This document shows positions 1 through 64,000 of a stretch of 64,000 nt of DNA, piece after piece. The notes below the pieces were generated by a model that worked only from the letters and a program-made list of their open reading frames with translations, had not been told where the DNA came from and made no database searches. Source of the stretch: Kineosporia sp. NBRC 101731. GTDB taxonomy: Bacteria > Actinomycetota > Actinomycetes > Actinomycetales > Kineosporiaceae. The position numbers and the translations under genes were made by a program. Position 1 is the first letter of the stretch. The number at the start of each line of letters is the position of its first letter. The stretch lies in NCBI RefSeq assembly GCF_030269305.1, contig NZ_BSTC01000001.1:1253467-1317466 (forward strand), in the 5' to 3' direction.

Positions 1-1275
1 CTGACCGGGGCCGGCGAGCTCAACGCCTACCTGCCCTTCGTCGAGACCTGCTGGCGGCTGCTCGCGCCGCACGGCCGCGCCGCCCTGCTGGTTCCCGCCG
101 GTATCGCGTCCGACCGGTCGGCCGCCCGTCTGCTCGAGGCACTGTGTGCCGCCGGGGCACTCGACCGGCTGCACCTGATCGAGCCGCGCGGACCGATCTT
201 CGCCGGGGTCAGTGGGCGGGTCGGGGTGGCTGTGGTGGAGCTGGCCGGTGGGCCTTCGGCCGTTCACACCGATGTCAGCGCCGAGGTGGCTGTCGGACTG
301 GCCGGGCCGGACCAGCCGCCGGGGGAGCGGGCCTGGCAACTGCCCGCCCATCTGTTGCGCGTGCTCAACCCGAACAGCGGCACCGCACCGTTGTTCGCGT
401 CCTCCATCGACGCCACCATCGTCACCCGGGCGCACCGCCGCACCCCGGTGCTGCTGCGCCGGGACCCGGCGGGCGGCACCACCAGCGACGATCCCTGGAA
501 ACTGCGGCTGGTCACGCCCCTGCACATGACGCGGGACGCCCGGCACTTCCGCTCCGGGCCGGGCGAAGGGCTGGTGCCGCTGTGGGAGGCCAAGCACTGC
601 GCCATGCTCGACCCGAACGGCGGCACGGCCACGGCCCCGCGCTACTGGGTGCCCCGGGAGCTCGTGCAGGAACGCTACGGCGACCTGTGCGACCGCGGCT
701 GGCTGGCCGGCTACCGCAACGTCTCCACCACGGTCGCGCCGCGCACCCTGCTGCCGGCTCCGCTGCCGGTGGTCGCGGTCGGCAACTCGCTGCCGCTGAT
801 CTCGGCGCAGCGGCTGCCGTTGCTGCTGGCCGCGCTGTCCACCCTGCCCGTGGACTACCTGCTGCGGCAGAAGCACGCCGGGGCCAACGTGAACTTCTTC
901 AAGCTGGAGCAGGTTCCGGTGCCCCCGCCGGAGGCCTACGACCGGCCGTGCCCCTGGGGCGAGGGAACCATCGCCGACTGGGTGCTGGAACGTTTCGCGC
1001 GGGCCGTGGTGTGGGCGCCGCACCTGTCCGGGCTGGTGGCTGAGCTGGAAGAGGCCGGTGTGGAGGTTTCGCAGGAGCTGGATCCGGTCCGCATCGCCAC
1101 GGCCCGGGCCGAGCTGGATGCCGCCCACGCCGTGCTACTCGGTTTCGACCGGGTTGAACTCACGCATCTGATCGGAACTTTCACCGCCCTGCGGCGTCAG
1201 GACGAGACCCGGCACGGTGACTTCGCTACCTCGATCCGTGTGTTGCAGGCGTACGACCGGCTGAAGCCTGGGTGA
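1..1275 (+). CDS. DNA (adenine-N6) methylase, Eco57I-like, C-terminal part (5' truncated)
   Basis: The reading frame is open from the first base of the window and ends at a TGA, so only the last 424 codons are present. The visible part starts inside a Rossmann-like domain (LLAPHGRAALLVPAGIASD, then FAGVSGRVGVAVVEL). It continues into the late region typical of Eco57I-type adenine methylases: a YGDLCDRGWLAGYRNVS segment, a VAVGNSLPLIS segment and LPVDYLLRQKHAG followed by NFFKLEQVPVPPP. The SAM-binding and NPPY motifs would lie upstream, outside the window. It may belong to a restriction or other defence locus, but no partner is visible downstream. The family call is fairly firm; target sequence and system type are unknown. 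Confidence 0.72.
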   Translation: MTGAGELNAYLPFVETCWRLLAPHGRAALLVPAGIASDRSAARLLEALCAAGALDRLHLIEPRGPIFAGVSGRVGVAVVELAGGPSAVHTDVSAEVAVGLAGPDQPPGERAWQLPAHLLRVLNPNSGTAPLFASSIDATIVTRAHRRTPVLLRRDPAGGTTSDDPWKLRLVTPLHMTRDARHFRSGPGEGLVPLWEAKHCAMLDPNGGTATAPRYWVPRELVQERYGDLCDRGWLAGYRNVSTTVAPRTLLPAPLPVVAVGNSLPLISAQRLPLLLAALSTLPVDYLLRQKHAGANVNFFKLEQVPVPPPEAYDRPCPWGEGTIADWVLERFARAVVWAPHLSGLVAELEEAGVEVSQELDPVRIATARAELDAAHAVLLGFDRVELTHLIGTFTALRRQDETRHGDFATSIRVLQAYDRLKPG

Positions 1276-1440
1276 ACACCGCACAACCCGCAGGCTCCGG
1301 ATCACTGAACCCATGCGTAGTTCATCGCCGCGTCGACCGGCCGTCACATTCTGGCGGGGCTCCCGTCGGCCGGGATCGGTTGGCTGATGTCCCGGGGGCG
1401 CCGATCGGGCGAAGGTCGCCACGGGCGCCATGGAGGAAAG

Positions 1441-2553
1441 ATGAACCGTCGCACGGTCATCACCGGCCTGGCAGTTACCCCGCTGGCTGTCGCCGATCCG
1501 GCGCATGCGTTTCCGGCGCAACGGGTCTCGGCCAGTTCGCGGAAGGGTGCCACCCTGGTCATCGGGCACCGCGGCGCCAGCGGCTACCGGCCCGAGCACA
1601 CCCTGGCCTCCTACGAGCTCGCCGCCCGGATGGGTGCTGACTTCATCGAGCCCGACGTGGTGATCACCCGGGACGGTGTGCTGGTCTGCCGGCACGAGCC
1701 GGAGATCGGCGGCACCACCGACGTCGCCTCCCGGCCCGAGTTCGCCGATCGCAAGACCACCAAGAAGCTCGACGGCGCCAACGTAACTGGCTGGTGGGCA
1801 GAGGATTTCACGCTCGCCGAGCTGAAGACGCTGTACGCTGCCGAGCGTCTGCCGGGAGTGCGGCAGGAGAACACGATGTACAACGGGCGGCTGCGGGTGC
1901 CGACCCTGGACGAGGCGTTCCAGCTGCGGGCCGAGCTGTCCCGCCGTCTCGGGCGCCGGATCGGGATCTACCCGGAGACCAAGCACCCCACCTATTTCCA
2001 GGAACTCGGCCTACCGCTGGAGAAGCGGCTGCTGGGTCTGGTGCGCAAGCACGGCCTGAACCACGCGGACGCGCCGATCTTCGTGCAGTCGTTCGAGACC
2101 ACGAACCTGCAGCAGCTGCGCCGGATGGGCCTGCGGGCCCCGGCCGTGCAGCTGCTGAGTGCCACCGGTGCCCCCTACGACCTGGTCGCCGCCGGTGACC
2201 CGCGCACCTACGCCGACCTGATCACCCCGAAGGGCCTGGGGGCGATCGCCCGGTACGCGCAGGGGCTCGGGCCGGACAAGAGCCTGGTGATCCCGCGCAC
2301 CGCGGCCGGCGCCCTGGGCAGTCCCACCGCCCTGGTCGACAACGCCCACGCCCAGGGACTTCTCGTGCACCCGTACACGTTCCGGGCGGAGAACACCTTC
2401 CTGCCCGCCGACTACCGCAGCAGCGGCGGGGAGAACGACTTCGGCAAGGCGATCGACGAGCAGATCACCTTCCTCGCCACGGGCATCGACGGTCTGTTCA
2501 CCGACCAGCCCGATGTCGGGGTGTTCGCCCGGAGCGAGCGGGCCGCGGCCTAG
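1441..2553 (+). CDS. Secreted glycerophosphodiester phosphodiesterase (GDPD family)
   Basis: This 370-residue protein should hydrolyse glycerophosphodiesters to glycerol-3-phosphate and an alcohol outside the membrane. The ATG at 1441 follows a strong GGAGGAAAG ribosome-binding site. The N-terminus has a twin-arginine-like signal (NRRTVITGL, then an Ala-rich segment ending PAHAFPA). The GDPD signature follows directly: GHRGASGYRPEHTLASYE near residues 42-60, then ADFIEPDVVITRDGVLVCRH with the metal-binding acidic residues. Later segments (IGIYPETKHP, FVQSFE, LVHPYTFRAEN, GIDGLFTDQPD) fit the TIM-barrel family. The gene looks monocistronic; its 3' end overlaps that of the convergent small membrane gene by 4 bases. 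Tat export is inferred. Confidence 0.9.
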   Translation: MNRRTVITGLAVTPLAVADPAHAFPAQRVSASSRKGATLVIGHRGASGYRPEHTLASYELAARMGADFIEPDVVITRDGVLVCRHEPEIGGTTDVASRPEFADRKTTKKLDGANVTGWWAEDFTLAELKTLYAAERLPGVRQENTMYNGRLRVPTLDEAFQLRAELSRRLGRRIGIYPETKHPTYFQELGLPLEKRLLGLVRKHGLNHADAPIFVQSFETTNLQQLRRMGLRAPAVQLLSATGAPYDLVAAGDPRTYADLITPKGLGAIARYAQGLGPDKSLVIPRTAAGALGSPTALVDNAHAQGLLVHPYTFRAENTFLPADYRSSGGENDFGKAIDEQITFLATGIDGLFTDQPDVGVFARSERAAA

Positions 2554-2924
2554 GACCTAGGGCTCTTCTTCAGGGCCGCGCCCAGCAGGGTGACCCCCAC
2601 CGCCAGCATGATGGCGAAGGCCACCGCGGCCGGGTTCAGCGAGATCCCGGCCAGCTGGCTGGTCACGGCGGTGAGGCCGATGATCAGCAGGATCAGGCCG
2701 ATGGCGACGGTGGTGGTGCGGATGCCCGGGTGTTCCTGCGGTTGCGGGGGGACCCGGGGCGTCTGATCGGGGCCAGGGCCAGGGCCGGGTGCGGGGCTGG
2801 GTTGCGGAGGGCGGCCCGAGGTGAGGTAGCCGCTGGATCCCGCCTCTGGTTCTGGCGCTCCGCCCGGCTCGAAAGCCTTGGTCGGGTTGACCGGCTGGTC
2901 GTTCTCGAGGTTCTGCCCGGACAT
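2550..2924 (-). CDS. Small membrane protein coupled to the PspC/LiaF-like gene
   Basis: This is a 124-residue protein with an unstructured N-terminal half rich in Pro, Gly and Glu. Two closely spaced hydrophobic helices follow (about residues 71-91 and 98-117), and it ends in a basic KKSPRS tail. Its ATG overlaps the TGA of the upstream PspC gene by one base, so the two are probably translationally coupled. The two-helix plan resembles small proteins that accompany PspC/LiaF proteins in actinobacteria, but I recognise no named family. A role in the same envelope-stress response is inferred from position only. Confidence 0.65.
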   Translation of the reverse strand: MSGQNLENDQPVNPTKAFEPGGAPEPEAGSSGYLTSGRPPQPSPAPGPGPGPDQTPRVPPQPQEHPGIRTTTVAIGLILLIIGLTAVTSQLAGISLNPAAVAFAIMLAVGVTLLGAALKKSPRS

Positions 2925-4192
2925 CAGTTGCTCCCCATGTTCTGCGAAACTCGTTTGATCTCCAGCTGTCCCACGCCTTGCTGGGCGACGACCCGGACCA
3001 CGGGTTCACCCTGCCCGTAGGTGAAGGTGCGCGACCGGTTGTCCGAGTTGCCCTTCACCTCGTAGCGCGTGCCGTCCGGCTCGTACACCTCACCCGCGCC
3101 GAGCCGGGCGTCCACCTCCACCGTCACCCACGACGGCAGATTCAGCACCAGGCGCCCGACGCCCAGGTTGGCCTCGACCTCCAGCGGGTCCGAGGCCGTG
3201 GCCCCGCTCAGCGCCCCGGCCGAGGTGAGATTCAGCTCGGCCTCGCCGATGCCCAGGTTGTACTGGTCGTCGGCGGCCTCGCGGGTGTCCGGGTTCCAGG
3301 TCGCGGTGCCGACGACGGCCATGTGCTCACTGGTCTCGACCCCGGCGTGCTGGGCCGCGGCTCCGACCGCGAGGATCAGGGAGAGCAGGACGCCCAGCCC
3401 CGCCAGACCCGGGCTGCGGCGTCCCATCAGGCCGTTCGCCACCACGCCGCCGGCGATCACGGCGATCGCGACGCCCAGGGCGGTGAGGCCGGCCCAGCCC
3501 GGCAGGTCGCCGAACGCCTCGGCCATCAGCACGCCGGTCGCGGCGATCAGGGCCAGGCCCAGGGTGAGCTGACGCACCCGGCGTGAGGGTGCGGTGCGGG
3601 CCCGGACCAGTTGCTGTGCCTCGTGGTGCTGCCAGGCGGCCTCCTCGTGGGCGGTGCGCTGCTTCTGGCCGAAATCCTGGGTCATCACGGGTGAGGACGT
3701 CTGGTGACTGTTCTGCGGCTGACTGTTCTGCGGCAGGCGCTTCGCCATCCACCACAGGCCACCGACGATCAGTGCGGCCAGGATCAGGGTGCCCGGGAAA
3801 CCCCAGAACCAATGGCCGTTCCCACGCCACGGCCCGCCACCGCCGACGGCGGCGAAGGCCAGGATCGCCCCGGCGAAGAAGCCCGGGCTGAACCGTCCGC
3901 GCATGGCCTCCTGCACGTGGATCCGGCCGTCCTGCTCCTGCGGCAGCAGCAGCCAGCACACGCCGTACAGGGCCACGCCCAGGCCCCCGATGATCGAGAG
4001 CGCGACGAAAGTGCCCCGGATCAGGGTCTGGTCGATGTCGAGGCGCCGGGACAGGCCGCTGCCGACACCGGCCACCCAGCGGTTCTCGGACGGCCGGAAC
4101 ACGCCCTGTTCGCGGATCTTCGCGAAGAAGTCGTCACCGGGACGGGTGGGTGGAGCACTGGACGGAGCGCTGGGCTCCTGGGTGTCGGGCAT
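2924..4192 (-). CDS. PspC-domain membrane protein with LiaF-like C-terminus
   Basis: This 422-residue protein starts at an ATG preceded by GAGGGGG. A disordered Pro/Ser-rich start leads to a PspC domain around residues 35-95 (NRWVAGVGSGLSRRLDID, then LYGVCWLLLPQE). Several more membrane helices follow (FFAGAILAFAAV, LILAALIVGGLWWM, and two or three between about 205 and 280). The soluble C-terminal 130 residues are beta-rich with repeated LGIGEAELNL, LGVGRLVLNLP and LGAGEV units, the pattern of LiaF/toastrack-type domains. It lies divergent to a PspC-histidine kinase and a LuxR-type regulator. Such trios sense cell-envelope stress, and this protein is likely the LiaF-like inhibitor or sensor. 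An in-frame start 84 codons upstream lacks conserved sequence. Confidence 0.82.
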   Translation of the reverse strand: MPDTQEPSAPSSAPPTRPGDDFFAKIREQGVFRPSENRWVAGVGSGLSRRLDIDQTLIRGTFVALSIIGGLGVALYGVCWLLLPQEQDGRIHVQEAMRGRFSPGFFAGAILAFAAVGGGGPWRGNGHWFWGFPGTLILAALIVGGLWWMAKRLPQNSQPQNSHQTSSPVMTQDFGQKQRTAHEEAAWQHHEAQQLVRARTAPSRRVRQLTLGLALIAATGVLMAEAFGDLPGWAGLTALGVAIAVIAGGVVANGLMGRRSPGLAGLGVLLSLILAVGAAAQHAGVETSEHMAVVGTATWNPDTREAADDQYNLGIGEAELNLTSAGALSGATASDPLEVEANLGVGRLVLNLPSWVTVEVDARLGAGEVYEPDGTRYEVKGNSDNRSRTFTYGQGEPVVRVVAQQGVGQLEIKRVSQNMGSN

Positions 4193-4352
4193 GTCGTGGG
4201 CCCCCTCGATGGGTACTGGTCTACTGAAGATCCTGCTCGTCCATCGGGGTCCGGGGGATCGGGGGAGCCCCCGAGACCACCCTGAACCATCGGGCCGGCA
4301 CCGCGGGTTCGTCCCTGAGGGAATCGGCGGCCGTGCGTGTGACGATGATCCG
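4193..4352. promoter_or_regulatory. Divergent regulatory region of the PspC/LiaF-like gene and the PspC kinase operon
   Basis: These 160 bases separate two divergently transcribed units and must hold both promoters. A short dyad TCCCTgAGGGA lies at 4312-4322, about 30 bases before the kinase start, and a GC-rich GGGGGAGCCCCC hairpin lies around 4261. Either could be a site for the linked LuxR-type regulator, but no second matching half-site was found. The autoregulatory role is inferred only from gene order. Confidence 0.35.
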
Positions 4353-5876
4353 GTGAGTACATCCTCCTTACCGGTTCTCCCCGGGTCGCGGCGCCCACCG
4401 CTGGTGCGCCCGCAGGAGCAGCGGGTGCTCGCCGGGGTCGCCACCGGGGTGGCCGTTCACCTGGGTCTGCCGGTGCGCGCGGTGCGCATCGGGTTCGTCG
4501 TGGCCACGCTCATGGGGGGCCCGGGCGCCGTGCTCTACGCCTGGCTCTGGGCGCTCGTGCCCGACTCGGCGTCGGCCGCGGCGGCGCAGGCCGCCCAGCA
4601 GGCGGCCGCCCGCGCGCCCTATTCGGGTGCACCCGTTCTCGGAGCCCAAATTGGGGGACGACCGTTCCCGGCCGTCGCGCTCGTCGCACCTTCCGATCCG
4701 GTGGATCGGATCGACCCACCCGCACCGGCACCTCCGGAAACCGAGGTGGCGGCCGGAAGCTCGACGACGTCCACCATCGGCCCGATCGGCCCGATCGGCC
4801 CCGTCGATCCACTGAAGGAGACGGTTCTCCAGGCCCGCGCGGCCGCCGTGGCCGCAGCGGTGGAAGAGGTGGAGGAGCAGGTCCGCACCAGCCGGCGCAG
4901 CCGGTTGCGCGCCGACCTGTTCGCCGGTCTGTGCCTGTTCGCCGCGTGCGCCGTGCTGCTGGCGAACTGGAGCGGGCTGGAGGTGCAGGCGGGGTTCACG
5001 ATGCCGGTGCTGATCGTGGCGTCCGGTGCCGTGATCGCCTACGCCCAGTTCGACGAGGCCGACCGTTCACGCTGGTTCTCGTCGACCGGTTTCACCACGC
5101 GGGCCACCACGCTGAGGCTGATGCTCGGGGTGGTCGTGGTGGTGCTGGGCATCGTGCTGCTCGTGCTGCAGAACGCGGACCCGGTGCTGATCACGCAGAC
5201 CCTGCTGGCCACGGTCGCGGTGCTGTTCGGGGTGACGGTCGTGTTCGCGCCCTGGGGGGTGCGGTTCTGGCGCACCCTGGACTCCGAGCGCGCCGGCCGG
5301 GTGCGCGAGGCCGAGCGCGCCGACATCGCCGCCCACCTGCATGACTCCGTGCTCCAGACGCTCGCGCTGATCCAGCGACGCAGCGCGGACGCCCCGGAGG
5401 TGGCCCGGCTGGCCCGGGCCCAGGAACGGGACCTGCGCGGCTGGCTCTACGGCCGCGGGGATGAGGACCCGACGATGATCTCGGCCCGGGTGGCGGCGCT
5501 GGCGGCCGAGGCCGAGGACGTGCACGGGGCCGTGATCGAGGTGGTCACGGTGGGCGACCGGCCGGTCGACGAGCGGGCGATGTCGCTGCTCTCGGCGCTG
5601 CGGGAGGCCGTGGCCAACGCGGCCCGGCACGCGGGCGGGGAGTCGATCCGGGTGTATGTCGAGTGCATGCCCGACGGCATCGAGGCCTTCGTGCGCGACC
5701 GCGGGCCCGGATTCGACCTGGCCGCGGTGCCGGAAGACCGGCTGGGCGTGCGGGAGTCGATCATCGGCAGGATGGAGCGTCACGGGGGCTCGGCCCGCGT
5801 GCGCAGTACCGAAGGTGAGGGGACCGAGATCCGGCTGTTGCTGCCGGACAGCGGTTCCGTGGAGGAGGAACAGTGA
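4353..5876 (+). CDS. PspC-domain sensor histidine kinase (NarL/LiaS-type)
   Basis: This 507-residue kinase begins at a GTG. An N-terminal PspC domain (about 10-75: QRVLAGVATGVAVHLGLPVRAVRIGFVV, given here as a spaced signature ending LYAWLWALVP) is followed by a low-complexity linker with a repeated PIG unit. Four or so membrane helices occupy about 185-310. The dimerisation helix carries the phospho-acceptor His in AAHLHDSVLQTLALIQRR (about residue 331). The ATP-binding domain shows ALREAVANAARHA, VRDRGPGFDL and GEGTEIRLLLP. The stop codon overlaps the next start (GTGA), so kinase and regulator are coupled. The stimulus is probably cell-envelope stress, as in related PspC or LiaRS-like systems; that is inferred from the family. 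Confidence 0.88.
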   Translation: MSTSSLPVLPGSRRPPLVRPQEQRVLAGVATGVAVHLGLPVRAVRIGFVVATLMGGPGAVLYAWLWALVPDSASAAAAQAAQQAAARAPYSGAPVLGAQIGGRPFPAVALVAPSDPVDRIDPPAPAPPETEVAAGSSTTSTIGPIGPIGPVDPLKETVLQARAAAVAAAVEEVEEQVRTSRRSRLRADLFAGLCLFAACAVLLANWSGLEVQAGFTMPVLIVASGAVIAYAQFDEADRSRWFSSTGFTTRATTLRLMLGVVVVVLGIVLLVLQNADPVLITQTLLATVAVLFGVTVVFAPWGVRFWRTLDSERAGRVREAERADIAAHLHDSVLQTLALIQRRSADAPEVARLARAQERDLRGWLYGRGDEDPTMISARVAALAAEAEDVHGAVIEVVTVGDRPVDERAMSLLSALREAVANAARHAGGESIRVYVECMPDGIEAFVRDRGPGFDLAAVPEDRLGVRESIIGRMERHGGSARVRSTEGEGTEIRLLLPDSGSVEEEQ

Positions 5877-6595
5877 GCAAGGACGTCGCACGACCCGTGA
5901 AGCTGCCGGTCCGGGTGGTGATCGTGGACGACCACCGGGTGTTCCGCAGCGGCGTGCGTGCCGAACTCGCCACGGCAGTCTCCGAGGGCAAGCTCGACAT
6001 CGTCGGTGAGGCCGGCGACGTGGAGGAGGCCATCGCGGTGGTCGCCAAGACCCGGCCCGACGTGGTGCTGCTCGACGTGCACCTGCCCGGTGGCACGGTG
6101 CGTCCGGGAGGGCGCGATGTGCTGCAGCGTTCGGCGTCCCTGACCAATCACGTGGACACGGCCGAAGACCCGGTCACCCGGTTTCTGGCGCTGAGCGTGT
6201 CCGACGCCGCGGAAGACGTGATCGCCGTGATCCGGGCCGGCGCCCGGGGCTACGTGACCAAGTCGATCTCCGGCCCGGAACTGGTCGCGGCGGTGCTCAC
6301 CGTGGCTTCTGGCGATGCCGTGTTCTCGCCCCGGCTGGCCGGTTTCGTGCTGGACGCGTTCGGCACCGGTGCCGGAGAGGTGGCCCAGGTCGACGACGAG
6401 CTGGACCGGCTCTCGGCCCGCGAGCGCGAGGTGATGCGTCTGATCGCGCGTGGTTACGCCTACAAGGAGGTGGCGAAGGAGCTGTTCATCTCGGTGAAGA
6501 CGGTGGAGACCCACGTGTCGGCGGTGCTGCGCAAGCTGCAGCTGTCCAGCCGGCACGAGCTGACCCGCTGGGCGGCGGACCGGCGGCTGCTCTAG
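5873..6595 (+). CDS. LuxR/NarL-family response regulator
   Basis: This 240-residue regulator starts at a GTG overlapping the kinase stop. The receiver domain shows the acidic pair in VVIVDDHRVFRSG, the phospho-acceptor Asp in VVLLDVHLPGG (about residue 66) and the conserved Lys in GYVTKSI. The receiver carries an unusually long loop between the Asp and the LALSVSD strand (GGRDVLQRSASLTNHVDTAE). A LuxR-type helix-turn-helix follows (LSAREREVMRLIARGYAYKE, then KTVETHVSAVLRKLQL). It is the partner of the PspC kinase and may act on the divergent promoter region upstream. Confidence 0.92.
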   Translation: MSKDVARPVKLPVRVVIVDDHRVFRSGVRAELATAVSEGKLDIVGEAGDVEEAIAVVAKTRPDVVLLDVHLPGGTVRPGGRDVLQRSASLTNHVDTAEDPVTRFLALSVSDAAEDVIAVIRAGARGYVTKSISGPELVAAVLTVASGDAVFSPRLAGFVLDAFGTGAGEVAQVDDELDRLSAREREVMRLIARGYAYKEVAKELFISVKTVETHVSAVLRKLQLSSRHELTRWAADRRLL

Positions 6596-6692
6596 CGGGC
6601 TGCGTGGGTGACCCACGGGTGGTCTGTGGGTGGGCTGCGGGTGGTGTGCGGGTGGTCATGCCTGTCGGTGCGGGCACGTAGGCTGATTTCCG

Positions 6693-9266
6693 ATGAGCAC
6701 GCTATTCGATCTTCCCGACGCCGAGCCGGAACCGCCGAAGCGGCCGGTGTGGACCGAGCAGCCCGTGGCCCGGCCTGTGCCGACGGCCGCCGGGCCGGTC
6801 ACGCCCGAGCCCTCCCGGCGGGAGAAGGCGCAGCAGATCGCCCGCGAGCGGTCGGCGAAGCGCTATCCGCTGCCCACGCTGGTCCAGGCCGGCGAGGCTG
6901 ACAGGCCTGACGGGGCTGCTGAAGAGACTGTTGACGGAGCTGTCGACGGGGCTGTTGACGAGGCGCCCAAGCGTGATCTCCGGGCGATCGCGCCGAATCT
7001 TGATCCGGAGAAGCTGGTCCTCGGGCTGAACGAGCAGCAGCAGGCGGCCGTGCTGCACCGCGACTCGCCGTTGCTCATCATGGCGGGCGCGGGCTCGGGC
7101 AAGACCCGCGTGCTCACCCACCGCATCGGCTACCTGCTGGCTGCGCGCCACGTGCGGCCCGGGCAGATCCTGGCGATCACGTTCACCAACAAGGCCGCGG
7201 CCGAGATGCGCGAGCGGGTGGCCACCATGGTCGGGCCGCGCGCGTCGTCGATCTGGGTGTCCACGTTCCACTCGTCCTGCGTGCGCATCCTGCGTCGCGA
7301 GGCCACGAAGGTGGGCCTGAAGTCGAACTTCTCGATCTACGACTCGGCCGACTCGCAGCGCCTGATCGGTCTGGTCGCCCGCGAGCTCGACCTGGATCCG
7401 AAGAAGTTCCCGCCCCGGGGGCTGGCCGCGCAGATCTCCAACCTCAAGAACGAGCTGATCGACGAGGAGACCAATTCCGGTCGCGTCAGTGAGAGCAACC
7501 CGGGCGAGCGGGTACTGGCCGACGTCTACACGGGCTACCAGCGGCGGCTGCGCCAGGCCAACGCGCTCGACTTCGACGACCTGATCATGACCACGGTCAA
7601 CATCTTCCAGGCCTTCCCCGAGGTCGCGGAGCTGTACCGCCGCCGGTTCCGGCACATCATGGTCGACGAGTACCAAGACACCAACCACGCCCAGTACGTG
7701 CTGATCCGGGAGCTGGCGGGCGGCCCGACCGCGAGCCCCAACTCCGCGGGCACGCCCCCGATCCCGATGGCCGAGCTCACCGTTGTGGGTGACGCCGACC
7801 AGTCGATCTACGCGTTCCGCGGCGCCTCGATCCGCAACATCATCGAGTTCGAGCTCGACTACCCGCAGGCGCAGACGATCATGCTGGAGCAGAACTACCG
7901 CTCCACGCAGACCATCCTCTCCGCGGCCAACGCGGTGATCGAGCACAACCCCGACCGCAAGCCGAAGAAGCTCTGGACCGCCGGGGCCACCGGCACGCAG
8001 ATCACCGGGTACGTGGCCGACGACGAGCACGACGAGGCCGCGTTCGTCGCCGAGGAGATCGAGAAGCTCCAGAAGCAGGAGTCGGTGCGGCCGGGCGACG
8101 TCGCGATCTTCTACCGCACCAACGCCCAGTCCCGGGCCCTCGAGGAAGTGCTGGTGCGCGCCGGCCTGCCCTACAAGGTGGTCGGCGGCACCCGGTTCTA
8201 CGAGCGCCGCGAGATCAAGGATGCCCTGGCCTACCTGCGGGTGCTGGTCAACCCGGCCGACACGGTCAACCTGCGGCGCATCATCAACGTGCCCAAGCGT
8301 GGCATCGGTGACCGGGCCGAGGGTGCCCTGGCCGCGCTGGCCGACCGGGAGAACATCTCGTTCGGCGACGCGCTGGTCCGGGCCGACGAGGCGCCGGGCA
8401 TCGCCACCCGCTCACTGACGGCGGTCAAGCGGTTCGCCGAGCTGGTCGAGCAGCTGCGCACGCTGGTCGAGAGCGGTTCCGACCCGGGCACCGTGCTGGA
8501 GGCCGTGCTGGAGCAGACCGGTTACCTGGAAGAGCTGCGGGCCAGCCACGACCCGCAGGACGAGTCCCGCGTGGAGAACCTGGCCGAGCTCGTGGCCGTC
8601 ACCCAGGAGTACTCGCGCACCACGCCCGGCGGCACCCTGCAAGACTTCCTCGAGCAGGTGTCACTGGTGGCCGACGCCGACGAGATCCCCGAAGACGAAG
8701 AGACCGAGGGCGACGAGCCCAAGGAAGACGAGGGCGTCATCACCCTGATGACCCTCCACACCGCCAAGGGCCTGGAGTTCCCCGTCGTCTTCCTCACCGG
8801 CCTGGAAGACGGCGCGTTCCCGCACATGCGCTCGCTACAAGACCCCAAAGAGCTGGCCGAGGAACGCCGCCTGGCCTACGTCGGCCTGACCCGGGCGAAG
8901 GAGCGGCTCTACATCACCCGCGCTGCCATCCGGAGTGCCTGGGGCCAGCCCAGTTACAACCCGCCCAGCCGGTTCCTCAACGAGATCCCGGTCGACCTGA
9001 TCACCTGGCGTCGCAGCGAGTCCACGCAGATGCGCGCGTCGTCCACCCCGGCCGTGGCCCGCCTGGCGCAACGTCCGGGAGCGCGATCGACGGGCAACCG
9101 CGCCGTCGTCAACCTGGAGCCGGGCGACCGCGTCACCCACGACACGTTCGGCATGGGACGGGTGGTCGAGGTGGTCGGCGAGGGCGACAAGACCGTTGCC
9201 CACATTGATTTCGGTGAGGGCGTCAAGCGGTTGCTGCTGCGGTACGCGCCGGTGGTCAAGCTCTAG
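6693..9266 (+). CDS. pcrA: ATP-dependent 3'-5' DNA helicase UvrD/PcrA
   Basis: This 857-residue SF1A helicase unwinds DNA in nucleotide-excision and mismatch-type repair and clears recombination intermediates. The first 100 residues are a low-conservation extension rich in Glu and Ala. The motifs then follow in order: Q motif LNEQQQAAV, Walker A AGAGSGKTRVL (about 129), TFTNKAAAEMRERV, DEYQDTNHAQY, GDADQSIYAFRGA, QNYRSTQTILSAAN, TLHTAKGLEFPVVFLTGLED and VGLTRAKERLYITR. The last 60 residues (GDRVTHDTFGMGRVVEV and VKRLLL) form the Tudor-like RNA-polymerase-binding tail typical of actinobacterial PcrA. It is a single gene, ending at a shared terminator. Confidence 0.96.
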   Translation: MSTLFDLPDAEPEPPKRPVWTEQPVARPVPTAAGPVTPEPSRREKAQQIARERSAKRYPLPTLVQAGEADRPDGAAEETVDGAVDGAVDEAPKRDLRAIAPNLDPEKLVLGLNEQQQAAVLHRDSPLLIMAGAGSGKTRVLTHRIGYLLAARHVRPGQILAITFTNKAAAEMRERVATMVGPRASSIWVSTFHSSCVRILRREATKVGLKSNFSIYDSADSQRLIGLVARELDLDPKKFPPRGLAAQISNLKNELIDEETNSGRVSESNPGERVLADVYTGYQRRLRQANALDFDDLIMTTVNIFQAFPEVAELYRRRFRHIMVDEYQDTNHAQYVLIRELAGGPTASPNSAGTPPIPMAELTVVGDADQSIYAFRGASIRNIIEFELDYPQAQTIMLEQNYRSTQTILSAANAVIEHNPDRKPKKLWTAGATGTQITGYVADDEHDEAAFVAEEIEKLQKQESVRPGDVAIFYRTNAQSRALEEVLVRAGLPYKVVGGTRFYERREIKDALAYLRVLVNPADTVNLRRIINVPKRGIGDRAEGALAALADRENISFGDALVRADEAPGIATRSLTAVKRFAELVEQLRTLVESGSDPGTVLEAVLEQTGYLEELRASHDPQDESRVENLAELVAVTQEYSRTTPGGTLQDFLEQVSLVADADEIPEDEETEGDEPKEDEGVITLMTLHTAKGLEFPVVFLTGLEDGAFPHMRSLQDPKELAEERRLAYVGLTRAKERLYITRAAIRSAWGQPSYNPPSRFLNEIPVDLITWRRSESTQMRASSTPAVARLAQRPGARSTGNRAVVNLEPGDRVTHDTFGMGRVVEVVGEGDKTVAHIDFGEGVKRLLLRYAPVVKL

Positions 9267-9279
9267 AGGGCTGGTAGAC

Positions 9280-9310
9280 GCCCGCCAGGCACCCTGGGTG
9301 CCGGGCGGGC
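9280..9310. terminator. Bidirectional hairpin between convergent pcrA and GH3 genes
   Basis: GCCCGCC and GGCACCC pair with GGGTGCC and GGCGGGC, interrupted by one A/G mismatch. The stem is about 14 bp with a very short loop. There is no T-tract on either side. It lies in the 64 bases between two convergent stops. Confidence 0.7.
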
Positions 9311-9330
9311 ATCGGTGCTGGGGCGCGTCC

Positions 9331-10641
9331 TCAATTCTGGTTCTTGCCGCAGGTGAGCAGCCCGGCCTTCTGCTTCAGGGTGAGCACCCGGGTGACCGAG
9401 GCGTCGACTTTTTTGCTGAAGTTCTTATTGACGGCAGCCTTTTTCGTGATCGCCACCATCATCGTGCGGGCCTGATCGCTGGGGACGGTGAGCACCAGGT
9501 CGCCCCCGGCGTTGATGAACCGCACGGCCCGCTGACCGGCGGCGACGTCGGTGACGGCCTTCGCCGCGCCGACGTCGTCGGTCATCACCACGCCCTGGTA
9601 GCCCATCTGCTCGCGCAGCAGGTCGGTGATCACCTTCGACGAGAACACGGCCCGGTTGTCCGGGTCGATCCGGCGGTAGGTGGCGGAGCTGATCATGACC
9701 GCGCCCGCCCCCGCGTCGATGCCGGCCTGGAAGGGGCGCAGGTAGGCGTCGTTCGCGGTGGTGCGGGTGTCGACGACCCCGCTGGAGGTGTCGGTGTTCT
9801 TCGTGACCCGTCCCAGTCCGGGGAAGTGCTTCACCGTCGCGATCACCTTGTTCTTCTCGAGCGCGGTGGTGACGGTGGTGATGGCCCGGGAGACCGTGGT
9901 CGTGTCGGTGCCGTACTCCCGGCCGAACACGCCGATCGGCGGGTTACGGCGTTCGGTGCCGCTCGGCACGGTGTCGGCAACCGGTGCCAGGTCCATCGTG
10001 ATGCCCGCCCGGGAAAGCTGTTTCGCCCAGATCCCGGTCATGCGGGACAGACGCGCGGTGCTCCAGGTGCCCTGCACCCGAGCCTTCGCCAGCGTGCCCC
10101 AGCGGCCACCGCGCAACGACTGCACCGCGCCGCCCTCCTGGTCGATGGAGACCAGCGGCTCGATCGTCGCGTCGCCGGCCCGGACCGACGGCAGCCGGTT
10201 GATCTCCTGCTTCAGACCGGCCGCGGAACGACCGCTGCGCCCGTGCAGGAACACCGAGCCCAGGTGGTTCTTCCGCATTACCGACACCACCGAGTCGGCG
10301 TCGGTCAGGGGAGTGCCGGCCATGACCAGCTGACCGGCCCGCTCGGCCGGGCTCAGGGCCTCGACGGCGGACTGCACGCACGCCGCAGCTTGCTCGACGG
10401 CGGGATCGACGGTGGGACTGGGCGAGCTTGATTCCGTTGATTCCGGGGGCAGGGCACGGCTGTCCGTCGTACTGGTGGCACCGGGTTGTGCAATCGAATC
10501 GTTCCCGGAGGCCGTGGACGGTGCCGACGAGCACCCGGCCAGCACGAGGCCCAGCACGACGGCGCCGGTCAGCCCACTGATCGGTCTGCCCTGGAGATGG
10601 GAACGCCGACGATCTGGTCCGGGCCCGAGTGCATCGATCAC
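9331..10641 (-). CDS. Glycoside hydrolase family 3 lipoprotein (beta-N-acetylhexosaminidase-like)
   Basis: This 436-residue protein begins with a basic stretch, a hydrophobic segment and a lipobox LAGC near residue 37, so it should be anchored on the outer face of the membrane. A Ser/Thr-rich linker precedes the GH3 (NagZ-type) barrel. The motif KHFPGLG (about 275) corresponds to the family KH(F/I)PG signature, and MTDDVGA (about 352) supplies the catalytic Asp. Loops such as LVSIDQEGGAVQSLRG also fit NagZ. A role in releasing GlcNAc from cell-wall fragments is likely from the family; the true substrate is unknown. It is transcribed alone, convergent to pcrA. Confidence 0.88.
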   Translation of the reverse strand: MIDALGPGPDRRRSHLQGRPISGLTGAVVLGLVLAGCSSAPSTASGNDSIAQPGATSTTDSRALPPESTESSSPSPTVDPAVEQAAACVQSAVEALSPAERAGQLVMAGTPLTDADSVVSVMRKNHLGSVFLHGRSGRSAAGLKQEINRLPSVRAGDATIEPLVSIDQEGGAVQSLRGGRWGTLAKARVQGTWSTARLSRMTGIWAKQLSRAGITMDLAPVADTVPSGTERRNPPIGVFGREYGTDTTTVSRAITTVTTALEKNKVIATVKHFPGLGRVTKNTDTSSGVVDTRTTANDAYLRPFQAGIDAGAGAVMISSATYRRIDPDNRAVFSSKVITDLLREQMGYQGVVMTDDVGAAKAVTDVAAGQRAVRFINAGGDLVLTVPSDQARTMMVAITKKAAVNKNFSKKVDASVTRVLTLKQKAGLLTCGKNQN

Positions 10642-10777
10642 TGTAGAAGCCTGTCATGCCTTCGCCGGAGCGCCGGATGACCCGGACGTGACGCGCTCCA
10701 CGATGACACTGGCGGGTCGGCGAACCTGTCCGGACTAGGCTCGGTCACACATCCGTCCCCGTCGTTGAGGACCACCC

Positions 10778-11959
10778 GTGGATCTGTACGAATACCAGGC
10801 ACGCGACCTGTTCGCGGCCCACGGCGTACCGGTGCTGGACGCCGCCGTGGCCGACACGCCCGAAGAGGCCGCCGAAGCCGCTTCTAAACTCGGTAGTTCC
10901 GTTGTCGTCGTGAAGGCCCAGGTCAAGGCCGGAGGCCGGGGTAAGGCGGGCGGCGTCAAGCTCGCCAAGTCCCCGGAAGAGGCCGCCGACCGCGCGAGGG
11001 ACATTCTCGCGCTGACGATCAAGGACCTGCCCGTGCGCCGGGTCATGGTGACCCAGGGCGCCGACATCGCCGAGGAGTACTACTTCTCGGTGCTGCTCGA
11101 CCGGGCCAACCGCACCTACCTCGCGATGGCCTCGCGAGAGGGCGGTATGGAGATCGAGGAGCTCGCGGTCGAGAGGCCCGATGCTCTCGCCCGCATCCCC
11201 GTCGACGCCATCACCGGCATCGACGAGGCCAAGGCCACCGAGATCGTCGACGCGGCCGGTTTCGCGGCCGACGTGAAGCCGCAGCTCATCGAGGTCATCC
11301 AGAAGCTCTGGACGGTCTTCAAGGCTGAGGACGCGACCCTGGTCGAGGTCAACCCGCTGATCAAGAGCGGCGACGGCACGATCATCGCCCTCGACGGCAA
11401 GGTCTCGCTCGACGAGAACGCCGGCTTCCGCCACACCGAGCACGAGGCCCTGGCCGACTCGGCCGCCGCCGACCCGCTCGAGGCGAAGGCGAAGGCGAAG
11501 AACCTCAACTACGTGAAGCTCGACGGCAACGTCGGCATCATCGGCAACGGTGCGGGTCTCGTGATGAGCACCCTCGACGTCGTCGCCTACGCGGGGGAGG
11601 AGTTCGGTGGTTCCAAGCCGGCCAACTTCCTCGACATCGGTGGTGGCGCCAGCGCCGAGGTGATGGCCAACGGGCTGGAGATCATCCTCTCCGACCCGCA
11701 GGTGAAGTCGGTGTTCGTCAACGTCTTCGGCGGCATCACCGCCTGCGACGCGGTGGCCAACGGCATCGTGCAGGCCTTCGCACTGCTGGAGTCCCGCGGC
11801 GAGGCCGTGACCCGTCCGCTGGTCGTGCGGCTCGACGGCAACAACGCCGAGCTGGGCCGGCAGATCCTCACCGATGCGGGCCTTCCGGGCCTGGAGCAGG
11901 TGGACACGATGGACGGCGCCGCCTCCCGCGCGGCCGAGCTCGCAGCCAAGGGAGCCTGA
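10778..11959 (+). CDS. sucC: Succinate-CoA ligase [ADP/GDP-forming], beta subunit
   Basis: The 393-residue beta subunit of the TCA-cycle enzyme forms succinate and ATP or GTP from succinyl-CoA. The N-terminus [19 protein letters not shown] is highly conserved and the ATP-grasp domain shows [20 protein letters not shown]. The C-terminal ligase domain carries [19 protein letters not shown] and [12 protein letters not shown], the P-loop-like segment that contacts the phosphohistidine. Length is normal. The start is a GTG. sucD follows after 3 bases, so the two form an operon. Confidence 0.97.
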
Positions 11960-11962
11960 ACG

Positions 11963-12850
11963 ATGGCGATCTTCATCGATGGGAACAGCAAGGTCATCGT
12001 CCAGGGCCTGACCGGTTCCGAGGGCAAGAAGCACGCGCAGCTGATGCTGAAGTCGGGCACCCAGGTCGTCGGCGGCGTGAACCCGCGCAAGGCCGGCACC
12101 ACGGTCGAGTTCGAGGGCGGCGTCTCCGTACCGGTCTTCGGCTCTGTCGTCGAGGCGATCAAGGAGACCGGCGCCGACGTCAGCGTCATCTTCGTGCCGG
12201 CCGCCTTCACCAAGGCCGCCGCGTACGAGGCGATCGATGCGGGCATCCCGCTGGCCGTCGTCATCACCGAGGGCGTGCCGGTGCACGACACGGCTGACTT
12301 CTACCAGCACGCCGTCAACTCGGGCACCACGCGGATCATCGGGCCGAACTGCCCGGGTCTGATCTCTCCCGGGCAGTCCAACGTCGGCATCATCCCGGCC
12401 AGCATCACCGGCCCGGGACCGATCGGCCTGGTCAGCAAGAGCGGCACGCTGACTTACCAGATGATGTACGAACTACGGGACATCGGTTTCTCGTCGGGCG
12501 TCGGGATCGGCGGTGACCCGGTCATCGGCACCACGCACATCGATGCGCTCGCCGCGTTCGAGGCCGACCCCGAGACCAAGGCCATCGTCATGATCGGTGA
12601 GATCGGTGGCGACGCCGAAGAGCGCGCCGCGGCCTACATCAAAGACCACGTGACCAAGCCGGTCGTCGGCTACGTCGCGGGTTTCACCGCCCCCGAGGGC
12701 AAGACGATGGGTCACGCGGGCGCCATCGTGTCGGGCTCGTCCGGCACGGCGCAGGCGAAGAAGGAGGCCCTCGAGGCCGCCGGCGTGAAGGTCGGCAAGA
12801 CGCCGAGCGAGACCGCTCAGCTCATGCGGGACATCGTCAGCGCTCTCTAG
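11963..12850 (+). CDS. sucD: Succinate-CoA ligase, alpha subunit
   Basis: This 295-residue alpha subunit binds CoA and carries the phosphorylated His. It has the CoA-binding Rossmann segment [17 protein letters not shown] near the start, then [12 protein letters not shown] and the active-site His in [11 protein letters not shown] (about 247). Its length is normal and it lies directly after sucC. Both subunits are cytoplasmic and assemble together. A hairpin terminator lies 22 bases after the stop. Confidence 0.97.
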
Positions 12851-12872
12851 CCGGGGTTTCCCCGCGCGGTTC

Positions 12873-12912
12873 CGGCCGCAGGAAGTCCGTGGTGGCGGGC
12901 TTCCTGCGGCCG
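12873..12912 (+). terminator. Hairpin terminator after sucCD
   Basis: CGGCCGCAGGAAG at 12873-12885 pairs perfectly with CTTCCTGCGGCCG at 12900-12912. The stem is 13 bp with a 14-base loop, and a TTTTGTT patch follows shortly after. It probably ends the sucCD transcript. Confidence 0.7.
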
Positions 12913-13034
12913 TACGCGTTTTGTTCCTGGGAAACGCAGGACGACGCGGACGCCTTTGGCCCGCATTGTGACTCTCGTCGGATCTGGCGACACCCCCGTT
13001 GAAGTCCCACGTCATCGGCGATTCCTGCACCAGC

Positions 13035-14540
13035 ATGAACCGGATGAGCACCGTACGGGACCACATCGGCACACCCACGGGCACGGTGGTGCGGGGACCG
13101 GGCCGCGGGCCGAACGTGGTGCTGTACGCCGCGGTCGTCGCCGCCCAGGCTGCGGCGGCCTCACTCGCCGTGGTGATGGTGCCGGTGGTGCTGGCCTGGG
13201 CCACCGCCTCGTACAGCAAGGCCCCGTGGACCGATGTGGTGCAGTTCGGGATCGGCGCCTGGCTGCTCGGGCACCACGTCGGCATCGTGATCCCGGACGG
13301 CCACCTCGGTCTCGTCCCGCTCGGCCTGATGCTCGTGCCGGTGATGAGTTGCTGGTTCGGCGGGGTGCGTCTGGCCCGCGGTCTCGACCCGAACGCGGAC
13401 GCGATCCGCGAGGGCATCGGGCGGGCCCGGCCCAAGGCGCCGACACCGAAGGCGATGGGCGTGTTCGTGTTCAGCTACGCCGGTATCGTCACGGCCATCG
13501 CTGCGCTGAGCACCCAGCCGGCGGTGAGACCGCTTCTGGGACAGGCGTTCGCCGGTTCGATGGTGATCGTCTGCCTGTCCGGTGCCGCCGGGATGGCCGC
13601 CTGGGTCGGCGGTGGGGTCGTGCCCGGTCTGCGCCTCTTGGTCGACAAGACCCACAGTCCCAAGGTGATCCGTCGTTGCCTGCGCCCGGTGCTGCTGGGG
13701 GTTTCCGTCCAGCTCCTCGCCGCCTTCGTCCTGCTGCTGGTCGCGGGCGGGCTGGGCTGGAGCCGGATGGTCACCTTGCACAGCGCCCTCGGCACGGGCC
13801 TCGTCGGCGGGGCCGTACTGGTGTTCGCCCAGCTCCTGGTCGTGCCCAACCTGATGATCTGGGCCGCCTCCTACGCCACCGGGGCCGGATTCGCCGTCGG
13901 CTCCGGCACCACCGTCGCCCCCGGGCAACTGGACGTCGGGACCCTGCCTGCCCTGCCGGTTCTCGGCGCTCTTCCGGGTGGGCCCGGGCCGCAGTGGCTC
14001 TGGCTGCTCGTCGCGATCCCGGCCGTCGGTGGGGTGGTGACCGGGGTGCGTGTGCTGCGGATGCCACTGGGCCGCAACTTCCTGCACCTCGACGCGTCGT
14101 CCACCCGCCAGATGATCGAACGGGTACCGCATCACGTGCGGGTGCCCCTGGTGCGGTCGGTGGTGGCGACCGTGCTGATGACGCTGGTCTGGACGCTGCT
14201 CGGCTGGCTCGCCGGGGGCGCGGCGGGGCCCGGGCGCCTGGGCACGATGGGGCCGGACGTGCCGGAGTTCGTGCTCTGGATGGCGATCGAGAGCGGTGCC
14301 GCGATCGTGCTGACCGTGGCGGTCGGGCTGGGGGTCAGGACGCTGGTCCGGGGCCGTTCGCAGCCGGACCGTTCGCCGTCCGATCGTTCGTCGGCGGACC
14401 GCTCGCAGCCGGCCGGGGCGGCTGCTTCCTCGCAGCGGACACCGGCGGCCGGGGTGCCTCGCCCGGCCTCGCCGGCCTCTCTGTCGGGTGCGGCCCGGGA
14501 TCCGCTGGAGTGGCTCGACCGTCCCGGGCCGCCCTCGTGA
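13035..14540 (+). CDS. DUF6350 multi-pass membrane protein
   Basis: This integral membrane protein of about 501 residues has ten or more hydrophobic segments, such as VVLYAAVVAAQAAAASLAVV, LGLMLVPVMSCWFGGVRLA, LLAAFVLLLVAGGL and WLWLLVAIPAVGGVVTGV. The spacing and the GGVRLARG and GGAVLVFAQLLVVPNLMIW segments match the actinobacterial DUF6350 family, which commonly lies between sucD and purN as here. Its function is unknown; it has sometimes been annotated as a cell-division permease. The C-terminal 70 residues are a disordered Ser/Pro/Arg tail. No clear ribosome-binding site marks the start: ATG 13035, ATG 13044 and an upstream TTG at 12999 are all possible. Confidence 0.8.
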   Translation: MNRMSTVRDHIGTPTGTVVRGPGRGPNVVLYAAVVAAQAAAASLAVVMVPVVLAWATASYSKAPWTDVVQFGIGAWLLGHHVGIVIPDGHLGLVPLGLMLVPVMSCWFGGVRLARGLDPNADAIREGIGRARPKAPTPKAMGVFVFSYAGIVTAIAALSTQPAVRPLLGQAFAGSMVIVCLSGAAGMAAWVGGGVVPGLRLLVDKTHSPKVIRRCLRPVLLGVSVQLLAAFVLLLVAGGLGWSRMVTLHSALGTGLVGGAVLVFAQLLVVPNLMIWAASYATGAGFAVGSGTTVAPGQLDVGTLPALPVLGALPGGPGPQWLWLLVAIPAVGGVVTGVRVLRMPLGRNFLHLDASSTRQMIERVPHHVRVPLVRSVVATVLMTLVWTLLGWLAGGAAGPGRLGTMGPDVPEFVLWMAIESGAAIVLTVAVGLGVRTLVRGRSQPDRSPSDRSSADRSQPAGAAASSQRTPAAGVPRPASPASLSGAARDPLEWLDRPGPPS

Positions 14541-14544
14541 GGCC

Positions 14545-15237
14545 CTAACCGTTACGGGTGCGGTCTCGCATGTCCTGGAGGATCTTGTCGAACCGCTCGT
14601 TGTAGTCGTCGGTGCAGACCTGCTGGGCGGACTCGGTGTTGGCCCGGGCCTGGCACTGTTCCAGGTCGGAGACCGCCGGGTAGTACACCGCGTGGGCCAC
14701 CAGGACCAGCATCAGGTACCCGGTCATACCCAGACCGAACAGCGTGAAGATGATGCCGCGCGAGCCCAGCCCGGCCCGGCGCATCTCGGCGAGGCCGATC
14801 ACCACCTTGATGCCCACCCAGCCTGCGGCCAGGCCCAGGGCGATGCCGCCCAGCCGGAACGGCAGCTCGAGCTGGGCCACGATCATCAGGCCGAGCACCA
14901 TGATCATGAAAAGTCGCAGTCGGGAACGCGTCTGAAGAGCGGTGGCCTTCAGCTCCTCGGCCGTCTTGCGGCGGCGTTCGGGCCTGTTCCAGCCGGAGTT
15001 AGGTGGGTAGGGGGCCTGCTGCCAGCCCGCTTGCGGCGGGTACTGGGGTGGGTACTGCGGTGGGTACTGGGGTGGGTATTGCGGTGGGTATTGCGGTGGG
15101 TATGGGGGCGCCGGGGCCTGCCCGTTCCCCGCCGGTGCGCCGTCCGCCTCGGCCGGGCGGTCGTCGGGCGGCACCGGGGTCGTCTCCGGCGCGTCGGGCC
15201 AGTTGTTGCTCGGCCCGGGATTCGGGGTGCTCGGCAC
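14545..15237 (-). CDS. Membrane protein with N-terminal PPQY repeats
   Basis: This 230-residue protein has a disordered first half rich in Pro, with six tandem PPQY units around residues 45-70. A basic stretch RRRKTAEELKA and three hydrophobic helices follow (LFMIMVLGLMIVAQLEL, IALGLAAGWVGIKVVIGLA, IIFTLFGLGMTGYLMLVLVA). The C-terminus carries two Cys residues (LEQCQARA and QQVCTDD). Similar small membrane proteins occur beside DUF6350 and purN in actinobacteria, but I know no function. It ends 4 bases from the convergent DUF6350 stop and is divergent to purN. Confidence 0.7.
   Translation of the reverse strand: MPSTPNPGPSNNWPDAPETTPVPPDDRPAEADGAPAGNGQAPAPPYPPQYPPQYPPQYPPQYPPQYPPQAGWQQAPYPPNSGWNRPERRRKTAEELKATALQTRSRLRLFMIMVLGLMIVAQLELPFRLGGIALGLAAGWVGIKVVIGLAEMRRAGLGSRGIIFTLFGLGMTGYLMLVLVAHAVYYPAVSDLEQCQARANTESAQQVCTDDYNERFDKILQDMRDRTRNG
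15035..15106 (-). repeat. 12-bp tandem repeat coding PPQY
   Basis: About six near-identical 12-base units (GGGTACTGSGGT on the plus strand, with TATT variants) lie inside the proline-rich part of the membrane-protein gene. The period is four codons, so copy-number change would keep the frame. Confidence 0.85.
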
Positions 15238-15380
15238 GGCTCCTCGTCGTTCGCTCGGTGGTCGTCGTTCGCTCGGTGGCCGCCCTCGGCGGCCGAAAGC
15301 GTTCGAATGTTCTCAAATAATGCGCTGCCGCCGGGACGCGGCGCCCGGGCACCGCCCGAAGCTGGCTATCGTCTCCGTTC

Positions 15381-16013
15381 GTGACCGAGGAACCGCAGGT
15401 ACCCGCTTCCCAGCCGCGGGTGGCCGTCATCGTGTCCGGCAGCGGCACTCTGCTGCAGGCACTTCTGGACAACGCACAGGGTTACACCATCAGTTCCGTG
15501 CTCTCCGACCGCGCCGACGCGCTGGGTCTGGAACGGGCGCGGGCGGCCGGTGTTCCCACTGCGGTGGTGGAGCTGAAGGACTTCCCCGACCGCGCGGCCT
15601 GGGACCGGGGTCTGCTGCGGGCGGTCGAGACGTTCTCGCCCGACCTGATCGTGCTCGCCGGCTTCATGCGGATCATCGGTGAGCCGCTGTTGACCACGTA
15701 CGGCGGCCGGATCATCAACACCCACCCGGCCCTGCTGCCCGCCTTCCCGGGGGCGCACGGGGTCCGCGACGCGCTGGCCCATGGGGTCAAGGTCACCGGC
15801 TGCTCGGTGATCATCGTGGACGCGGGCACGGACACCGGTCCGATCGTCGCCCAGCAGGCGGTGGACGTCCTGGACGACGACTCGCAGGAGTCGCTGCACG
15901 AACGCATCAAGGTCATCGAGCGGAACCTGCTGGTGGACGTGGTGGAGCAGATGGCTACCACCGGCTGGCAGGTCGACGGCCGGCGTGTGCGCCTGGGGCG
16001 CCCCGCAGGCTGA
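15381..16013 (+). CDS. purN: Phosphoribosylglycinamide formyltransferase (GAR transformylase)
   Basis: This 210-residue enzyme transfers a formyl group from 10-formyl-THF to GAR in purine synthesis. The N-terminal VAVIVSGSGTLLQALLD forms the phosphate-binding loop. The catalytic set is visible: Asn and His in INTHPALLPAFPG (about 107-119) and Asp in VDAGTDTGPI (about 150). The GTG start fits the usual family length. In this genus-level context purN precedes purH, but here purH has its own riboswitch leader 40 bases after the purN stop, so the two are probably separately controlled. Confidence 0.96.
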   Translation: MTEEPQVPASQPRVAVIVSGSGTLLQALLDNAQGYTISSVLSDRADALGLERARAAGVPTAVVELKDFPDRAAWDRGLLRAVETFSPDLIVLAGFMRIIGEPLLTTYGGRIINTHPALLPAFPGAHGVRDALAHGVKVTGCSVIIVDAGTDTGPIVAQQAVDVLDDDSQESLHERIKVIERNLLVDVVEQMATTGWQVDGRRVRLGRPAG

Positions 16014-16054
16014 ACGGCGCTGAACCGGTGGCGGGGTGGGCGTTGCTAGGATGA

Positions 16055-16140
16055 ATCCGCCGTGACTGGCGTTCGGGTGGGCAACCACCGGGGAGCGGTG
16101 CAGTGTCGTCCTCTGGGTCGTTCGCCTGGGCCCTGAGCTG
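16055..16140 (+). ncRNA. ZTP (pfl motif) riboswitch upstream of purH
   Basis: The aptamer signature is clear: GTGACTGGCG at 16062, GTGGGCAACCACCGGGGAGC across 16077-16096, and the 3' element CGCCTGGGCC at about 16123-16132. This is the conserved pfl motif, which binds ZMP/ZTP, the AICAR-derived signal of 10-formyl-THF shortage. A TAGGAT hexamer at 16047-16052 could be the -10 box. The remaining 55 bases before the ATG should form the expression platform and contain the ribosome-binding site TTGGAGTG. The match to the motif is strong; the ON/OFF mechanism is not visible by eye. Confidence 0.9.
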
Positions 16141-16192
16141 CAGCGACTGCTGCGCAAACCCCTGACGGCAGAACACCGCTTGGAGTGAACGC

Positions 16193-17800
16193 ATGACGTC
16201 CGACCCCACCACCCGGCTCCCGATCCGCCGGGCCCTGGTCTCCGTCTACGACAAGACCGGTCTCGAAGACCTGGCCCGTGGTCTGCACGAGGCCGGGGTG
16301 GCCCTGGTCTCGACCGGTTCCACCGCCTCGCGCATCGCGGCCGCCGGGGTGCCGGTCACCAAGGTCGAAGACCTCACCGGCTTCCCCGAGTGCCTCGACG
16401 GCCGGGTCAAGACGCTGCACCCGAAAGTGCACGCGGGGCTGCTGGCCGACCGCCGGCTCGACTCGCACGTGCAGCAGCTGGCCGAGCTCGGGGTCGAGCC
16501 GTTCGACCTGCTGATCAGCAACCTGTACCCGTTCACGGCCACGGTCGCCTCCGGGGCCACGCCGGACGAGTGCGTCGAGCAGATCGACATCGGCGGCCCG
16601 AGCATGGTGCGCGGCGCCGCGAAGAACCACCCGTCGGTGGCCGTCGTGGTCGACCCGGCCCGTTACGCCGATGTGCTGACCGCCGTCACCGCGGGCGGGT
16701 TCACCCTGGCCCAGCGGCAGCAGCTGGCCGCCGCCGCGTTCCGGCACACCGCCGAGTACGACGTCGCGGTCGCCTCCTGGATGGGCAGTGTGCTGGCCCC
16801 CGCGCAGGACGGCAGCGCGTTCCCGGTCTTCTCGGGTGCCACCTACGAGCGCGAGACGGTGCTCCGCTACGGCGAGAACCCGCACCAGCAGGCCGCGCTG
16901 TACCGCAGCGAACGCCCCGGCCTGGCCCACGCCGAGCAGCTGCACGGCAAGGAGATGTCGTACAACAACTACGTCGACACCGATGCCGCCTGGCGGGCCG
17001 CGCACGACCACGGTGACGAGCCGACCGTCGCGATCATCAAGCACAACAACCCCTGCGGTATCGCGGTCGAGGCCGGTGCGGGCGGTGTGGCGAGCGCCCA
17101 CCTCAAGGCCCACAACTGCGACCCGGTCTCGGCCTACGGCGGCGTCGTGGCCACCAACCAGACCGTGAGTGTGGAGATGGCCGAGCGGCTCTCCGAGATC
17201 TTCACCGAGGTGGTGGCCGCTCCCGACTTCGAGCCGGCCGCGCTCGAGGTGCTGACCCGCAAGAAGAACATCCGGCTGCTGAAGGTGCCGGTCGACACGG
17301 CTCCGCCGGCGGTCGAGACCCGGCCGATCAGCGGTGGCCTGCTGGTTCAGAACGTCGACCGCATCGATGCCGGTGCCGGTGACGACTCGGCCACCGGTGG
17401 CGACGCCCCCTCGAAGTGGCGCCTGGTCTCCGGTGAGGCGGCCGACGAGGCCACGCTGGCCGATCTGGAGTTCGCCTGGCGGGCCATCCGCGCGGTGAAG
17501 TCCAACGCCATCCTGCTGGCCGACGGCGGTGCCAGCGTCGGCATCGGGATGGGCCAGGTCAACCGGGTGGACTCGTGCCGCCTGGCGGTGGACCGGGCCG
17601 GGGCCGACCGGGCCAAGGGCGCGGTCGCCGCCTCGGACGCGTTCTTCCCGTTCGCCGACGGTCTGCAGGTCCTGCTCGACGCCGGGGTGCGCGCCGTGGT
17701 GCAGCCGGGCGGGTCGATCCGTGACGAGGAAGTCATCGCCGCGGCCCAGGCCGCCGGGGTGACCATGTACCTGACCGGTACCCGTCACTTCGCCCACTGA
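16193..17800 (+). CDS. purH: Bifunctional AICAR transformylase / IMP cyclohydrolase
   Basis: This 535-residue protein performs the last two steps of IMP synthesis. The N-terminal MGS-like cyclohydrolase domain begins [17 protein letters not shown] and includes [17 protein letters not shown] and [18 protein letters not shown]. The AICAR transformylase domain shows [24 protein letters not shown] and [11 protein letters not shown]. Length is normal. A ZTP riboswitch immediately upstream senses the substrate ZMP, a direct feedback link. DUF3017 follows after 46 bases. Confidence 0.98.
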
Positions 17801-17846
17801 TCAACGAACTGTCGAGCTGACGAGACAAGCGGGGAGCTGAACTTCG

Positions 17847-18119
17847 GTGGAAGGGCCGTCGCTACCGGTACGCCGGATCGCGTTCCTGGTCGTGCTGCTT
17901 CTGGTGGCGGCGTCCCTGCCACTGACCATGCTGGTGAACTTCCAGGTCGGTGGCTACTCGCTCGCCCTGGCGGCGATCGTCGGCGGCACCGCCCGGGCGG
18001 TGCTGCCGCCCTACCTCTGCCTGGGCCTGTTGGTCCGGTCCCGGCAGCAGGACGTCCTGACCATGTTCGTCCTGGGTGTCGCCATTGCGTTGCTGGCGTG
18101 GAAAGTCCCCGGCGGATGA
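17847..18119 (+). CDS. DUF3017 small membrane protein
   Basis: This is a 90-residue protein with three hydrophobic helices (IAFLVVLLLVAASLPLTML, YSLALAAIVGGTARAVL and VLTMFVLGVAIALLAW). A short basic loop LLVRSRQQD lies between the second and third. DUF3017 proteins commonly sit beside purH or folD in actinobacteria, as here. Their function is unknown. The GTG start follows GGGGAGCTG and gives the family length. It is probably cotranscribed with purH. Confidence 0.8.
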   Translation: MEGPSLPVRRIAFLVVLLLVAASLPLTMLVNFQVGGYSLALAAIVGGTARAVLPPYLCLGLLVRSRQQDVLTMFVLGVAIALLAWKVPGG

Positions 18120-18283
18120 TCCGCCCGGGCGGGGCGAGCACATAGGCTGACGAGAGACCGGACGGGCGTCCGGATGCAACGTGGATCCGGGGCAAAGCGT
18201 TCTGAGTGATGGGGCCCGCTCCGGGCCCCGGGAGAAGTCCGATGCCCGTGCCGGCGTCGGGGAACTGACGCGAAAGGGATCTC

Positions 18284-19552
18284 ATGAGCGAGCCTACGAG
18301 CCCCGGTTTTCAGGCTGCTGCCACCCGCCCGAGCCCGCTGGAGCCCCCGGCGCCGTCGGCGCCCTCGCTCACCCTGTCCGCGCCGGAGCCGCCCCCGGTG
18401 ATCGCGCAGACCCAGGCGCACGAGCTGGCCCCGGCCGTCGACCCGGGCGCCGTTCCCGGGCTCGACGCGAAGGTGAACGACTACATCGGCTCACTGATGA
18501 CGGCCGATCCCAAGTCGCCGGAGTTCGCCAGCCGCACCAACGACGTGCGCACGATGGGCGACACCGACATCCGGGAGGCGGCCGACAGCTCCAACCGGCT
18601 GCTGCAGGTGCCCGTGCGGGCCCTGAACGAGGGTGGCCTGTCGCAGGGCTCGAAGGTCGGCTCCACGCTGGTCGAGCTGCGGCGCACGGTGGAAGACCTG
18701 GACCCGAAGGGTGCCACCGGCACCAAGAAGATCCTCGGGATGATCCCGTTCGGCAACAAGGTGCGGGACTACTTCCAGCGCTACCAGAGTGCGCAGGAGC
18801 AGCTGAACGCGATCATCCAGGCGCTCTACAACGGTCAGGACGAGCTGCGTCGCGACAACGCCTCCCTGAACCAGGAGAAGCAGCAGCTGTGGACCACCAT
18901 GGCCCGGCTGAACCAGTACATCTACGTGGCCGAGCGGCTCGACGCGCGGCTGTCGGCCACGATCGCCGAGCTGGACGCGACCGATCCGCAGCGGGCCAAG
19001 GCCCTGCGCGAAGACGTGCTGTTCTACGTGCGGCAGAAGCACCAGGACCTGCTCACCCAGCTGGCGGTGTCGATCCAGGGCTATCTGGCGATGGACATCA
19101 TCATCAAGAACAACCTGGAGCTCATCAAGGGCGTCGACCGGGCGACCACGACCACGGTCTCGGCGCTGCGCACGGCGGTCATCGTGGCCCAGGCGCTGTC
19201 CAACCAGCAGCTCGTGCTCGACCAGATCACCGCGCTGAACAGCACCACCTCGCGGATGATCGAGAGCACCTCGGAGATGCTGAAAGACAACTCGGCGCGC
19301 ATCCAGGCCGGGGCCGCGTCGGCCGCGGTCGGCCTGCCCGAACTGCAGCGGGCCTTCGCCAACATCTACGCGACGATGGATGCCATCGACACGTTCAAGG
19401 TGCAGGCGCTCGACACGATGGCCTCCACCATCGGCACGCTCGAGACCGAGACCACCAAGGCCCGCGGCTATCTCGACCGGGTCCACGCCAACGACCAGCG
19501 CACGTCCGAGGCCTCGCGCGGCGGTTCGCTCGACCTGGGGATCGGGCGCTGA
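18284..19552 (+). CDS. TelA-family toxic-anion-resistance protein
   Basis: This 422-residue soluble protein is mostly helical. The TelA core covers about 70-400. Recognisable segments are the DIREAADSSNRLL-like start, a KILGMIPFGNKVRDYFQRYQ motif characteristic of TelA/KlaA proteins, and a long helix running through YVAERLDARL. The first 60 residues are disordered Pro/Ala-rich sequence. TelA members were linked to tellurite resistance and occur with Ter-type stress genes; their biochemical role is unknown. It opens the ten-gene signalling run ending at 30869. The ATG follows AAAGGGATCTC. Confidence 0.88.
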   Translation: MSEPTSPGFQAAATRPSPLEPPAPSAPSLTLSAPEPPPVIAQTQAHELAPAVDPGAVPGLDAKVNDYIGSLMTADPKSPEFASRTNDVRTMGDTDIREAADSSNRLLQVPVRALNEGGLSQGSKVGSTLVELRRTVEDLDPKGATGTKKILGMIPFGNKVRDYFQRYQSAQEQLNAIIQALYNGQDELRRDNASLNQEKQQLWTTMARLNQYIYVAERLDARLSATIAELDATDPQRAKALREDVLFYVRQKHQDLLTQLAVSIQGYLAMDIIIKNNLELIKGVDRATTTTVSALRTAVIVAQALSNQQLVLDQITALNSTTSRMIESTSEMLKDNSARIQAGAASAAVGLPELQRAFANIYATMDAIDTFKVQALDTMASTIGTLETETTKARGYLDRVHANDQRTSEASRGGSLDLGIGR

Positions 19553-19576
19553 GCATGCTGACAGAACGGGGCCACC

Positions 19577-20227
19577 GTGTCCTTCGGTGACTGGCTCGGA
19601 AAGGTGTTCGGGAAGGATCCCGAACCGGATCAGCCCCGTCTGGAGCTGCCCAAGGTCAAGAGCAGCGCCGAGCTGCTGGCCGAACTGGAGCAGTTCGAGC
19701 GGGAGATCGCCACGCGGGTACCCACGATGGTGATCTCCCGGGTGTCCCGGGTGACGTCGATCGTGCGGGAGACCATTCCGCGGCTCGACCAGCTCGGGGC
19801 CGGCAGTTACCAGGCGCACACGGTCGTCGCCACGGCCACCAGCTATCTGCCGGAGGCGGTCGGCGGTTACCTGCGCCTGCCCCGGTCGTGGGCCGACACC
19901 CGGCCCATCGCGAACGGCAAGACCGCTCTGCTGCTGCTCTGCGACCAGCTCGACCTGCTGGCCTACAAGATGGACCAGATCCTCGACGCGGTCGTCCGGG
20001 CCGATGCCGCCGCGCTGGTGGCGCACGGTCAGTTCCTGGCCGAGAAGTTCGCCGTGGGAAGCTCTCTCGAGCTCGGTGGGCAGATCAACGTGCCCGCCCA
20101 ACCCGGCTCGGCAACCATGCCGCCGGCCGCGCCCGGGAGCCCAGGTGCGTCCACCATCGACACCGAACCCGACGACGAGCCGACCAGAGGGCCGTTGCGT
20201 CGGCTCGACCCGCCGGGAGCGTCGTGA
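19577..20227 (+). CDS. Uncharacterised protein between TelA and AAA+ ATPase
   Basis: This is a 216-residue protein starting at a GTG 24 bases after the TelA stop. Residues 1-150 are predicted helical and contain SSAELLAELEQFEREIATRV, VRETIPRLDQL and LLLLCDQLDLLAYKMDQIL. The last 50 residues are Pro/Gly-rich and disordered. No signal peptide, membrane helix, Cys pair or catalytic motif is visible. The position next to TelA suggests a helper or partner, in the way that XpaC accompanies TelA elsewhere, but no XpaC similarity can be shown by eye. Its stop overlaps the next start (GTGA). Confidence 0.7.
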   Translation: MSFGDWLGKVFGKDPEPDQPRLELPKVKSSAELLAELEQFEREIATRVPTMVISRVSRVTSIVRETIPRLDQLGAGSYQAHTVVATATSYLPEAVGGYLRLPRSWADTRPIANGKTALLLLCDQLDLLAYKMDQILDAVVRADAAALVAHGQFLAEKFAVGSSLELGGQINVPAQPGSATMPPAAPGSPGASTIDTEPDDEPTRGPLRRLDPPGAS

Positions 20228-21693
20228 CCGAACACCACGAACTCGTGCCGGCCCTCGAGAATCTCATGGCGACAGGCATGTCGGCCGGTCTGCAGCGGGA
20301 TCAGGTGTATGCCGAGGGGGCGTCGTTCGCCGCGGCCATCGCCGAGTCCGCGCCCGGTGGTGCGCAGGACTGGGCCGCTCATCTGGGGCGCACCGTACAA
20401 GACTTCTTCGACGCCGCGAGCAGTGCCCGGCGCTGGCGCAACGCCCCTACCGCCCTGCTGACCGGTCTGGTGAACGATCGTTCGCCCATCGCGACCGACT
20501 ATGCGAGAGCCCTGACCGAGGTGGCTTCCGCCGCGTGCTCACTCGGCGAGCCGACCATCCGGGTCGTGGCCAATGCCTCGGCCGCTTCGGCCGCGCAGCT
20601 GGCCGGGGTGAAGGTCTCGCCGGCACCGACAACAGCACCAGCACCAGCACCGTTCCAGGAGCCGGTCTCGGTCCAGGATCTGCCCGGCGGCTGGCGTTTC
20701 ACCGGTACGCCCGACCCGGCCGGTCCGATGGCTTCGCAGGCCTCGGTTCCCGCGGTAGAGCCGGTGGTTGAGCCGGAAGCGCCTGAGGTGCCTGCCCGAT
20801 CGCTGGCCGAGCTGCTGGCTGAACTCGATGCGCTGATCGGCCTGACCTCGGTGAAGAACGAGATCCACCGGCAGGCGCAGCTGTTGCGGGTGGAGAAGCT
20901 GCGCGAGGAGGCCGGGCTGCGCAGCGTGACGATCACCCGGCACCTGGTGTTCAACGGCAACCCGGGCACCGGCAAGACCACGGTGGCCCGGCTGGTCTCC
21001 GGCATCTACCGGGCTCTCGGGCTGCTCTCCAAGGGGCACCTGGTCGAGGTCGACCGGTCCGAGCTGGTGGCCGGCTACCTGGGCCAGACCGCCGCGAAGA
21101 CCGCCGAGGTGGTCAAGAGCGCGCTGGGCGGAGTTCTTTTCATCGACGAGGCCTACTCGCTGGCCGGTGACGACTACGGCACCGAGGCCATCGACACGCT
21201 GGTGAAGGAGATGGAAGATCACCGCGACGACCTGGTGGTCATCGTGGCGGGCTACCCCGGCCCGATGGCCGGGTTCATCGCCAGCAACCCGGGACTCTCC
21301 AGCCGGTTCCGCACGGTCATCGAGTTCGACGACTACACCGACGCCGAGCTCGAGCAGATCTTCGCGGTGCACGCCGGCAACGCCGACTACGAGGTCGGTG
21401 AGACGACCCGGGCCCGCTTCCGCGAGCTGCTGCCGGAAGGTGACCGACCGGTCGGGTTCGGCAACGGGCGCTGGGCGCGCAACATGCTGGAGGCTGCGAT
21501 CGGGCACCAGGCCTGGCGGCTGCGGGACGTCGAGGCGCCCACCCTGGAGCAACTGCGGGAACTGGCGCCCGGTGACCTGGACGGAAACAGTGATGAACTG
21601 AGCAACGAATTCGGGGGTTCCGGCGTCGGCACGGATGTGAGCGTTCACAACGAGGCCCACGTGCCGGACAAGGGAACGGAGCACGCACCATGA
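20224..21693 (+). CDS. AAA+ ATPase, CbxX/CfqX (SpoVK-like) family
   Basis: This 489-residue ATPase uses a GTG that overlaps the previous stop. An N-terminal helical domain (about 1-130) and a Pro/Ala-rich linker precede the AAA+ module. LAELLAELDALIGLTSVKNEI opens the module, given here as a landmark near residue 195. Walker A is GNPGTGKTTVARLV (about 245), Walker B is GVLFIDEAYSL (about 303), and sensor 1 and arginine-finger regions are VIVAGYPGPM and LSSRFRTVIEF. CbxX/CfqX ATPases remodel protein assemblies (Rubisco activase and EccA-like relatives). Here the client is unknown and could be TelA or a phosphoprotein. It overlaps the next gene by 4 bases. Confidence 0.87.
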   Translation: MTEHHELVPALENLMATGMSAGLQRDQVYAEGASFAAAIAESAPGGAQDWAAHLGRTVQDFFDAASSARRWRNAPTALLTGLVNDRSPIATDYARALTEVASAACSLGEPTIRVVANASAASAAQLAGVKVSPAPTTAPAPAPFQEPVSVQDLPGGWRFTGTPDPAGPMASQASVPAVEPVVEPEAPEVPARSLAELLAELDALIGLTSVKNEIHRQAQLLRVEKLREEAGLRSVTITRHLVFNGNPGTGKTTVARLVSGIYRALGLLSKGHLVEVDRSELVAGYLGQTAAKTAEVVKSALGGVLFIDEAYSLAGDDYGTEAIDTLVKEMEDHRDDLVVIVAGYPGPMAGFIASNPGLSSRFRTVIEFDDYTDAELEQIFAVHAGNADYEVGETTRARFRELLPEGDRPVGFGNGRWARNMLEAAIGHQAWRLRDVEAPTLEQLRELAPGDLDGNSDELSNEFGGSGVGTDVSVHNEAHVPDKGTEHAP

Positions 21694-22946
21694 GCCTGAC
21701 GACTTTGCCGGAACAGCGGGGCGTCGCGCGGCGCTCGTTCTCCGGCACGCCTGGCCGTCTGCGGCTGACCGCGATCGGCGCCGTCGTCGCGGTCCTGATC
21801 TCCGCGGTGCTGGGTGCGGTGGCCCTGAAGATGCGGTCCGACGCCCTCGGCCGGGCCGATTCGTCGGCGTCCCACCTCCTGCTCCTGCAGAGCGTGCAGA
21901 CCAACCTGGTGACGGCCGACGCCGATGCCACCAATGCGTTCCTCAAGGGTGGTCTGGAACCGCAGGAACAGCGGATCGGCTACCTCCGCGCACTGGAGGC
22001 GGTCTCCAAGGGCCTGACGACCGCTGCCCGGCACAGCTCGGAAGACGCCGAGGCGCTGGGCGAGGCCAACGCGGCGATCAACCGTTACGCGGGCTTCGTG
22101 AGCTCGGCCCGTGCGAACAACCGCCAGGGTTTTTCCGTCGGGGCCAGTTACCTGAAATCGGCCAGCGCGTTGCTGAACTCTCAGGCCGAGGACGAGAAGG
22201 GCGCGATTGCCCTGATCGAGGAACGGACCGAGGCTGATACCCAGGCCGTGGCCGACGCCTACGCCGACGCCGGGTTCGCCCGCTGGCTCCTGCTCCTCTC
22301 GGCCGTGGTGGGTATCGGCGGCCTGCTGTATGCGCAGGTCACACTCAGCCGACACTCGCACCGCTATCTCAACCTGCCGGTTGTCGCGTCCACCGTCGTG
22401 CTCGTGGTGACGCTCGGGGCGGCAGCGGCGCTGATGGCGTCGGCACAGAGCCAGGCCAACGACGTGCGCTCGGAATCCCTGCGTCCGGCCCAGGATCTCA
22501 GCAACTCACGGGTGGCGGCCTTCACCGCCAAGTCGACCGAGAGCCTGACCCTGATCCAACAGGGGTCGGCCACCCCGGACGACACCCTCTGGAAGAAGAA
22601 TTACGAGAAGGCGCTGGACCTGGTCGACGGCGACTCGAAGGCCCAGCTCGAGGCTTATAAGGCCCAGCACGAGAAGATCAATCAGCTCGATGTCGACGGG
22701 GCCTGGCGCAGCGCGGTGAATCTGGCTACCTCCGATTCCGACACCTCCGCCAACGCGCTCTTCTCGCAGTACCAGGACTCGACCGAGACCGACCTGGAGA
22801 AGGTCTCCGGCGAACACATTTCGGACGGCCTCGACTCGGCGCGTGACCCTTTGCTACCGGTGGCCGCGCTGCTCCTGCTGGCGGGTCTGTTCTGTGCCGC
22901 GGCGGCCTGGCGGGGCGTCTCGTTCCGACTCAACGAGTACCGGTGA
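21690..22946 (+). CDS. GlnX-like transmembrane sensor protein
   Basis: This 418-residue membrane protein has four helices, at about 29-50, 193-213, 229-253 and 386-408. They delimit two extracytoplasmic helical domains, each resembling the four-helix-bundle ligand domain of chemoreceptors. There is no HAMP, kinase or signalling domain. In mycobacteria GlnX has the same layout, lies next to glnH and pknG, and passes the amino-acid signal from GlnH to PknG. Here it overlaps both neighbours by 4 bases and precedes a GlnH-like lipoprotein, so orthology is likely though inferred from topology and context. Confidence 0.75.
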   Translation: MSLTTLPEQRGVARRSFSGTPGRLRLTAIGAVVAVLISAVLGAVALKMRSDALGRADSSASHLLLLQSVQTNLVTADADATNAFLKGGLEPQEQRIGYLRALEAVSKGLTTAARHSSEDAEALGEANAAINRYAGFVSSARANNRQGFSVGASYLKSASALLNSQAEDEKGAIALIEERTEADTQAVADAYADAGFARWLLLLSAVVGIGGLLYAQVTLSRHSHRYLNLPVVASTVVLVVTLGAAAALMASAQSQANDVRSESLRPAQDLSNSRVAAFTAKSTESLTLIQQGSATPDDTLWKKNYEKALDLVDGDSKAQLEAYKAQHEKINQLDVDGAWRSAVNLATSDSDTSANALFSQYQDSTETDLEKVSGEHISDGLDSARDPLLPVAALLLLAGLFCAAAAWRGVSFRLNEYR

Positions 22947-23995
22947 GGGTGATGACCATGAAGCGACCTCGCCTTCTGGCGGTAGTAGGTGCCACCGCGC
23001 TGCTGGCCGGCTGCGGAACCGCCACCACGTCGGCATCGCCGACGTCCCGACCGGCGACCCAGCCGGTGTCACAGGCCCGTCCGGCGGCCGCACTGGCCGC
23101 CGACGACACCATTCCCACATGTCCCCAGGACGGAAAGTCCGCCGTGGCGTCCATCGATCCGGGCAGTATCACCACGTCCGCGAGCTCCTGGCCGAGCGGC
23201 TCCACCATGGCCGATATCAAGGAGCGCGGAAAGCTGATCGCGGGCGTCGCGGGTGACGTCACGCTCTGGGGTTCGCGTGACCCGTTCACCGGCAAGCTCG
23301 CCGGTTTCGACGTCGACGTGGTCAAGCGGGTGGCGCAGGAACTCGGGCTCGACCCGAACCGCGACGTCGAGTACAAGGTCATCAACTTCGCCCAGCGTCT
23401 GCCGAAGCTCCAGGAGCACGAGGTCGACCTGGTCGCGGACACCATGACGATGAACTGCGCCCGCTGGTTCGGCACCGACGCCAACAAGACCAACTACATC
23501 AACTTCTCCACCGAGTACTACCGGGCCGGCCAGAAACTGCTGCTGCGCAGCGACTCCGACGCCACGAACGTCGAAGACCTGGGCGATGCCACGGTCTGCA
23601 CCACGGAGGGCTCCACCAGCCTCGAGAACATCAAGGACCTGGTGAAATCCACGGTGGTGGTGAGCGATGTGGGCGAGTGCCTGGTGAAGTTCCAGGAGGG
23701 CGAGGCCACCGCGATCACCAGTGACGACACGGTGCTCGCCGGGTTCGCGAAGCAGGACCCGTACGCCAAGGTGATGGCGGGCGACCCGCTCAACATCGTG
23801 CCGTACGGTCTCGGCACCGCGTCCGACGCCGCCGACCTCACCCAGTTCGTCAACGTGGTGCTGGAAGACATGCGGCGTGACGGCACCCTCGACCGGCTCT
23901 ACACCAAGTGGATGAGCGGCAGCGGCACCCAGCCCGACGTGCCCCCGGCGGTCTACGGGCGCACCGAGGCCGAGCTCACGAAGGACCGGGGCTGA
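22943..23995 (+). CDS. glnH: GlnH-like amino-acid-binding lipoprotein (SBP family 3)
   Basis: This 350-residue lipoprotein has a signal peptide ending in the lipobox LLAGC (Cys about 26) and a disordered linker. The family-3 binding domain follows: IKERGKLIAGVAGDVTLWG, GKLAGFDVDVVKRVAQELG, NFAQRLPKLQEHEVDLVADT and VCTTEGSTSLENI. Such proteins bind glutamate, glutamine or aspartate. No ABC permease or ATPase gene is nearby, so it is more likely a sensor than a transporter part, as in the mycobacterial GlnH-GlnX-PknG pathway. The GTG at 22943 overlaps the GlnX stop; ATG codons at 22952 and 22958 are alternatives. Confidence 0.88.
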   Translation: MRVMTMKRPRLLAVVGATALLAGCGTATTSASPTSRPATQPVSQARPAAALAADDTIPTCPQDGKSAVASIDPGSITTSASSWPSGSTMADIKERGKLIAGVAGDVTLWGSRDPFTGKLAGFDVDVVKRVAQELGLDPNRDVEYKVINFAQRLPKLQEHEVDLVADTMTMNCARWFGTDANKTNYINFSTEYYRAGQKLLLRSDSDATNVEDLGDATVCTTEGSTSLENIKDLVKSTVVVSDVGECLVKFQEGEATAITSDDTVLAGFAKQDPYAKVMAGDPLNIVPYGLGTASDAADLTQFVNVVLEDMRRDGTLDRLYTKWMSGSGTQPDVPPAVYGRTEAELTKDRG

Positions 23996-24035
23996 TGTCC
24001 CGTTCACCCCTGGGCCAGCGGCAGCGGCGGGTGTC

Positions 24036-25187
24036 GTGGTCGAATTGCCGACGATGACACCAGTAGCGCACGCCATGGCCCCCGTCGCCCCCGGCCAGCT
24101 GGGCCAGGCGATCGGGGTGGACGAGCTGCGCACCTACCTGGGTGCGCTCGACGACTGGCGGGCCGCCCGCAAGCGTGAGCTCGACCAGATCGACGCCGCG
24201 GCACTGCGCTCGGACGAGGCCGACAGCTACACCGGCGACCTGTCGCTGGCCATGACCATGTGGCAGTCGGTGAGTGACCGCTGGACCCAGCTGACGACGA
24301 TCTGGGACTCCGGACGGGTCGGCCCCCAGCAGCGCGAGGAGATGTCCCGGGTGATCTGGGGCACCGGTACCGGCGCGGGGTCGGGCAGTGCGACGGGCGC
24401 CATCGGTCTCTCGCTGGCCGAGGCCTGCCGGCTGTCCGACGCCCTGACCGCAGCCCTGCGGGCCCGGCTGTCGTTCGACCCGATGGCCGCCGACGTCGCC
24501 GCCCGCATCCAGGCCACGCGCGCCACCCTGGAACGCTGCCGCGAGCAGCTGGCCGGGGGGCACACCGCCCGGCCCCTGTCATTGCCCGACCTGGACGAGC
24601 TCACCCGGCGGCTGGACGAACTGGCCGCCCGGGCCCGGAAGGGGTCCGACGTCAGCGGGCCGTTCGCGGCGATCGAGACGGCGGCGGCCCGGGCCGAACG
24701 CGACCTGATCATGGCGGCGGCCGCCCATCGCGGTCTGGGCCGGGACTACCGCGCCGCCCTGGAACGCCGCCGGGAGCTGGAGGCCGAGGCCGACCAGCTG
24801 GACAAGCTCGTCGAGCGCACCCGTGCCGCCGTGGTGCCGGCGCCGAAACTGGCCGTGCCCGACGTGTCCCGGCTCGGCAAGGTGCCGCAGACCCGGGAGG
24901 CGCTCGACGCCTTCCGCGGTCGTCTCGACCTGGTCGGCACCGCGATGAAGCAAGTGCGTGACACCTACACCTCGGCCCTCGGCGAACCCGGCGTCCTGCT
25001 CGGGCTGCTGCGTGCCTTCGCGTCCAAGGCCCAGGCCAACGGCCGCGCGAAAGACCCGCTCGTCGCACTCGTCAGGGAACAGGCCGAGACAGCGCTGTCG
25101 GCTGTGCCCTGCCACATCCTGGACGCCCGCAACCTGGTGGAGAACTACCAGCGTCTGATCGTCCCGGTTCCCGGGGGAGGAATCTGA
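24036..25187 (+). CDS. Uncharacterised helical protein upstream of PknG
   Basis: This is a 383-residue cytoplasmic protein, almost entirely helical and rich in Arg, Ala and Glu. Coiled-coil-like stretches include LDDWRAARKRELDQIDAAAL, LERRRELEAEADQLDKLVE and LDELTRRLDELAARAR. No signal peptide, membrane helix or catalytic motif is visible. The first 20 residues look disordered; an ATG at 24054 is an alternative start. It lies 1 base before pknG, so it is surely cotranscribed. It could be a scaffold linking GlnX to PknG or TelA, but that is a guess. No family is recognised. Confidence 0.72.
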   Translation: MVELPTMTPVAHAMAPVAPGQLGQAIGVDELRTYLGALDDWRAARKRELDQIDAAALRSDEADSYTGDLSLAMTMWQSVSDRWTQLTTIWDSGRVGPQQREEMSRVIWGTGTGAGSGSATGAIGLSLAEACRLSDALTAALRARLSFDPMAADVAARIQATRATLERCREQLAGGHTARPLSLPDLDELTRRLDELAARARKGSDVSGPFAAIETAAARAERDLIMAAAAHRGLGRDYRAALERRRELEAEADQLDKLVERTRAAVVPAPKLAVPDVSRLGKVPQTREALDAFRGRLDLVGTAMKQVRDTYTSALGEPGVLLGLLRAFASKAQANGRAKDPLVALVREQAETALSAVPCHILDARNLVENYQRLIVPVPGGGI

Positions 25188-25188
25188 C

Positions 25189-27447
25189 ATGACCTCGACT
25201 CCGCTCTCCTGCATGCAGCCCGGCTGTACGGGCACGATCGAAGACGGGTACTGCAATGTCTGCGGTGCCCCGGCCTCGATCGGTGCACCGACCCCGGCGC
25301 AGGGTGCTCTTCCCGACCCCGACGCCGGCTACGCGACATCCACCCGCACCGCCGCGTCGTCGTCCAACCGCCTGGCCAGTGCACCGCTGGGCTCCGCCCG
25401 GGCCCTGGGGGGCACGAACAACACCCGCCGGCTGGGGTCCACCTCGTCCCGTACCCGCGCGGCCCGGCTCGGCGCGGGCATCACCACTGTGCCGCCGGCC
25501 CCCGTGCCCAACCCGCTGGCCGCGGTGCAGGACAATCCGCAGGTTCCGGAGAACCGCCGGTTCTGCCCGAACTGCGGTAACCCGGTGGGCCGTTCGCGGC
25601 AGGGACGGGAAGGCCGGCCGGAGGGTTTCTGCCCGAACTGCCGCTCACCGTTCTCGTTCACACCCAAGTTGAAGCCGGGCGACCTGGTCGCCCGGCAGTA
25701 CGAGGTGGTCGGCGCGATCGCGCACGGTGGTCTGGGCTGGATCTACCTGGCCAAGGACAAGAACGTCTCCGACCGCTGGGTGGTGCTCAAGGGCCTGCTC
25801 AACTCCGGTGACCCCGACGCGCTGGCCGCGGCCATCGCCGAGCAGCGGTTCCTGGCCCAGGTCGAGCACCCGCTGATCGTCGAGATCTACAACTTCGTCA
25901 CGCACGACGAGGCCGGCTACATCGTCATGGAGTACGTCGCCGGCCAGTCGCTGAAAGACATTCTGAAAGAACGGATGCGCACCTCCGGCGGGGCCTACTC
26001 GCCGTTCCCGGTGGACCAGGCGATCGCCTACATCCTCGAGGTACTGCCCGCCTTCCAGTACCTGCACGACACCGGGCTGATCTACTGCGACTTCAAGCCT
26101 GACAACATCGTTCAGGCCGGTGACTCGATCAAGCTGATCGACCTCGGTGGCGTGCGCCGCATCGACGACATGGACTCGGCCATCTACGGCACCGTGGGCT
26201 ACCAGGCCCCCGAGGTGCCCGAGGTGGGCCCGTCCGTCGCCAGCGACCTCTACACCCTCGGCCGCAGCCTGCTCTCGCTGGCCATGGAGTTCCGCGGCAA
26301 CACCAGTACCTATGTCACCAGCCTGCCCAGCGTGGCCGACACCCTGCTGTTCCAGCGGTACGACTCGCTGTACCGGCTGCTCGCCAAGTGCTGCGCCCCC
26401 AACCCGGGCGACCGCTTCGCCACCGCGGACGAGCTGCGCACCCAGCTGCTCGGCGTGCTGCGCGAGGTGGTGGCCGCCGACCGTCACGGCGAACGGCCCG
26501 CCTCGCACTCCACGGCCTCGCTGCTGTTCGAGCCGCCGGTGGTCGAGGGCGACCGGCTGCAGTGGGACAACCTGCCCCGCCTGCGGGTGGACGACACCGA
26601 CCCACAGGCCGCCTGGCTGGCCTCGATCAGCGTCGACGACCCGCCGGCCAAGCTCGACCTGCTGCTCAACGCGCTCAACCCGTCGGTCGAGGTGCGCCTG
26701 GCCACCGCCTACACCGCGGTCGAGGCCGGCGACCTGGACACCACCGATCGCGTGGTCGGCGAGATCCTCAACGAAGACCCCTGGGAATGGCGGGCCATCT
26801 GGCTCGCCGGGCTCGGGGCCCTGGCCCGCGGGGACGCGACGGCGGCCCAGGCCGCCTTCAACGCGGTCTACGGCCAGGCCCCCGGTGAACTCGCGCCCAA
26901 GCTCGCGCTCGCCGTGGCCTGCGAGGAGGGCGGCCAGCCCGACATCGCCGAGAGTCTCTACCTGACCTGCCTGCGCACCGACGCCAACTTCACCGCCCCG
27001 GCCGCGTTCGGCCTGGCCCGGATCCGTTCGCAGCGGCACTCGCAGGGTCAGGGTGAGCTGGAGGCGGCGATCGCGGCGCTGGACATGGTGCCGACCACGA
27101 GCCGCAGCTTCGTCAGCGCCCGCCGCCAGAAAGCCGCTCTGCTGGTGGGTTCCGGCGCCGGGCTGGACGCCCTGTCGGCCGCGTTGGACAGTGTCGCGGC
27201 CGTGCGGCTCGACCCGCGCGACCGCGCCCAGCTGCGGGTCGACGTGCTGGCCGCGGCCCTGACCGATGTGCAGCAGACCGGAGAACGGTCCGACGTCCTG
27301 CTGGGCGGTGTGCCAGCACAGACGCCACAGTTGCAGGACGGTCTGGAAGGGGCCTACCGCGAACTGGCGGGGCTCACCGAGAAACGTGACGAGCGGGTCC
27401 GGCTCGTCGACGAGGCGAACCGAGTGCGCCGCTGGACCTGGCGGTGA
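25189..27447 (+). CDS. pknG: PknG-type serine/threonine protein kinase with zinc ribbons and TPR tail
   Basis: This 752-residue soluble kinase has an N-terminal zinc ribbon (Cys in CMQPGC, then DGYCNVCGAP, residues 8-26) and a disordered linker. A rubredoxin-like knuckle pair follows (RFCPNCGNPV and GFCPNCRSPF, about 124-152). The kinase domain spans about 165-420: Gly loop AIAHGGLGWIYLA, catalytic Lys in WVVLKGLLN, loop LIYCDFKPDN, and DLG in place of DFG (LIDLGGVRRID), all as in PknG. The C-terminal 250 residues form TPR-like helices. In mycobacteria PknG phosphorylates the FHA protein GarA to control glutamate metabolism. A PP2C phosphatase and an FHA protein lie downstream here. Confidence 0.93.
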   Translation: MTSTPLSCMQPGCTGTIEDGYCNVCGAPASIGAPTPAQGALPDPDAGYATSTRTAASSSNRLASAPLGSARALGGTNNTRRLGSTSSRTRAARLGAGITTVPPAPVPNPLAAVQDNPQVPENRRFCPNCGNPVGRSRQGREGRPEGFCPNCRSPFSFTPKLKPGDLVARQYEVVGAIAHGGLGWIYLAKDKNVSDRWVVLKGLLNSGDPDALAAAIAEQRFLAQVEHPLIVEIYNFVTHDEAGYIVMEYVAGQSLKDILKERMRTSGGAYSPFPVDQAIAYILEVLPAFQYLHDTGLIYCDFKPDNIVQAGDSIKLIDLGGVRRIDDMDSAIYGTVGYQAPEVPEVGPSVASDLYTLGRSLLSLAMEFRGNTSTYVTSLPSVADTLLFQRYDSLYRLLAKCCAPNPGDRFATADELRTQLLGVLREVVAADRHGERPASHSTASLLFEPPVVEGDRLQWDNLPRLRVDDTDPQAAWLASISVDDPPAKLDLLLNALNPSVEVRLATAYTAVEAGDLDTTDRVVGEILNEDPWEWRAIWLAGLGALARGDATAAQAAFNAVYGQAPGELAPKLALAVACEEGGQPDIAESLYLTCLRTDANFTAPAAFGLARIRSQRHSQGQGELEAAIAALDMVPTTSRSFVSARRQKAALLVGSGAGLDALSAALDSVAAVRLDPRDRAQLRVDVLAAALTDVQQTGERSDVLLGGVPAQTPQLQDGLEGAYRELAGLTEKRDERVRLVDEANRVRRWTWR

Positions 27448-27502
27448 GCATTCCGAACCGACTGCCGAACCGACAGCCCGACCGAAACGCCAAGAGGTTG
27501 AT

Positions 27503-28765
27503 GTGAACGAGAATCCTCCGTCCGACGTGCACCCGGCGCCGGGACCGACAGCGGGGCAGCGCATTGTCTGTCCCAACTGCGGGGAGGACGCCGAGCCCGG
27601 TGACCTGTTCTGCGAAGGCTGTGGTCAGGACCTGCCCGACGGCATCACGCCGATGCCGGCCGACCCCGCCAAGCGGCCCGGGGGCATGTCCCACCCGGCC
27701 GCCGTCCTGCCGGCCACGCCGGTCGACCTGGAGTCGCTAAGCCCGATCTGCCGCACCTGCCGGGGCACCACCTTCCAGGACGGTTACTGCGAGAACTGCG
27801 GTTCGCCCGCGGTGAAGGTGCGCGACCACTGGGAGGAGCGCCCGGCCGCCTGGGTCGCGGCCGTCTCCGACCGGGGGGTGCGTCACCACCGCAACGAGGA
27901 CGGGATGGCTGTCTCGGCCCGCCCGGAACCCGGATCCCGTGCCATTCTCGTTGTCTGCGATGGGGTTTCGTCGTCCTTCGACTCGGACATCGCCAGCCTC
28001 GGCGCCGCCCGGGCGGCCGCCGAGGTGCTCGACCGGCCCCGGCCGGACGTCGCCTCGGTGGCCGGTCGCATCTCGGCCTGGAACGAGCGCCTGGCCCTGG
28101 CCGGCGACGAGGCGAACAAGCAGGCGGTCGAGGCGGGCCGCCATCCCAGCGGACGCCCGGGCGAACGGCAGGACAGTCCGCCGTCGTGCACGTTCGCGGC
28201 GGCCGTCGTCGACAACGGCGTGATTGTCGTCGGCTGGGTCGGCGACAGCCGCATCTACTGGATCCCCGACTTCGGCGAACCCGAACAGATGTCGCGGGAC
28301 GACTCGTGGGCTACCGAGCAGATCCTCGCCGGGGTGCCGCGCGAGGAGGCCGAGAACGGACCCCGGGCCCACGCGATCACCCGCTGGCTGGGACCGGACA
28401 GTCCCGACACCGTGCCCACCCGCGACTCTCGCGTGCCCGATCGCCCGGGCTGGCTGCTGGTCTGCTCCGACGGTCTGTGGAACTACTGCTCCCCGGCCTC
28501 CGACCTGGCCACCCTCGTACGAGGGCTGGCGGACGAGGTGCAGGGCGATCCCTCACTGCTCGCGAGCCGGCTCATCGACTGGGCCAATGCGCAGGGCGGT
28601 ATGGACAACATCACGGTGGCCCTGGCCCGGATCGCGCCGATCCCGCCGCAGCGCGGCACCGGGATCACAACGGACGAAACCACCACCCCGACGCAAGCAA
28701 CGTCGAGCGGGCTCAACGGCGTCCTTGGTTCGGACCCCACCGGCTACGGAAATCCGCACGCCTGA
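27503..28765 (+). CDS. PP2C-family protein phosphatase with two N-terminal zinc ribbons
   Basis: This 420-residue protein starts at a GTG after AAGAGG. Two zinc ribbons open it: VCPNCGED with DLFCEGCGQDL (about 21-45), and ICRTCRGT with DGYCENCGSP (about 78-100). The PP2C domain has the metal ligands in VSDRGVRHHRNEDG and VVCDGVSSS, then VGWVGDSRIYWI and MDNITVALARI. It should remove phosphate from Ser/Thr proteins in the cytoplasm; there is no membrane anchor, unlike PstP. It lies between PknG and the VWA protein and probably reverses PknG phosphorylation. That pairing is inferred from context and from the shared zinc ribbons. Confidence 0.9.
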   Translation: MNENPPSDVHPAPGPTAGQRIVCPNCGEDAEPGDLFCEGCGQDLPDGITPMPADPAKRPGGMSHPAAVLPATPVDLESLSPICRTCRGTTFQDGYCENCGSPAVKVRDHWEERPAAWVAAVSDRGVRHHRNEDGMAVSARPEPGSRAILVVCDGVSSSFDSDIASLGAARAAAEVLDRPRPDVASVAGRISAWNERLALAGDEANKQAVEAGRHPSGRPGERQDSPPSCTFAAAVVDNGVIVVGWVGDSRIYWIPDFGEPEQMSRDDSWATEQILAGVPREEAENGPRAHAITRWLGPDSPDTVPTRDSRVPDRPGWLLVCSDGLWNYCSPASDLATLVRGLADEVQGDPSLLASRLIDWANAQGGMDNITVALARIAPIPPQRGTGITTDETTTPTQATSSGLNGVLGSDPTGYGNPHA

Positions 28766-28836
28766 CCTGCCCGACCTTGCCCCCGGAAACACACGGGCCA
28801 CACCTCACGGTGGCCCACGAACGATCGGAGAGCCAG

Positions 28837-30120
28837 ATGCCGTCCTTCAGCGCCGAGGTGTTCCAGAACGAGTTCATCTCCGAGGGCGCCACCGACGTGC
28901 ACGCCATCGTCTCGGTGACCTGCGCCGGAGCCGGCGAGGCGGGCCGCGGGGAAGGCGGTGACGCCGCCGAGATCATCATCGTCGATACCTCCGGCTCGAT
29001 GCTCGACGCGAAGATCATCGCCGCTCGTCAGGCCGCGGCCGTCGCCGTCGACCAGATCCTGGACGGCACCTGGTTCGCGGTCATCTCGGGCACGCACGTG
29101 GCCACCCGTGCTTTCCCGTACCCGAACGCCCGGATCTCGATGGTGCAGATGGAGCCCGGTGCCCGGGCCGCCGCGAAAGACGCCATCTCCCGGCTCGAGG
29201 CCGACGGCGGAACCGCGATGGGCTCCTGGCTGAAGCTCGCCGGGCAGCTCTTCGACACCGTGCCCCAGGCCACCCAGCGGCACGCGATCCTGCTCACCGA
29301 CGGGCAGAACCAGAGCGAGCAGCCCTACCAGTTCCAGGCAGCCATCGAATCGGTCACCGGCCGGTTCCAGTGCGACTGCCGTGGTGTCGGCGCCGACTGG
29401 GACGTCGCTGAACTGCGCCGCGTCTCCACCGCGCTGCTCGGCACGGTCGACCTGATCGCGAACCCGGCCGCCATGGCCGCGGACTTCGAGTCGCTGATGC
29501 AGAAGGCCATGGGCCGCGGCGTCGCCGAGGCCACCCTGCGGGTCTGGGCGCCGCAGGGCTCGCAGCTGCTGTGGGTGCGCCAGGTCTCGCCCAGCGTGGA
29601 AGACCTGACCAGCCGCAAGATCGAGGTGAACCCGCTGACCTCGGCCTTCCCGACCGGAGCCTGGGGCGATGAGTCCCGCGACTACCACGTGGCCGTGCGC
29701 GTTCCCCCGCAGCCCGTCGGCCAGGAACGTCTCGCCGCCCGCGTGCAGCTGCTCGTCAGCGACTCGGTGGTCTCGCAGGGCCTCGTGAAGGCCCGCTGGT
29801 CCGGAGACGACGCCCTCACCACCCGTATCGACCCCGCCGTCGCCCACTACACCGGCCAGGCCGAACTGGCCGTCGTGATCCAGGAGGGTCTGGCCGCCAA
29901 GGCCGCCGGCGACGAGGCCACCGCCACCACCAAGCTGGGCCGTGCGGTCGCGCTCGCGGCTGAGACCGGTAACGATGAGGCCACCAGCAAGCTGCGCAAG
30001 GTCGTCGACATCGACGATCCGGCCACCGGAACCGTGCGGCTGAAGCGCTCGGTCGACAAGCTGGACGAGATGGCACTCGACACCGCTTCGACGAAGACGA
30101 CAAGGGTCAACAAGCGATGA
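28837..30120 (+). CDS. VWA-domain protein (TerY-like)
   Basis: This 427-residue protein starts at an ATG after CGGAGAG. The von Willebrand A domain (about 45-225) has a full MIDAS: DTSGSM (about 51-56), a Thr in DGGTAMGSW and an Asp in ILLTDGQNQ. The C-terminal half is beta-rich and then helical, with no known motif except the tail RLKRSVDKLDEMAL. VWA proteins with PP2C and kinase partners form the TerY-P triad described in Ter stress systems, and this neighbourhood matches that triad. It likely binds a protein partner in a metal-dependent way. Its stop overlaps the FHA gene start by 4 bases (ATGA). Confidence 0.87.
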   Translation: MPSFSAEVFQNEFISEGATDVHAIVSVTCAGAGEAGRGEGGDAAEIIIVDTSGSMLDAKIIAARQAAAVAVDQILDGTWFAVISGTHVATRAFPYPNARISMVQMEPGARAAAKDAISRLEADGGTAMGSWLKLAGQLFDTVPQATQRHAILLTDGQNQSEQPYQFQAAIESVTGRFQCDCRGVGADWDVAELRRVSTALLGTVDLIANPAAMAADFESLMQKAMGRGVAEATLRVWAPQGSQLLWVRQVSPSVEDLTSRKIEVNPLTSAFPTGAWGDESRDYHVAVRVPPQPVGQERLAARVQLLVSDSVVSQGLVKARWSGDDALTTRIDPAVAHYTGQAELAVVIQEGLAAKAAGDEATATTKLGRAVALAAETGNDEATSKLRKVVDIDDPATGTVRLKRSVDKLDEMALDTASTKTTRVNKR

Positions 30121-30869
30121 GCTCACGCTGTCCCGACGGGCACGTCTCCGAATCGACGGACTACTGCGACGTCTGCGGTCAGCCGATCGGTGCGGCGCCC
30201 ACCCCTCCGCCCCTTCCTCCGAGCAACCCGCTCGACCTGATCTCCCCGGCCCAGCAGGGTGTCGGGCAGCCGGAGAAGGATTGCCCCCACTGCAACTCGG
30301 TCGTGCCTGCCGACGACCTGTTCTGTGAGGTCTGCGGGTACGACTTCACTACCGGGGTCATGCCCGAACCGGTGGGCGGGACCCCCGAGCCGCTCGCGCC
30401 CGAGCCCGCCGCTCTCCAGCCGCCCGACCCCACGATGCCCGTCGCGACCCAAAACCCACAGGCGCCACTGACCTGGGTGGCCGAGGTGTGGATCGACCCG
30501 GACTGGTACTCCACCCAGGAGAGCGACGAGCCCTGCCCGTCACCCGGTATGCCGCAGGTGGTTCCGCTGTGGGACCAGAGCATCCTGGTCGGCCGCAGGT
30601 CGACGAGCCGCAACATTCACCCTCAGGTGGACTGCGGCAACGACCACGGCGTCTCCCGCCGCCACGCCCAGCTCACCACCGACGGACAGCGCTGGTTCGC
30701 CGAAGACCTGCAGTCGTCCAACGGCACGCACATCGCCCCCGCCGGAGCCCCGCTGCCCACCACCCCCATCCCCGGAGGGCAGCGCACCGAGTTCCGCGAG
30801 GGTGACCGGGTCTACGTCGGCGCGTGGACGAGAATCGTCATCCGCCGGGCCACCCCCGACGAGTACTGA
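30117..30869 (+). CDS. FHA-domain protein with two N-terminal zinc ribbons
   Basis: This 250-residue protein carries two zinc-ribbon motifs: SSRCPDGH with DYCDVCGQPIG (about 2-23), and DCPHCNSVVP with DLFCEVCGYDF (about 58-80). A Pro-rich linker leads to an FHA domain in the last 100 residues: ILVGRRSTSR, HGVSRRHAQLT, SSNGTHIAPAG and GDRVYVGAWTRIVIRR. These hold the Arg, Ser, Arg-His and Asn-Gly residues that bind phosphothreonine. It could be the phosphoreader of PknG in this operon, like GarA. However, the ETTS phosphorylation motif of GarA is not visible, and the zinc ribbons are an addition. Confidence 0.88.
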   Translation: MSSRCPDGHVSESTDYCDVCGQPIGAAPTPPPLPPSNPLDLISPAQQGVGQPEKDCPHCNSVVPADDLFCEVCGYDFTTGVMPEPVGGTPEPLAPEPAALQPPDPTMPVATQNPQAPLTWVAEVWIDPDWYSTQESDEPCPSPGMPQVVPLWDQSILVGRRSTSRNIHPQVDCGNDHGVSRRHAQLTTDGQRWFAEDLQSSNGTHIAPAGAPLPTTPIPGGQRTEFREGDRVYVGAWTRIVIRRATPDEY

Positions 30870-30882
30870 GCCTTATCGTCCG

Positions 30883-30918
30883 GTCGCACCTGCTCCCTCT
30901 GAAAGGGGCAGGTGCGAC
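30883..30918. terminator. Hairpin after the FHA gene, between convergent genes
   Basis: GTCGCACCTGC at 30883-30893 pairs with GCAGGTGCGAC at 30908-30918, a perfect 11-bp stem. Inner TCCCT and AAGGGG bases may extend it. It lies between two convergent stops and probably ends both transcripts. Confidence 0.75.
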
Positions 30919-30925
30919 TCTCGTT

Positions 30926-31789
30926 TCAGGACGAGGACCCGGCCACCAGACGGTTCTGCGCCGAGACGACGTTCAGCGTGCTGGCCGGGCTGTTCACGGT
31001 GGCAAACCCGTCCACCGGTAGCCAAGGCCCACCCCCTACCGAGTACTCGCCGCTGTAGACCGTGGTCAGGCCAACCCGTGGGCGTCCGGACGAGCGGTAG
31101 ACGTGTGCAGTCCGAAGCTCGGGATAAGGCGCCCCAGCATCCTCCGTGGTCAGCCCGTCCCCGTCCCCGTACCGCCATCGAAACTCTTCCGGCGTGGCCC
31201 GAACCCGCACCGGCAACCCAAGAATCGTGGTCGGAAGCGTCACCGTGTCAGCATCGGCGTACAGATTCGTCGGAACATTCACCAAGGTACGACCATCAGC
31301 CGGCTGCACCACGATCGGCGAAGCCGGCAAGGGCAGCCGCTGAAAATCCTCACCCGTGAGAACCGGCACGACAGGCGCAGGTTCATCGGGATCGACATCG
31401 CCCAGACAAACGTACGCACCGGTCGCTGTCCAGTTATTGGAACCGACGGGGGCACTAAAAACCCAGTACCCGATGTCGCGCGGCGCGGGTGTGCCTGCAC
31501 ACATAAGAGTGGCGTTGTTGCACAGCACGATTGCGCTTGTGGTGGGCAGGTTTCCAGTGCATGCGGGAAGGTGCATGTGTTTGAGTCGAGGCCTGGTAGA
31601 GATATGGCTCGTGGTGTTTGAACCTTGGGCGCCGCCAGATTCGGTCCACCCCTGAAGATCCATGTTGCTAGCTGAAGCACGTGAGGTTATGGATCGATCT
31701 GTGTCCGCGGGAGCATCCTCGGCGAAGGCGGCCTGACCGGGGAGCAGCATTGCTAAGCCCGTCATGGTGCTCACGAAAATGCGCTTCAC
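30926..31789 (-). CDS. Secreted protein with PKD-like C-terminal domain
   Basis: This 287-residue protein has a signal peptide (VKRIFVSTMTGLAMLLPG, cleavage after AAFA). The middle region includes two Cys pairs (PACTGN and VLCNNATLMCAG) and YWVFSAPVGS. Near residue 200 a PKD-like segment appears: EFRWRYGDGDGLTTED followed by HVYRSSGRPRVGLTT and VYSGEYSVGGG. The GTG start is supported by a GTGA overlap with the upstream lipoprotein stop, so a longer form is unlikely. It probably acts at the cell surface with that lipoprotein. Its first half is less GC-rich than the neighbouring housekeeping genes. Confidence 0.72.
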   Translation of the reverse strand: MKRIFVSTMTGLAMLLPGQAAFAEDAPADTDRSITSRASASNMDLQGWTESGGAQGSNTTSHISTRPRLKHMHLPACTGNLPTTSAIVLCNNATLMCAGTPAPRDIGYWVFSAPVGSNNWTATGAYVCLGDVDPDEPAPVVPVLTGEDFQRLPLPASPIVVQPADGRTLVNVPTNLYADADTVTLPTTILGLPVRVRATPEEFRWRYGDGDGLTTEDAGAPYPELRTAHVYRSSGRPRVGLTTVYSGEYSVGGGPWLPVDGFATVNSPASTLNVVSAQNRLVAGSSS

Positions 31790-32373
31790 GAGGAACTCGG
31801 TTCGTCGATAGACACGTCGTGCACAAGCCACTCGTGGTCCGCGGTCCACTGCAGAGCGACTGAGCTTTGAGACTTGGGTACAGGGGGGTATGTCTCTCGG
31901 CTTCCGTCTGGGCGCGTTTCAACACCGGCTTGTTGCGAGATCACGGTGGCAACAAGTATGCGATTTCCTACTTTTCCGGGCGGTGCAGCAACGAAATGGA
32001 GCTGGATGGAGGAGCCGGAGATCGTTGATCCTTTGGATTTCGCGTCTCCAACGTCATCGAGTGTGGATGCACAGAATGTGCAGTTAGATTGAATGATGGA
32101 CTCAAATTTATTCGTATTCAAAGATTTGTAGGTCCAGTTATGTACATCCCAAAAATACCGAACAAAATCCTCGGCCCCCTTCGCGCTCCGCACCGCCTCT
32201 GGGGCGACTGGAGGTGTCACAGTCGCACTTGGGGTGGGTGTTGAAGAAGTTGAAATTGTTGTTGTGGGTGGAGGAGTGGGGTCTTTGCTGCCTCCTGTGC
32301 AGCCAGCCAGGGCTAAGAGCCCGGCCGTGAACCCGATGGCAACATCTTGTGCTCTAAACCGTCCCCCGACCAT
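31786..32373 (-). CDS. DUF6318-like lipoprotein
   Basis: This 195-residue lipoprotein has a signal peptide with lipobox ALAGC (Cys about 26) and a Thr/Pro/Ser-rich linker. The remaining 130 residues resemble DUF6318, an NTF2-like fold: GAEDFVRYFWDVHNWTYKSL, NCTFCASTLDD and VLQ-type beta strands ending HEWLVHDVSID. The ATG at 32373 was chosen because it directly precedes the signal peptide; the open frame extends upstream into a palindrome without conserved sequence. Its function is unknown. Base composition is clearly lower in GC than flanking genes, which hints at transfer or weak selection. Confidence 0.72.
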   Translation of the reverse strand: MVGGRFRAQDVAIGFTAGLLALAGCTGGSKDPTPPPTTTISTSSTPTPSATVTPPVAPEAVRSAKGAEDFVRYFWDVHNWTYKSLNTNKFESIIQSNCTFCASTLDDVGDAKSKGSTISGSSIQLHFVAAPPGKVGNRILVATVISQQAGVETRPDGSRETYPPVPKSQSSVALQWTADHEWLVHDVSIDEPSSS

Positions 32374-32568
32374 GAAAACAGAATAACCAGCCCTCGCCCC
32401 CAAAGTCCGCCCCTGAATCCGAACTGTGGATAACGTCCATAATCCCCCAAGCGGAACGGCCCGGCCCTTGGGCGTCGGGCTGCGAGGGCTTTGGGGAAGG
32501 TGGCGGGGGTGAGGTGACGGTGGCGGCTTTCGGTCCTGGTGGTCGGCGACTGTGGGGGTCGGCTGCGT

Positions 32569-32614
32569 TGTGTACACCTGGTACATCCGGTACCGGATGT
32601 ACCAGGTGTACACA
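32569..32614. repeat. 46-bp perfect palindrome
   Basis: The sequence reads the same on both strands from 32569 to 32614. Its centre is CCGGTACCGG and both ends carry TGTACA. Each half is TGTGTACACC then TGGTACATCCGGT. There is no unpaired loop, so it would be a 23-bp cruciform arm or an RNA hairpin with a minimal loop. It lies between the purU stop and the lipoprotein start on the minus strand. Terminator, operator and recombination site are all possible. Confidence 0.95.
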
Positions 32615-32746
32615 TTCCGAAGGGTTCCCCGGCTGCCCGGACTCCGCTGGTTAGTGCCACTGCGTGGTGTCGCCTGCTGGGTGGGACGGGTTCGCCGGGG
32701 GAGCTCCTCCGGAACCGGCCTTACCTATCTGTTCTTGCGGCCCTGC

Positions 32747-33691
32747 TCAGCTGAAGACGACGGTCTTCGTGCCGTTGATCATCACCTTGTTCTCGGCGTG
32801 CCAGGTGACGGCCCGCGAGAGCACCTGGCACTCGACATCCCGTCCGGCGGCGGCCATCTGCTCGGCGCTGGTGGCGTGGGTGACGCGCTGGACGTCCTGC
32901 TCGATGATCGGGCCCTCGTCGAGGTCGGACGTGACGTAGTGGGCGGTGGCCCCGATGATCTTCACACCACGGGCATGGGCCTGCTGATAGGGCCTCGCGC
33001 CCTTGAAGCTGGGCAGGAACGAGTGGTGGATGTTGATGGCGCGTCCGCTGAGGGCCTGGCAGAGCTCGGGGGAGAGCACCTGCATGTACCGGGCGAGGAC
33101 GACGAGGTCGATCTGCTCACGGTCGACGATCTCGAGGAGCTGTTTCTCGGCCTCGGGTTTGGTGTCCTTGGTGACCGGGATGTGGATGAACGGGATGCCG
33201 TGCGACTGCACGAGGTCCTCGAACTCCCGGTGGTTGCTGACGACGGCAGGGATGTCGATGCTGAGCGCGCCGATCCGGTGCCGGAAGAGCAGGTCGTTGA
33301 GGCAGTGGCCGAACTTCGACACCAGCACGAGCGTGCGGCAACGGGTGCTGGCGTCGACGAGACGCCACTGCATCTGGAACGAGTCGGCGACGGACAGGAA
33401 GCCGTTGCGCAGACGGTCGAGGGTCTCGACCGGGTCGAGCGCGGTGAACTTCACCCGCATGAAGAAGGTGCCCGGGTCGGTGCCGTCGTGATCGTCGAAC
33501 TGCTCGCTCTGCAGGATGTTGCAGCCGTGCTGGATGAGGAAGCTGGCGACGGCGTAGACGATGCCCGGCCTGTCCTCGCAGGCGAGTGTCAGAACGTACT
33601 GCCGGCGGTCGGCCGGGGCGGAGCCGCCCGTGCCGAGGGGAGTAGGTGCGGATGTCGGCGTGGATGGAGTGGATGCAGAGGCCTCGGTCAC
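32747..33691 (-). CDS. purU: Formyltetrahydrofolate deformylase
   Basis: This enzyme of about 314 residues hydrolyses 10-formyl-THF to THF and formate and so balances one-carbon pools. An ACT regulatory domain starts at YVLTLACEDRPGIVYAVASF (about 31-50). The C-terminal formyltransferase fold holds the catalytic Asn-His pair in INIHHSFLPSFKGARPY and the Asp in YVTSDLDEGPIIEQD. The first 30 residues are an unusual Ser/Thr/Pro-rich extension. The start is uncertain: the GTG at 33691 is preferred, but the frame is open to 33829. No ZTP riboswitch precedes this gene, unlike purH and glyA. Confidence 0.93.
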   Translation of the reverse strand: MTEASASTPSTPTSAPTPLGTGGSAPADRRQYVLTLACEDRPGIVYAVASFLIQHGCNILQSEQFDDHDGTDPGTFFMRVKFTALDPVETLDRLRNGFLSVADSFQMQWRLVDASTRCRTLVLVSKFGHCLNDLLFRHRIGALSIDIPAVVSNHREFEDLVQSHGIPFIHIPVTKDTKPEAEKQLLEIVDREQIDLVVLARYMQVLSPELCQALSGRAINIHHSFLPSFKGARPYQQAHARGVKIIGATAHYVTSDLDEGPIIEQDVQRVTHATSAEQMAAAGRDVECQVLSRAVTWHAENKVMINGTKTVVFS

Positions 33692-34236
33692 CTGCGCAGC
33701 GTGCGTGGGAGGACGCCGAACGGTCAAGAGCGGCGCCCCGGCGAGGTGGAGCGACCTCGGGAAAAGCGGCACGACCAAGCACGAGAACGGGTCACTTAGC
33801 ACACCGGAAGGAGTGCTCGTGACCTTCAAGGACGTGCACGCTAAGTGAATGTTATGGAAGTGGCAAATATGTCTTGCGGGCTACCTGACGGTACTGCGTA
33901 ATCGAATGATGCCTTGCTGTTAGACCCGCAGCTCACATGATCATTTGGCGCCGTCAACGCGCCGCCATGACCTGCACGACGTCCGTTCTGCGAGGGTTGG
34001 GAATTGGCTGGCCCGGTCTCACCTGAGACCGTCCTGAGAATCCCAAGATTGTCTTGAATGGCCTCTGACCAGCACTGGTATGGTCTGCCACACATTAGAC
34101 GGTTGGGGGCGGGGTCACCTAGCATCACGATTCGATCTCGGTTGCGACATATGGCCGGGATGCATCCGTATCAACCGGCCGAGGACGGCCAGTAGCCGTG
34201 CAGGACGCCGGGCGACCATGGGAGCAGAGAACCACC
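33692..34236. other. Intergenic region between divergent purU and GH26 genes
   Basis: About 500 bases hold no convincing gene. The stretch 33840-34060 has lower GC than its surroundings. Both promoters should lie here, but no clear -35/-10 pair stands out. A GTG at 34198 in frame with the GH26 gene is an alternative start for it. Confidence 0.5.
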
Positions 34237-36135
34237 GTGACGAGCAGACGCAGAGCGCAGGGCGAGAGCGAGCGAAGAGCCAGATCCGCTGCGGAGCGTG
34301 AGGGCCAGGAGGCTCCCGCGAACCGTGGCGAAGTGCTCGACACCCGCCGCAGCCGCGCCACCCGCGCATCCCGCGATTCCGTCCGATCTGCCCCGTTGGA
34401 CCCCGCAATGGCCCGCCGCAAGCGGCGCGCCGCTACCAACGCCCGAGTGGGTGCGTTGGAGGGGTCCTCTTTCTTTGCTGACGACGATGGCCAGGACAAG
34501 AGCGCCAAGGCCACGAGTGTCCGGGTCGAGCCCGCCCCGGCCGAGCAGCGGCTCAGTCGCTCCGACCTGCGGGCCCGCCGCGAGCGCATGGAGAAGCGGC
34601 GCCGTCGTCGCGCCCTGCAGCGTCAGCTGACGTTCGGGCTGATGGGCCGCGAGACCGACCCCGATGCCGTCACGGTCGCGATTCCCCAGCTGGAGGAGAC
34701 GCAGACCGGTTCCATCAAGGTGCGCTCCGGCCACGCCAAGGTGGCGACCCCGCCGTCCGGGTCGCTGGAGATCGTCGAGACCGACGTCACGGTCGACGAT
34801 CCGACGCCCACCGGCGAACTCAGCAGCCGCCGCGCCCTGCGGGGGCAGCGCCCGAAGACCGGCCGCCGTTCCAACCGTGGCCCGATCGGCCGCGCGGTCA
34901 GCAACAAGCGCGCCTGGCTCGGTGCTGTGGCGATCGCGCTGACCATTGCCGTGCCCGGCGCCTACTTCATCGACCGCGCCCAGCAGGACACGGTCGAAGA
35001 GGCCGCGCTGACCAGCGACAGCAACTCGATGCCGGCGATCACCGCGGACCGTTCCGCGTCGCCGACCTCGGAAGAGCTGAAGAAGAACCAGGAACGCCTG
35101 GGTAAGGCCACGGCCACGAAGACCAAGAAGGCCGCGGCCAAGACGAAGACGAGCAGCAAGTCGCCGAGCGCCAGCAAGACCACGACGGAAGACTCGTCGC
35201 CGTCGGCGACCACCGGCAAGACCACCCAGATCGGCCTGGCCAACCTGAGCGACAAGGCCTCGGGTCTGGGCTGGGCGTCGGGCCTGTACATGCCGGGCAG
35301 CAGTGCCGGTAACGCTGCGGCCTTCGGGAAATGGCGTGGAGCGGGCGTCGACGTGGTCGTCGACTGGCCGGCACGCGCCAGCTGGGACGACCTGATCAAC
35401 CCGGAGTGGTTGTACGACTCCTGGAAGAACACCTCGTACACCAAGTCTTTCGGCTTCCCGCCCTTCCCGGAAGACGGAAGCACCCTGTCGCAGTGCGCCT
35501 CGGGCGCCTACAACGACAAGTGGAAGCAGATCGCCACGAACATCAAGGCCGCGGGTCTGGACGACACGAGCGTCATCCGCCTGGGCTGGGAGTTCAACGG
35601 TGACTGGTACGCCTGGCAGGCGAACGACCCCGCCGCGTTCGCCGAGTGCTGGCGACAGGTTGTCTCCGCGGCCGAATCGGTGGCCCCGGCGCTGACCTGG
35701 GACTGGAACGTCAACCGGGGCGTGAGCGCCGGTCAGGCCGACCCGACCAAGGCTTACCCGGGCGACAAGTACGTCGACATCGTGGGCATCGACTCCTACG
35801 ACATGTGGCCCGGCGCGACCAGTGAGTCGGCCTGGGACGAGCAGCTGAACGGCAAGCAGGGCCTGAAGTACTGGAGCAACTTCGCCAAGAACCACGGCAA
35901 GAAGGTCAGCGTGCCGGAGTGGGGCGTGTACCCAGGTACCGCGCATGCCGGTAACAACGGTGGCGACAACGCGTTCTACATCGGGAAGATGAAGGCCTGG
36001 TTCGAGAGCCTGGGCAGTCAACTGGCTTACGAGGCCTACTTCAACGAGCCGGCGAGTTACTACGCCGGGTCGATCTTCGGTGAGGTGCAGAACCCGAATG
36101 CCTCCGCGAAGTACAAGGCACTCTGGGGCAAGTAG
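34237..36135 (+). CDS. Membrane-anchored glycoside hydrolase family 26 (mannanase-like)
   Basis: The protein has about 632 residues. Its first 225 are cytoplasmic, highly charged and Arg-rich (SRRRAQGESERRARSAAERE, RRERMEKRRRRRALQRQL). One membrane helix follows (AWLGAVAIALTIAVPGAYFI), then a Lys/Thr/Ser-rich linker. The extracytoplasmic catalytic domain fills the last 290 residues. GH26 hallmarks are RLGWEFNGDW, with the acid/base Glu near residue 452, and VSVPEWGV, with the nucleophile Glu near 559. GH26 enzymes cleave beta-mannans or mixed-linkage glucans; the substrate here is unknown. A GTG at 34198 would add 13 residues. A strong terminator follows. Confidence 0.83.
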   Translation: MTSRRRAQGESERRARSAAEREGQEAPANRGEVLDTRRSRATRASRDSVRSAPLDPAMARRKRRAATNARVGALEGSSFFADDDGQDKSAKATSVRVEPAPAEQRLSRSDLRARRERMEKRRRRRALQRQLTFGLMGRETDPDAVTVAIPQLEETQTGSIKVRSGHAKVATPPSGSLEIVETDVTVDDPTPTGELSSRRALRGQRPKTGRRSNRGPIGRAVSNKRAWLGAVAIALTIAVPGAYFIDRAQQDTVEEAALTSDSNSMPAITADRSASPTSEELKKNQERLGKATATKTKKAAAKTKTSSKSPSASKTTTEDSSPSATTGKTTQIGLANLSDKASGLGWASGLYMPGSSAGNAAAFGKWRGAGVDVVVDWPARASWDDLINPEWLYDSWKNTSYTKSFGFPPFPEDGSTLSQCASGAYNDKWKQIATNIKAAGLDDTSVIRLGWEFNGDWYAWQANDPAAFAECWRQVVSAAESVAPALTWDWNVNRGVSAGQADPTKAYPGDKYVDIVGIDSYDMWPGATSESAWDEQLNGKQGLKYWSNFAKNHGKKVSVPEWGVYPGTAHAGNNGGDNAFYIGKMKAWFESLGSQLAYEAYFNEPASYYAGSIFGEVQNPNASAKYKALWGK

Positions 36136-36149
36136 ATCGTGCAAGAGAA

Positions 36150-36188
36150 CGCCTCCCGGGAAAACCATTTTCCCGGGGGGCGTTTTTT
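36150..36188 (+). terminator. Rho-independent terminator after the GH26 gene
   Basis: CGCCTCCCGGGAAAA at 36150-36164 pairs with TTTTCCCGGGGGGCG at 36168-36182, with one G-T wobble and a CCA loop. Six Ts follow. It is one of the few U-tract terminators in the window and may also serve the convergent SUKH-like gene. Confidence 0.92.
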
Positions 36189-36209
36189 CGTGGTGGACGA
36201 TCGGCCCGG

Positions 36210-36584
36210 CTAAAGAATGCCGTCCTCGATCTGTTCCACGGTGACGGACCAGTGCAGGTCTTTGAGCAGCGCCTCGGCGTCGATCGCGGTGAGCTGTTTC
36301 TTCAGCAGCCGAATTCGCTTACGGCGCGGGATCTCCGGATCGGCATCCCCGCCCGCGTAGAACTCGTCGAACGCCTTCAGGAATCCGCGGAAGGCATCCA
36401 TGCTGCTGCTGAGCAGGCACGGGGTGCTCGGGGTGGGGTCGAGCAGGAAGAGACGACCCTCGGCGTCCACACCGATCTCCTGGTAATGATTCGCCGCCCC
36501 GATGACCGTGAACTCGCGCCCGCCCATCTCCTGAACCCGTGCGGGCCGGTCGTCGAGGGTCATGCCGAAGCGCAGCTCTTCCAT
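36210..36584 (-). CDS. SUKH-family-like (SUKH-4) protein
   Basis: This 124-residue soluble protein reads like the second half of a SUKH-4 immunity domain: IGAANHYQEIGVDAEGRLFLLDP, then CLLSSSMDAFRGFLKAFDEF, and a closing LHWSVTVEQIEDGIL. SUKH proteins protect against polymorphic toxins or bind other proteins. No toxin gene is adjacent, and the usual N-terminal part of the family (about 50 residues) is missing, so this is a short or orphan member. The ATG start is the only reasonable one. Family assignment is by pattern and moderately sure. Confidence 0.6.
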   Translation of the reverse strand: MEELRFGMTLDDRPARVQEMGGREFTVIGAANHYQEIGVDAEGRLFLLDPTPSTPCLLSSSMDAFRGFLKAFDEFYAGGDADPEIPRRKRIRLLKKQLTAIDAEALLKDLHWSVTVEQIEDGIL

Positions 36585-36690
36585 GACTTCAGGATATGAC
36601 TCGTCCGGTAGGACCGGATGGTCTGCCCCTTGGGCCGTGAATGGGGTGAAGGCGTGGAATGAGGGGTCGACGACTGGCTACGTTGAGGCC

Positions 36691-37254
36691 ATGGTGCTCG
36701 TGGTGACGCTTGTCGTCCTGGTGGTCGTGGCGCTTTCCCTGTTCTGGGCGGTGCGTGCCCACAATGGACTCGTGCGCCGTCGTCACCAGGTCGAGGCCGC
36801 GTCCGCGCAGATCGACGTGCACCTCAAGCGCCGTCATGACCTGATCCCGGATCTGATCGAGACGGTGAAGGGATGCGCGGCCCACGAGAGCGGCACCCTG
36901 GACGCCGTGGTGCAGGCCCGGCAGCAGGCGGTGTCCGCGAACGGCGCCGGCGCCGGGCAGCGCGCGCAGGCCGAGAACGAGCTGTCGGCCAGGCTGTCGA
37001 GGTTGTTCGCGGTGGCCGAGGCCTACCCCGACCTGAAGGCCAGCCAGAATTTCGGCGCGCAGCAGAGCGAGCTGGCCGACACCGAGGACAAGATCGCCTA
37101 CGCCCGGCAGCTCCTGAACAACGCCGTGCAGACCTACAACACCAGCCTTCAGACCGTGCCGACGAACATCGTCGCCGGGCTGGGGAGCTTCACGCCGGCC
37201 GAGTACTTCGAGGCCCGGGGCGAGGAGCGCGGAAACATCTCCGTCCAGTTCTGA
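36691..37254 (+). CDS. lemA: LemA family protein
   Basis: This 187-residue protein has one N-terminal membrane helix (VLVVTLVVLVVVALSLFWAV) and a cytoplasmic or outer helical bundle. The LemA signature is clear: YN-like ASAQIDVHLKRRHDLIPDLI, then ENELSARLSRLFAVAEAYPDL, SQNFGAQQSELADTEDKIAY and YNTSLQTVPTNIVAGL. The function of the family is not settled; some members work with TPM-domain or peptidase partners, none of which is adjacent. The start at 36691 precedes the helix directly. Confidence 0.9.
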   Translation: MVLVVTLVVLVVVALSLFWAVRAHNGLVRRRHQVEAASAQIDVHLKRRHDLIPDLIETVKGCAAHESGTLDAVVQARQQAVSANGAGAGQRAQAENELSARLSRLFAVAEAYPDLKASQNFGAQQSELADTEDKIAYARQLLNNAVQTYNTSLQTVPTNIVAGLGSFTPAEYFEARGEERGNISVQF

Positions 37255-37412
37255 TGTCTGTAGCCGTGTCTGCAGCCGGCAGCCGGGTCTGGTGATCCAG
37301 CCGGTTTGAGAAGTTCGTCCAAGGGCTACTGACAGCTGTTGCGGATGATGCGATGCTTATCGCCATACGCAACCGACCGGCCACTCGCGGGCATTGATAC
37401 GATGTTCCTCGC

Positions 37413-37490
37413 CGCGACTGGCGTTCGGGTGGGTCACCACCGGGAAGCGGTGGAGTGTCGTCGTCTTCGGGTCGTTCGCCTGGGCCCGGG
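37413..37490 (+). ncRNA. ZTP (pfl motif) riboswitch upstream of glyA-folD
   Basis: The signature is nearly the same as in the purH leader: CGCGACTGGCG at 37413, GTGGGTCACCACCGGGAAGC across 37429-37448, and CGCCTGGGCCC at 37477-37487. A TACGAT hexamer at 37398-37403 could be the -10 box. The following bases lead to TTGGAGT and the glyA ATG. Control by ZMP/ZTP of glyA and folD, which supply one-carbon units, fits the established role of this class. Confidence 0.9.
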
Positions 37491-37544
37491 GCAAGGGAAG
37501 CACGACCTGACCACCCGACGACCGACTCTGCTTGGAGTAACCGC

Positions 37545-38843
37545 ATGACGTCTGACGCCGCCTCCACCAGCCGCGCGATCACCAACGAGTCCCTCGCTGA
37601 CGCCGACCCCGAGCTCGCCGCCGTTCTGGGCAACGAGCTGGGCCGCCAGCGGAACACCCTCGAGATGATCGCCAGTGAGAACTTCGCTCCCCGCGCCGTG
37701 CTCGAGGCGCAGGGTTCGGTGCTCACGAACAAGTACGCCGAGGGTTACCCGGGCAAGCGCTACTACGGTGGCTGCGAGTTCGTTGACGTCGCCGAAGAGC
37801 TGGCCATCAGCCGGGTGAAGTCCCTGTTCGGGGCCGACTACGCGAACGTGCAGCCGCACTCCGGCGCGCAGGCCAATGCCGCCGCGATGCACGCCCTGAT
37901 CCGCCAGGGCGACACCATCCTGGGCCTGGAGCTGGCCCACGGTGGTCACCTGACCCACGGCATGAAGATCAACTACAGCGGCCGGCTGTACAACGTGGCC
38001 GCCTACGGGGTCGACCCGAAGACGTTCCTGATCGACATGGACGTCGTGCGTGCGAAGGCCCTCGAGGCCCGGCCGAAGCTGATCATCGCGGGCTGGTCGG
38101 CCTACCCGCGTCAGCTCGACTTCGCCGCGTTCCGCTCGATCGCCGACGAGGTCGGCGCCTACCTGATGGTCGACATGGCGCACTTCGCCGGTCTGGTCGC
38201 CGCGGGCCTGCACCCGAGCCCGATCCCGCACGCCCACGTCACCACCAGCACCACGCACAAGACCCTGGCGGGCCCGCGAGGCGGCATCATCCTGGCCAAC
38301 GACCAGGAGAACGCCAAGAAGTTCCAGTCCGCGGTGTTCCCGGGCCAGCAGGGTGGCCCGCTCATGCACGTGATCGCCGGTAAGGCGGCCGCGTTCAAGA
38401 TCGCCCACTCCGACGCGTTCAAAGACCGTCAGGCCCGCACCGTGCGCGGCGCCAAGATCCTCGCCGAGCGCCTCACCGCCGCCGACGCCACGAAGGCCGG
38501 CGTCTCGGTGCTCACCGGTGGCACCGACGTGCACCTGGTGCTCGTCGACCTGCGGGAGTCCCAGCTCGACGGCCAGCAGGCCGAAGACCGTCTGCACGAG
38601 ATCGGCGTGACCGTGAACCGCAACGCGGTTCCGTTCGACCCGCGTCCGCCGATGGTCACCTCCGGTCTGCGCATCGGCACGCCCGCGCTGGCCACCCGGG
38701 GCTTCGGCGACGAGGAGTTCACCGAGGTCGCCGACGTGATCGCGAACGCCCTGCAGCCCACGGCCGACATCGAGAGCCTGCGCAAGCGGGTCGAGAAGCT
38801 GGCCCAGGACTTCCCGCTGTACGAAGGCCTGGAGACGTGGTGA
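37545..38843 (+). CDS. glyA: Serine hydroxymethyltransferase
   Basis: This 432-residue PLP enzyme converts serine and THF to glycine and 5,10-methylene-THF. Landmarks are [34 protein letters not shown], and the PLP-binding Lys in [15 protein letters not shown] (about 240). The ATG at 37545 follows TTGGAGTAACCGC. Length is normal. Together with folD, which overlaps its end, it supplies 10-formyl-THF for purN and purH elsewhere in this window. The ZTP riboswitch upstream should raise expression when ZMP accumulates. Confidence 0.98.
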
Positions 38844-39727
38844 CGTCGGTGACCGCGCAGCTTCTCGACGGTAAGGCCGCCGCTGCCGCTATCCGCGTCG
38901 AGCTCAAGGAACGCGTCTCCCGGCTGAAGGAACAGGGCATCGTTCCCGGTCTGGGCACGGTGCTGGTCGGTGAAGACCCGGGCAGCGCCAAGTACGTCGC
39001 GATGAAGCACGCCGACTGCCTCGAGGTCGGCATCAACAGCATCCGCGAAGACCTGCCCGCCGACGCGACGCAGGAGCAGGTCGAGGCCGCGGTCAAGCGG
39101 CTCAACGACGACCCGGCCTGCACCGGGTACATCGTTCAGCTGCCGCTGCCGAAGGGCCTCGACTCCGACCGGGTGCTCGAGCTGATCGACCCGGCCAAGG
39201 ACGCGGACGGTCTGCACCCGACCAACCTCGGTCGGCTGGTGCTCAACGTCAACGCACCGATGACGAGCCCGATCCCGTGCACCCCGCACGGCATCGTGGA
39301 TCTGTTGTTGCGCAATGACATCGATCTCAAGGGCAAGGAGGTCTGTGTGGTCGGCCGCGGTGTCACCGTCGGTCGCCCACTGGGTCTCCTGCTCACCCGC
39401 CGCGAGCTCAACGCCACGGTCACGTTGTGCCACACCGGTACCCGTGACGTGGCCGAGCACGTGCGCCGGGCCGACGTGGTGGTCGCCGCGGCCGGGGTCG
39501 CGAACATGATCACGGCCGACATGGTGAAACCGGGCGCGGTCGTGCTCGACGTCGGCGTCAGCCGGGGCGTTCCCGACCCGGTCACCGGAAAGTCCAAGCT
39601 GGCGGGCGATGTCGCGCTCGACGTGCGCGAGGTGGCCGGCTGGGTGGCGCCCAACCCGGGTGGGGTGGGCCCGATGACCCGGGCCATGCTGCTCGCCAAT
39701 GTCGTCGAGGCGGCGGAACGGCAGTAA
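38840..39727 (+). CDS. folD: Methylene-THF dehydrogenase / methenyl-THF cyclohydrolase
   Basis: This enzyme of about 295 residues makes 10-formyl-THF from methylene-THF with NADP. Conserved parts are [40 protein letters not shown], and the NADP-binding [19 protein letters not shown]. The C-terminal [20 protein letters not shown] is typical. The GTG at 38840 overlaps the glyA stop as GTGA; a GTG one codon upstream is equally possible. It completes the glyA-folD operon, which ends at a long hairpin. Confidence 0.97.
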
Positions 39728-39735
39728 GAGCTTCA

Positions 39736-39788
39736 AAATTGAGGACGCCCGCCACTCACCGATGGTGAGTGGCGGGCGTCCTCAATTT
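39736..39788. terminator. 25-bp perfect hairpin between convergent folD and M20 genes
   Basis: AAATTGAGGACGCCCGCC and ACTCACC pair with GGTGAGT and GGCGGGCGTCCTCAATTT around a GAT loop. The 25-bp stem is perfect. Its A/T ends provide a short U-tract in both directions, and the right arm overlaps the stop codon of the M20 gene. It is a clear bidirectional terminator. Confidence 0.93.
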
Positions 39789-40992
39789 AAATGCTGAGTT
39801 GACGCAATGCCAGCTCGGTGTACAGAGCTGCCCCGTCGGGAAGCACCGCGTCGTCGAACGTGGCGTGCGGCGAGTGGTTGCTCGGCGCGGTTTCCGGATC
39901 GTGCCCATCGGGGCACGCGCCAATGAGAATCATTGCCCCCGAGACCTTCTCGAGAACCCGGGAGAAATCCTCGGTGCCGGTGAGGGGCCGGGCCAGGGTG
40001 TGGATGCGTGATTCGCCGAACAGGTTGGCCGCCGTCTCGAAGGCGAAATCGGTGGCCACGGAGTCGTTCAGCGTGACCGGGCACTCCTCGACGTACTCGA
40101 CCGCCACCTCCACACCGTGCGCGTCGGCGACGCCCTGGCAGACCTGGTGCACCAGATCGCGCATCTGACGGCGCACGCCCCGGTCGAAAGTACGCACGGT
40201 GGCCTCGAAACCAGCGGTCTCCGGGATCACCGTGTGCTTGGTGCCGGCCTTCAGCTTGCCCACGGTGAGCACGGCGGCCTCGAAGGCGTCGATGCGGCGG
40301 GTGATCGCGGTCTGCAGCGCCATCACCATCTCGCAGATGGCCGGCACCGGGTCGCGGGCCAGGTGTGGTGAGGCGGCATGCCCGCCGGAACCCCGGGCCG
40401 TCACGAAAAGACCGTCCGCAGCGGCCATCACGGCTCCCGGGCGGGTAGCGATCGTGCCCAGCGGCACCTGGTTCGGCAGCACGTGCAGGGCGAAGGCCTT
40501 GTCCACGGCCCGGCCGGCGGCGCCGAGCACGCCCCCACCGATCATCTTCGAGGCGCCCTGATAGCCCTCCTCGCCGGGCTGGAACATCAGCACGACGTCA
40601 CCGGCGATCTGATCCCGCCGGTCGTTGAGCAGCCGGGCGGCCCCCACCAGCATCGCGGTGTGCAGGTCGTGACCGCAGGCGTGCATGGCGCCGTCGACGG
40701 TGGAACGGAACGGGCTACCCACCTCCTCGTGCACCGGCAGGGCGTCCATGTCCGCGCGCAGCAGCACCACTGGCGCTGTCTCCGGGTCGGGAGCGGCGGT
40801 GCCGCGCAGCACGGCGGTCACCGAGCCGATCTCCTGGCCCGCCGTGATCTCCAGGTCCAGGCCGTCGAGGGCCTCGAGCACCGCCTGCTGGGTGCGTTGC
40901 AGCCGGAGCCCGATCTCGGGTCGCCGGTGCAGCCGGTGCCGCAGATCGGCGAGATCGTCGCTGATCCCGGCCGCGTCGTCCAGAAGGGTCAT
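39787..40992 (-). CDS. M20-family amidohydrolase (hippurate hydrolase/IAA-amino-acid hydrolase-like)
   Basis: This 401-residue metallopeptidase-like hydrolase has the M20D metal ligands: HACGHDLHTAML (about 101-112), VVLMFQPGEEGYQG (about 133-146), AFALHVLPNQ and LTGTEDFSRVLEK near the end. Family members remove acyl groups from amino acids or cleave aminobenzoyl or indole-acetyl amides; the substrate is not evident. It starts with a conserved catalytic-domain helix DLADLRHRLHRRPEIGLRL, has no signal peptide, and is divergent from xth. A second M20 gene lies at 61422. Confidence 0.9.
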   Translation of the reverse strand: MTLLDDAAGISDDLADLRHRLHRRPEIGLRLQRTQQAVLEALDGLDLEITAGQEIGSVTAVLRGTAAPDPETAPVVLLRADMDALPVHEEVGSPFRSTVDGAMHACGHDLHTAMLVGAARLLNDRRDQIAGDVVLMFQPGEEGYQGASKMIGGGVLGAAGRAVDKAFALHVLPNQVPLGTIATRPGAVMAAADGLFVTARGSGGHAASPHLARDPVPAICEMVMALQTAITRRIDAFEAAVLTVGKLKAGTKHTVIPETAGFEATVRTFDRGVRRQMRDLVHQVCQGVADAHGVEVAVEYVEECPVTLNDSVATDFAFETAANLFGESRIHTLARPLTGTEDFSRVLEKVSGAMILIGACPDGHDPETAPSNHSPHATFDDAVLPDGAALYTELALRQLSI

Positions 40993-41165
40993 GCCACGTG
41001 TTTACCCTTTGTCGAGCCCCCTGGACAGGGGTTTCACAGAATGTGACTCCTGATCCACGCCGCGACCAGGTCCGGCGCCTCCTGGACCGGCGTGTGCCGG
41101 TGGGTATCACCTCCAGCCGGGCCTGGTCGTCCCGGGCCCGTTCCTCAATGGGAGAGGATGGCGTC

Positions 41166-41972
41166 ATGAGGATCGCGACCGTCAACGTCAACGGTATCCG
41201 GGCTGCTGAACGGCGGGGTATGCCCGCCTGGCTCGCCGAGCGGCAGCCGGACATCCTCTGCCTGCAAGAGGTCCGGGCCGACGACGCCACGCTCATGAAG
41301 ATCATGGGTGAGGGCTGGTACGGGGTGCACGAGGAGTCTTCGGCGGCGAAGGGCCGGGCCGGGGTGGCCGTGCTGTCTCGGACTGAGCCGGTGGCCGTGC
41401 GCTCGGGCCTGGGGTCCTTCCTCGGCGCTGGGCGATGGGTTGAGGCTGACTTCGCTCTGACGCCTTCTGCTGAGGGGGAGCCCTCGCTGCTGACGGTGGT
41501 GTCGGTGTACGTGCACACCGGCGAGGCCGAGACCCCGAAGCAGGACGAGAAGTACGCCTTCCTGAACGAGATCCGGGAGCGCATGAACAAACTCGCCGCG
41601 GACGGGCGTCATCTGCTGGTGTGCGGCGACTTCAACATCTGCCACCGCGAGGTCGACCTGAAGAACTGGAAGGGCAATCTGAAGAAGGCCGGCTTCTTGC
41701 CGGCCGAGAGGGCCTGGATGGACTCGCTGTTCGACGAGGACGGGTTCGTGGACGTGCACCGCAGCCTCGCGGGGGAGGGGCCGGGGCCTTACACCTGGTT
41801 CTCCTGGCGGGGGAAGGCCTGGGACACCGGGGCCGGTTGGCGCATCGACTACGCGATTGCCGGCGCCGGCCTGGCTGCACTAGCCACCTCAGCCGAAGTC
41901 GACCTCGCGCCCTCCTACGCGGAGCGCTGGAGCGACCACTCACCGGTCGTTGTGGACGTGACGCTTGCGTAG
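41166..41972 (+). CDS. xth: Exonuclease III
   Basis: This 268-residue AP endonuclease and 3'-5' exonuclease acts in base-excision repair. Landmarks are MRIATVNVNGIRAAERRGMP, DILCLQEVRAD with the metal-binding Glu, LLVCGDFNICHREVDLKN and the final SDHSPV holding the catalytic His. The ATG follows GGAGAGGATGGC. The gene appears intact. Two diverged pieces equivalent to its last 20-50 codons occur downstream at 42694-42759 and 43844-44000, so the present 3' end may have been replaced during past insertion events. Confidence 0.95.
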   Translation: MRIATVNVNGIRAAERRGMPAWLAERQPDILCLQEVRADDATLMKIMGEGWYGVHEESSAAKGRAGVAVLSRTEPVAVRSGLGSFLGAGRWVEADFALTPSAEGEPSLLTVVSVYVHTGEAETPKQDEKYAFLNEIRERMNKLAADGRHLLVCGDFNICHREVDLKNWKGNLKKAGFLPAERAWMDSLFDEDGFVDVHRSLAGEGPGPYTWFSWRGKAWDTGAGWRIDYAIAGAGLAALATSAEVDLAPSYAERWSDHSPVVVDVTLA

Positions 41973-42055
41973 AACGCTGCATTGGCAGTGCGCGATCTGC
42001 GGCGCTGAGTTCCGCCATCGCTTGAGCGATTGAACTGTCGCTCGCGGCCCCAGCG

Positions 42056-42325
42056 TCAATGATCGTAGTAGTGGCCTCGGAGAAGGACGATCACGAGTTG
42101 CTTCTCGGTGAAGCTGTAGACCATGCGGTCCCCCTCGGTCACACGTCGGGACCAGTACCCGGCCCACTCGGCGACCAGAGGTTCCGGCCTGCCGATCCCT
42201 TCCTCCGGTGTCCGGCGAGCTTCGTCGATCATGCGATTGATTCGCCGAAGCGTGGGCTTCTGCGCTACCCAGGACTGGTAGTCGTCCCAGCCCTGAGTGG
42301 TGAAGGTGAGGAGGCGATCAGACAT
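42056..42325 (-). CDS. yoeB: YoeB-family mRNA interferase toxin
   Basis: This 89-residue toxin has the YoeB pattern: LTFTTQGWDDYQSWVAQ at the start, LRRINRMIDEARRTPEEGIGRPE in the middle, and WSRRVTEGDRMVYSF then LRGHYYDH at the end. The Glu, Arg and terminal His of the active site are present. YoeB cleaves mRNA at the ribosome A site. It overlaps the antitoxin gene by 8 bases. The module lies in the island downstream of xth. Confidence 0.95.
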   Translation of the reverse strand: MSDRLLTFTTQGWDDYQSWVAQKPTLRRINRMIDEARRTPEEGIGRPEPLVAEWAGYWSRRVTEGDRMVYSFTEKQLVIVLLRGHYYDH

Positions 42326-42572
42326 CGGGGTCGATCAGCTCCCGCTCTTGGGCCAAGCCAGCCTCTGCCTGGGCGATGGACTTGCGAAGACGGTTGGCGA
42401 CCTGCGGGTCGGACATCAGGAACAGGGTCTCCTGGATGCGCCGCCACTGCTCTTCGGGCACGAGGAAGGCGGTGCCGCCCTTGGACAAGATCTCCACGAC
42501 CTGCTGATCGTTGTTGACTTCCTCGATAAGGGGGAAGAGACGTTTACGCGCTTCGGTCGCAGTGATGGCCAT
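42318..42572 (-). CDS. yefM: YefM-family antitoxin (Phd/YefM)
   Basis: This 84-residue antitoxin has the DNA-binding start MAITATEARKRLFPLIEEVN and VEILSKGGTAFLVPEEQWRR, typical of YefM, then an acidic C-terminal helix that would cover YoeB. The ATG at 42572 is supported by the conserved N-terminus; an upstream ATG at 42620 would run through the operator. Antitoxin precedes toxin and the pair is autoregulated in known systems. Confidence 0.95.
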   Translation of the reverse strand: MAITATEARKRLFPLIEEVNNDQQVVEILSKGGTAFLVPEEQWRRIQETLFLMSDPQVANRLRKSIAQAEAGLAQERELIDPDV

Positions 42573-42611
42573 GGTGCGCTCCAGTGGTGTCGGTATCAAG
42601 ACGTCACTGCA

Positions 42612-42631
42612 TGGTACCAAATCTGGTACCA
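42612..42631. promoter_or_regulatory. Probable YefM operator: two TGGTACCA palindromes
   Basis: Two identical 8-bp palindromes TGGTACCA lie at 42612-42619 and 42624-42631, with 12 bases between centres. They start 40 bases before the antitoxin ATG. The E. coli yefM-yoeB operator also uses two GTAC-core palindromes spaced 12 bases apart, so autoregulation is a well-supported inference. Confidence 0.8.
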
Positions 42632-42693
42632 GTACGGTGGGCTGGTCCGCCTGCTCGACGGTTCCTGGTCGAAGTGGTGGATTATCGACGGCC

Positions 42694-42759
42694 CTGGGAC
42701 ACCGGGGCCGGTGGAGCGATCATTCTCCGGTGGTCGTGGACCTGGAGCTCGGCTTCTGA
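42694..42759 (+). pseudogene. Degenerate xth 3'-end fragment A
   Basis: An 18-base tract (CTGGGACACCGGGGCCGG) is identical to 41819-41836 in xth. It jumps directly to a stretch coding WSDHSPVVVDLELGF and a stop, which equals the end of exonuclease III with a different tail. About 30 codons between the two parts are missing. There is no start or upstream domain, so it is a remnant. Confidence 0.8.
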
Positions 42760-42777
42760 CGTCTTGACGGGTAAGGG

Positions 42778-42960
42778 CTACGGGCCGAGCAGCGCGGCCG
42801 GAACGACGGCGATCCCGTCGGGCCGACGGTAGGCGAACTGGCCGTTCGTGATCATGATCGCGTCTGCGAGCCGATCTCCGATCATGGTGCGCAACCAGTG
42901 CAGGTGCTTGACGTCGTCCAGGCCCACTTCACCGTAGGGTCGCTGCAGCGGTTCCCTGCA
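42778..42960 (-). pseudogene. C-terminal remnant of a DUF4143-type AAA ATPase
   Basis: The minus-strand frame is open for 60 codons without a start and encodes GLDDVKHLHWLRTMIGDRLA followed by MITNGQFAYRRPDGIAVVPA and a stop. This resembles the last part of AAA_14/DUF4143 ATPases, in which a restriction-nuclease-like domain ends in a hydrophobic VPxSAL segment. The rest of the gene is absent. It is probably debris of a transferred gene; the family call is tentative. Confidence 0.45.
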
Positions 42961-42989
42961 TCATGGCACTTCAGACCCTCTATGTGTCC

Positions 42990-43058
42990 GTCTGCGCCCT
43001 CGCTACGACACCGTTTGCATGCTGGCTACAGATCCATTTGCACGCTACTTACGGATCT
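42990..43058. repeat. Degenerate 23-bp tandem repeats (three units)
   Basis: Three consecutive 23-base units (start 42990, 43013, 43036) share the pattern KTYTGC..GCT..CTAC.GAYCC; a fourth partial unit starts GTTTGCTTG at 43059. The second and third units match best. The 23-base period is not a codon multiple. Function is unknown; iterons and remnants of a recombination or operator array are possible. Confidence 0.5.
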
Positions 43059-43098
43059 GTTTGCTTGATCGACTGAGAGGGTCCGGGCGGGCAGGCTT

Positions 43099-43760
43099 CT
43101 ATAGGGCGGCCAGTCTCCGGGCCAGCTCGTCCGGCCGGCTCAACGCCAGTAGGTGGCCACCCGGCATCTCGATCGTCTCGGCGCCCAGCCGCTCGCGGGC
43201 GAGTCTGCGCACGAACGCCAGAGGGAACAGTCGGTCGTCACGTCCTTGGAGAACGAGGGTCGGCACCGACGGCCAGACTTTCGCCGGCCATGGTTCTGTG
43301 AAGGATCGGTCTGAGGGACTGCGGTGCGGCCAGGTCATGGCGGTTGCCTCGATGTCCGGGGAGACGTCGTGGAAGAAGTCTTTCGGCGCTTCGAACTGAC
43401 CCAGTCCGGCCTGCACCCGGGCCACCTGGTGCCCGGTCGCTTCCCACCACTGCCCGGCGGTCTCACCCGGCGCAGGAATCATGGGGTTGATGAGCACCAG
43501 TAGGCGTACGGGTACCGCTCAGCCACCAGAGGGGCCACATAAGCGCCCATGGAGTGGGCGACCACGATCGTGGTGTGCGGGTCGGCGTCGCCCAGAGCCG
43601 TGACCACCGTGTGCGTGTACTCGGCCCAGCCCGCGGACTCGTCCTGAGCCGGCAGGTCGACCGCTATGGCAGTGTGCCCCAGCTCTTCCAGCCGCGGAAC
43701 GACGTAGTTCCAGTAGCGGGCGTCGCCTCCGGCCCCGGGGATCAGTAAGAAAGTCGTCAC
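43099..43760 (-). pseudogene. Frameshifted alpha/beta hydrolase
   Basis: The first 87 codons from the GTG at 43760 encode TTFLLIPGAGGDARYWNYVV, the nucleophile-elbow segment VVAHSMGAYVAPLVAER, then run out of frame. The second half continues in another frame: RLLVLINPMIPAPGETAG, WPSVPTLVLQGRDDRLFP with the catalytic Asp, and MPGGHLLALSRPDEL with the catalytic His. The break lies near 43500-43512, where one base appears to be missing. With both halves joined it would be a normal 220-residue hydrolase. It is either a recent pseudogene or a sequencing error. Confidence 0.82.
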
Positions 43761-43843
43761 GCCGGTCCGACTCCCGCGGGAGTCGCTTCTCATCTCTGGC
43801 GACAACTCTCGTGGTCCTGTCCGGTTCACCGGGGTGAGTTGAC

Positions 43844-44000
43844 GAAGGTCCCTGGACGCCGGGGGGCGCATCGACTACGCCATTGCCAGCCTCGGGCTGG
43901 CCGTGACGGCCACCGCCGCTGAGGTGGATCTGGCCCCGACGTACGCCGAACGCTGGAGCGATCACTCTCCAGTGCTAGGGCCTTGGCGCTCGACTCCTGA
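43844..44000 (+). pseudogene. Degenerate xth 3'-end fragment B
   Basis: Starting at GAAGGTCCCTGGACGCCGG this stretch matches xth from the same codon region as fragment A. It encodes RIDYAIASLGLAVTATAAEV, LAPTYAERWSDHSPV, then loses frame before a TGA at 43998. It is about 50 codons long and clearly diverged from both xth and fragment A, so it is not a recent copy. No start or N-terminal domain is present. Confidence 0.85.
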
Positions 44001-44047
44001 CGCGCGGCGCCTGCAGCTATGCAGCATTGCTGCTTTGCGACTTGGAG

Positions 44048-44062
44048 ACTATCGTTGATAGT
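44048..44062. promoter_or_regulatory. Possible operator of the AbrB-type/RelE-like module
   Basis: ACTATC and GATAGT form a dyad with a 3-base gap, 30 bases before the antitoxin start. A GGAGGG ribosome-binding site lies between it and the GTG. Autoregulation is usual for such modules; the dyad itself is a guess at the site. Confidence 0.4.
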
Positions 44063-44091
44063 GGGGTCACGTAGATACAGGAGGGCAGGCT

Positions 44092-44388
44092 GTGGCAGAC
44101 GCTCTTTTCCATGGATTCATCGCCTTGCAGTCGCGAGGATTGTTCGCTCTGCCCAGTGAAGTTCGGCGTCGGTACGGGCTGGACAAGCCCGGTGCCCAGG
44201 TCGAGATCACCGAGCGCTCGGACGGTGTTCTGGAGGTGCGCCCGCAGGCGGCCATTCCCGCAACCCAGGCGTGGTTCTGGGAAGAGGCGTGGCAGCAGCG
44301 CGAGCGCGAGGCCACGGCGGACCTCACAGCGGGCCGGTTCACCGACCATGACAGTGCCGACGCGTTTCTTACCGATCTCGACTCGTGA
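44092..44388 (+). CDS. AbrB/SpoVT-like antitoxin
   Basis: This 98-residue protein starts at a GTG after AGGAGGGCAGGCT. The first 50 residues look like a swapped-hairpin AbrB domain: IALQSRGLFALPSEVRRRYG, then GAQVEITERSDGVLEVRPQ. The C-terminal half is helical and acidic, as in toxin-binding tails (FTDHDSADAFLTDLDS). Its stop overlaps the start of a RelE-like gene, giving a standard antitoxin-toxin order. No catalytic function is expected. Confidence 0.82.
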   Translation: MADALFHGFIALQSRGLFALPSEVRRRYGLDKPGAQVEITERSDGVLEVRPQAAIPATQAWFWEEAWQQREREATADLTAGRFTDHDSADAFLTDLDS

Positions 44389-44717
44389 AGTTCCGAACTC
44401 TTGACAGCTTCAAGGCCGATTACAAGAAGCTGAAGCCCGAGCACAAGGACACTTTCAAGAAAGTCGTCCTGGACAAGTTCGCCCCCGCCTGTGACGACTG
44501 GGCGTCGGCGCAGGCGGCGCAGGCGGCGCGTCGGGCCTACGTGTGGCCGGCTTCGCTTCGGGTGGACGAGATGCGAAGAGCTCCCGGCATCATGGAGATG
44601 ACCTGGAGCTTCGCTTCGCCTGACGGGCGCGCTACGTTCCAGTTCCTCTCCATCGATGGTGAATGGTTCTGTGTTTGGCGGCGAATCGGCAATCATGGCG
44701 GCTATGCCAATCCATGA
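44385..44717 (+). CDS. RelE/ParE-superfamily-like toxin
   Basis: This 110-residue protein begins at a GTG that overlaps the antitoxin stop. The pattern FRTLDSFKADYKKLKPEHKD, then LRVDEMRRAPGIMEMTWSF, ATFQFLSIDGEWFCVWRRIGNH follows the RelE fold: helical hairpin then a four-strand sheet with Arg and Trp near the end. A target (mRNA or gyrase) cannot be told from sequence. It ends 41 bases before the convergent chemoreceptor stop. Confidence 0.75.
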   Translation: MKFRTLDSFKADYKKLKPEHKDTFKKVVLDKFAPACDDWASAQAAQAARRAYVWPASLRVDEMRRAPGIMEMTWSFASPDGRATFQFLSIDGEWFCVWRRIGNHGGYANP

Positions 44718-44758
44718 AGCCTGAAGAACGCCCCGTCTCTCGGAGGCTTGCTGTCGAA

Positions 44759-46318
44759 TCAGCAGCGGAAGCGGGAGATCAGACCGTCGACCTGACGCGC
44801 GATGCCATCCAGTTCGGTGGCGGAGGCGCGGTTCCTCACCGCGATAGCGGATGTCTCCTGGACCGTTTCCTGGATCCCCGCGGTATTCCTGCTGATCTGG
44901 GTGGCGCCGTCGGCGACCTCGTCGACGCTTCGGCTGATCTCCGCAGTGGTCGCGGACTGTTCTTCGACCGCGGCGGCGATCATCGACTGGTTCTCGTCGA
45001 TCCTCCTGATCACTCCCACGATGGTATCGATGGCGTCGCTCGATCTCTGCGTGATGCTCTGAATCGCGGCGATCTTCGCGGTGATGTCCTCGGTCGCCCC
45101 ACCTGTCTCGTGGGCCAGATCTTTCACCTCGGAGGCGACGACGGCGAAACCGGTGCCGGCTTCGCCGGCCCGCGCCGCCTCGATGGTCGCGTTCAGCGCG
45201 AGGAGGTTCGTCTGCTCGGCGATGGTGGTGATCGCCTTCACGATGGCCCCGATCTCCTCGCTCGCCGCGGTCAGGTCGGCGACTGATTGGCTGGTGATCT
45301 GGGCTTCGCGAACGGCCTCCGCCGCCACCTCGACCGCAGACGCGGTCTGACCGGCGATCTCGCGGATGGCCGACTGCATCTGCATGGTCGCTGAGGACAT
45401 CCCCGCGATCTGTGTGCCGACGAACGTGGCGGCCGAGGACGTTTCCTCGGCCTTGGCGGCCGTTGCCTCGGCAGACTGCCCGAGCCGCACCGACGTGTCC
45501 GACAGTTCGGCACAGGCGCCGATGAGAGTTCCGGTCGCGGCCCCGGCGGCCGAGATGGTCTCGCTGATCTCGGTCATGGCCTGGTTGAAGGCCACTCCCA
45601 TCTGTGCGAACTCGTCCTTGCCCTCGGTCGCCACCCGCGCGGTCAGGTCGCGCTCGGCCATCGAATGCAGGGCCACCATCACCCGCCTCAGCGGCCGGAT
45701 CACCGATCGGCCGACCATCCAGCACAAGACGGCGAACATCAGGATCGAAGCGATGACTCCGATGAGCAGCCAGATCTTCGCTTGTCGCGCTGAAGCCTGG
45801 GCCTGGACCTGGCTGTCGTCCACGGCGGCGAGCATGGCTTCGTCCACACCCCCCATGCTTTCCTCCAGCTGGGCGAACAAGGTCAGGAAGGCAGGGAGCT
45901 CGGCCCTGGCCGCGGTGGGATCGCTTTCCGCCAGCTGGCTGAGCGAAACCGCCTGATCTGCATACTTCTCCAGGTCGGGCCGAACCGCGGCGAACTGTGC
46001 GGCAACGTTCGAAGGAGCCAGTGCGGCCGCCTCGTTGAATCGGCTGAGGATGGCTGCGGCGTCATCGGTCACCGCCGCCGTGTCGAGCAGCTCCCGATCG
46101 GCTGCGGTCTCGGCGAGCAGCGCGGCCAGCACGTCGCCGCGTATCCCGTCGTGCAGCATGTCAGCATTCCATTGAAGCGACATTCCGTTACTGGTCCGGG
46201 CCAACTGCTGGCCGGCGTCCTCCTGGGAGCTGGTTCCTTGCAGTCCGACCGCGGCCATCGCGATCACGCAACCCGAGCCGGCTAGGGCGATGAACAAAAA
46301 TCTCCGTCTTACACCCAT
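44759..46318 (-). CDS. Methyl-accepting chemotaxis protein
   Basis: This 519-residue receptor has a first membrane helix ([20 protein letters not shown]), an extracytoplasmic helical bundle to about 180, and a second helix ([20 protein letters not shown]). A HAMP domain ([20 protein letters not shown]) follows. The cytoplasmic signalling hairpin carries [33 protein letters not shown] and long coiled coils. There is no C-terminal CheR-tethering pentapeptide. No che or flagellar genes lie in the window, so partner proteins must be elsewhere. The ligand is unknown. A 200-base spacer separates it from the upstream channel gene. Confidence 0.95.
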
Positions 46319-46518
46319 TTTCGCTTTACCTAACCTCGTGAAGGCAGACCGAGTGGAGGGATATCCGCGGCGAGGCCGGTGACCGGCGCATCCGTTCGTT
46401 CGTGCCCTGTCAGGTTCGGCGGATCATGGTCGGTACTCAAGCCGGTTCCGCCGAATCCTTGGCGGTCGGGTCACTGCTCCTCGGGCGGTCCGGTGGGCCG
46501 GCCGGTGTGAGTGACTGC
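46319..46518 (-). promoter_or_regulatory. Leader region of the chemoreceptor gene
   Basis: This 200-base gap lies between the channel stop and the chemoreceptor start on the minus strand. No gene fits. Short GC dyads occur (GCCGGTGACCGGC near 46375, GGGCCGGCC near 46496). The chemoreceptor promoter probably lies here, but no consensus is evident. Confidence 0.3.
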
Positions 46519-48411
46519 TCAGCTCTCCGCCAGCACGATCACCCGGTCGTCGCGGCCGAGGGTGACGAGTGAGCGCTTGTCCGGGTTCATGACGATGCCG
46601 AAGGCGGACGGGTCGTGGGCGTTGCGGGCCAGTTGGTAGCCGATGGCCACCTGGCCCTGGTTCAGGGCGGCGGCGCTGACCACGGCGAACTCGACCTCGG
46701 TGGGAGCCACGTAGGCGTCGGCCGGTTTCAGGTAGATCTCGTGGCCCTCGGCGGTGAAGAGTTCTTCGAAGACGTCGAGCAAGGAGGGGGTCTCGGAGAC
46801 CTGGGCGACCATGAGCGAGACCAGCATGTTGCTGACGATGAAGTCGTCGGGCTCGCCGATCGAGGCCAGGTTGCGGCTCTGGATGTCGAGGATCTCGCTG
46901 GTGACGCGCAGGCCCCCGGTCTGGCGACCGATGTCGCGCAGGTGCAGCAGGCACACCGTGGTGCGGGCGTCGGCCATCTCCTGGTTGCGGCCCTCGCTCT
47001 CGGAGAGGATCAGGATGTGGTCGAAACCGCTGACCCCCAGCGACTCCAGCAGGCCGCGGTCGGTGACGTCGCCGGTCTGGGCGGTGACCTTCAGGTTCTC
47101 GAAGTCGCCGGTGATCAGCGACTGGGGATTGCCCTCGCCGACGATCCAGGTCTCGCTGCCGTCGGGGGCGTACGAGTCGAGTTCGTGCAGCACCACCGGT
47201 AGCCGGGGGCTGCACCCGAGGATGAGGGTGCGCTCGGGGCGGGCCGTCGGCTGCGGCGCGAGGTCGGGTCGGACCGGCACGGGGGGTTCCGTGGTTCCGT
47301 CCAGAAAGATCCGGTCGTCGTCCTCACTGATGACGATGGACTCGTCGCCCGGCTCGAAGCGGCGGTCCGGCGGCGGGGGCAGCAGGATCTGCCCGGAATC
47401 GGTGCGCACGCCGATCAGGGTGGAGGTGCCGAGGGTGAAAACTGCCTCGCGGAATGTCTTCCTGGTCATTTCGGGCTGCCCGACGACGTAGATCTCGACA
47501 CCGGCGAAATCGAGCAGCTCGCTGTACACGGCCGCGAGCCCAGGCTGCCGGCTGGACTGTACGAGCAGTCGGCTGATCAGCGTTCCGGCCTGGACCAGGG
47601 CCACGCGATCGCCGGCGACCATCCGCGCGACCGGGGCCGTGCGCAGGTCCTGGATCTCGGCGACGATGTGACCCGGCTGGTCGTCCTCCCGCTTCGTGAT
47701 CGCCAGCAGCGTCTTCAGCACCCGGGTGTCGGCCTCGCTCTCGCTGACGAGGGATCCGTCCGGGTGGTAGTCGGGGGAGATGACGATCACGGAGCGGGAC
47801 CGGCCCAGCGCGAGGAGGCCGAGGTCGCTGAACGACATCGGGCTACCGCTCCGGGTGACGATCCGCAGCTTCGAACCGTCCATCGCCTCGGCGATCTCGG
47901 TGTCCATCTCGACCTTGTCGCGGTCGGCGAGAATCACCACGCAGGCGTCGCGGCGGTTCCGGTTGGCCTCGGCGAGTTCGTCCAGGAGGGAGAAGATCTT
48001 GCGGTCCCAGCCGAGGATCACGGTGTGCCGCTGCTCCACGACCGCGCTCCGGCCGCGCCGCAGGGCTTCCATCTGGTCGCCGAACCCCTGGGTCAGCACA
48101 CCGATCAGGGCCGACACCACGAAGATCCCGCCGATCGTGAGGGTCAGCATGATGGCCATGAAGACCCAGCCCTCGCCGTCCCCGCCGATCATCCCCGGGT
48201 CCATCGCGTGCATCAGCGACAGCCAGATCACCCGGCCGAGCGAGTCGGCCTTCCCGCTGTCGTCCATGGGCCGGACCCGGAGGACGGCGGTGGCGAGGGT
48301 CGCGATGGCCACCAGCACGATGGTGAAGGCCGCCAGCAGCAGGATCTGGCTCCCGGCCCCGCGGGCCATGATGTTGTCGAACCGATAGCGCAGCCGGGCC
48401 TTCAATGACAT
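46519..48411 (-). CDS. CASTOR/POLLUX-like ion channel
   Basis: This 630-residue protein has two or three N-terminal membrane helices (ILLLAAFTIVLVAIATLATAV, WVFMAIMLTLTIGGIFVVSALI) with a pore-like loop SLMHAMDPGMIGGDGEG between them. A large cytoplasmic part has two Rossmann-type RCK-like domains, opening at HTVILGWDRKIFSLLDEL and at RTLILGCSPRLPVVLHEL. The segment order and VIVISPDYHPDGS fit the CASTOR/POLLUX/SYM8 family, which conducts cations in plant nuclear envelopes and has many bacterial relatives of unknown role. It may let K+ or Ca2+ pass under nucleotide control. Confidence 0.9.
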   Translation of the reverse strand: MSLKARLRYRFDNIMARGAGSQILLLAAFTIVLVAIATLATAVLRVRPMDDSGKADSLGRVIWLSLMHAMDPGMIGGDGEGWVFMAIMLTLTIGGIFVVSALIGVLTQGFGDQMEALRRGRSAVVEQRHTVILGWDRKIFSLLDELAEANRNRRDACVVILADRDKVEMDTEIAEAMDGSKLRIVTRSGSPMSFSDLGLLALGRSRSVIVISPDYHPDGSLVSESEADTRVLKTLLAITKREDDQPGHIVAEIQDLRTAPVARMVAGDRVALVQAGTLISRLLVQSSRQPGLAAVYSELLDFAGVEIYVVGQPEMTRKTFREAVFTLGTSTLIGVRTDSGQILLPPPPDRRFEPGDESIVISEDDDRIFLDGTTEPPVPVRPDLAPQPTARPERTLILGCSPRLPVVLHELDSYAPDGSETWIVGEGNPQSLITGDFENLKVTAQTGDVTDRGLLESLGVSGFDHILILSESEGRNQEMADARTTVCLLHLRDIGRQTGGLRVTSEILDIQSRNLASIGEPDDFIVSNMLVSLMVAQVSETPSLLDVFEELFTAEGHEIYLKPADAYVAPTEVEFAVVSAAALNQGQVAIGYQLARNAHDPSAFGIVMNPDKRSLVTLGRDDRVIVLAES

Positions 48412-48525
48412 GAACCGGAAGGTACTGATGGTTGACCGGAATAGCTACATCGGGCCGAGCCTGGCCTCTTGTGGCGTTGACCTGGTCCGATGGCGACCAT
48501 CGGTGGAATAGCGGAGGTTCTGGAC

Positions 48526-49371
48526 ATGCAAAGACTTCATGTCGGGTGCGCGATGTGGACGCACAAGGCCTGGTCGGGTCGTGTCACGCCGCGAGGGGTC
48601 GGGGCCCGGGAGCGGCTGCGGTTCTATGCCGGCTGGTGCAACGCGGTGGAGGGCAACACCACCTTCTACGCCACGCCGACCCGGGAGACCGTGGAAACCT
48701 GGGCACAGCAGACCGATTCGGATTTCCGGTTCGTGGTGAAGCTGCCCAGACTGATCACTCACGACCGCCGGTTCGTCGGGGTGGACGAGGAACTGCGGCA
48801 GTTCCTGCACGTGGTGGAGCCGCTCGGACCCCGGATCCAGGCCCTCTGGATCCAGTTGCCGGGCACCTTCGCGCCCACCGACGTCCCCACGCTCGAGGCT
48901 CTGCTGCGAAAACTCCCGACGGAGCATCGTTATGCCGTTGAGGTGCGGCATCCCCGGTTCTTCAGCGACCCTGGCGAACTGGAACGGATGTGTGCGCGGA
49001 CCGGTACCGAATGGGTGCCGTTCGACACCACGGCCTTCTTCGCCACCCCGCCGACGAGTGACGCGGAACGTGAGGCGTGGGAACGTAAACCGCGTCTGCC
49101 CCGGCGCGACCGGGCGTTGACCGAGCGGCCGGTGATCCGGTACCTCGGCCGGGACGACGAGGCGCGCACGATCGCGGGCTGGCAGCACTGGGTGGAGGTC
49201 ATGGCCGCCTGGCTGCGCGAGGGCCGTTCCCCGACCTTCTTCCTGCACACCCCCGACAACGTCGACGCGCCCGCCCTGGCCCGCCGGTTCCACGACGAGG
49301 TACGGGCCCGGGTGCCCGGGCTGGAGCCCCTACCCACGCCGGATCCGGTCGAGCCGGAGACCCTGTTCTGA
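48526..49371 (+). CDS. DUF72 domain protein
   Basis: This 281-residue protein has a TIM-barrel-like DUF72 fold: LHVGCAMWTHKAWSG at the start, FRFVVKLPRLITHDRRFVG, IQLPGTFAPTDVPTLEALL, and HRYAVEVRHPRFF. The ending FLHTPDNVDAPALARRFHDE is also typical. DUF72 proteins are widespread and have no settled function. The ATG at 48526 is preferred because GGAGG lies 8 bases upstream; an in-frame ATG at 48490 lacks one. It is divergent from the channel gene. Confidence 0.9.
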   Translation: MQRLHVGCAMWTHKAWSGRVTPRGVGARERLRFYAGWCNAVEGNTTFYATPTRETVETWAQQTDSDFRFVVKLPRLITHDRRFVGVDEELRQFLHVVEPLGPRIQALWIQLPGTFAPTDVPTLEALLRKLPTEHRYAVEVRHPRFFSDPGELERMCARTGTEWVPFDTTAFFATPPTSDAEREAWERKPRLPRRDRALTERPVIRYLGRDDEARTIAGWQHWVEVMAAWLREGRSPTFFLHTPDNVDAPALARRFHDEVRARVPGLEPLPTPDPVEPETLF

Positions 49372-49406
49372 ACGTCCGAAAGAGCGAATAGCCGTCCCGC
49401 GCTCAG

Positions 49407-50363
49407 GTGCCGGAACGCCCGACCGATCAATCAGTCGTGAGTCCTGGACCCAGCCTGCCTCCGCAGGCCCGACACGAGGCGGCCGCCCGCCTGGTGGGTC
49501 TGGGGCTTTATCGCGAGGCGCAGAGCCTGCTGAGCGTGGACGAACCGGACGATGCGGTGCCGGGCATGCTGGCCTCGATCCTGGCGAGCGATCCCCGGGC
49601 GGGTGCGAAGTTCCTGGGCCGGCGGATGATGGCGTCGCAGGCCAGGCCCGGGGAGACCGAGCTGGTGCGGGGCTGTATCGCGATGGTCTCCGGGCGCGCG
49701 GAAGGGCTGCAGACGGCCCGGCTGGGGCTGGAGCGGCTGGAGGAACCGGGCCCTGACGACTGGACCATGTTCGCCGTGTCGGCGGCCCCGCACGATCTGA
49801 CCGCTGCGGCCGAAGCCGCGTCCAGCATCACCACCGCACCCAACGCGGCCGTGCTGGCCGTGCTCGCCGCGGCCCGGGCGGCGCAGGGAGATGCTCACGG
49901 GGCGCACCGGCTGCTCGACGCGGCGGCCTGGAACGGGGTCGGTGACGATCCCCGGCACCGAACGGCCGACCTGCTGAAGAGCCACGGGCACGAGAGCGCC
50001 GGCCAGGAACTGGACGCGGCGCACTGGCACCGGCGATCGCTCGGGGAGTCGTGGGCCCGCCGGATGGAGACCTGGCGGCGTCGCCGCACCGAGCGCGACC
50101 TGCGCTGCCGCTGTGCGAGCACCCCCGTGTTCGTGGGAGAGGGCACGCGCTACTACGTGAACTGGCACCTCGAGCTGCTGGAACACCTGGAGGGCGACGA
50201 GAGTGACGGCTCCCCGTCGTGGCGCGTGCTGTTCTGCCCGCGCAGCGGCGTGCGGTATCTGGACCGCGAGTCGATCCCGGCGTCGGTGCGGATCGGCGTC
50301 TTCACCGAACCGCTGCCCATGGTGGACGAGGAACCGCCCCGGGCGGTCGGCGGTCAGTTCTAG
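49407..50363 (+). CDS. Uncharacterised TPR-like protein
   Basis: This protein of about 318 residues has Ala-rich helical repeats through residue 190 (RLVGLGLYREAQSLLSVDE, AVLAVLAAARAAQGDAHGAH), which suggests TPR-like pairs. The last third holds a Cys pair CRCAS, TRYYVNWHLELLEHL and VLFCPRSGVRYLDRES, of no recognised family. It has no signal or membrane helix. Start is uncertain (GTG 49407 or 49437, neither with a clear ribosome-binding site). It follows the DUF72 gene by 35 bases and may share its transcript. Confidence 0.65.
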   Translation: MPERPTDQSVVSPGPSLPPQARHEAAARLVGLGLYREAQSLLSVDEPDDAVPGMLASILASDPRAGAKFLGRRMMASQARPGETELVRGCIAMVSGRAEGLQTARLGLERLEEPGPDDWTMFAVSAAPHDLTAAAEAASSITTAPNAAVLAVLAAARAAQGDAHGAHRLLDAAAWNGVGDDPRHRTADLLKSHGHESAGQELDAAHWHRRSLGESWARRMETWRRRRTERDLRCRCASTPVFVGEGTRYYVNWHLELLEHLEGDESDGSPSWRVLFCPRSGVRYLDRESIPASVRIGVFTEPLPMVDEEPPRAVGGQF

Positions 50364-50376
50364 AGGTTCCCGGGTC

Positions 50377-51651
50377 TCAGAGGGAGCGGCCGGGGGCGGC
50401 CCGGAAGACCTCACCCTCACCGGTCAGGGTGAGGGGGCCGGCGGTGGCGGTGACGAAGGCGGACTGGCCACTCTCCAGCGGCACCGAGACACCTCCGGCG
50501 GTGACCGTGACCGCACCCTTGGTGCAGAGCACGATCTGCGGACCGCTGATCGAGGCGTCGGCGGTCACCGGATGGCCGGTGCCGCCGGTCACGATGACCC
50601 GGCTGAGCTGGAAGTCCTGGACCGGCGGACGCCAGGCGACCTCGTCGTCCGAGAGCTGGGAGAGGTTGCTGTCACCGGAGGCCAGCGGACGGCTGTCGAT
50701 GACGTGGAGCAGCTCCGGGACGTTGATCTCCTTGCTGGTCAGACCACAGCGCAGCACGTTGTCCGAGCCGGCCATGATCTCCACGCCGAGACCGCTGAGG
50801 TAGGCGTGCGGCACCCCGGCGTCGACGAACACGGTCTGGCCGGGAACCAGCCGCACCAGGTCGAGCAGCAGCGGCGCCAGCACCATCGGGTCGGCCGGGT
50901 GCAGGCCGATCAGACGGTCGAGCCAGCCGAACACCTCGGGGTAGTCGGGGCTGCCCTCGGCGGTGAGGCGGCTGCTGCCGGAGGCGACCTCGGCGACCAG
51001 GGCGGCCCGGTCCTCGATCGGCCAGGTGATCAGCAGCTCCAGGGCGGAGTGCAGGCGGGCGGCCTCGTCGGAGGTGCTGCCGTGGGGCATGAGCACGTCG
51101 ATGAGCTGCTCCAGGCGCGGCGCCCGCAGACGACTCAGCAGCATCGCGACCTGGGCCGGCGGGCGGAACCCGAACAGGGCCTCGATCGGCTCGAGCGCGT
51201 AGAGCATCTCGGGCTTGTGGAACGGGTCGACGTAGATCGAGTCGGGGCCCGGCGTGTACTTCTCCTGGGCGCGCTGCATGGTCGGGTGCACCTGCACCGA
51301 CAGCGGGCGGGCGATCGCCAGGATCTTGAACAGGTAGGGCAGGCGGGCGCCGAAGCGGGCCTGCACGTCGCGGCCCAGCACCTGCTCGCCGAAGCGCTCG
51401 ATGGCCTCGGGCAGCGACAGCTCGACCGTCGAATCGCCGTCGGGCAGCACCAGCACGGAGGGTGCGGACGGGTGCGTGCCCATCCACAGCTCGGCCTCCG
51501 GGCCGCCGCTGGGGGTACGGCTCTGCAGCAGGGCCAGCGCCGAGGTGGAGCCCCAGTCGTAGTCGCGCACGGCGTTACGCATAGCGGTGACCGCCGGAAC
51601 CGCGGTCAGGTACTGCTCGTTCGCCGAAGGTTCAGCGGTCCAGGCCGTCAT
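50377..51651 (-). CDS. manA: Mannose-6-phosphate isomerase, class I
   Basis: This 424-residue zinc enzyme interconverts fructose-6-phosphate and mannose-6-phosphate. The zinc ligands are visible: Gln and His in SVQVHP, Glu in FHKPEMLYAL and His in DAGVPHAYLSG. Landmarks AELWMGTHP and GSDNVLRCGLTSKEI are also typical. The first 20 residues are a poorly conserved lead-in. It supplies mannose-6-P for the GDP-mannose pyrophosphorylase encoded at 58406. Its stop lies 13 bases from the convergent TPR-like gene. Confidence 0.96.
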   Translation of the reverse strand: MTAWTAEPSANEQYLTAVPAVTAMRNAVRDYDWGSTSALALLQSRTPSGGPEAELWMGTHPSAPSVLVLPDGDSTVELSLPEAIERFGEQVLGRDVQARFGARLPYLFKILAIARPLSVQVHPTMQRAQEKYTPGPDSIYVDPFHKPEMLYALEPIEALFGFRPPAQVAMLLSRLRAPRLEQLIDVLMPHGSTSDEAARLHSALELLITWPIEDRAALVAEVASGSSRLTAEGSPDYPEVFGWLDRLIGLHPADPMVLAPLLLDLVRLVPGQTVFVDAGVPHAYLSGLGVEIMAGSDNVLRCGLTSKEINVPELLHVIDSRPLASGDSNLSQLSDDEVAWRPPVQDFQLSRVIVTGGTGHPVTADASISGPQIVLCTKGAVTVTAGGVSVPLESGQSAFVTATAGPLTLTGEGEVFRAAPGRSL

Positions 51652-51752
51652 GACGCGCAGCCTACCTGGCCGGATGCCCGGTTCCGGCCGAGAAGGGCGT
51701 CCTGGCCGAATGTTCGGGCCAACGTCACTCGGTCAGTCGGCCGGGAGGGGTT

Positions 51753-52541
51753 TCACCCGACAGTCGGCTCGGCGTCTGCGGCGAGGGTCAGCAGGTCGTC
51801 GGCGATCCGGCCGGGATCGGCGGTGAGCATGCGCCCGCCGGATCCGTAATACCAGCTCACCCGGGTCCGGGGCAGGCCGCCGAGGGCCTCCGCGATCCCG
51901 GTACGGGTGGCGGTACCGCCACCGTCGGGGTCCGGCACACCGTCGGGCGGCACCACCGGGCAGAGCACCACCGGCACCCCGACGAGCGGGTACCAGGCGC
52001 GTGGCTCCCCGAGGAAGACGGAGTGGGCGATCGAGCGGCGCCGGGTGAGCAGGGGATCTTCGCCGTCCGCCGGATCGGAGGGGCTGTCCGGGTGGGTACT
52101 CGCCCAGAACGCCTCGAAGGTCGGGTAGCGCCAGGCCGGGCGGGTCCAGCCGCCGTCGATCAGGCAGAGGCCGGTGATGCCGTCGCGCCGGGCGGCCAGC
52201 GACAGGGCCACGTCGGCGCCCCAGCCGTGCCCGGCCACGATCGGCGAACGTGCACCGGTGTAGCCGAGCTGGTCGAGCAGGGTGGCGAGGTCGTCGGCGC
52301 TGGTGTCGGTGTCGTACCCGGTCGGCGGGGCCTCGGACCGGCCGTGACCGCGCAGGTCGACGGCGGCGATCTCGTGGCCGGCCTCGACCAGTCGCCCGGC
52401 CACCTGGCGCCACACCGTGGAGTCGGCCGACTCGCCGTGGACCAGCAGGAACGGCCGCAGCGGGGCCTCGATCCGGGCCACGGCCAGCGCCGGCCCGTCG
52501 GTCAGCTGCACCGTCTGGACCTCGCCCTGTTCGACCGGCAT
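51753..52541 (-). CDS. Alpha/beta-hydrolase fold protein
   Basis: This 262-residue protein has the oxyanion region RPFLLVHGESADSTVWRQV, then EIAAVDLRGHGRSEAPPTGY and the nucleophile-elbow position IVAGHGWGADVALSL. In the elbow the usual Ser is replaced by Trp (GHGWGAD), so haloalkane-dehalogenase-like or altered chemistry is possible. The catalytic His near the C-terminus is not obvious. The ATG at 52541 avoids overlap with trpS; a longer start at 52682 lacks conserved sequence. Function is unknown. Confidence 0.78.
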   Translation of the reverse strand: MPVEQGEVQTVQLTDGPALAVARIEAPLRPFLLVHGESADSTVWRQVAGRLVEAGHEIAAVDLRGHGRSEAPPTGYDTDTSADDLATLLDQLGYTGARSPIVAGHGWGADVALSLAARRDGITGLCLIDGGWTRPAWRYPTFEAFWASTHPDSPSDPADGEDPLLTRRRSIAHSVFLGEPRAWYPLVGVPVVLCPVVPPDGVPDPDGGGTATRTGIAEALGGLPRTRVSWYYGSGGRMLTADPGRIADDLLTLAADAEPTVG

Positions 52542-52653
52542 GTCCGCCCTGCTCTCGTGTGTGCCTTCGTCTTCACGTGCATCAGCCGCATCTGACTCGA
52601 CGACCGTAGATGATCGCGCGCCGGTCTGCCCGGCGAAGCCCGGTGCCCCGTAG

Positions 52654-54305
<1,652 letters not shown>

Positions 54306-54308
54306 CCC

Positions 54309-55508
54309 GTGAGCGAGACAACAGCGGGGACAGCGGGGAAGAGCTCGGCCGGCCTGCTCGAGCGGGCCAAGGGGTCGGTGCCGTGGCGGGCCTGGCAGCG
54401 GTACGGCAACGCCCGCGGCGGTGTGCTCGCGGGCGGGATGGCCTACGCGGCGTTCTTCTCGATCTTCCCGGCCCTGGCGGTCGGCTTCACCGTGTTCGGG
54501 CTGATCGTCGGCGACGACAAGCCGATGCAGCGCCGGGTGGTCGACGCGGTGAACGACGGCGTCGGCACCGTGGTCATCAGCCCGGTGGGCGGCAGCGGAG
54601 GCATCGTCTCGATCGACACGCTGACCAGCTCCAGCCAGCTCACCATCGCCGGCATCATCGGTCTGGTCGGTTTCCTCTTCACCGGCCTGGGCTGGCTCGA
54701 CGCCATGCGGGAGGGCATGCGGGCGATGTTCGGTCAGCTCAAGCTGGAGCGGAACCTCGTCATCTCGAAGGCCCGCGACCTCGGCGTGCTGGTCAGCCTC
54801 GGCCTGATGATGCTGGTCTCCGCGGTGGCGGGCATCTTCGTCAGCGCGTCCACCGGCGTCCTGCTCGGCTGGATCGGTGTGGACGAGGGTTCGGCCATCG
54901 GCCGGGTGGTCCTCGGCATCGTCGGCACCCTGCTCGTGCTGGGCGTCGACACCCTGATCTTCATGCTGCTGTTCCGCCTGCTCTCCGGCGTGAAGCTGCC
55001 CAACCACGACCTGTGGGACGCCGCCCTGTTCGGCGGTATCGGCCTGGGCGTGCTGAAGCTGCTCTCCGGGGTGCTGCTGAACGGGGCCACGAACAACAAG
55101 TTCCTGGCCACCGCCGGCGTCGCCCTGATCCTGCTGGTCTGGCTGAACCTGGTCTGCCGCCTCACGCTGGTCGCGGCGGCCTGGGGGGCCACGATCGCGA
55201 TCGACCGCGGGCACCTCGCCGACACCGCCCCCACCCCGGAGGCGACCCTCACCGTCACCCGCACGCGGGCCGGTACCGCCACGTCCACCCGCCCCGCGGC
55301 GTCCACCAACCCGGCCGCCGCCGGCCGGCGCACCGCGGCCCCGATGCCTCCGGCGCAGTACTCACCGGTCGTGAGTCCTCGCGCGGCCGACCGGGTCTCG
55401 GTCGCGGCCGGGGCTGTGCTGGGTGCCGCCGGTCTGGTCGCCGCCCGCTCCGCGGTGGGAGCGGTGAAGTCGGTCGGCAGTGTTCTGCGCCGCCACGACG
55501 ACGACTGA
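54309..55508 (+). CDS. YihY/BrkB-family membrane protein
   Basis: This 399-residue protein has six membrane helices between about 35 and 295. Typical segments are RGGVLAGGMAYAAFFSIFPA, ITIAGIIGLVGFLF-like GLGWLDAMREGMRAMFG, ARDLGVLVSLGLMMLV and KLPNHDLWDAALFGGIGLGV. The C-terminal 100 residues are a disordered Thr/Ala-rich cytoplasmic tail. Family members were once called ribonuclease BN, which is not correct for this family; the function is unknown. The GTG start lies 3 bases after the 2H gene, so trpS, 2H and YihY form one operon. Confidence 0.92.
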   Translation: MSETTAGTAGKSSAGLLERAKGSVPWRAWQRYGNARGGVLAGGMAYAAFFSIFPALAVGFTVFGLIVGDDKPMQRRVVDAVNDGVGTVVISPVGGSGGIVSIDTLTSSSQLTIAGIIGLVGFLFTGLGWLDAMREGMRAMFGQLKLERNLVISKARDLGVLVSLGLMMLVSAVAGIFVSASTGVLLGWIGVDEGSAIGRVVLGIVGTLLVLGVDTLIFMLLFRLLSGVKLPNHDLWDAALFGGIGLGVLKLLSGVLLNGATNNKFLATAGVALILLVWLNLVCRLTLVAAAWGATIAIDRGHLADTAPTPEATLTVTRTRAGTATSTRPAASTNPAAAGRRTAAPMPPAQYSPVVSPRAADRVSVAAGAVLGAAGLVAARSAVGAVKSVGSVLRRHDDD

Positions 55509-55517
55509 AACCAAGAA

Positions 55518-55549
55518 CACCATGGTGGACGTCGACGTCCACCATGGTG
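55518..55549. terminator. 32-bp perfect palindrome between convergent genes
   Basis: CACCATGGTGGACGTC is followed at once by its reverse complement GACGTCCACCATGGTG. There is no loop and no U-tract. It lies between the convergent yihY and carboxypeptidase stops, so a bidirectional terminator is the simplest reading. Confidence 0.75.
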
Positions 55550-55556
55550 CGTGGGT

Positions 55557-56861
55557 TCAGTAGAGGTGCCGGGAGTCGCGCTGCCGGCGACGCACCTTGC
55601 GGGCGCGTGAACGCCGGCTGTTCGCGAGGACGGGGCGCAGGCCGAAGGCCGTCGCCACGAGCAGCAGTGCGAGGGTGAGGACGAGCGGCCAGAAGCGGGT
55701 CATGGGCTGGGTGGCGCCGACGGCGTTCGCTGCGGGTAGAGCCGCCTTGAGCCGGCCGGAAGCGGCCCCGTCGACAGCCCCGTTGACCGTGCCGTCCACC
55801 GCGTCGGTGTCGGGTGAATCCGTCGCCTGCGCCGCCGAGACGTCGATACCGGGGCCCGTCATCGCGCTCAGCTCACCGGGTTCCACGAGACGGCCGACCG
55901 GGTTGGCCTTCTGGCCGTAGGTGAAGGCCCACTTCAGCAGGTCACCGCTGGGGGTGAAGACCGGGCCGTCGGAGCGCAGGACCACCGCGATGTAGTGGTG
56001 GCCCTGGTGCGCCGCGGCGGCCACGTTCGTGCTGCCGGCCTTGGTGGTGTAGCCGTTCTTGACGCCCATCACCCCGGGCAGATAGCCGAGCAGCCGGTTG
56101 TGGTTCTGGATCTGATAGTGCTTCCGCTTGGCGCCCAGTGACTTTCCCTTGTTCGGGAAGGCGTACGACGGGGTCACCATGATCTTGGCCAGCGTCTCGT
56201 TCTGCAGCGCGGCGGTACCGGCCAGCGCCAGGTCATAGGCGCTGCTCACCTGGCCCTTGGCGTCGAGACCGCTGGTGTTGCGCACGACGGTGTCGAACGC
56301 CCCGAGCGCGTTCGCCTCGGCCTGGATCTGCGTGACCGCCGCGGCCTGGCCCCCGATCAGGTTGCTCAGGGCGTTGGCCGTGTCGTTGCCACTGGCCATC
56401 AGCAGGCCGTGGAACAGGTCGTCCACCGTGTATTTCGAGCCCTTGACGATGCCGACGCGGGTGCCCTCGATCGCCTCGTCCTCCTCCCGGCCCGTGTAGA
56501 CCTGGTCCGGCTCGAGCTGGGGCTCGATGGTCAGGGAGGTGAAGAGCTTCAGGGTGGAGGCCGGCCGCAGCGGCACGTGCACGTTCTTCGCGGCCAGGAT
56601 CTCCCGGCTGTCCAGGTCGGCGACCAGCCAGGCGGCGGCCTTGACCTTCGGTGGGGCCTTGACCCCGTCCGGCAGGTCGGTCAGCGTCTTGGTGCTGATC
56701 AGGGCTTCACCGCCGACCCAGGAGACCGCCTGGGGCAGGACGAAATCGTCTTTCTTGTCCTTGGTGGGCACCGCCTGGGCCGTGCCGGCTGCACCCAGGG
56801 TGAGAGCGGTGACGGCGGTGACAGCAGAGACGATCCGGAGCACGCGGTGAGAACTGGACAT
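55557..56861 (-). CDS. dacC: D-alanyl-D-alanine carboxypeptidase (PBP5-like)
   Basis: This 434-residue enzyme trims D-Ala from peptidoglycan stem peptides. A signal peptide (VLRIVSAVTAVTALTLGAAG, cleavage near AQA) opens it. The catalytic set is SxxK in PASTLKLF (about 101), SGN in LLMASGNDTANAL and the KTG-type motif MGVKNGYTTKAG, with Asn in place of the usual Thr. A second membrane helix (FWPLVLTLALLLVATAFGL) and a basic tail anchor the C-terminus. The ATG at 56861 precedes the signal peptide directly. The gene symbol is by family only. Confidence 0.93.
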   Translation of the reverse strand: MSSSHRVLRIVSAVTAVTALTLGAAGTAQAVPTKDKKDDFVLPQAVSWVGGEALISTKTLTDLPDGVKAPPKVKAAAWLVADLDSREILAAKNVHVPLRPASTLKLFTSLTIEPQLEPDQVYTGREEDEAIEGTRVGIVKGSKYTVDDLFHGLLMASGNDTANALSNLIGGQAAAVTQIQAEANALGAFDTVVRNTSGLDAKGQVSSAYDLALAGTAALQNETLAKIMVTPSYAFPNKGKSLGAKRKHYQIQNHNRLLGYLPGVMGVKNGYTTKAGSTNVAAAAHQGHHYIAVVLRSDGPVFTPSGDLLKWAFTYGQKANPVGRLVEPGELSAMTGPGIDVSAAQATDSPDTDAVDGTVNGAVDGAASGRLKAALPAANAVGATQPMTRFWPLVLTLALLLVATAFGLRPVLANSRRSRARKVRRRQRDSRHLY

Positions 56862-56944
56862 CGTGTTTCGAGCGTACCCGGCGCCTGTGGGGGGTTCACA
56901 AGGAACGGACGACGCCCGGGGCACGCCGTCACCGGGTGGGCGGG

Positions 56945-58222
56945 TCAGGAAGCGGCTACCGCCCGCACCCGCAACACGCTGCGGTAGTGCTCGATCAGCT
57001 CGTCGCCCAGCAGTTCCCAGGTGTTGCGCTGCACGCCGACCCGGCCGGCCGCGCCCATCCAGCGGCGCTGTTCCGGGTCGGTGGCCAGGGCCTGGACGCA
57101 GCCTCGCAGGTCGGTGTCGTCCTCGGGAGCGTAGAGCAGGCCGTTCGTGCCCGGGGTGACCAGGTCGAGCGGTCCACCGGCAGCCGGGGCCACCACGGGC
57201 ACGCCGCTGGCCATGGCCTCCTGGAGGGTCTGCCCGAAGGTCTCGGAGGTGCCGGTGTGCACGAACACGTCGAGCGCGGCGAAGGTGTCGGCCAGGTCAT
57301 CGCCGTCGCGCCAGCCGAGGAAGGTGGCGCCCGGCAGGCTGCGCTCCAGGGCCTTGCGGTGCGGGCCGTCGCCGGCGATCACCAGGCGCACGTTCTCCAG
57401 GCCGTTGAGCGCGGCCAGACGCTGCACCCGCTTCTCGGTAGCCAGGCGGCCGACGTAACCGACCAGCACCTCACCGTTCGGGGCGAGCCGCTGCCGCAGT
57501 TCCTGCACGGCCGGGGTCTCGCGGCGGCCGGGGTGGAACCGGTCGCTGTCCACACCGCGCTGCCACAGGGCCAGGCGCGGCACCGTGTGGGCGCGCAGTT
57601 CGTCCATCGCCGAGCTCGAGGGCGCCAGCGTGAGGTCGGCCTGGGTGTGGATGCGCCGCACCCAGCGCCAGGCCGTGCTCGCCAGTTTGCCCAGGTGGTG
57701 ACGCTCGGCGAAGGCCGGCACGTCGGTCTGGAAGACCGCGACCGTCGGCACCCCGAGCTGTCCGGCCGCGGTCACTCCGACGGCGCCCAGGACGAAGGGG
57801 GAGGCGAGGTGCACGATGTCCGGGCGGAACGCCGAGAGCGTGCGCAGCACCTTGGAGCTGGGCATGCCGACGGGGAACTGCCGGTAGTTGAAGGAGGGCA
57901 CCGAGACCACCGGGAACCCGGCGAAACTCGTCGGGGCCGGGCCGGGGCAGATGACGACGGCCTCGTGGCCGTGGGCGCGCAGGTGCTCGAGCACCCGGCA
58001 GACGCTGTTGGTCACGCCGTTGCCGGTGGGAAGGAACGACTCGGCGACGATCGCGACCCGCAGGGAACGGTCCGGTCGGCCGTTCACGGAGAGGGAGGAA
58101 GCGGCCGGCGGCGTGACCTCCGCCGCGGGCAGTCCCGGACGCAGGATCGGCTGCATCGGCCGCACGCTCTGACGCAACAGGCCCAGCTCGCTGCCGGACC
58201 CCACCACAGACATTCGCTGCAT
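56945..58222 (-). CDS. Glycosyltransferase family 4 (GDP-mannose-dependent type)
   Basis: This 425-residue enzyme has a GT-B fold. The N-terminal domain starts RVAIVAESFLPTGNGVTNSV, a signature of the MgtA/PimB-like alpha-mannosyltransferases, and continues IVHLASPFVLGAVG. The nucleotide-binding domain shows VGYVGRLATEKRVQRLAAL, VIAGDGPHRKALE and the E-x7-E motif region TGTSETFGQTLQEAMASGVP. A mannolipid or glycolipid acceptor is likely from the family. The first 55 residues are non-conserved; later starts are possible. Divergent from the GDP-mannose pyrophosphorylase gene, which supplies its probable donor. Confidence 0.88.
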   Translation of the reverse strand: MQRMSVVGSGSELGLLRQSVRPMQPILRPGLPAAEVTPPAASSLSVNGRPDRSLRVAIVAESFLPTGNGVTNSVCRVLEHLRAHGHEAVVICPGPAPTSFAGFPVVSVPSFNYRQFPVGMPSSKVLRTLSAFRPDIVHLASPFVLGAVGVTAAGQLGVPTVAVFQTDVPAFAERHHLGKLASTAWRWVRRIHTQADLTLAPSSSAMDELRAHTVPRLALWQRGVDSDRFHPGRRETPAVQELRQRLAPNGEVLVGYVGRLATEKRVQRLAALNGLENVRLVIAGDGPHRKALERSLPGATFLGWRDGDDLADTFAALDVFVHTGTSETFGQTLQEAMASGVPVVAPAAGGPLDLVTPGTNGLLYAPEDDTDLRGCVQALATDPEQRRWMGAAGRVGVQRNTWELLGDELIEHYRSVLRVRAVAAS

Positions 58223-58405
58223 GGGCCACAGCGTGGGCCGACCGGGTGAGCGTCAGGGAAGCGGCGGTGGTGTCGCAGGTGAACAGCGACCGGCGAGGGG
58301 TTGGCTACCGCTACTGGGTTGCTACTGGGTGAGGTCCGGCTCATCCGGGGGCTATTCCGCTGAGTTCGGTACAGAGAGGTTGCCCGGGGCCCTACGGTGG
58401 GGCGG

Positions 58406-59533
58406 GTGACTGAGCTAGCACCTGAATCGTCGGCCGCCCTGCCCGGGTTCTGGGCCATCGTGCCCGCTGGCGGGGCCGGCACCCGGTTGTGGCCACTGTC
58501 CCGCCAGGCCCGGCCCAAGTTCCTGCTCGACCTCACCGGTTCGGGCCGCACCCTGCTGCAGCAGACCTGGGACCGGCTCGTACCGCTCGCCGGGGCGGGT
58601 GGGGTCGCCGTGGTCACCGGTGCCGCGCACGCCGAGGCGGTCATCGAGCAGCTGCCCGGCCTGCTCGAGGCCAACCTGCTGACCGAGCCGACGCCGCGTG
58701 ACTCCGCCGCCGCGATCTGCCTCGCCGCTGCCGTCATCATGCAGCGCGACCCCGACGCCGTGGTCGGCTCGTTCGCGGCCGACCACGTGATCCGCAACGC
58801 CCCCGGCTTCGAGGCCGCGGTGGCCGACGCCGTGGCCGCCGCCCGGCACGGCGAGATCGTCACCCTGGGCATCGAGCCCGACCACGCGTCCACCGCGTTC
58901 GGATACATCAAGGTCGGCGAGGCCCTCGGCCTGGAGGGCGCGTCGTCGGCCCACCGGGTGGAGCGATTCGTCGAGAAGCCCGACGCCGACACCGCCGCCC
59001 ACTACCTCGAAGAGGGCGGGTACCGCTGGAACGCGGGCATGTTCGTGGCCCGGGCCGACGTGCTGATGGCCGAGCTGGAGCGCAACCGCCCGGAGCTGTA
59101 CGCCGGGGTACGCCGCATCGCCGCGGTCTGGGACACCGACGAGCGCCAGGCCCTGGTCGACGAGGTCTGGCCGCAGCTGGAGAAGGTCGCGATCGACTAC
59201 GCCATCGCCGAGCCCGCGGCCGAGGCCGGCCGGGTCGCCGTGGTGCCCGCCACCCTGGGCTGGGACGACATCGGTGACTGGGCCTCGCTGGCCGCCCTGC
59301 TGCCGGGCGACGCCGCGCTCAAGGTCGTGGGTGACGCCGCGCAGGTACTCGACGTGGACTCCTCCGGCATCGCGGTGCCGGCCGGGGAACGGCTCGTCGC
59401 CGTGCTCGGCCTGAAAGACGTCGTGGTCATCGACACCCCCTCCGCCGTGCTCGTCACCACCCGCGAATGGGCCCAGGACGTCAAGAAGGTCGTCGAGACC
59501 CTGACCCAGCTCGGGCGGCACGACCTGCGCTGA
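58406..59533 (+). CDS. manC: Mannose-1-phosphate guanylyltransferase
   Basis: This 375-residue enzyme makes GDP-mannose from GTP and mannose-1-phosphate. The pyrophosphorylase motif is PAGGAGTRLWPLSRQARPKF (about 16-35), followed by TPRDSAAAICLAA and the sugar-phosphate-binding FVEKPDADTA. The last 80 residues form the beta-helix end (VAVVPATLGWDDIGDWASLA). There is no fused isomerase domain; manA is encoded separately at 50377. A GTG at 58397 is an alternative start. Confidence 0.95.
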   Translation: MTELAPESSAALPGFWAIVPAGGAGTRLWPLSRQARPKFLLDLTGSGRTLLQQTWDRLVPLAGAGGVAVVTGAAHAEAVIEQLPGLLEANLLTEPTPRDSAAAICLAAAVIMQRDPDAVVGSFAADHVIRNAPGFEAAVADAVAAARHGEIVTLGIEPDHASTAFGYIKVGEALGLEGASSAHRVERFVEKPDADTAAHYLEEGGYRWNAGMFVARADVLMAELERNRPELYAGVRRIAAVWDTDERQALVDEVWPQLEKVAIDYAIAEPAAEAGRVAVVPATLGWDDIGDWASLAALLPGDAALKVVGDAAQVLDVDSSGIAVPAGERLVAVLGLKDVVVIDTPSAVLVTTREWAQDVKKVVETLTQLGRHDLR

Positions 59534-59573
59534 TATGAGCTAATACGGGAGTTGGCCAACTCCTGGGAGCGGC

Positions 59574-60293
59574 ATGTCGTCACGCAGGGCCCGCAACGAT
59601 CCGGCGCAGTACGACGACCTCACCGACGAATGGTGGCGTCCGCACGGAAGGTTCGCGGCCCTGCACTGGCTGGCCCGCGCCCGGGCCGGCCTGATCCCGG
59701 ACCCGCCGAGCGAGGGCGCCCCGCTGCTCGACATCGCGTGCGGTGCCGGTTTGCTGCAGCCGCACCTCACCGGCCGGCTGTCGGGCTGGGCGCACACCGG
59801 CATCGACCTGTCGCTGCTGTCGTTGCGGCAGGCCCGGGTGCGCGGGGTGCGGGTGCTGGCGGCCGACGCCGCCCGGCTGCCGTTCGCCGACAACACGTTC
59901 GAGTGTGTGGTGGCCGGTGAGGTGCTCGAGCACCTCACCGATCTGCCGGCCGCCGTGGCCGAGATCAGCCGCGTGCTGGCGCCCGGCGGCACGCTCGTCG
60001 TCGACACCCTGAACGACACCCTCCTGTGCCGGGTCGCCCTGGTGCGCATCGCCGAGCGTCTGCCCGGGGGCCCGCCGCCCGGTATCCACGACCCGGACCT
60101 GCTGGTCCCGCCCGATCGGCTCGGCGAACTGCTGGCCCGCCACGGAGTGCGACTGCGGCCGCCGACCGGTCTGCGCCCGGCGATCGGGGAGTACCTCGCC
60201 TGGCTGACCCGTCGCCGCGACGACGTGACCATGCTGACGACCCGTTCGGTGGCCATGGTCTACCAGGCAACCGCGATCAAGGAGTCTGTGTGA
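59574..60293 (+). CDS. SAM-dependent methyltransferase (UbiG/class I) paired with type III PKS
   Basis: This 239-residue enzyme has the class I SAM fold: motif I LLDIACGAGLLQPHL (about 51), the acidic residue in HTGIDLSLLSLRQARV, and motif IV-like CVVAGEVLEHL with LAPGGTLVVDTLN. The layout resembles UbiG-type O-methyltransferases. Its stop overlaps the GTG of a type III polyketide synthase gene, so the pair is co-translated. It probably methylates the product of that synthase, as in alkylresorcinol or alkylpyrone pathways; that is inferred. Confidence 0.88.
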   Translation: MSSRRARNDPAQYDDLTDEWWRPHGRFAALHWLARARAGLIPDPPSEGAPLLDIACGAGLLQPHLTGRLSGWAHTGIDLSLLSLRQARVRGVRVLAADAARLPFADNTFECVVAGEVLEHLTDLPAAVAEISRVLAPGGTLVVDTLNDTLLCRVALVRIAERLPGGPPPGIHDPDLLVPPDRLGELLARHGVRLRPPTGLRPAIGEYLAWLTRRRDDVTMLTTRSVAMVYQATAIKESV

Positions 60294-61357
60294 GAGACCT
60301 TCTGGGGCATCGTGCGGTGATCACCGGCCAGAGCCAGGCAGTTCCGCAGCCCATTGCCCAGAAAGAATTGTGGGATGACGTTTTCTCGCCTCGATTGGGG
60401 GGAGACCGGGTCGCCCGGCAGATCTTCCTGCGGGCCGGCATCACCACCCGGCACGCGGCCGTCGACCCCCGCGAGACCGATGTCAGCGGCTGGAGCACCG
60501 GTGACCGGATGCGTCGCTACGTCACCGAGGGCCAGGCTCTCGGGAGCGCCGCCGCAGCAGCTGCGCTCGCCGAGGCAGGACTGGACGCGTCCCGGATCGG
60601 GCTCTTCGTGGTGGTGTCCTGCACCGGCTACGCCACCCCCGGGCTGGACATCCGGATCGCCGAGCAACTGGGCATGGGGTTGGACACCCGCCGGTTGCTG
60701 GTGGGCCACATGGGTTGTTACGCCGCCGTGCCCGGGCTCCAGGCCGCCGCCGACTTCGTGCGGGCCCAGGGCCTGCCCGCACTGTTGCTGTGCGTCGAGC
60801 TGCCGACCCTGCACATGCAGAAGTCCGACGACCCCTCCGACCTGCAGACCGTGGTGTCGCACGCGCTGTTCGCCGACGCCGCGGCCGCCCTGGTGATCGA
60901 ACCGGACGCCCCGGCCGGCCTGGAACTGCTGCACACCACCGCTGTGACCGTCCCCGGCACCGAGGAGCTGATGACCTGGGACGTCACCGCCCACGGCTTC
61001 CGGATGGGTCTGTCGCCCAAGGTTCCGGACGTGCTGGCCGGGCAGGTGGAGGACGCCGTCACCGGCCTGGTCTCCGGATTCGGCCATTCGGTGGACGACG
61101 TGGCCGGGTGGGCCGTCCACCCCGGCGGGCGCCGGATCGTCGATGTCGTCGCCGAACGGTTACGGCTCGGCGACGACCAGGTCGCCGAAAGCCGGGCCGT
61201 TCTCGACCAGTACGGCAACTGCTCCTCGCCCACCGTGCTGATGGTGCTGGGAGCGATCCGGCGGCAGCGCCTGCTCAGAGCCGGGGAGCCGCTCGTGGCC
61301 ATGTCTTTCGGGCCCGGACTGACTTTGTGCAGCGCCCTGCTGAGAACGGTGTGTTAA
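60290..61357 (+). CDS. Type III polyketide synthase
   Basis: This 355-residue chalcone-synthase-family enzyme condenses an acyl starter with malonyl-CoA units. The catalytic triad is visible: Cys in GHMGCYAAVPGL (about 145), His in WAVHPGGRRIVD (about 282) and Asn in QYGNCSSPTVLM (about 315). The C-terminal GPGLTLCSALL is the family GFGPG-like loop. Small or long acyl starters cannot be told apart by eye. The GTG start overlaps the methyltransferase stop. A short two-gene biosynthetic unit results, with no acyl-activating enzyme adjacent. Confidence 0.94.
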   Translation: MRDLLGHRAVITGQSQAVPQPIAQKELWDDVFSPRLGGDRVARQIFLRAGITTRHAAVDPRETDVSGWSTGDRMRRYVTEGQALGSAAAAAALAEAGLDASRIGLFVVVSCTGYATPGLDIRIAEQLGMGLDTRRLLVGHMGCYAAVPGLQAAADFVRAQGLPALLLCVELPTLHMQKSDDPSDLQTVVSHALFADAAAALVIEPDAPAGLELLHTTAVTVPGTEELMTWDVTAHGFRMGLSPKVPDVLAGQVEDAVTGLVSGFGHSVDDVAGWAVHPGGRRIVDVVAERLRLGDDQVAESRAVLDQYGNCSSPTVLMVLGAIRRQRLLRAGEPLVAMSFGPGLTLCSALLRTVC

Positions 61358-61421
61358 ATACTTGTTGGTCCACCATTCGGGTGCCAGGGATCACACCACG
61401 CAGGTCTATGCTCGCGGGATC

Positions 61422-62600
61422 GTGAACATTCCCGAGGTTGCTTCCCTGGTAGCGGCGTACGCCGACGAGCTGATCGACGTCCGGCGCGACATCCACGCGC
61501 ATCCGGAACTCGGATTTCAGGAGTTCCGTACCACCGGGCTGGTGTTCGACCGGCTGGCGAAGGCCGGCCTCGAACCCCGGCGGCTGAACAGCGGCACCGG
61601 GCTCTGGTGCGACATCGGCACGGGCCGGCGCACCATCGTGCTGCGCGCCGACCTCGACGCACTGCCGATGATCGACAGCTGCGGGCGGCCCTGGGCGTCC
61701 ACCCACGAGGGCGCCACCCACGCCTGCGGTCACGACGTGCACACCACCGGTCTGCTCGGCGCCGCGCTCGCGCTCGCCGACCTGCACGAGCGCACGCCGC
61801 TGCCCGGCCGGGTGCGGCTGATCTTCCAGCCCGCCGAGGAGAAGATGCCCGGCGGCGCCCTGAAGGTGCTCGGCGAAGGACTTCTCGACGACGCGACCCG
61901 GGCCTACGGCCTGCACTGCGACCCGCACACCGACGTCGGCCACATCGGCTCCCGGGTCGGCGCGATCACCGCGGCCGCCGACCACGTCAGCGTCACTCTC
62001 ACCGGTCACGGCGGGCACACGTCCCGCCCGCACCTCACCGAAGACGTCATCTTCGCGCTCGCCGCGGTCGTCACCGGTGTTCCCGCTGCCCTCTCGCGCC
62101 GGCTCGACCCGAGGTCCGGGGCGAGCATGGTCTGGGGCCGCATCAACGCCGGCGTGGCGATGAACGCGATCCCCAGCGCCGGTGAGGTGGCCGGCACGTT
62201 CCGCTGCCTCGACAGTGCGGTCTGGACCGTCGCCAGTTCGGTCATCACCGAGACCATCCACGCGATCGTGCAGCCCTACGGGGTCAAGGCCGAGGTCAAC
62301 TACCAGCGCGGGGTGCCCCCCACGGTCAACGACGCCGATGCCGTGGCGATCGCCGAGGCCAGCATCAAGGCCGAGCTGGGGGCCGACGCGCTGCAGCTGA
62401 CCCCGCAGAGCCTCGGCGGCGAGGACTTCGCCTGGATCCTGGAGAAGGTGCCCGGCGCGATGGTCCGGCTCGGCACCCGCACGCCGGGCGGCACGACCTT
62501 CGACCTCCACCGGCCCGACTTCGACGTGGACGAGCGGGCCGTGTCGGTCGCGTCGACGTTCCTGGCGTCGGTGGCGGTGCGGGATCTGTTCGGAGGGTAG
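61422..62600 (+). CDS. M20-family amidohydrolase (second copy)
   Basis: This 392-residue enzyme has M20D metal ligands: THACGHDVHTTGLLG (about 97-111), RLIFQPAEEKMPGG, AYGLHCDPHTDVGH and SLGGEDFAWILEK near the end. The N-terminus DVRRDIHAHPELGFQEFRTT is conserved. It differs clearly from the copy at 39787, so the two may have different substrates. The GTG at 61422 gives the family N-terminus; an in-frame start at 61362 adds a non-conserved lead. It begins 64 bases after the polyketide synthase. Confidence 0.9.
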   Translation: MNIPEVASLVAAYADELIDVRRDIHAHPELGFQEFRTTGLVFDRLAKAGLEPRRLNSGTGLWCDIGTGRRTIVLRADLDALPMIDSCGRPWASTHEGATHACGHDVHTTGLLGAALALADLHERTPLPGRVRLIFQPAEEKMPGGALKVLGEGLLDDATRAYGLHCDPHTDVGHIGSRVGAITAAADHVSVTLTGHGGHTSRPHLTEDVIFALAAVVTGVPAALSRRLDPRSGASMVWGRINAGVAMNAIPSAGEVAGTFRCLDSAVWTVASSVITETIHAIVQPYGVKAEVNYQRGVPPTVNDADAVAIAEASIKAELGADALQLTPQSLGGEDFAWILEKVPGAMVRLGTRTPGGTTFDLHRPDFDVDERAVSVASTFLASVAVRDLFGG

Positions 62601-62892
62601 GTCCGTGAGGGCAATCAATCCAGGGTTGCCCCTCCTGACCAGGTTCAATCTGATATTGGCGAGTTCCGGTCCGGGGGCGGCGAGTCCTCCGGTCGGCGGG
62701 GCGAATGACGAACAGATTTCAACGGTCACGGTTCGGACACCGAATGTCTCCGGGTCAGATCGCGCCCTGAATAACAGCTATGGTCGCCCCTGATACCGGC
62801 CCGGTCAGGGCCGGGACCGGGGCAGTTGTCCTGGACGTCATGTCCTGGATACCCCTGGTTCGACCAAAGCTGTAACTCAAGAGGAGGCACCT
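62601..62892. other. Intergenic leader region of the BMP-family lipoprotein gene
   Basis: About 290 bases carry no convincing gene; a 62-codon frame here lacks any recognisable feature. A hairpin CCGGCCC/GGGCCGG lies at 62796-62814 and could end the M20 transcript or control the next one. The promoter of the lipoprotein gene probably lies between it and 62880. Confidence 0.4.
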
Positions 62893-63948
62893 GTGCTCCG
62901 GGTGACCAAGCTGGTTGCGGTGGCTGCCGCCGCTACCTTCGCCCTCGCCGCCTGTGGCGGCGGGAGCTCCGACGGCTCGAGCGACGCCGGTGACACCGGT
63001 TCCGCGAAGTCCGACGTCAAGGTCGGTCTGGCCTACGACGTCGGCGGCCGTGGCGACCAGTCGTTCAACGACTCCGCCGCGACGGGCCTGGACAAGGCCA
63101 AGTCCGAGTTCGGGATCGATGTCAAGGAACTCGAGGCCAGCGCCAACGAGACCGACACGGCCCGTGAAGAGCGCCTGCGCCTGCTCGCGCAGGGCGGCTA
63201 CAACCCGGTGATCGCGGTCGGCTTCGCCTACGCCACGCCGCTGGGCAAGGTCGCGGAGGAGTTCCCGGACGTCCAGTTCGGCATCATCGACGACTCCAGC
63301 CTGGAGAAAGTCAGCAACGTGACCTCGCTGGTCTTCGCCGAGGAGCAGGGCTCGTTCCTGGTCGGCGCGATCGCGGCCGAGGCATCCAAGAGCGGCAACG
63401 TCGGCTTCGTCGGTGGCGTGAACACCCCGCTGATCCAGAAGTTCGAGGCCGGCTTCACGCAGGGCGCCGAGTCTGTGAACAAGGACATCAAGGTTCAGGT
63501 CAAGTACCTGACCCAGCCGCCGGACTTCGCGGGCTTCAACGCTCCCGACAAGGGTGAGACCACCGCGCAGGGCATGATCGACGCCGGCGCGGACGTCATC
63601 TACGCCGCCGCCGGTGGTTCCGGTTCCGGTGTGTTCAAGGCGATCTCCGCCGCAGGCGAGGGCAACTGGGCCATCGGTGTCGACTCCGACCAGTACCTGA
63701 CCGCCGACTCCGCGGTGAAGGACTACATCCTGACCTCGATGCTCAAGCGCGTCGACACGGCCGTCTACGACTTCATCAAGTCGGCCGTCGACGGCAAGGT
63801 GCTCACCGGCGTTCAGGAGTTCGACCTGTCCGACGAGGGCATCGCGTACTCCACCTCGAACGAGGCGGTCAAGGAGTACGAGGCCAAGGCGGACGAGCTC
63901 AAGGAGCAGATCATCAGCGGCGACATCAAGGTGTCCGCCACCCCGTGA
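62893..63948 (+). CDS. BMP-family ABC transporter substrate-binding lipoprotein
   Basis: This 351-residue lipoprotein starts at a GTG after a strong AAGAGGAGGCACCT site. The signal peptide ends in the lipobox ALAAC (Cys about 21). The BMP/PnrA domain follows: VGLAYDVGGRGDQSFNDSAA, RLRLLAQGGYNPVIAVGFAY, FGIIDDSSLEKVSNVTSLVF, and IYAAAGGSGSGVFKA with WAIGVDSDQY. Family members bind nucleosides such as inosine or adenosine, usually with ABC subunits encoded downstream, which would lie outside the window. Confidence 0.94.
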   Translation: MLRVTKLVAVAAAATFALAACGGGSSDGSSDAGDTGSAKSDVKVGLAYDVGGRGDQSFNDSAATGLDKAKSEFGIDVKELEASANETDTAREERLRLLAQGGYNPVIAVGFAYATPLGKVAEEFPDVQFGIIDDSSLEKVSNVTSLVFAEEQGSFLVGAIAAEASKSGNVGFVGGVNTPLIQKFEAGFTQGAESVNKDIKVQVKYLTQPPDFAGFNAPDKGETTAQGMIDAGADVIYAAAGGSGSGVFKAISAAGEGNWAIGVDSDQYLTADSAVKDYILTSMLKRVDTAVYDFIKSAVDGKVLTGVQEFDLSDEGIAYSTSNEAVKEYEAKADELKEQIISGDIKVSATP

Positions 63949-64000
63949 CGCTGATCGATCAGATCTGACGCATTACCCTGGCCGCCGTCCCGCCCCGATT

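Follow-up and report, generated by a model that had tools for sequence, protein, structure and literature searches.

The glnX-glnH-pknG genes are usually described as a three-gene set, and work on PknG in mycobacteria and Corynebacterium has treated it as a nutrient switch; there the PknG core acts on GarA/OdhI and 2-oxoglutarate dehydrogenase. The TerY-P triad of Ter systems is made up of TerY, a PP2C phosphatase and a kinase, and in Bacillus the xpaC-yaaN genes, yaaN encoding TelA, belong to the sigma-W regulon. To our knowledge, the mechanism of TelA has not been established. For Bacillus and Listeria, TelA/XpaC have been linked to stress on the envelope (PMC3498285, PMC12791056).

The window analysed here is a 64,000-nucleotide stretch of the Kineosporia sp. 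NBRC 101731 genome. Open reading frames and domain searches placed ten genes, all on the + strand and contiguous at 18284..30869, in the order TelA, u216, AAA, GlnX, GlnH, helical protein, PknG, PP2C, VWA, FHA, preceded by a conserved leader:

18143..18201, + strand: conserved leader 5' of telA, with TAGGCTG, by eye similar to a -10 element, and a conserved TGCAACG..CCGGG..AGCGTT stretch
18284..19552, + strand: TelA family protein, 422 aa (PF05816, 312.8 bits against a cut-off of 30, E 3.4e-93)
19577..20227, + strand: u216, helical partner of TelA, 216 aa (a window protein without a Pfam match)
20224..21693, + strand: CbbX/SpoVK/EccA-type AAA+ ATPase, 489 aa (PF00004 and PF17866, AAA and AAA_lid_6)
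21690..22946, + strand: GlnX-family sensor, 418 aa, four membrane segments (NF058618, E 1.3e-71; hydropathy)
22943..23995, + strand: GlnH-type solute-binding lipoprotein, 350 aa (SBP_bac_3; lipobox LAGC)
24036..25187, + strand: all-helical protein, 383 aa, between GlnH and PknG, without known family
25189..27447, + strand: PknG kinase, 752 aa (PF16919, PF00069 and PF16918 over cut-off: rubredoxin, kinase and TPR)
27503..28765, + strand: PP2C phosphatase with N-terminal zinc ribbons, 420 aa (PF13672, PP2C_2; PF00481; GTG start inferred)
28837..30120, + strand: VWA protein, 427 aa (PF13768, VWA_3; PF18571, VWA_3_C; MIDAS-like motifs)
30117..30869, + strand: FHA protein with zinc ribbons, 250 aa (PF00498)

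As in the mycobacterial and Corynebacterium set, genes assigned to the GlnX, GlnH and PknG families lie in one operon, PknG has the domain plan of its mycobacterial counterpart, and a GarA-like protein with an ETT motif is encoded separately. In contrast to that set, there is an extra helical protein between glnH and pknG, PP2C, VWA and FHA genes stand behind pknG, and TelA-u216-AAA stands in front. Four-base overlaps join u216 to AAA, AAA to GlnX, GlnX to GlnH and VWA to FHA in the window; the remaining gaps are 24 bases (TelA-u216), 40 (GlnH-helical protein), 1 (helical protein-PknG), 55 (PknG-PP2C) and 71 (PP2C-VWA), the last two given starts of our own choice, GTG at 27503 for PP2C and ATG at 28837 for VWA. 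The gaps of 40, 55 and 71 bases could leave room for internal promoters. The motifs of the kinase, PP2C, AAA, VWA and FHA proteins are all intact.

The domains, together with the conserved overlapping order, bear out the original prediction that the unit holds a sensor (GlnH/GlnX), a kinase, a phosphatase and readers, and the solute-binding protein has, as was also claimed, no transporter gene beside it in the run. GlnX scored 242 bits with subfamily model NF058618, slightly under the cut-off of 250, and 99.6 against 780 for the equivalog NF041460; the best solved relatives of GlnH are GlnH 6h2t and 6h1u/6h20 (E 7.1e-53). The 383-aa protein gave an AF2 model with pLDDT 90.4 and pTM 0.62 and, by hhalign (98.7%, E 1.5e-16), matches the protein in the same position in Streptomyces and others; a fold search against the PDB returned nothing at E <= 0.001, the top hit being EzrA at E 0.22. 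PknG carries an extra N-terminal zinc-ribbon-like motif and matches solved PknG 2pzi at E 2.1e-135, PP2C scored 91 bits with the Stp1-type model NF033484 (cut-off 230), residues 2-425 of VWA match the solved structure 4fx5 at E 4.9e-123, and the operon FHA protein had no solved relative at E 0.001. A [YF]CxxCG motif is common to PknG, PP2C and FHA in 50 of 50 loci. The ATPase, with Walker A GNPGTGKT and Walker B FIDEA, was closest among NCBIfam models to SpoVK, EccA and CbbX, each below its cut-off (TIGR02881, 262 bits against 422.95). As for u216, it is homologous to TelA-adjacent proteins of other operons (hhalign 99.8%, E 4.4e-30), and a fold search against BFVD and the PDB found nothing at E <= 0.001. 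Identity with XpaC was considered and rejected, as an HMM search with PF10112 at E <= 1 matched none of 44 u216 orthologues and the profile comparison was weak (19%, E 0.0012; control 0.2%); the likeness is only suggestive and is kept as a lead. The Bacillus xpaC-yaaN pair resembles this locus in giving TelA a small neighbour and differs from it in that no u216 orthologue matches the XpaC model and in having no kinase block.

The same-strand run with its tiny gaps or overlaps, as first described in the window, recurs with all ten genes in the same order in 44 of the 80 named loci among the PknG matches listed, over nine families. We regard the run as confirmed and, on this count, beyond chance. 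Gene content, order, overlaps, intact motifs and co-inheritance are direct observations. Ten of the remaining 36 loci have TelA and lack at least one member, and 26 are without TelA in the stretch examined; several of both kinds end at contig ends. Seven of the nine junctions show 4-base overlaps in more than half of the ten-gene loci, among them AAA/GlnX (43/44), GlnX/GlnH (39/41), helical protein/PknG (37/40), VWA/FHA (38/44) and PknG/PP2C (35/44), while such overlaps are scarce at TelA/u216 (5/44) and absent at PP2C/VWA (0/44); these are raw counts, made without a null and taking for each gene the start codon closest to the stop of the gene before it, a choice that biases towards small gaps. 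The flank is not conserved while the ten genes stay: counting distinct TelA-bearing loci long enough to show it, 8 of 65 have purH upstream. We found no description of the ten-gene set in the literature searched, though an earlier mention in the Ter-system literature is possible. A ten-gene unit with overlaps over nine families ties PknG to TelA and to a presumed unfolding ATPase, and hints at what else PknG may control.

We propose that the run encodes the GlnX-GlnH-PknG pathway in an extended form, with TelA/u216/AAA as effector, perhaps in envelope stress, a reading to which we give even chances. An extracellular ligand, probably an amino acid and not necessarily Asp or Glu, would bind the GlnH lipoprotein, and GlnX would relay the state of GlnH across the membrane to PknG, linked to it by the helical protein and its own TPR domain. 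The substrates of PknG would be GarA, whose gene lies elsewhere, and probably proteins of the operon; the phospho-sites would be read by the FHA protein and erased by PP2C, with PknG, PP2C and FHA perhaps held together through their zinc ribbons and VWA as a scaffold. Depending on the phosphorylation state, the AAA+ ATPase would then remodel, or leave alone, an envelope-located assembly of TelA and u216, and stress tolerance would be tuned to the outside solute. We infer from sequence all of the physical contacts, the flow of the signal, the envelope output and the driving of TelA/AAA by the kinase.

The operon FHA protein should not be equated with GarA: it scores 20 bits with the OdhI model against a cut-off of 200, and a GarA-like protein with the motif VETTIS (ETT) sits on another contig (G000:C23:71082; 161.8 bits, under the cut-off of 200). 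OdhI/GarA-like matches lie outside the operon in 14 of 14 genomes tested, two of them over the cut-off, and of these 14 nine have ETT, three DTT and two neither before the FHA domain.

The unit consists of two blocks, TelA-u216-AAA and GlnX to FHA. In 61 of 74 VWA matches PknG lies no more than 10 kb away, and VWA needs PknG (all 58 VWA genomes have it); 57 of 118 PknG matches are without VWA within 10 kb. Of 51 TelA matches, 8 have PknG at a distance of at most 15 kb, all in one PknG clade and with one TelA per genome, and the other 43 are away from PknG, a few of them near contig ends. The expectation that these genes travel with pknG was borne out by half: VWA, PP2C, FHA and the helical protein accompany many pknG genes, TelA those of one clade. 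Outside mycobacteria the unit places a phosphatase, an FHA reader and a helical protein next to PknG. One explanation for the data is that two neighbours share a transcript, the PknG core acting on GarA and 2-oxoglutarate dehydrogenase and TelA-u216-AAA being a separate envelope-stress unit, co-expressed because one growth state calls for both. It would fit TelA-u216 or TelA-AAA without PknG in stretches examined (L145-L148), the PknG core without TelA in the operon in Streptomyces, Actinoplanes, three-gene genomes and others, and the OdhI/GarA-like matches elsewhere in every genome tested. The ten-gene order, with its overlap exactly at the block junction AAA/GlnX, argues against it, as do the mere two changes of TelA on the PknG tree (undecided rows left out), which fit one gain and one loss. 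It was a single PknG clade that TelA, u216 and AAA joined. We consider two neighbours possible, though on balance doubtful.

The original prediction was upheld in describing a single conserved unit and was not supported in its Ter parallel. Ter systems with TerY, PP2C and kinase share VWA, PP2C and kinase with this run, sometimes with TelA nearby, and here the four adjoin one another; TelA also lies beside annotated TerD genes on a Curtobacterium plasmid and, by eye, beside TerC- and TerD-like genes in L149, L151 and L152. That the run is a TerY-P-like system against metal or phage stress, to which TelA belongs, is nevertheless very improbable: no TerD homologue was found in the window's genome (88 contigs, 99.11% completeness; found in 2 of 14 controls), the kinase, with its rubredoxin and TPR domains, is a PknG, and in a TelA tree the operon TelAs group apart from Ter-context TelAs. 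That tree omits L106, L185, L186 and L189; L067 fell short of the length needed, and no TelA match came from L192 or L194, intended as outgroup.

Among 59 distinct ten-gene GlnH rows, Arg169, Asp250, Ser/Thr164 and Arg147 are each kept in 58, Thr162 in 14 and Trp232 in none (pocket and purH counts are of distinct loci). Window GlnH has Arg147 and Thr162, Asp at Lys161 and, where the aspartate pocket of known GlnH has Trp232, Val; the aspartate side-chain pocket thus appears partly lost. Of the 54 TelA-bearing named loci, 47 retain GlnH and seven lack it, six of these seven being named Propionibacteriaceae or Propionibacterium-like, and a GlnX-like gene remains in all seven; a GlnH-borne signal is therefore not essential to the unit. 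Perhaps GlnX itself reads the state of the envelope as the unit's main input, with GlnH as a ligand adaptor that the unit can do without. In eight named loci the interval from AAA or u216 to the helical protein holds no GlnH; six are Propionibacteriaceae or carry that name and two are unplaced MAGs, and seven have TelA while one is cut. All eight carry a 402-475 aa gene matching the GlnX model, six from outside the model (E 2e-11 to 5e-52) and two that were in it; three controls gave E 0.17 or worse, and NF058618 also matched for two of these loci. The drift of pocket residues points the same way, but the retention of GlnH in most TelA-bearing loci and the near invariance of the alpha-group residues make a secondary role for GlnH improbable.

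TelA beside binding proteins and VWA is seen in some other genomes. Like the present run, the SBP-TelA-SBP/VWA-u216-like operons of some Streptomyces-like and other genomes and some plasmids have a u216 homologue, a solute-binding protein and VWA close to TelA; they have SBP_bac_11 where this run has SBP_bac_3, VWA is fused to the SBP in L160, and no protein kinase or PP2C was noticed beside TelA, the family-model scan covering L160. TelA was found on 18 plasmids, of which seven were examined: annotations near TelA were SBP and VWA in Variovorax and Vibrio, VWA in Sphaerotilus and TerD in Curtobacterium, with no SBP, VWA or TerD annotation for Methanosphaera, Arthrobacter or Jeotgalibacillus. 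We tentatively suggest, as a rather unlikely generalization, that binding-protein-driven TelA systems (SBP, VWA, TelA and a u216/XpaC-like partner) may be a general class in more than one phylum, that one actinobacterial clade put this machine under PknG, PP2C and a zinc-ribbon FHA reader, and that the mycobacterial three-gene set may be a reduced version of a sense-phosphorylate-remodel device that elsewhere counts an ATPase and TelA among its partners. The soil genera Kribbella, Cellulomonas and Nocardioides are settings in which to probe the role of TelA and further PknG targets.

A tie to the adjoining genes, named sucCD/purNH by eye, was dropped, as among the loci examined purH is beside the run only in Kineosporiaceae. 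At the run, a sigma-70 promoter scan found none, terminator-like sites were at chance level, Rfam gave no match at E <= 1 over 17700-31200, and a PADLOC defence search matched the kinase and AAA only. The leader at 18143..18201 is a putative promoter, judged by eye, and its columns are mostly identical between the window and five other genomes of the genus.

The ten genes of the original prediction (18284..30869, + strand), encoding TelA, u216 (a helical protein of 216 aa), a CbbX/SpoVK/EccA-type AAA+ ATPase (AAA), GlnX, GlnH, a 383-aa helical protein, PknG, PP2C, VWA and FHA proteins, were all present as claimed when the window sequence was examined with domain models, and the run is a real, tightly kept unit. 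Motifs of the kinase, PP2C, AAA, VWA and FHA proteins were intact, and domain-model searches of the ten proteins gave no family match for u216 or the 383-aa helical protein. The PP2C gene likely starts at GTG 27503 and the VWA gene at ATG 28837. A PknG-alignment scan of genome contigs yielded at least 574 relatives (at least 599 candidates), and the best 80 loci were each searched with the ten window proteins, a sample skewed to close relatives because only the best were taken. The complete set, with order kept, occurred at 44 of these 80 loci, from Kineosporiaceae, Cellulomonadaceae, Promicromonosporaceae, Beutenbergiaceae, Microbacteriaceae, Intrasporangiaceae, Nocardioidaceae, Kribbellaceae and Propionibacteriaceae; at 10 TelA was accompanied by the absence of at least one other member and at 26 TelA was not seen in the available stretch, several loci of both kinds ending at a contig edge. 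One complete run comes from a record titled Streptomyces sp. SID13031, yet its PknG nests among Kribbella in the PknG tree and the record may be misnamed. Exact 4-base overlaps joined many of the genes, four of them in the window's own run.

Exact 4-base overlaps between neighbouring genes (start codon closest to the upstream stop; counts stand without a null)
TelA/u216: 5/44
u216/AAA: 23/44
AAA/GlnX: 43/44
GlnX/GlnH: 39/41
GlnH/helical protein: 27/43
helical protein/PknG: 37/40
PknG/PP2C: 35/44
PP2C/VWA: 0/44
VWA/FHA: 38/44

The flank was variable: of 65 distinct loci with TelA and at least 1,500 upstream bases, eight had purH upstream, all from the window's genus or family. Ahead of telA, a stretch at 18143-18201 (TAGGCTG and TGCAACG..CCGGG..AGCGTT) was conserved between the window and five further genomes of its genus; this leader may be a promoter and regulator site.

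The expectation that all ten genes would travel together held only in part: of 51 TelA matches among 276 genomes of the window's class, 8 had PknG no more than 15 kb away. The usual run in Streptomyces, Kitasatospora and Actinoplanes comprises GlnX, GlnH, helical protein, PknG, PP2C, VWA and FHA, without TelA, u216 and AAA, and its helical protein is homologous to the window's (hhalign, 98.7%). In the same 276 genomes (VWA threshold E <= 1e-30), 61 of 74 VWA matches had PknG no more than 10 kb away, and each of the 58 genomes with VWA also had PknG, but VWA was this close to only 61 of 118 PknG matches. The family labelled f7 accounted for 24 of the 57 PknG matches lacking a near VWA and contributed no genome to those with VWA or TelA; GlnX, GlnH and PknG stood alone in 8 of its 10 loci and PknG by itself in 2, both from two-copy genomes. 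On a PknG tree (115 rows, quick method), presence of TelA in the locus required 2 changes with undecided rows excluded, or 9 if these were counted as lacking, and VWA required 6; the root was placed on f7 by choice, which makes any deeper direction of change, that of VWA included, provisional. Taken together as one group, the operon TelAs and two TelA-AAA pairs without a nearby PknG required 2 changes on a TelA tree (47 rows, quick method, several forks weak). Some Streptomyces-like genomes (L028 7974-13366, L029, L030) encode a second, divergent PknG-like kinase and an adjoining VWA protein (31-33% identical); in L028 a trypsin-like protein, judged by eye, adjoins this kinase.

In both Actinomycetota and Pseudomonadota, TelA repeatedly stood in runs that also encode extracellular binding proteins, a VWA domain or both.

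TelA runs with binding protein and/or VWA
L160, 8110-12537
L189, 2730-7765
L185
L188

By family models, the Streptomyces-like L160 run contains an SBP_bac_11-like protein (24.2 bits, narrowly below the cut-off of 25), TelA, an SBP_bac_11-VWA fusion and a 202-aa protein; by eye, L153, L157, L158 and L161 have similarly shaped runs and TelA has Ter-like surroundings in L149, L151 and L152. TelA was paired with u216 in L145 and L147 and with AAA in L146 and L148. Among seven plasmid stretches, binding-protein and VWA annotation lay by TelA in Variovorax and Vibrio, VWA adjoined TelA in Sphaerotilus, and the other four had neither annotation there. The small protein of the TelA/binding-protein/VWA runs and u216 are homologues (profile of nine, hhalign 99.8%). 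A link to XpaC (PF10112) is a lead because, in two loci outside the class (L193 288-3487; L196 326-3486), a protein that matches PF10112 (exceeding the cut-off just in L193) sits between what are, by eye, an SBP-VWA-like fusion frame and another SBP-like frame; direct comparison of u216 with XpaC was weak (19%; control 0.2%).

The operon FHA protein was considered as GarA and rejected, being a distinct protein with zinc ribbons; the genome separately encodes a GarA/OdhI-like protein with VETTIS ahead of its FHA domain. The known substrate site of PknG itself drifts, since this motif was ETT in 9, DTT in 3 and neither in 2 of 14 genomes, the last two (L201, L205) grouping with Nocardioides in the tree. 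At all 50 loci examined, the PknG, PP2C and FHA proteins each carried a [YF]CxxCG motif. TerD was not found in the window's genome. Our guess is that the output might be an envelope function, because in Bacillus the sigma-W regulon includes xpaC-yaaN (PMC3498285) and a Listeria telA mutant had raised nisin and tellurite sensitivity (as cited in PMC12791056).

The nearest solved relatives of the window GlnH were GlnH entries 6h2t, 6h1u and 6h20, which we take to be M. tuberculosis GlnH, the protein of PMC6069109. Against the ligand pocket given in that paper, Arg147, Ser/Thr164, Arg169 and Asp250 were each retained by 58 of 59 distinct GlnH rows from ten-gene loci; Thr162 was retained by 14 of them and Trp232 by none. 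Trp occupied position 232 in 2 of 38 rows from VWA-positive, TelA-less loci and 9 of 16 from the remaining loci. The Asp/Glu ligand predicted across Actinomycetales (PMC6069109) is not borne out by these counts for the ten-gene families. Eight loci (six Propionibacteriaceae or so named) lack GlnH and retain a GlnX-like gene of 402-475 aa.

glnX-glnH-pknG has been described (PMC6069109; PMC9769921; PMC8546545); TelA, the helical protein and the operon's PP2C and VWA go unmentioned in the parts of these papers examined. No published description of the ten-gene set was found in the literature searched, whose coverage excludes most subscription papers. Within that coverage, the unit represents a previously undescribed version of the PknG pathway, with a mechanism that we infer. 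Elsewhere in the window, a protein with a Castor/Pollux-like ion-channel domain (46522-48411) adjoins a chemoreceptor-like protein (44762-46267; span 44762-48411).
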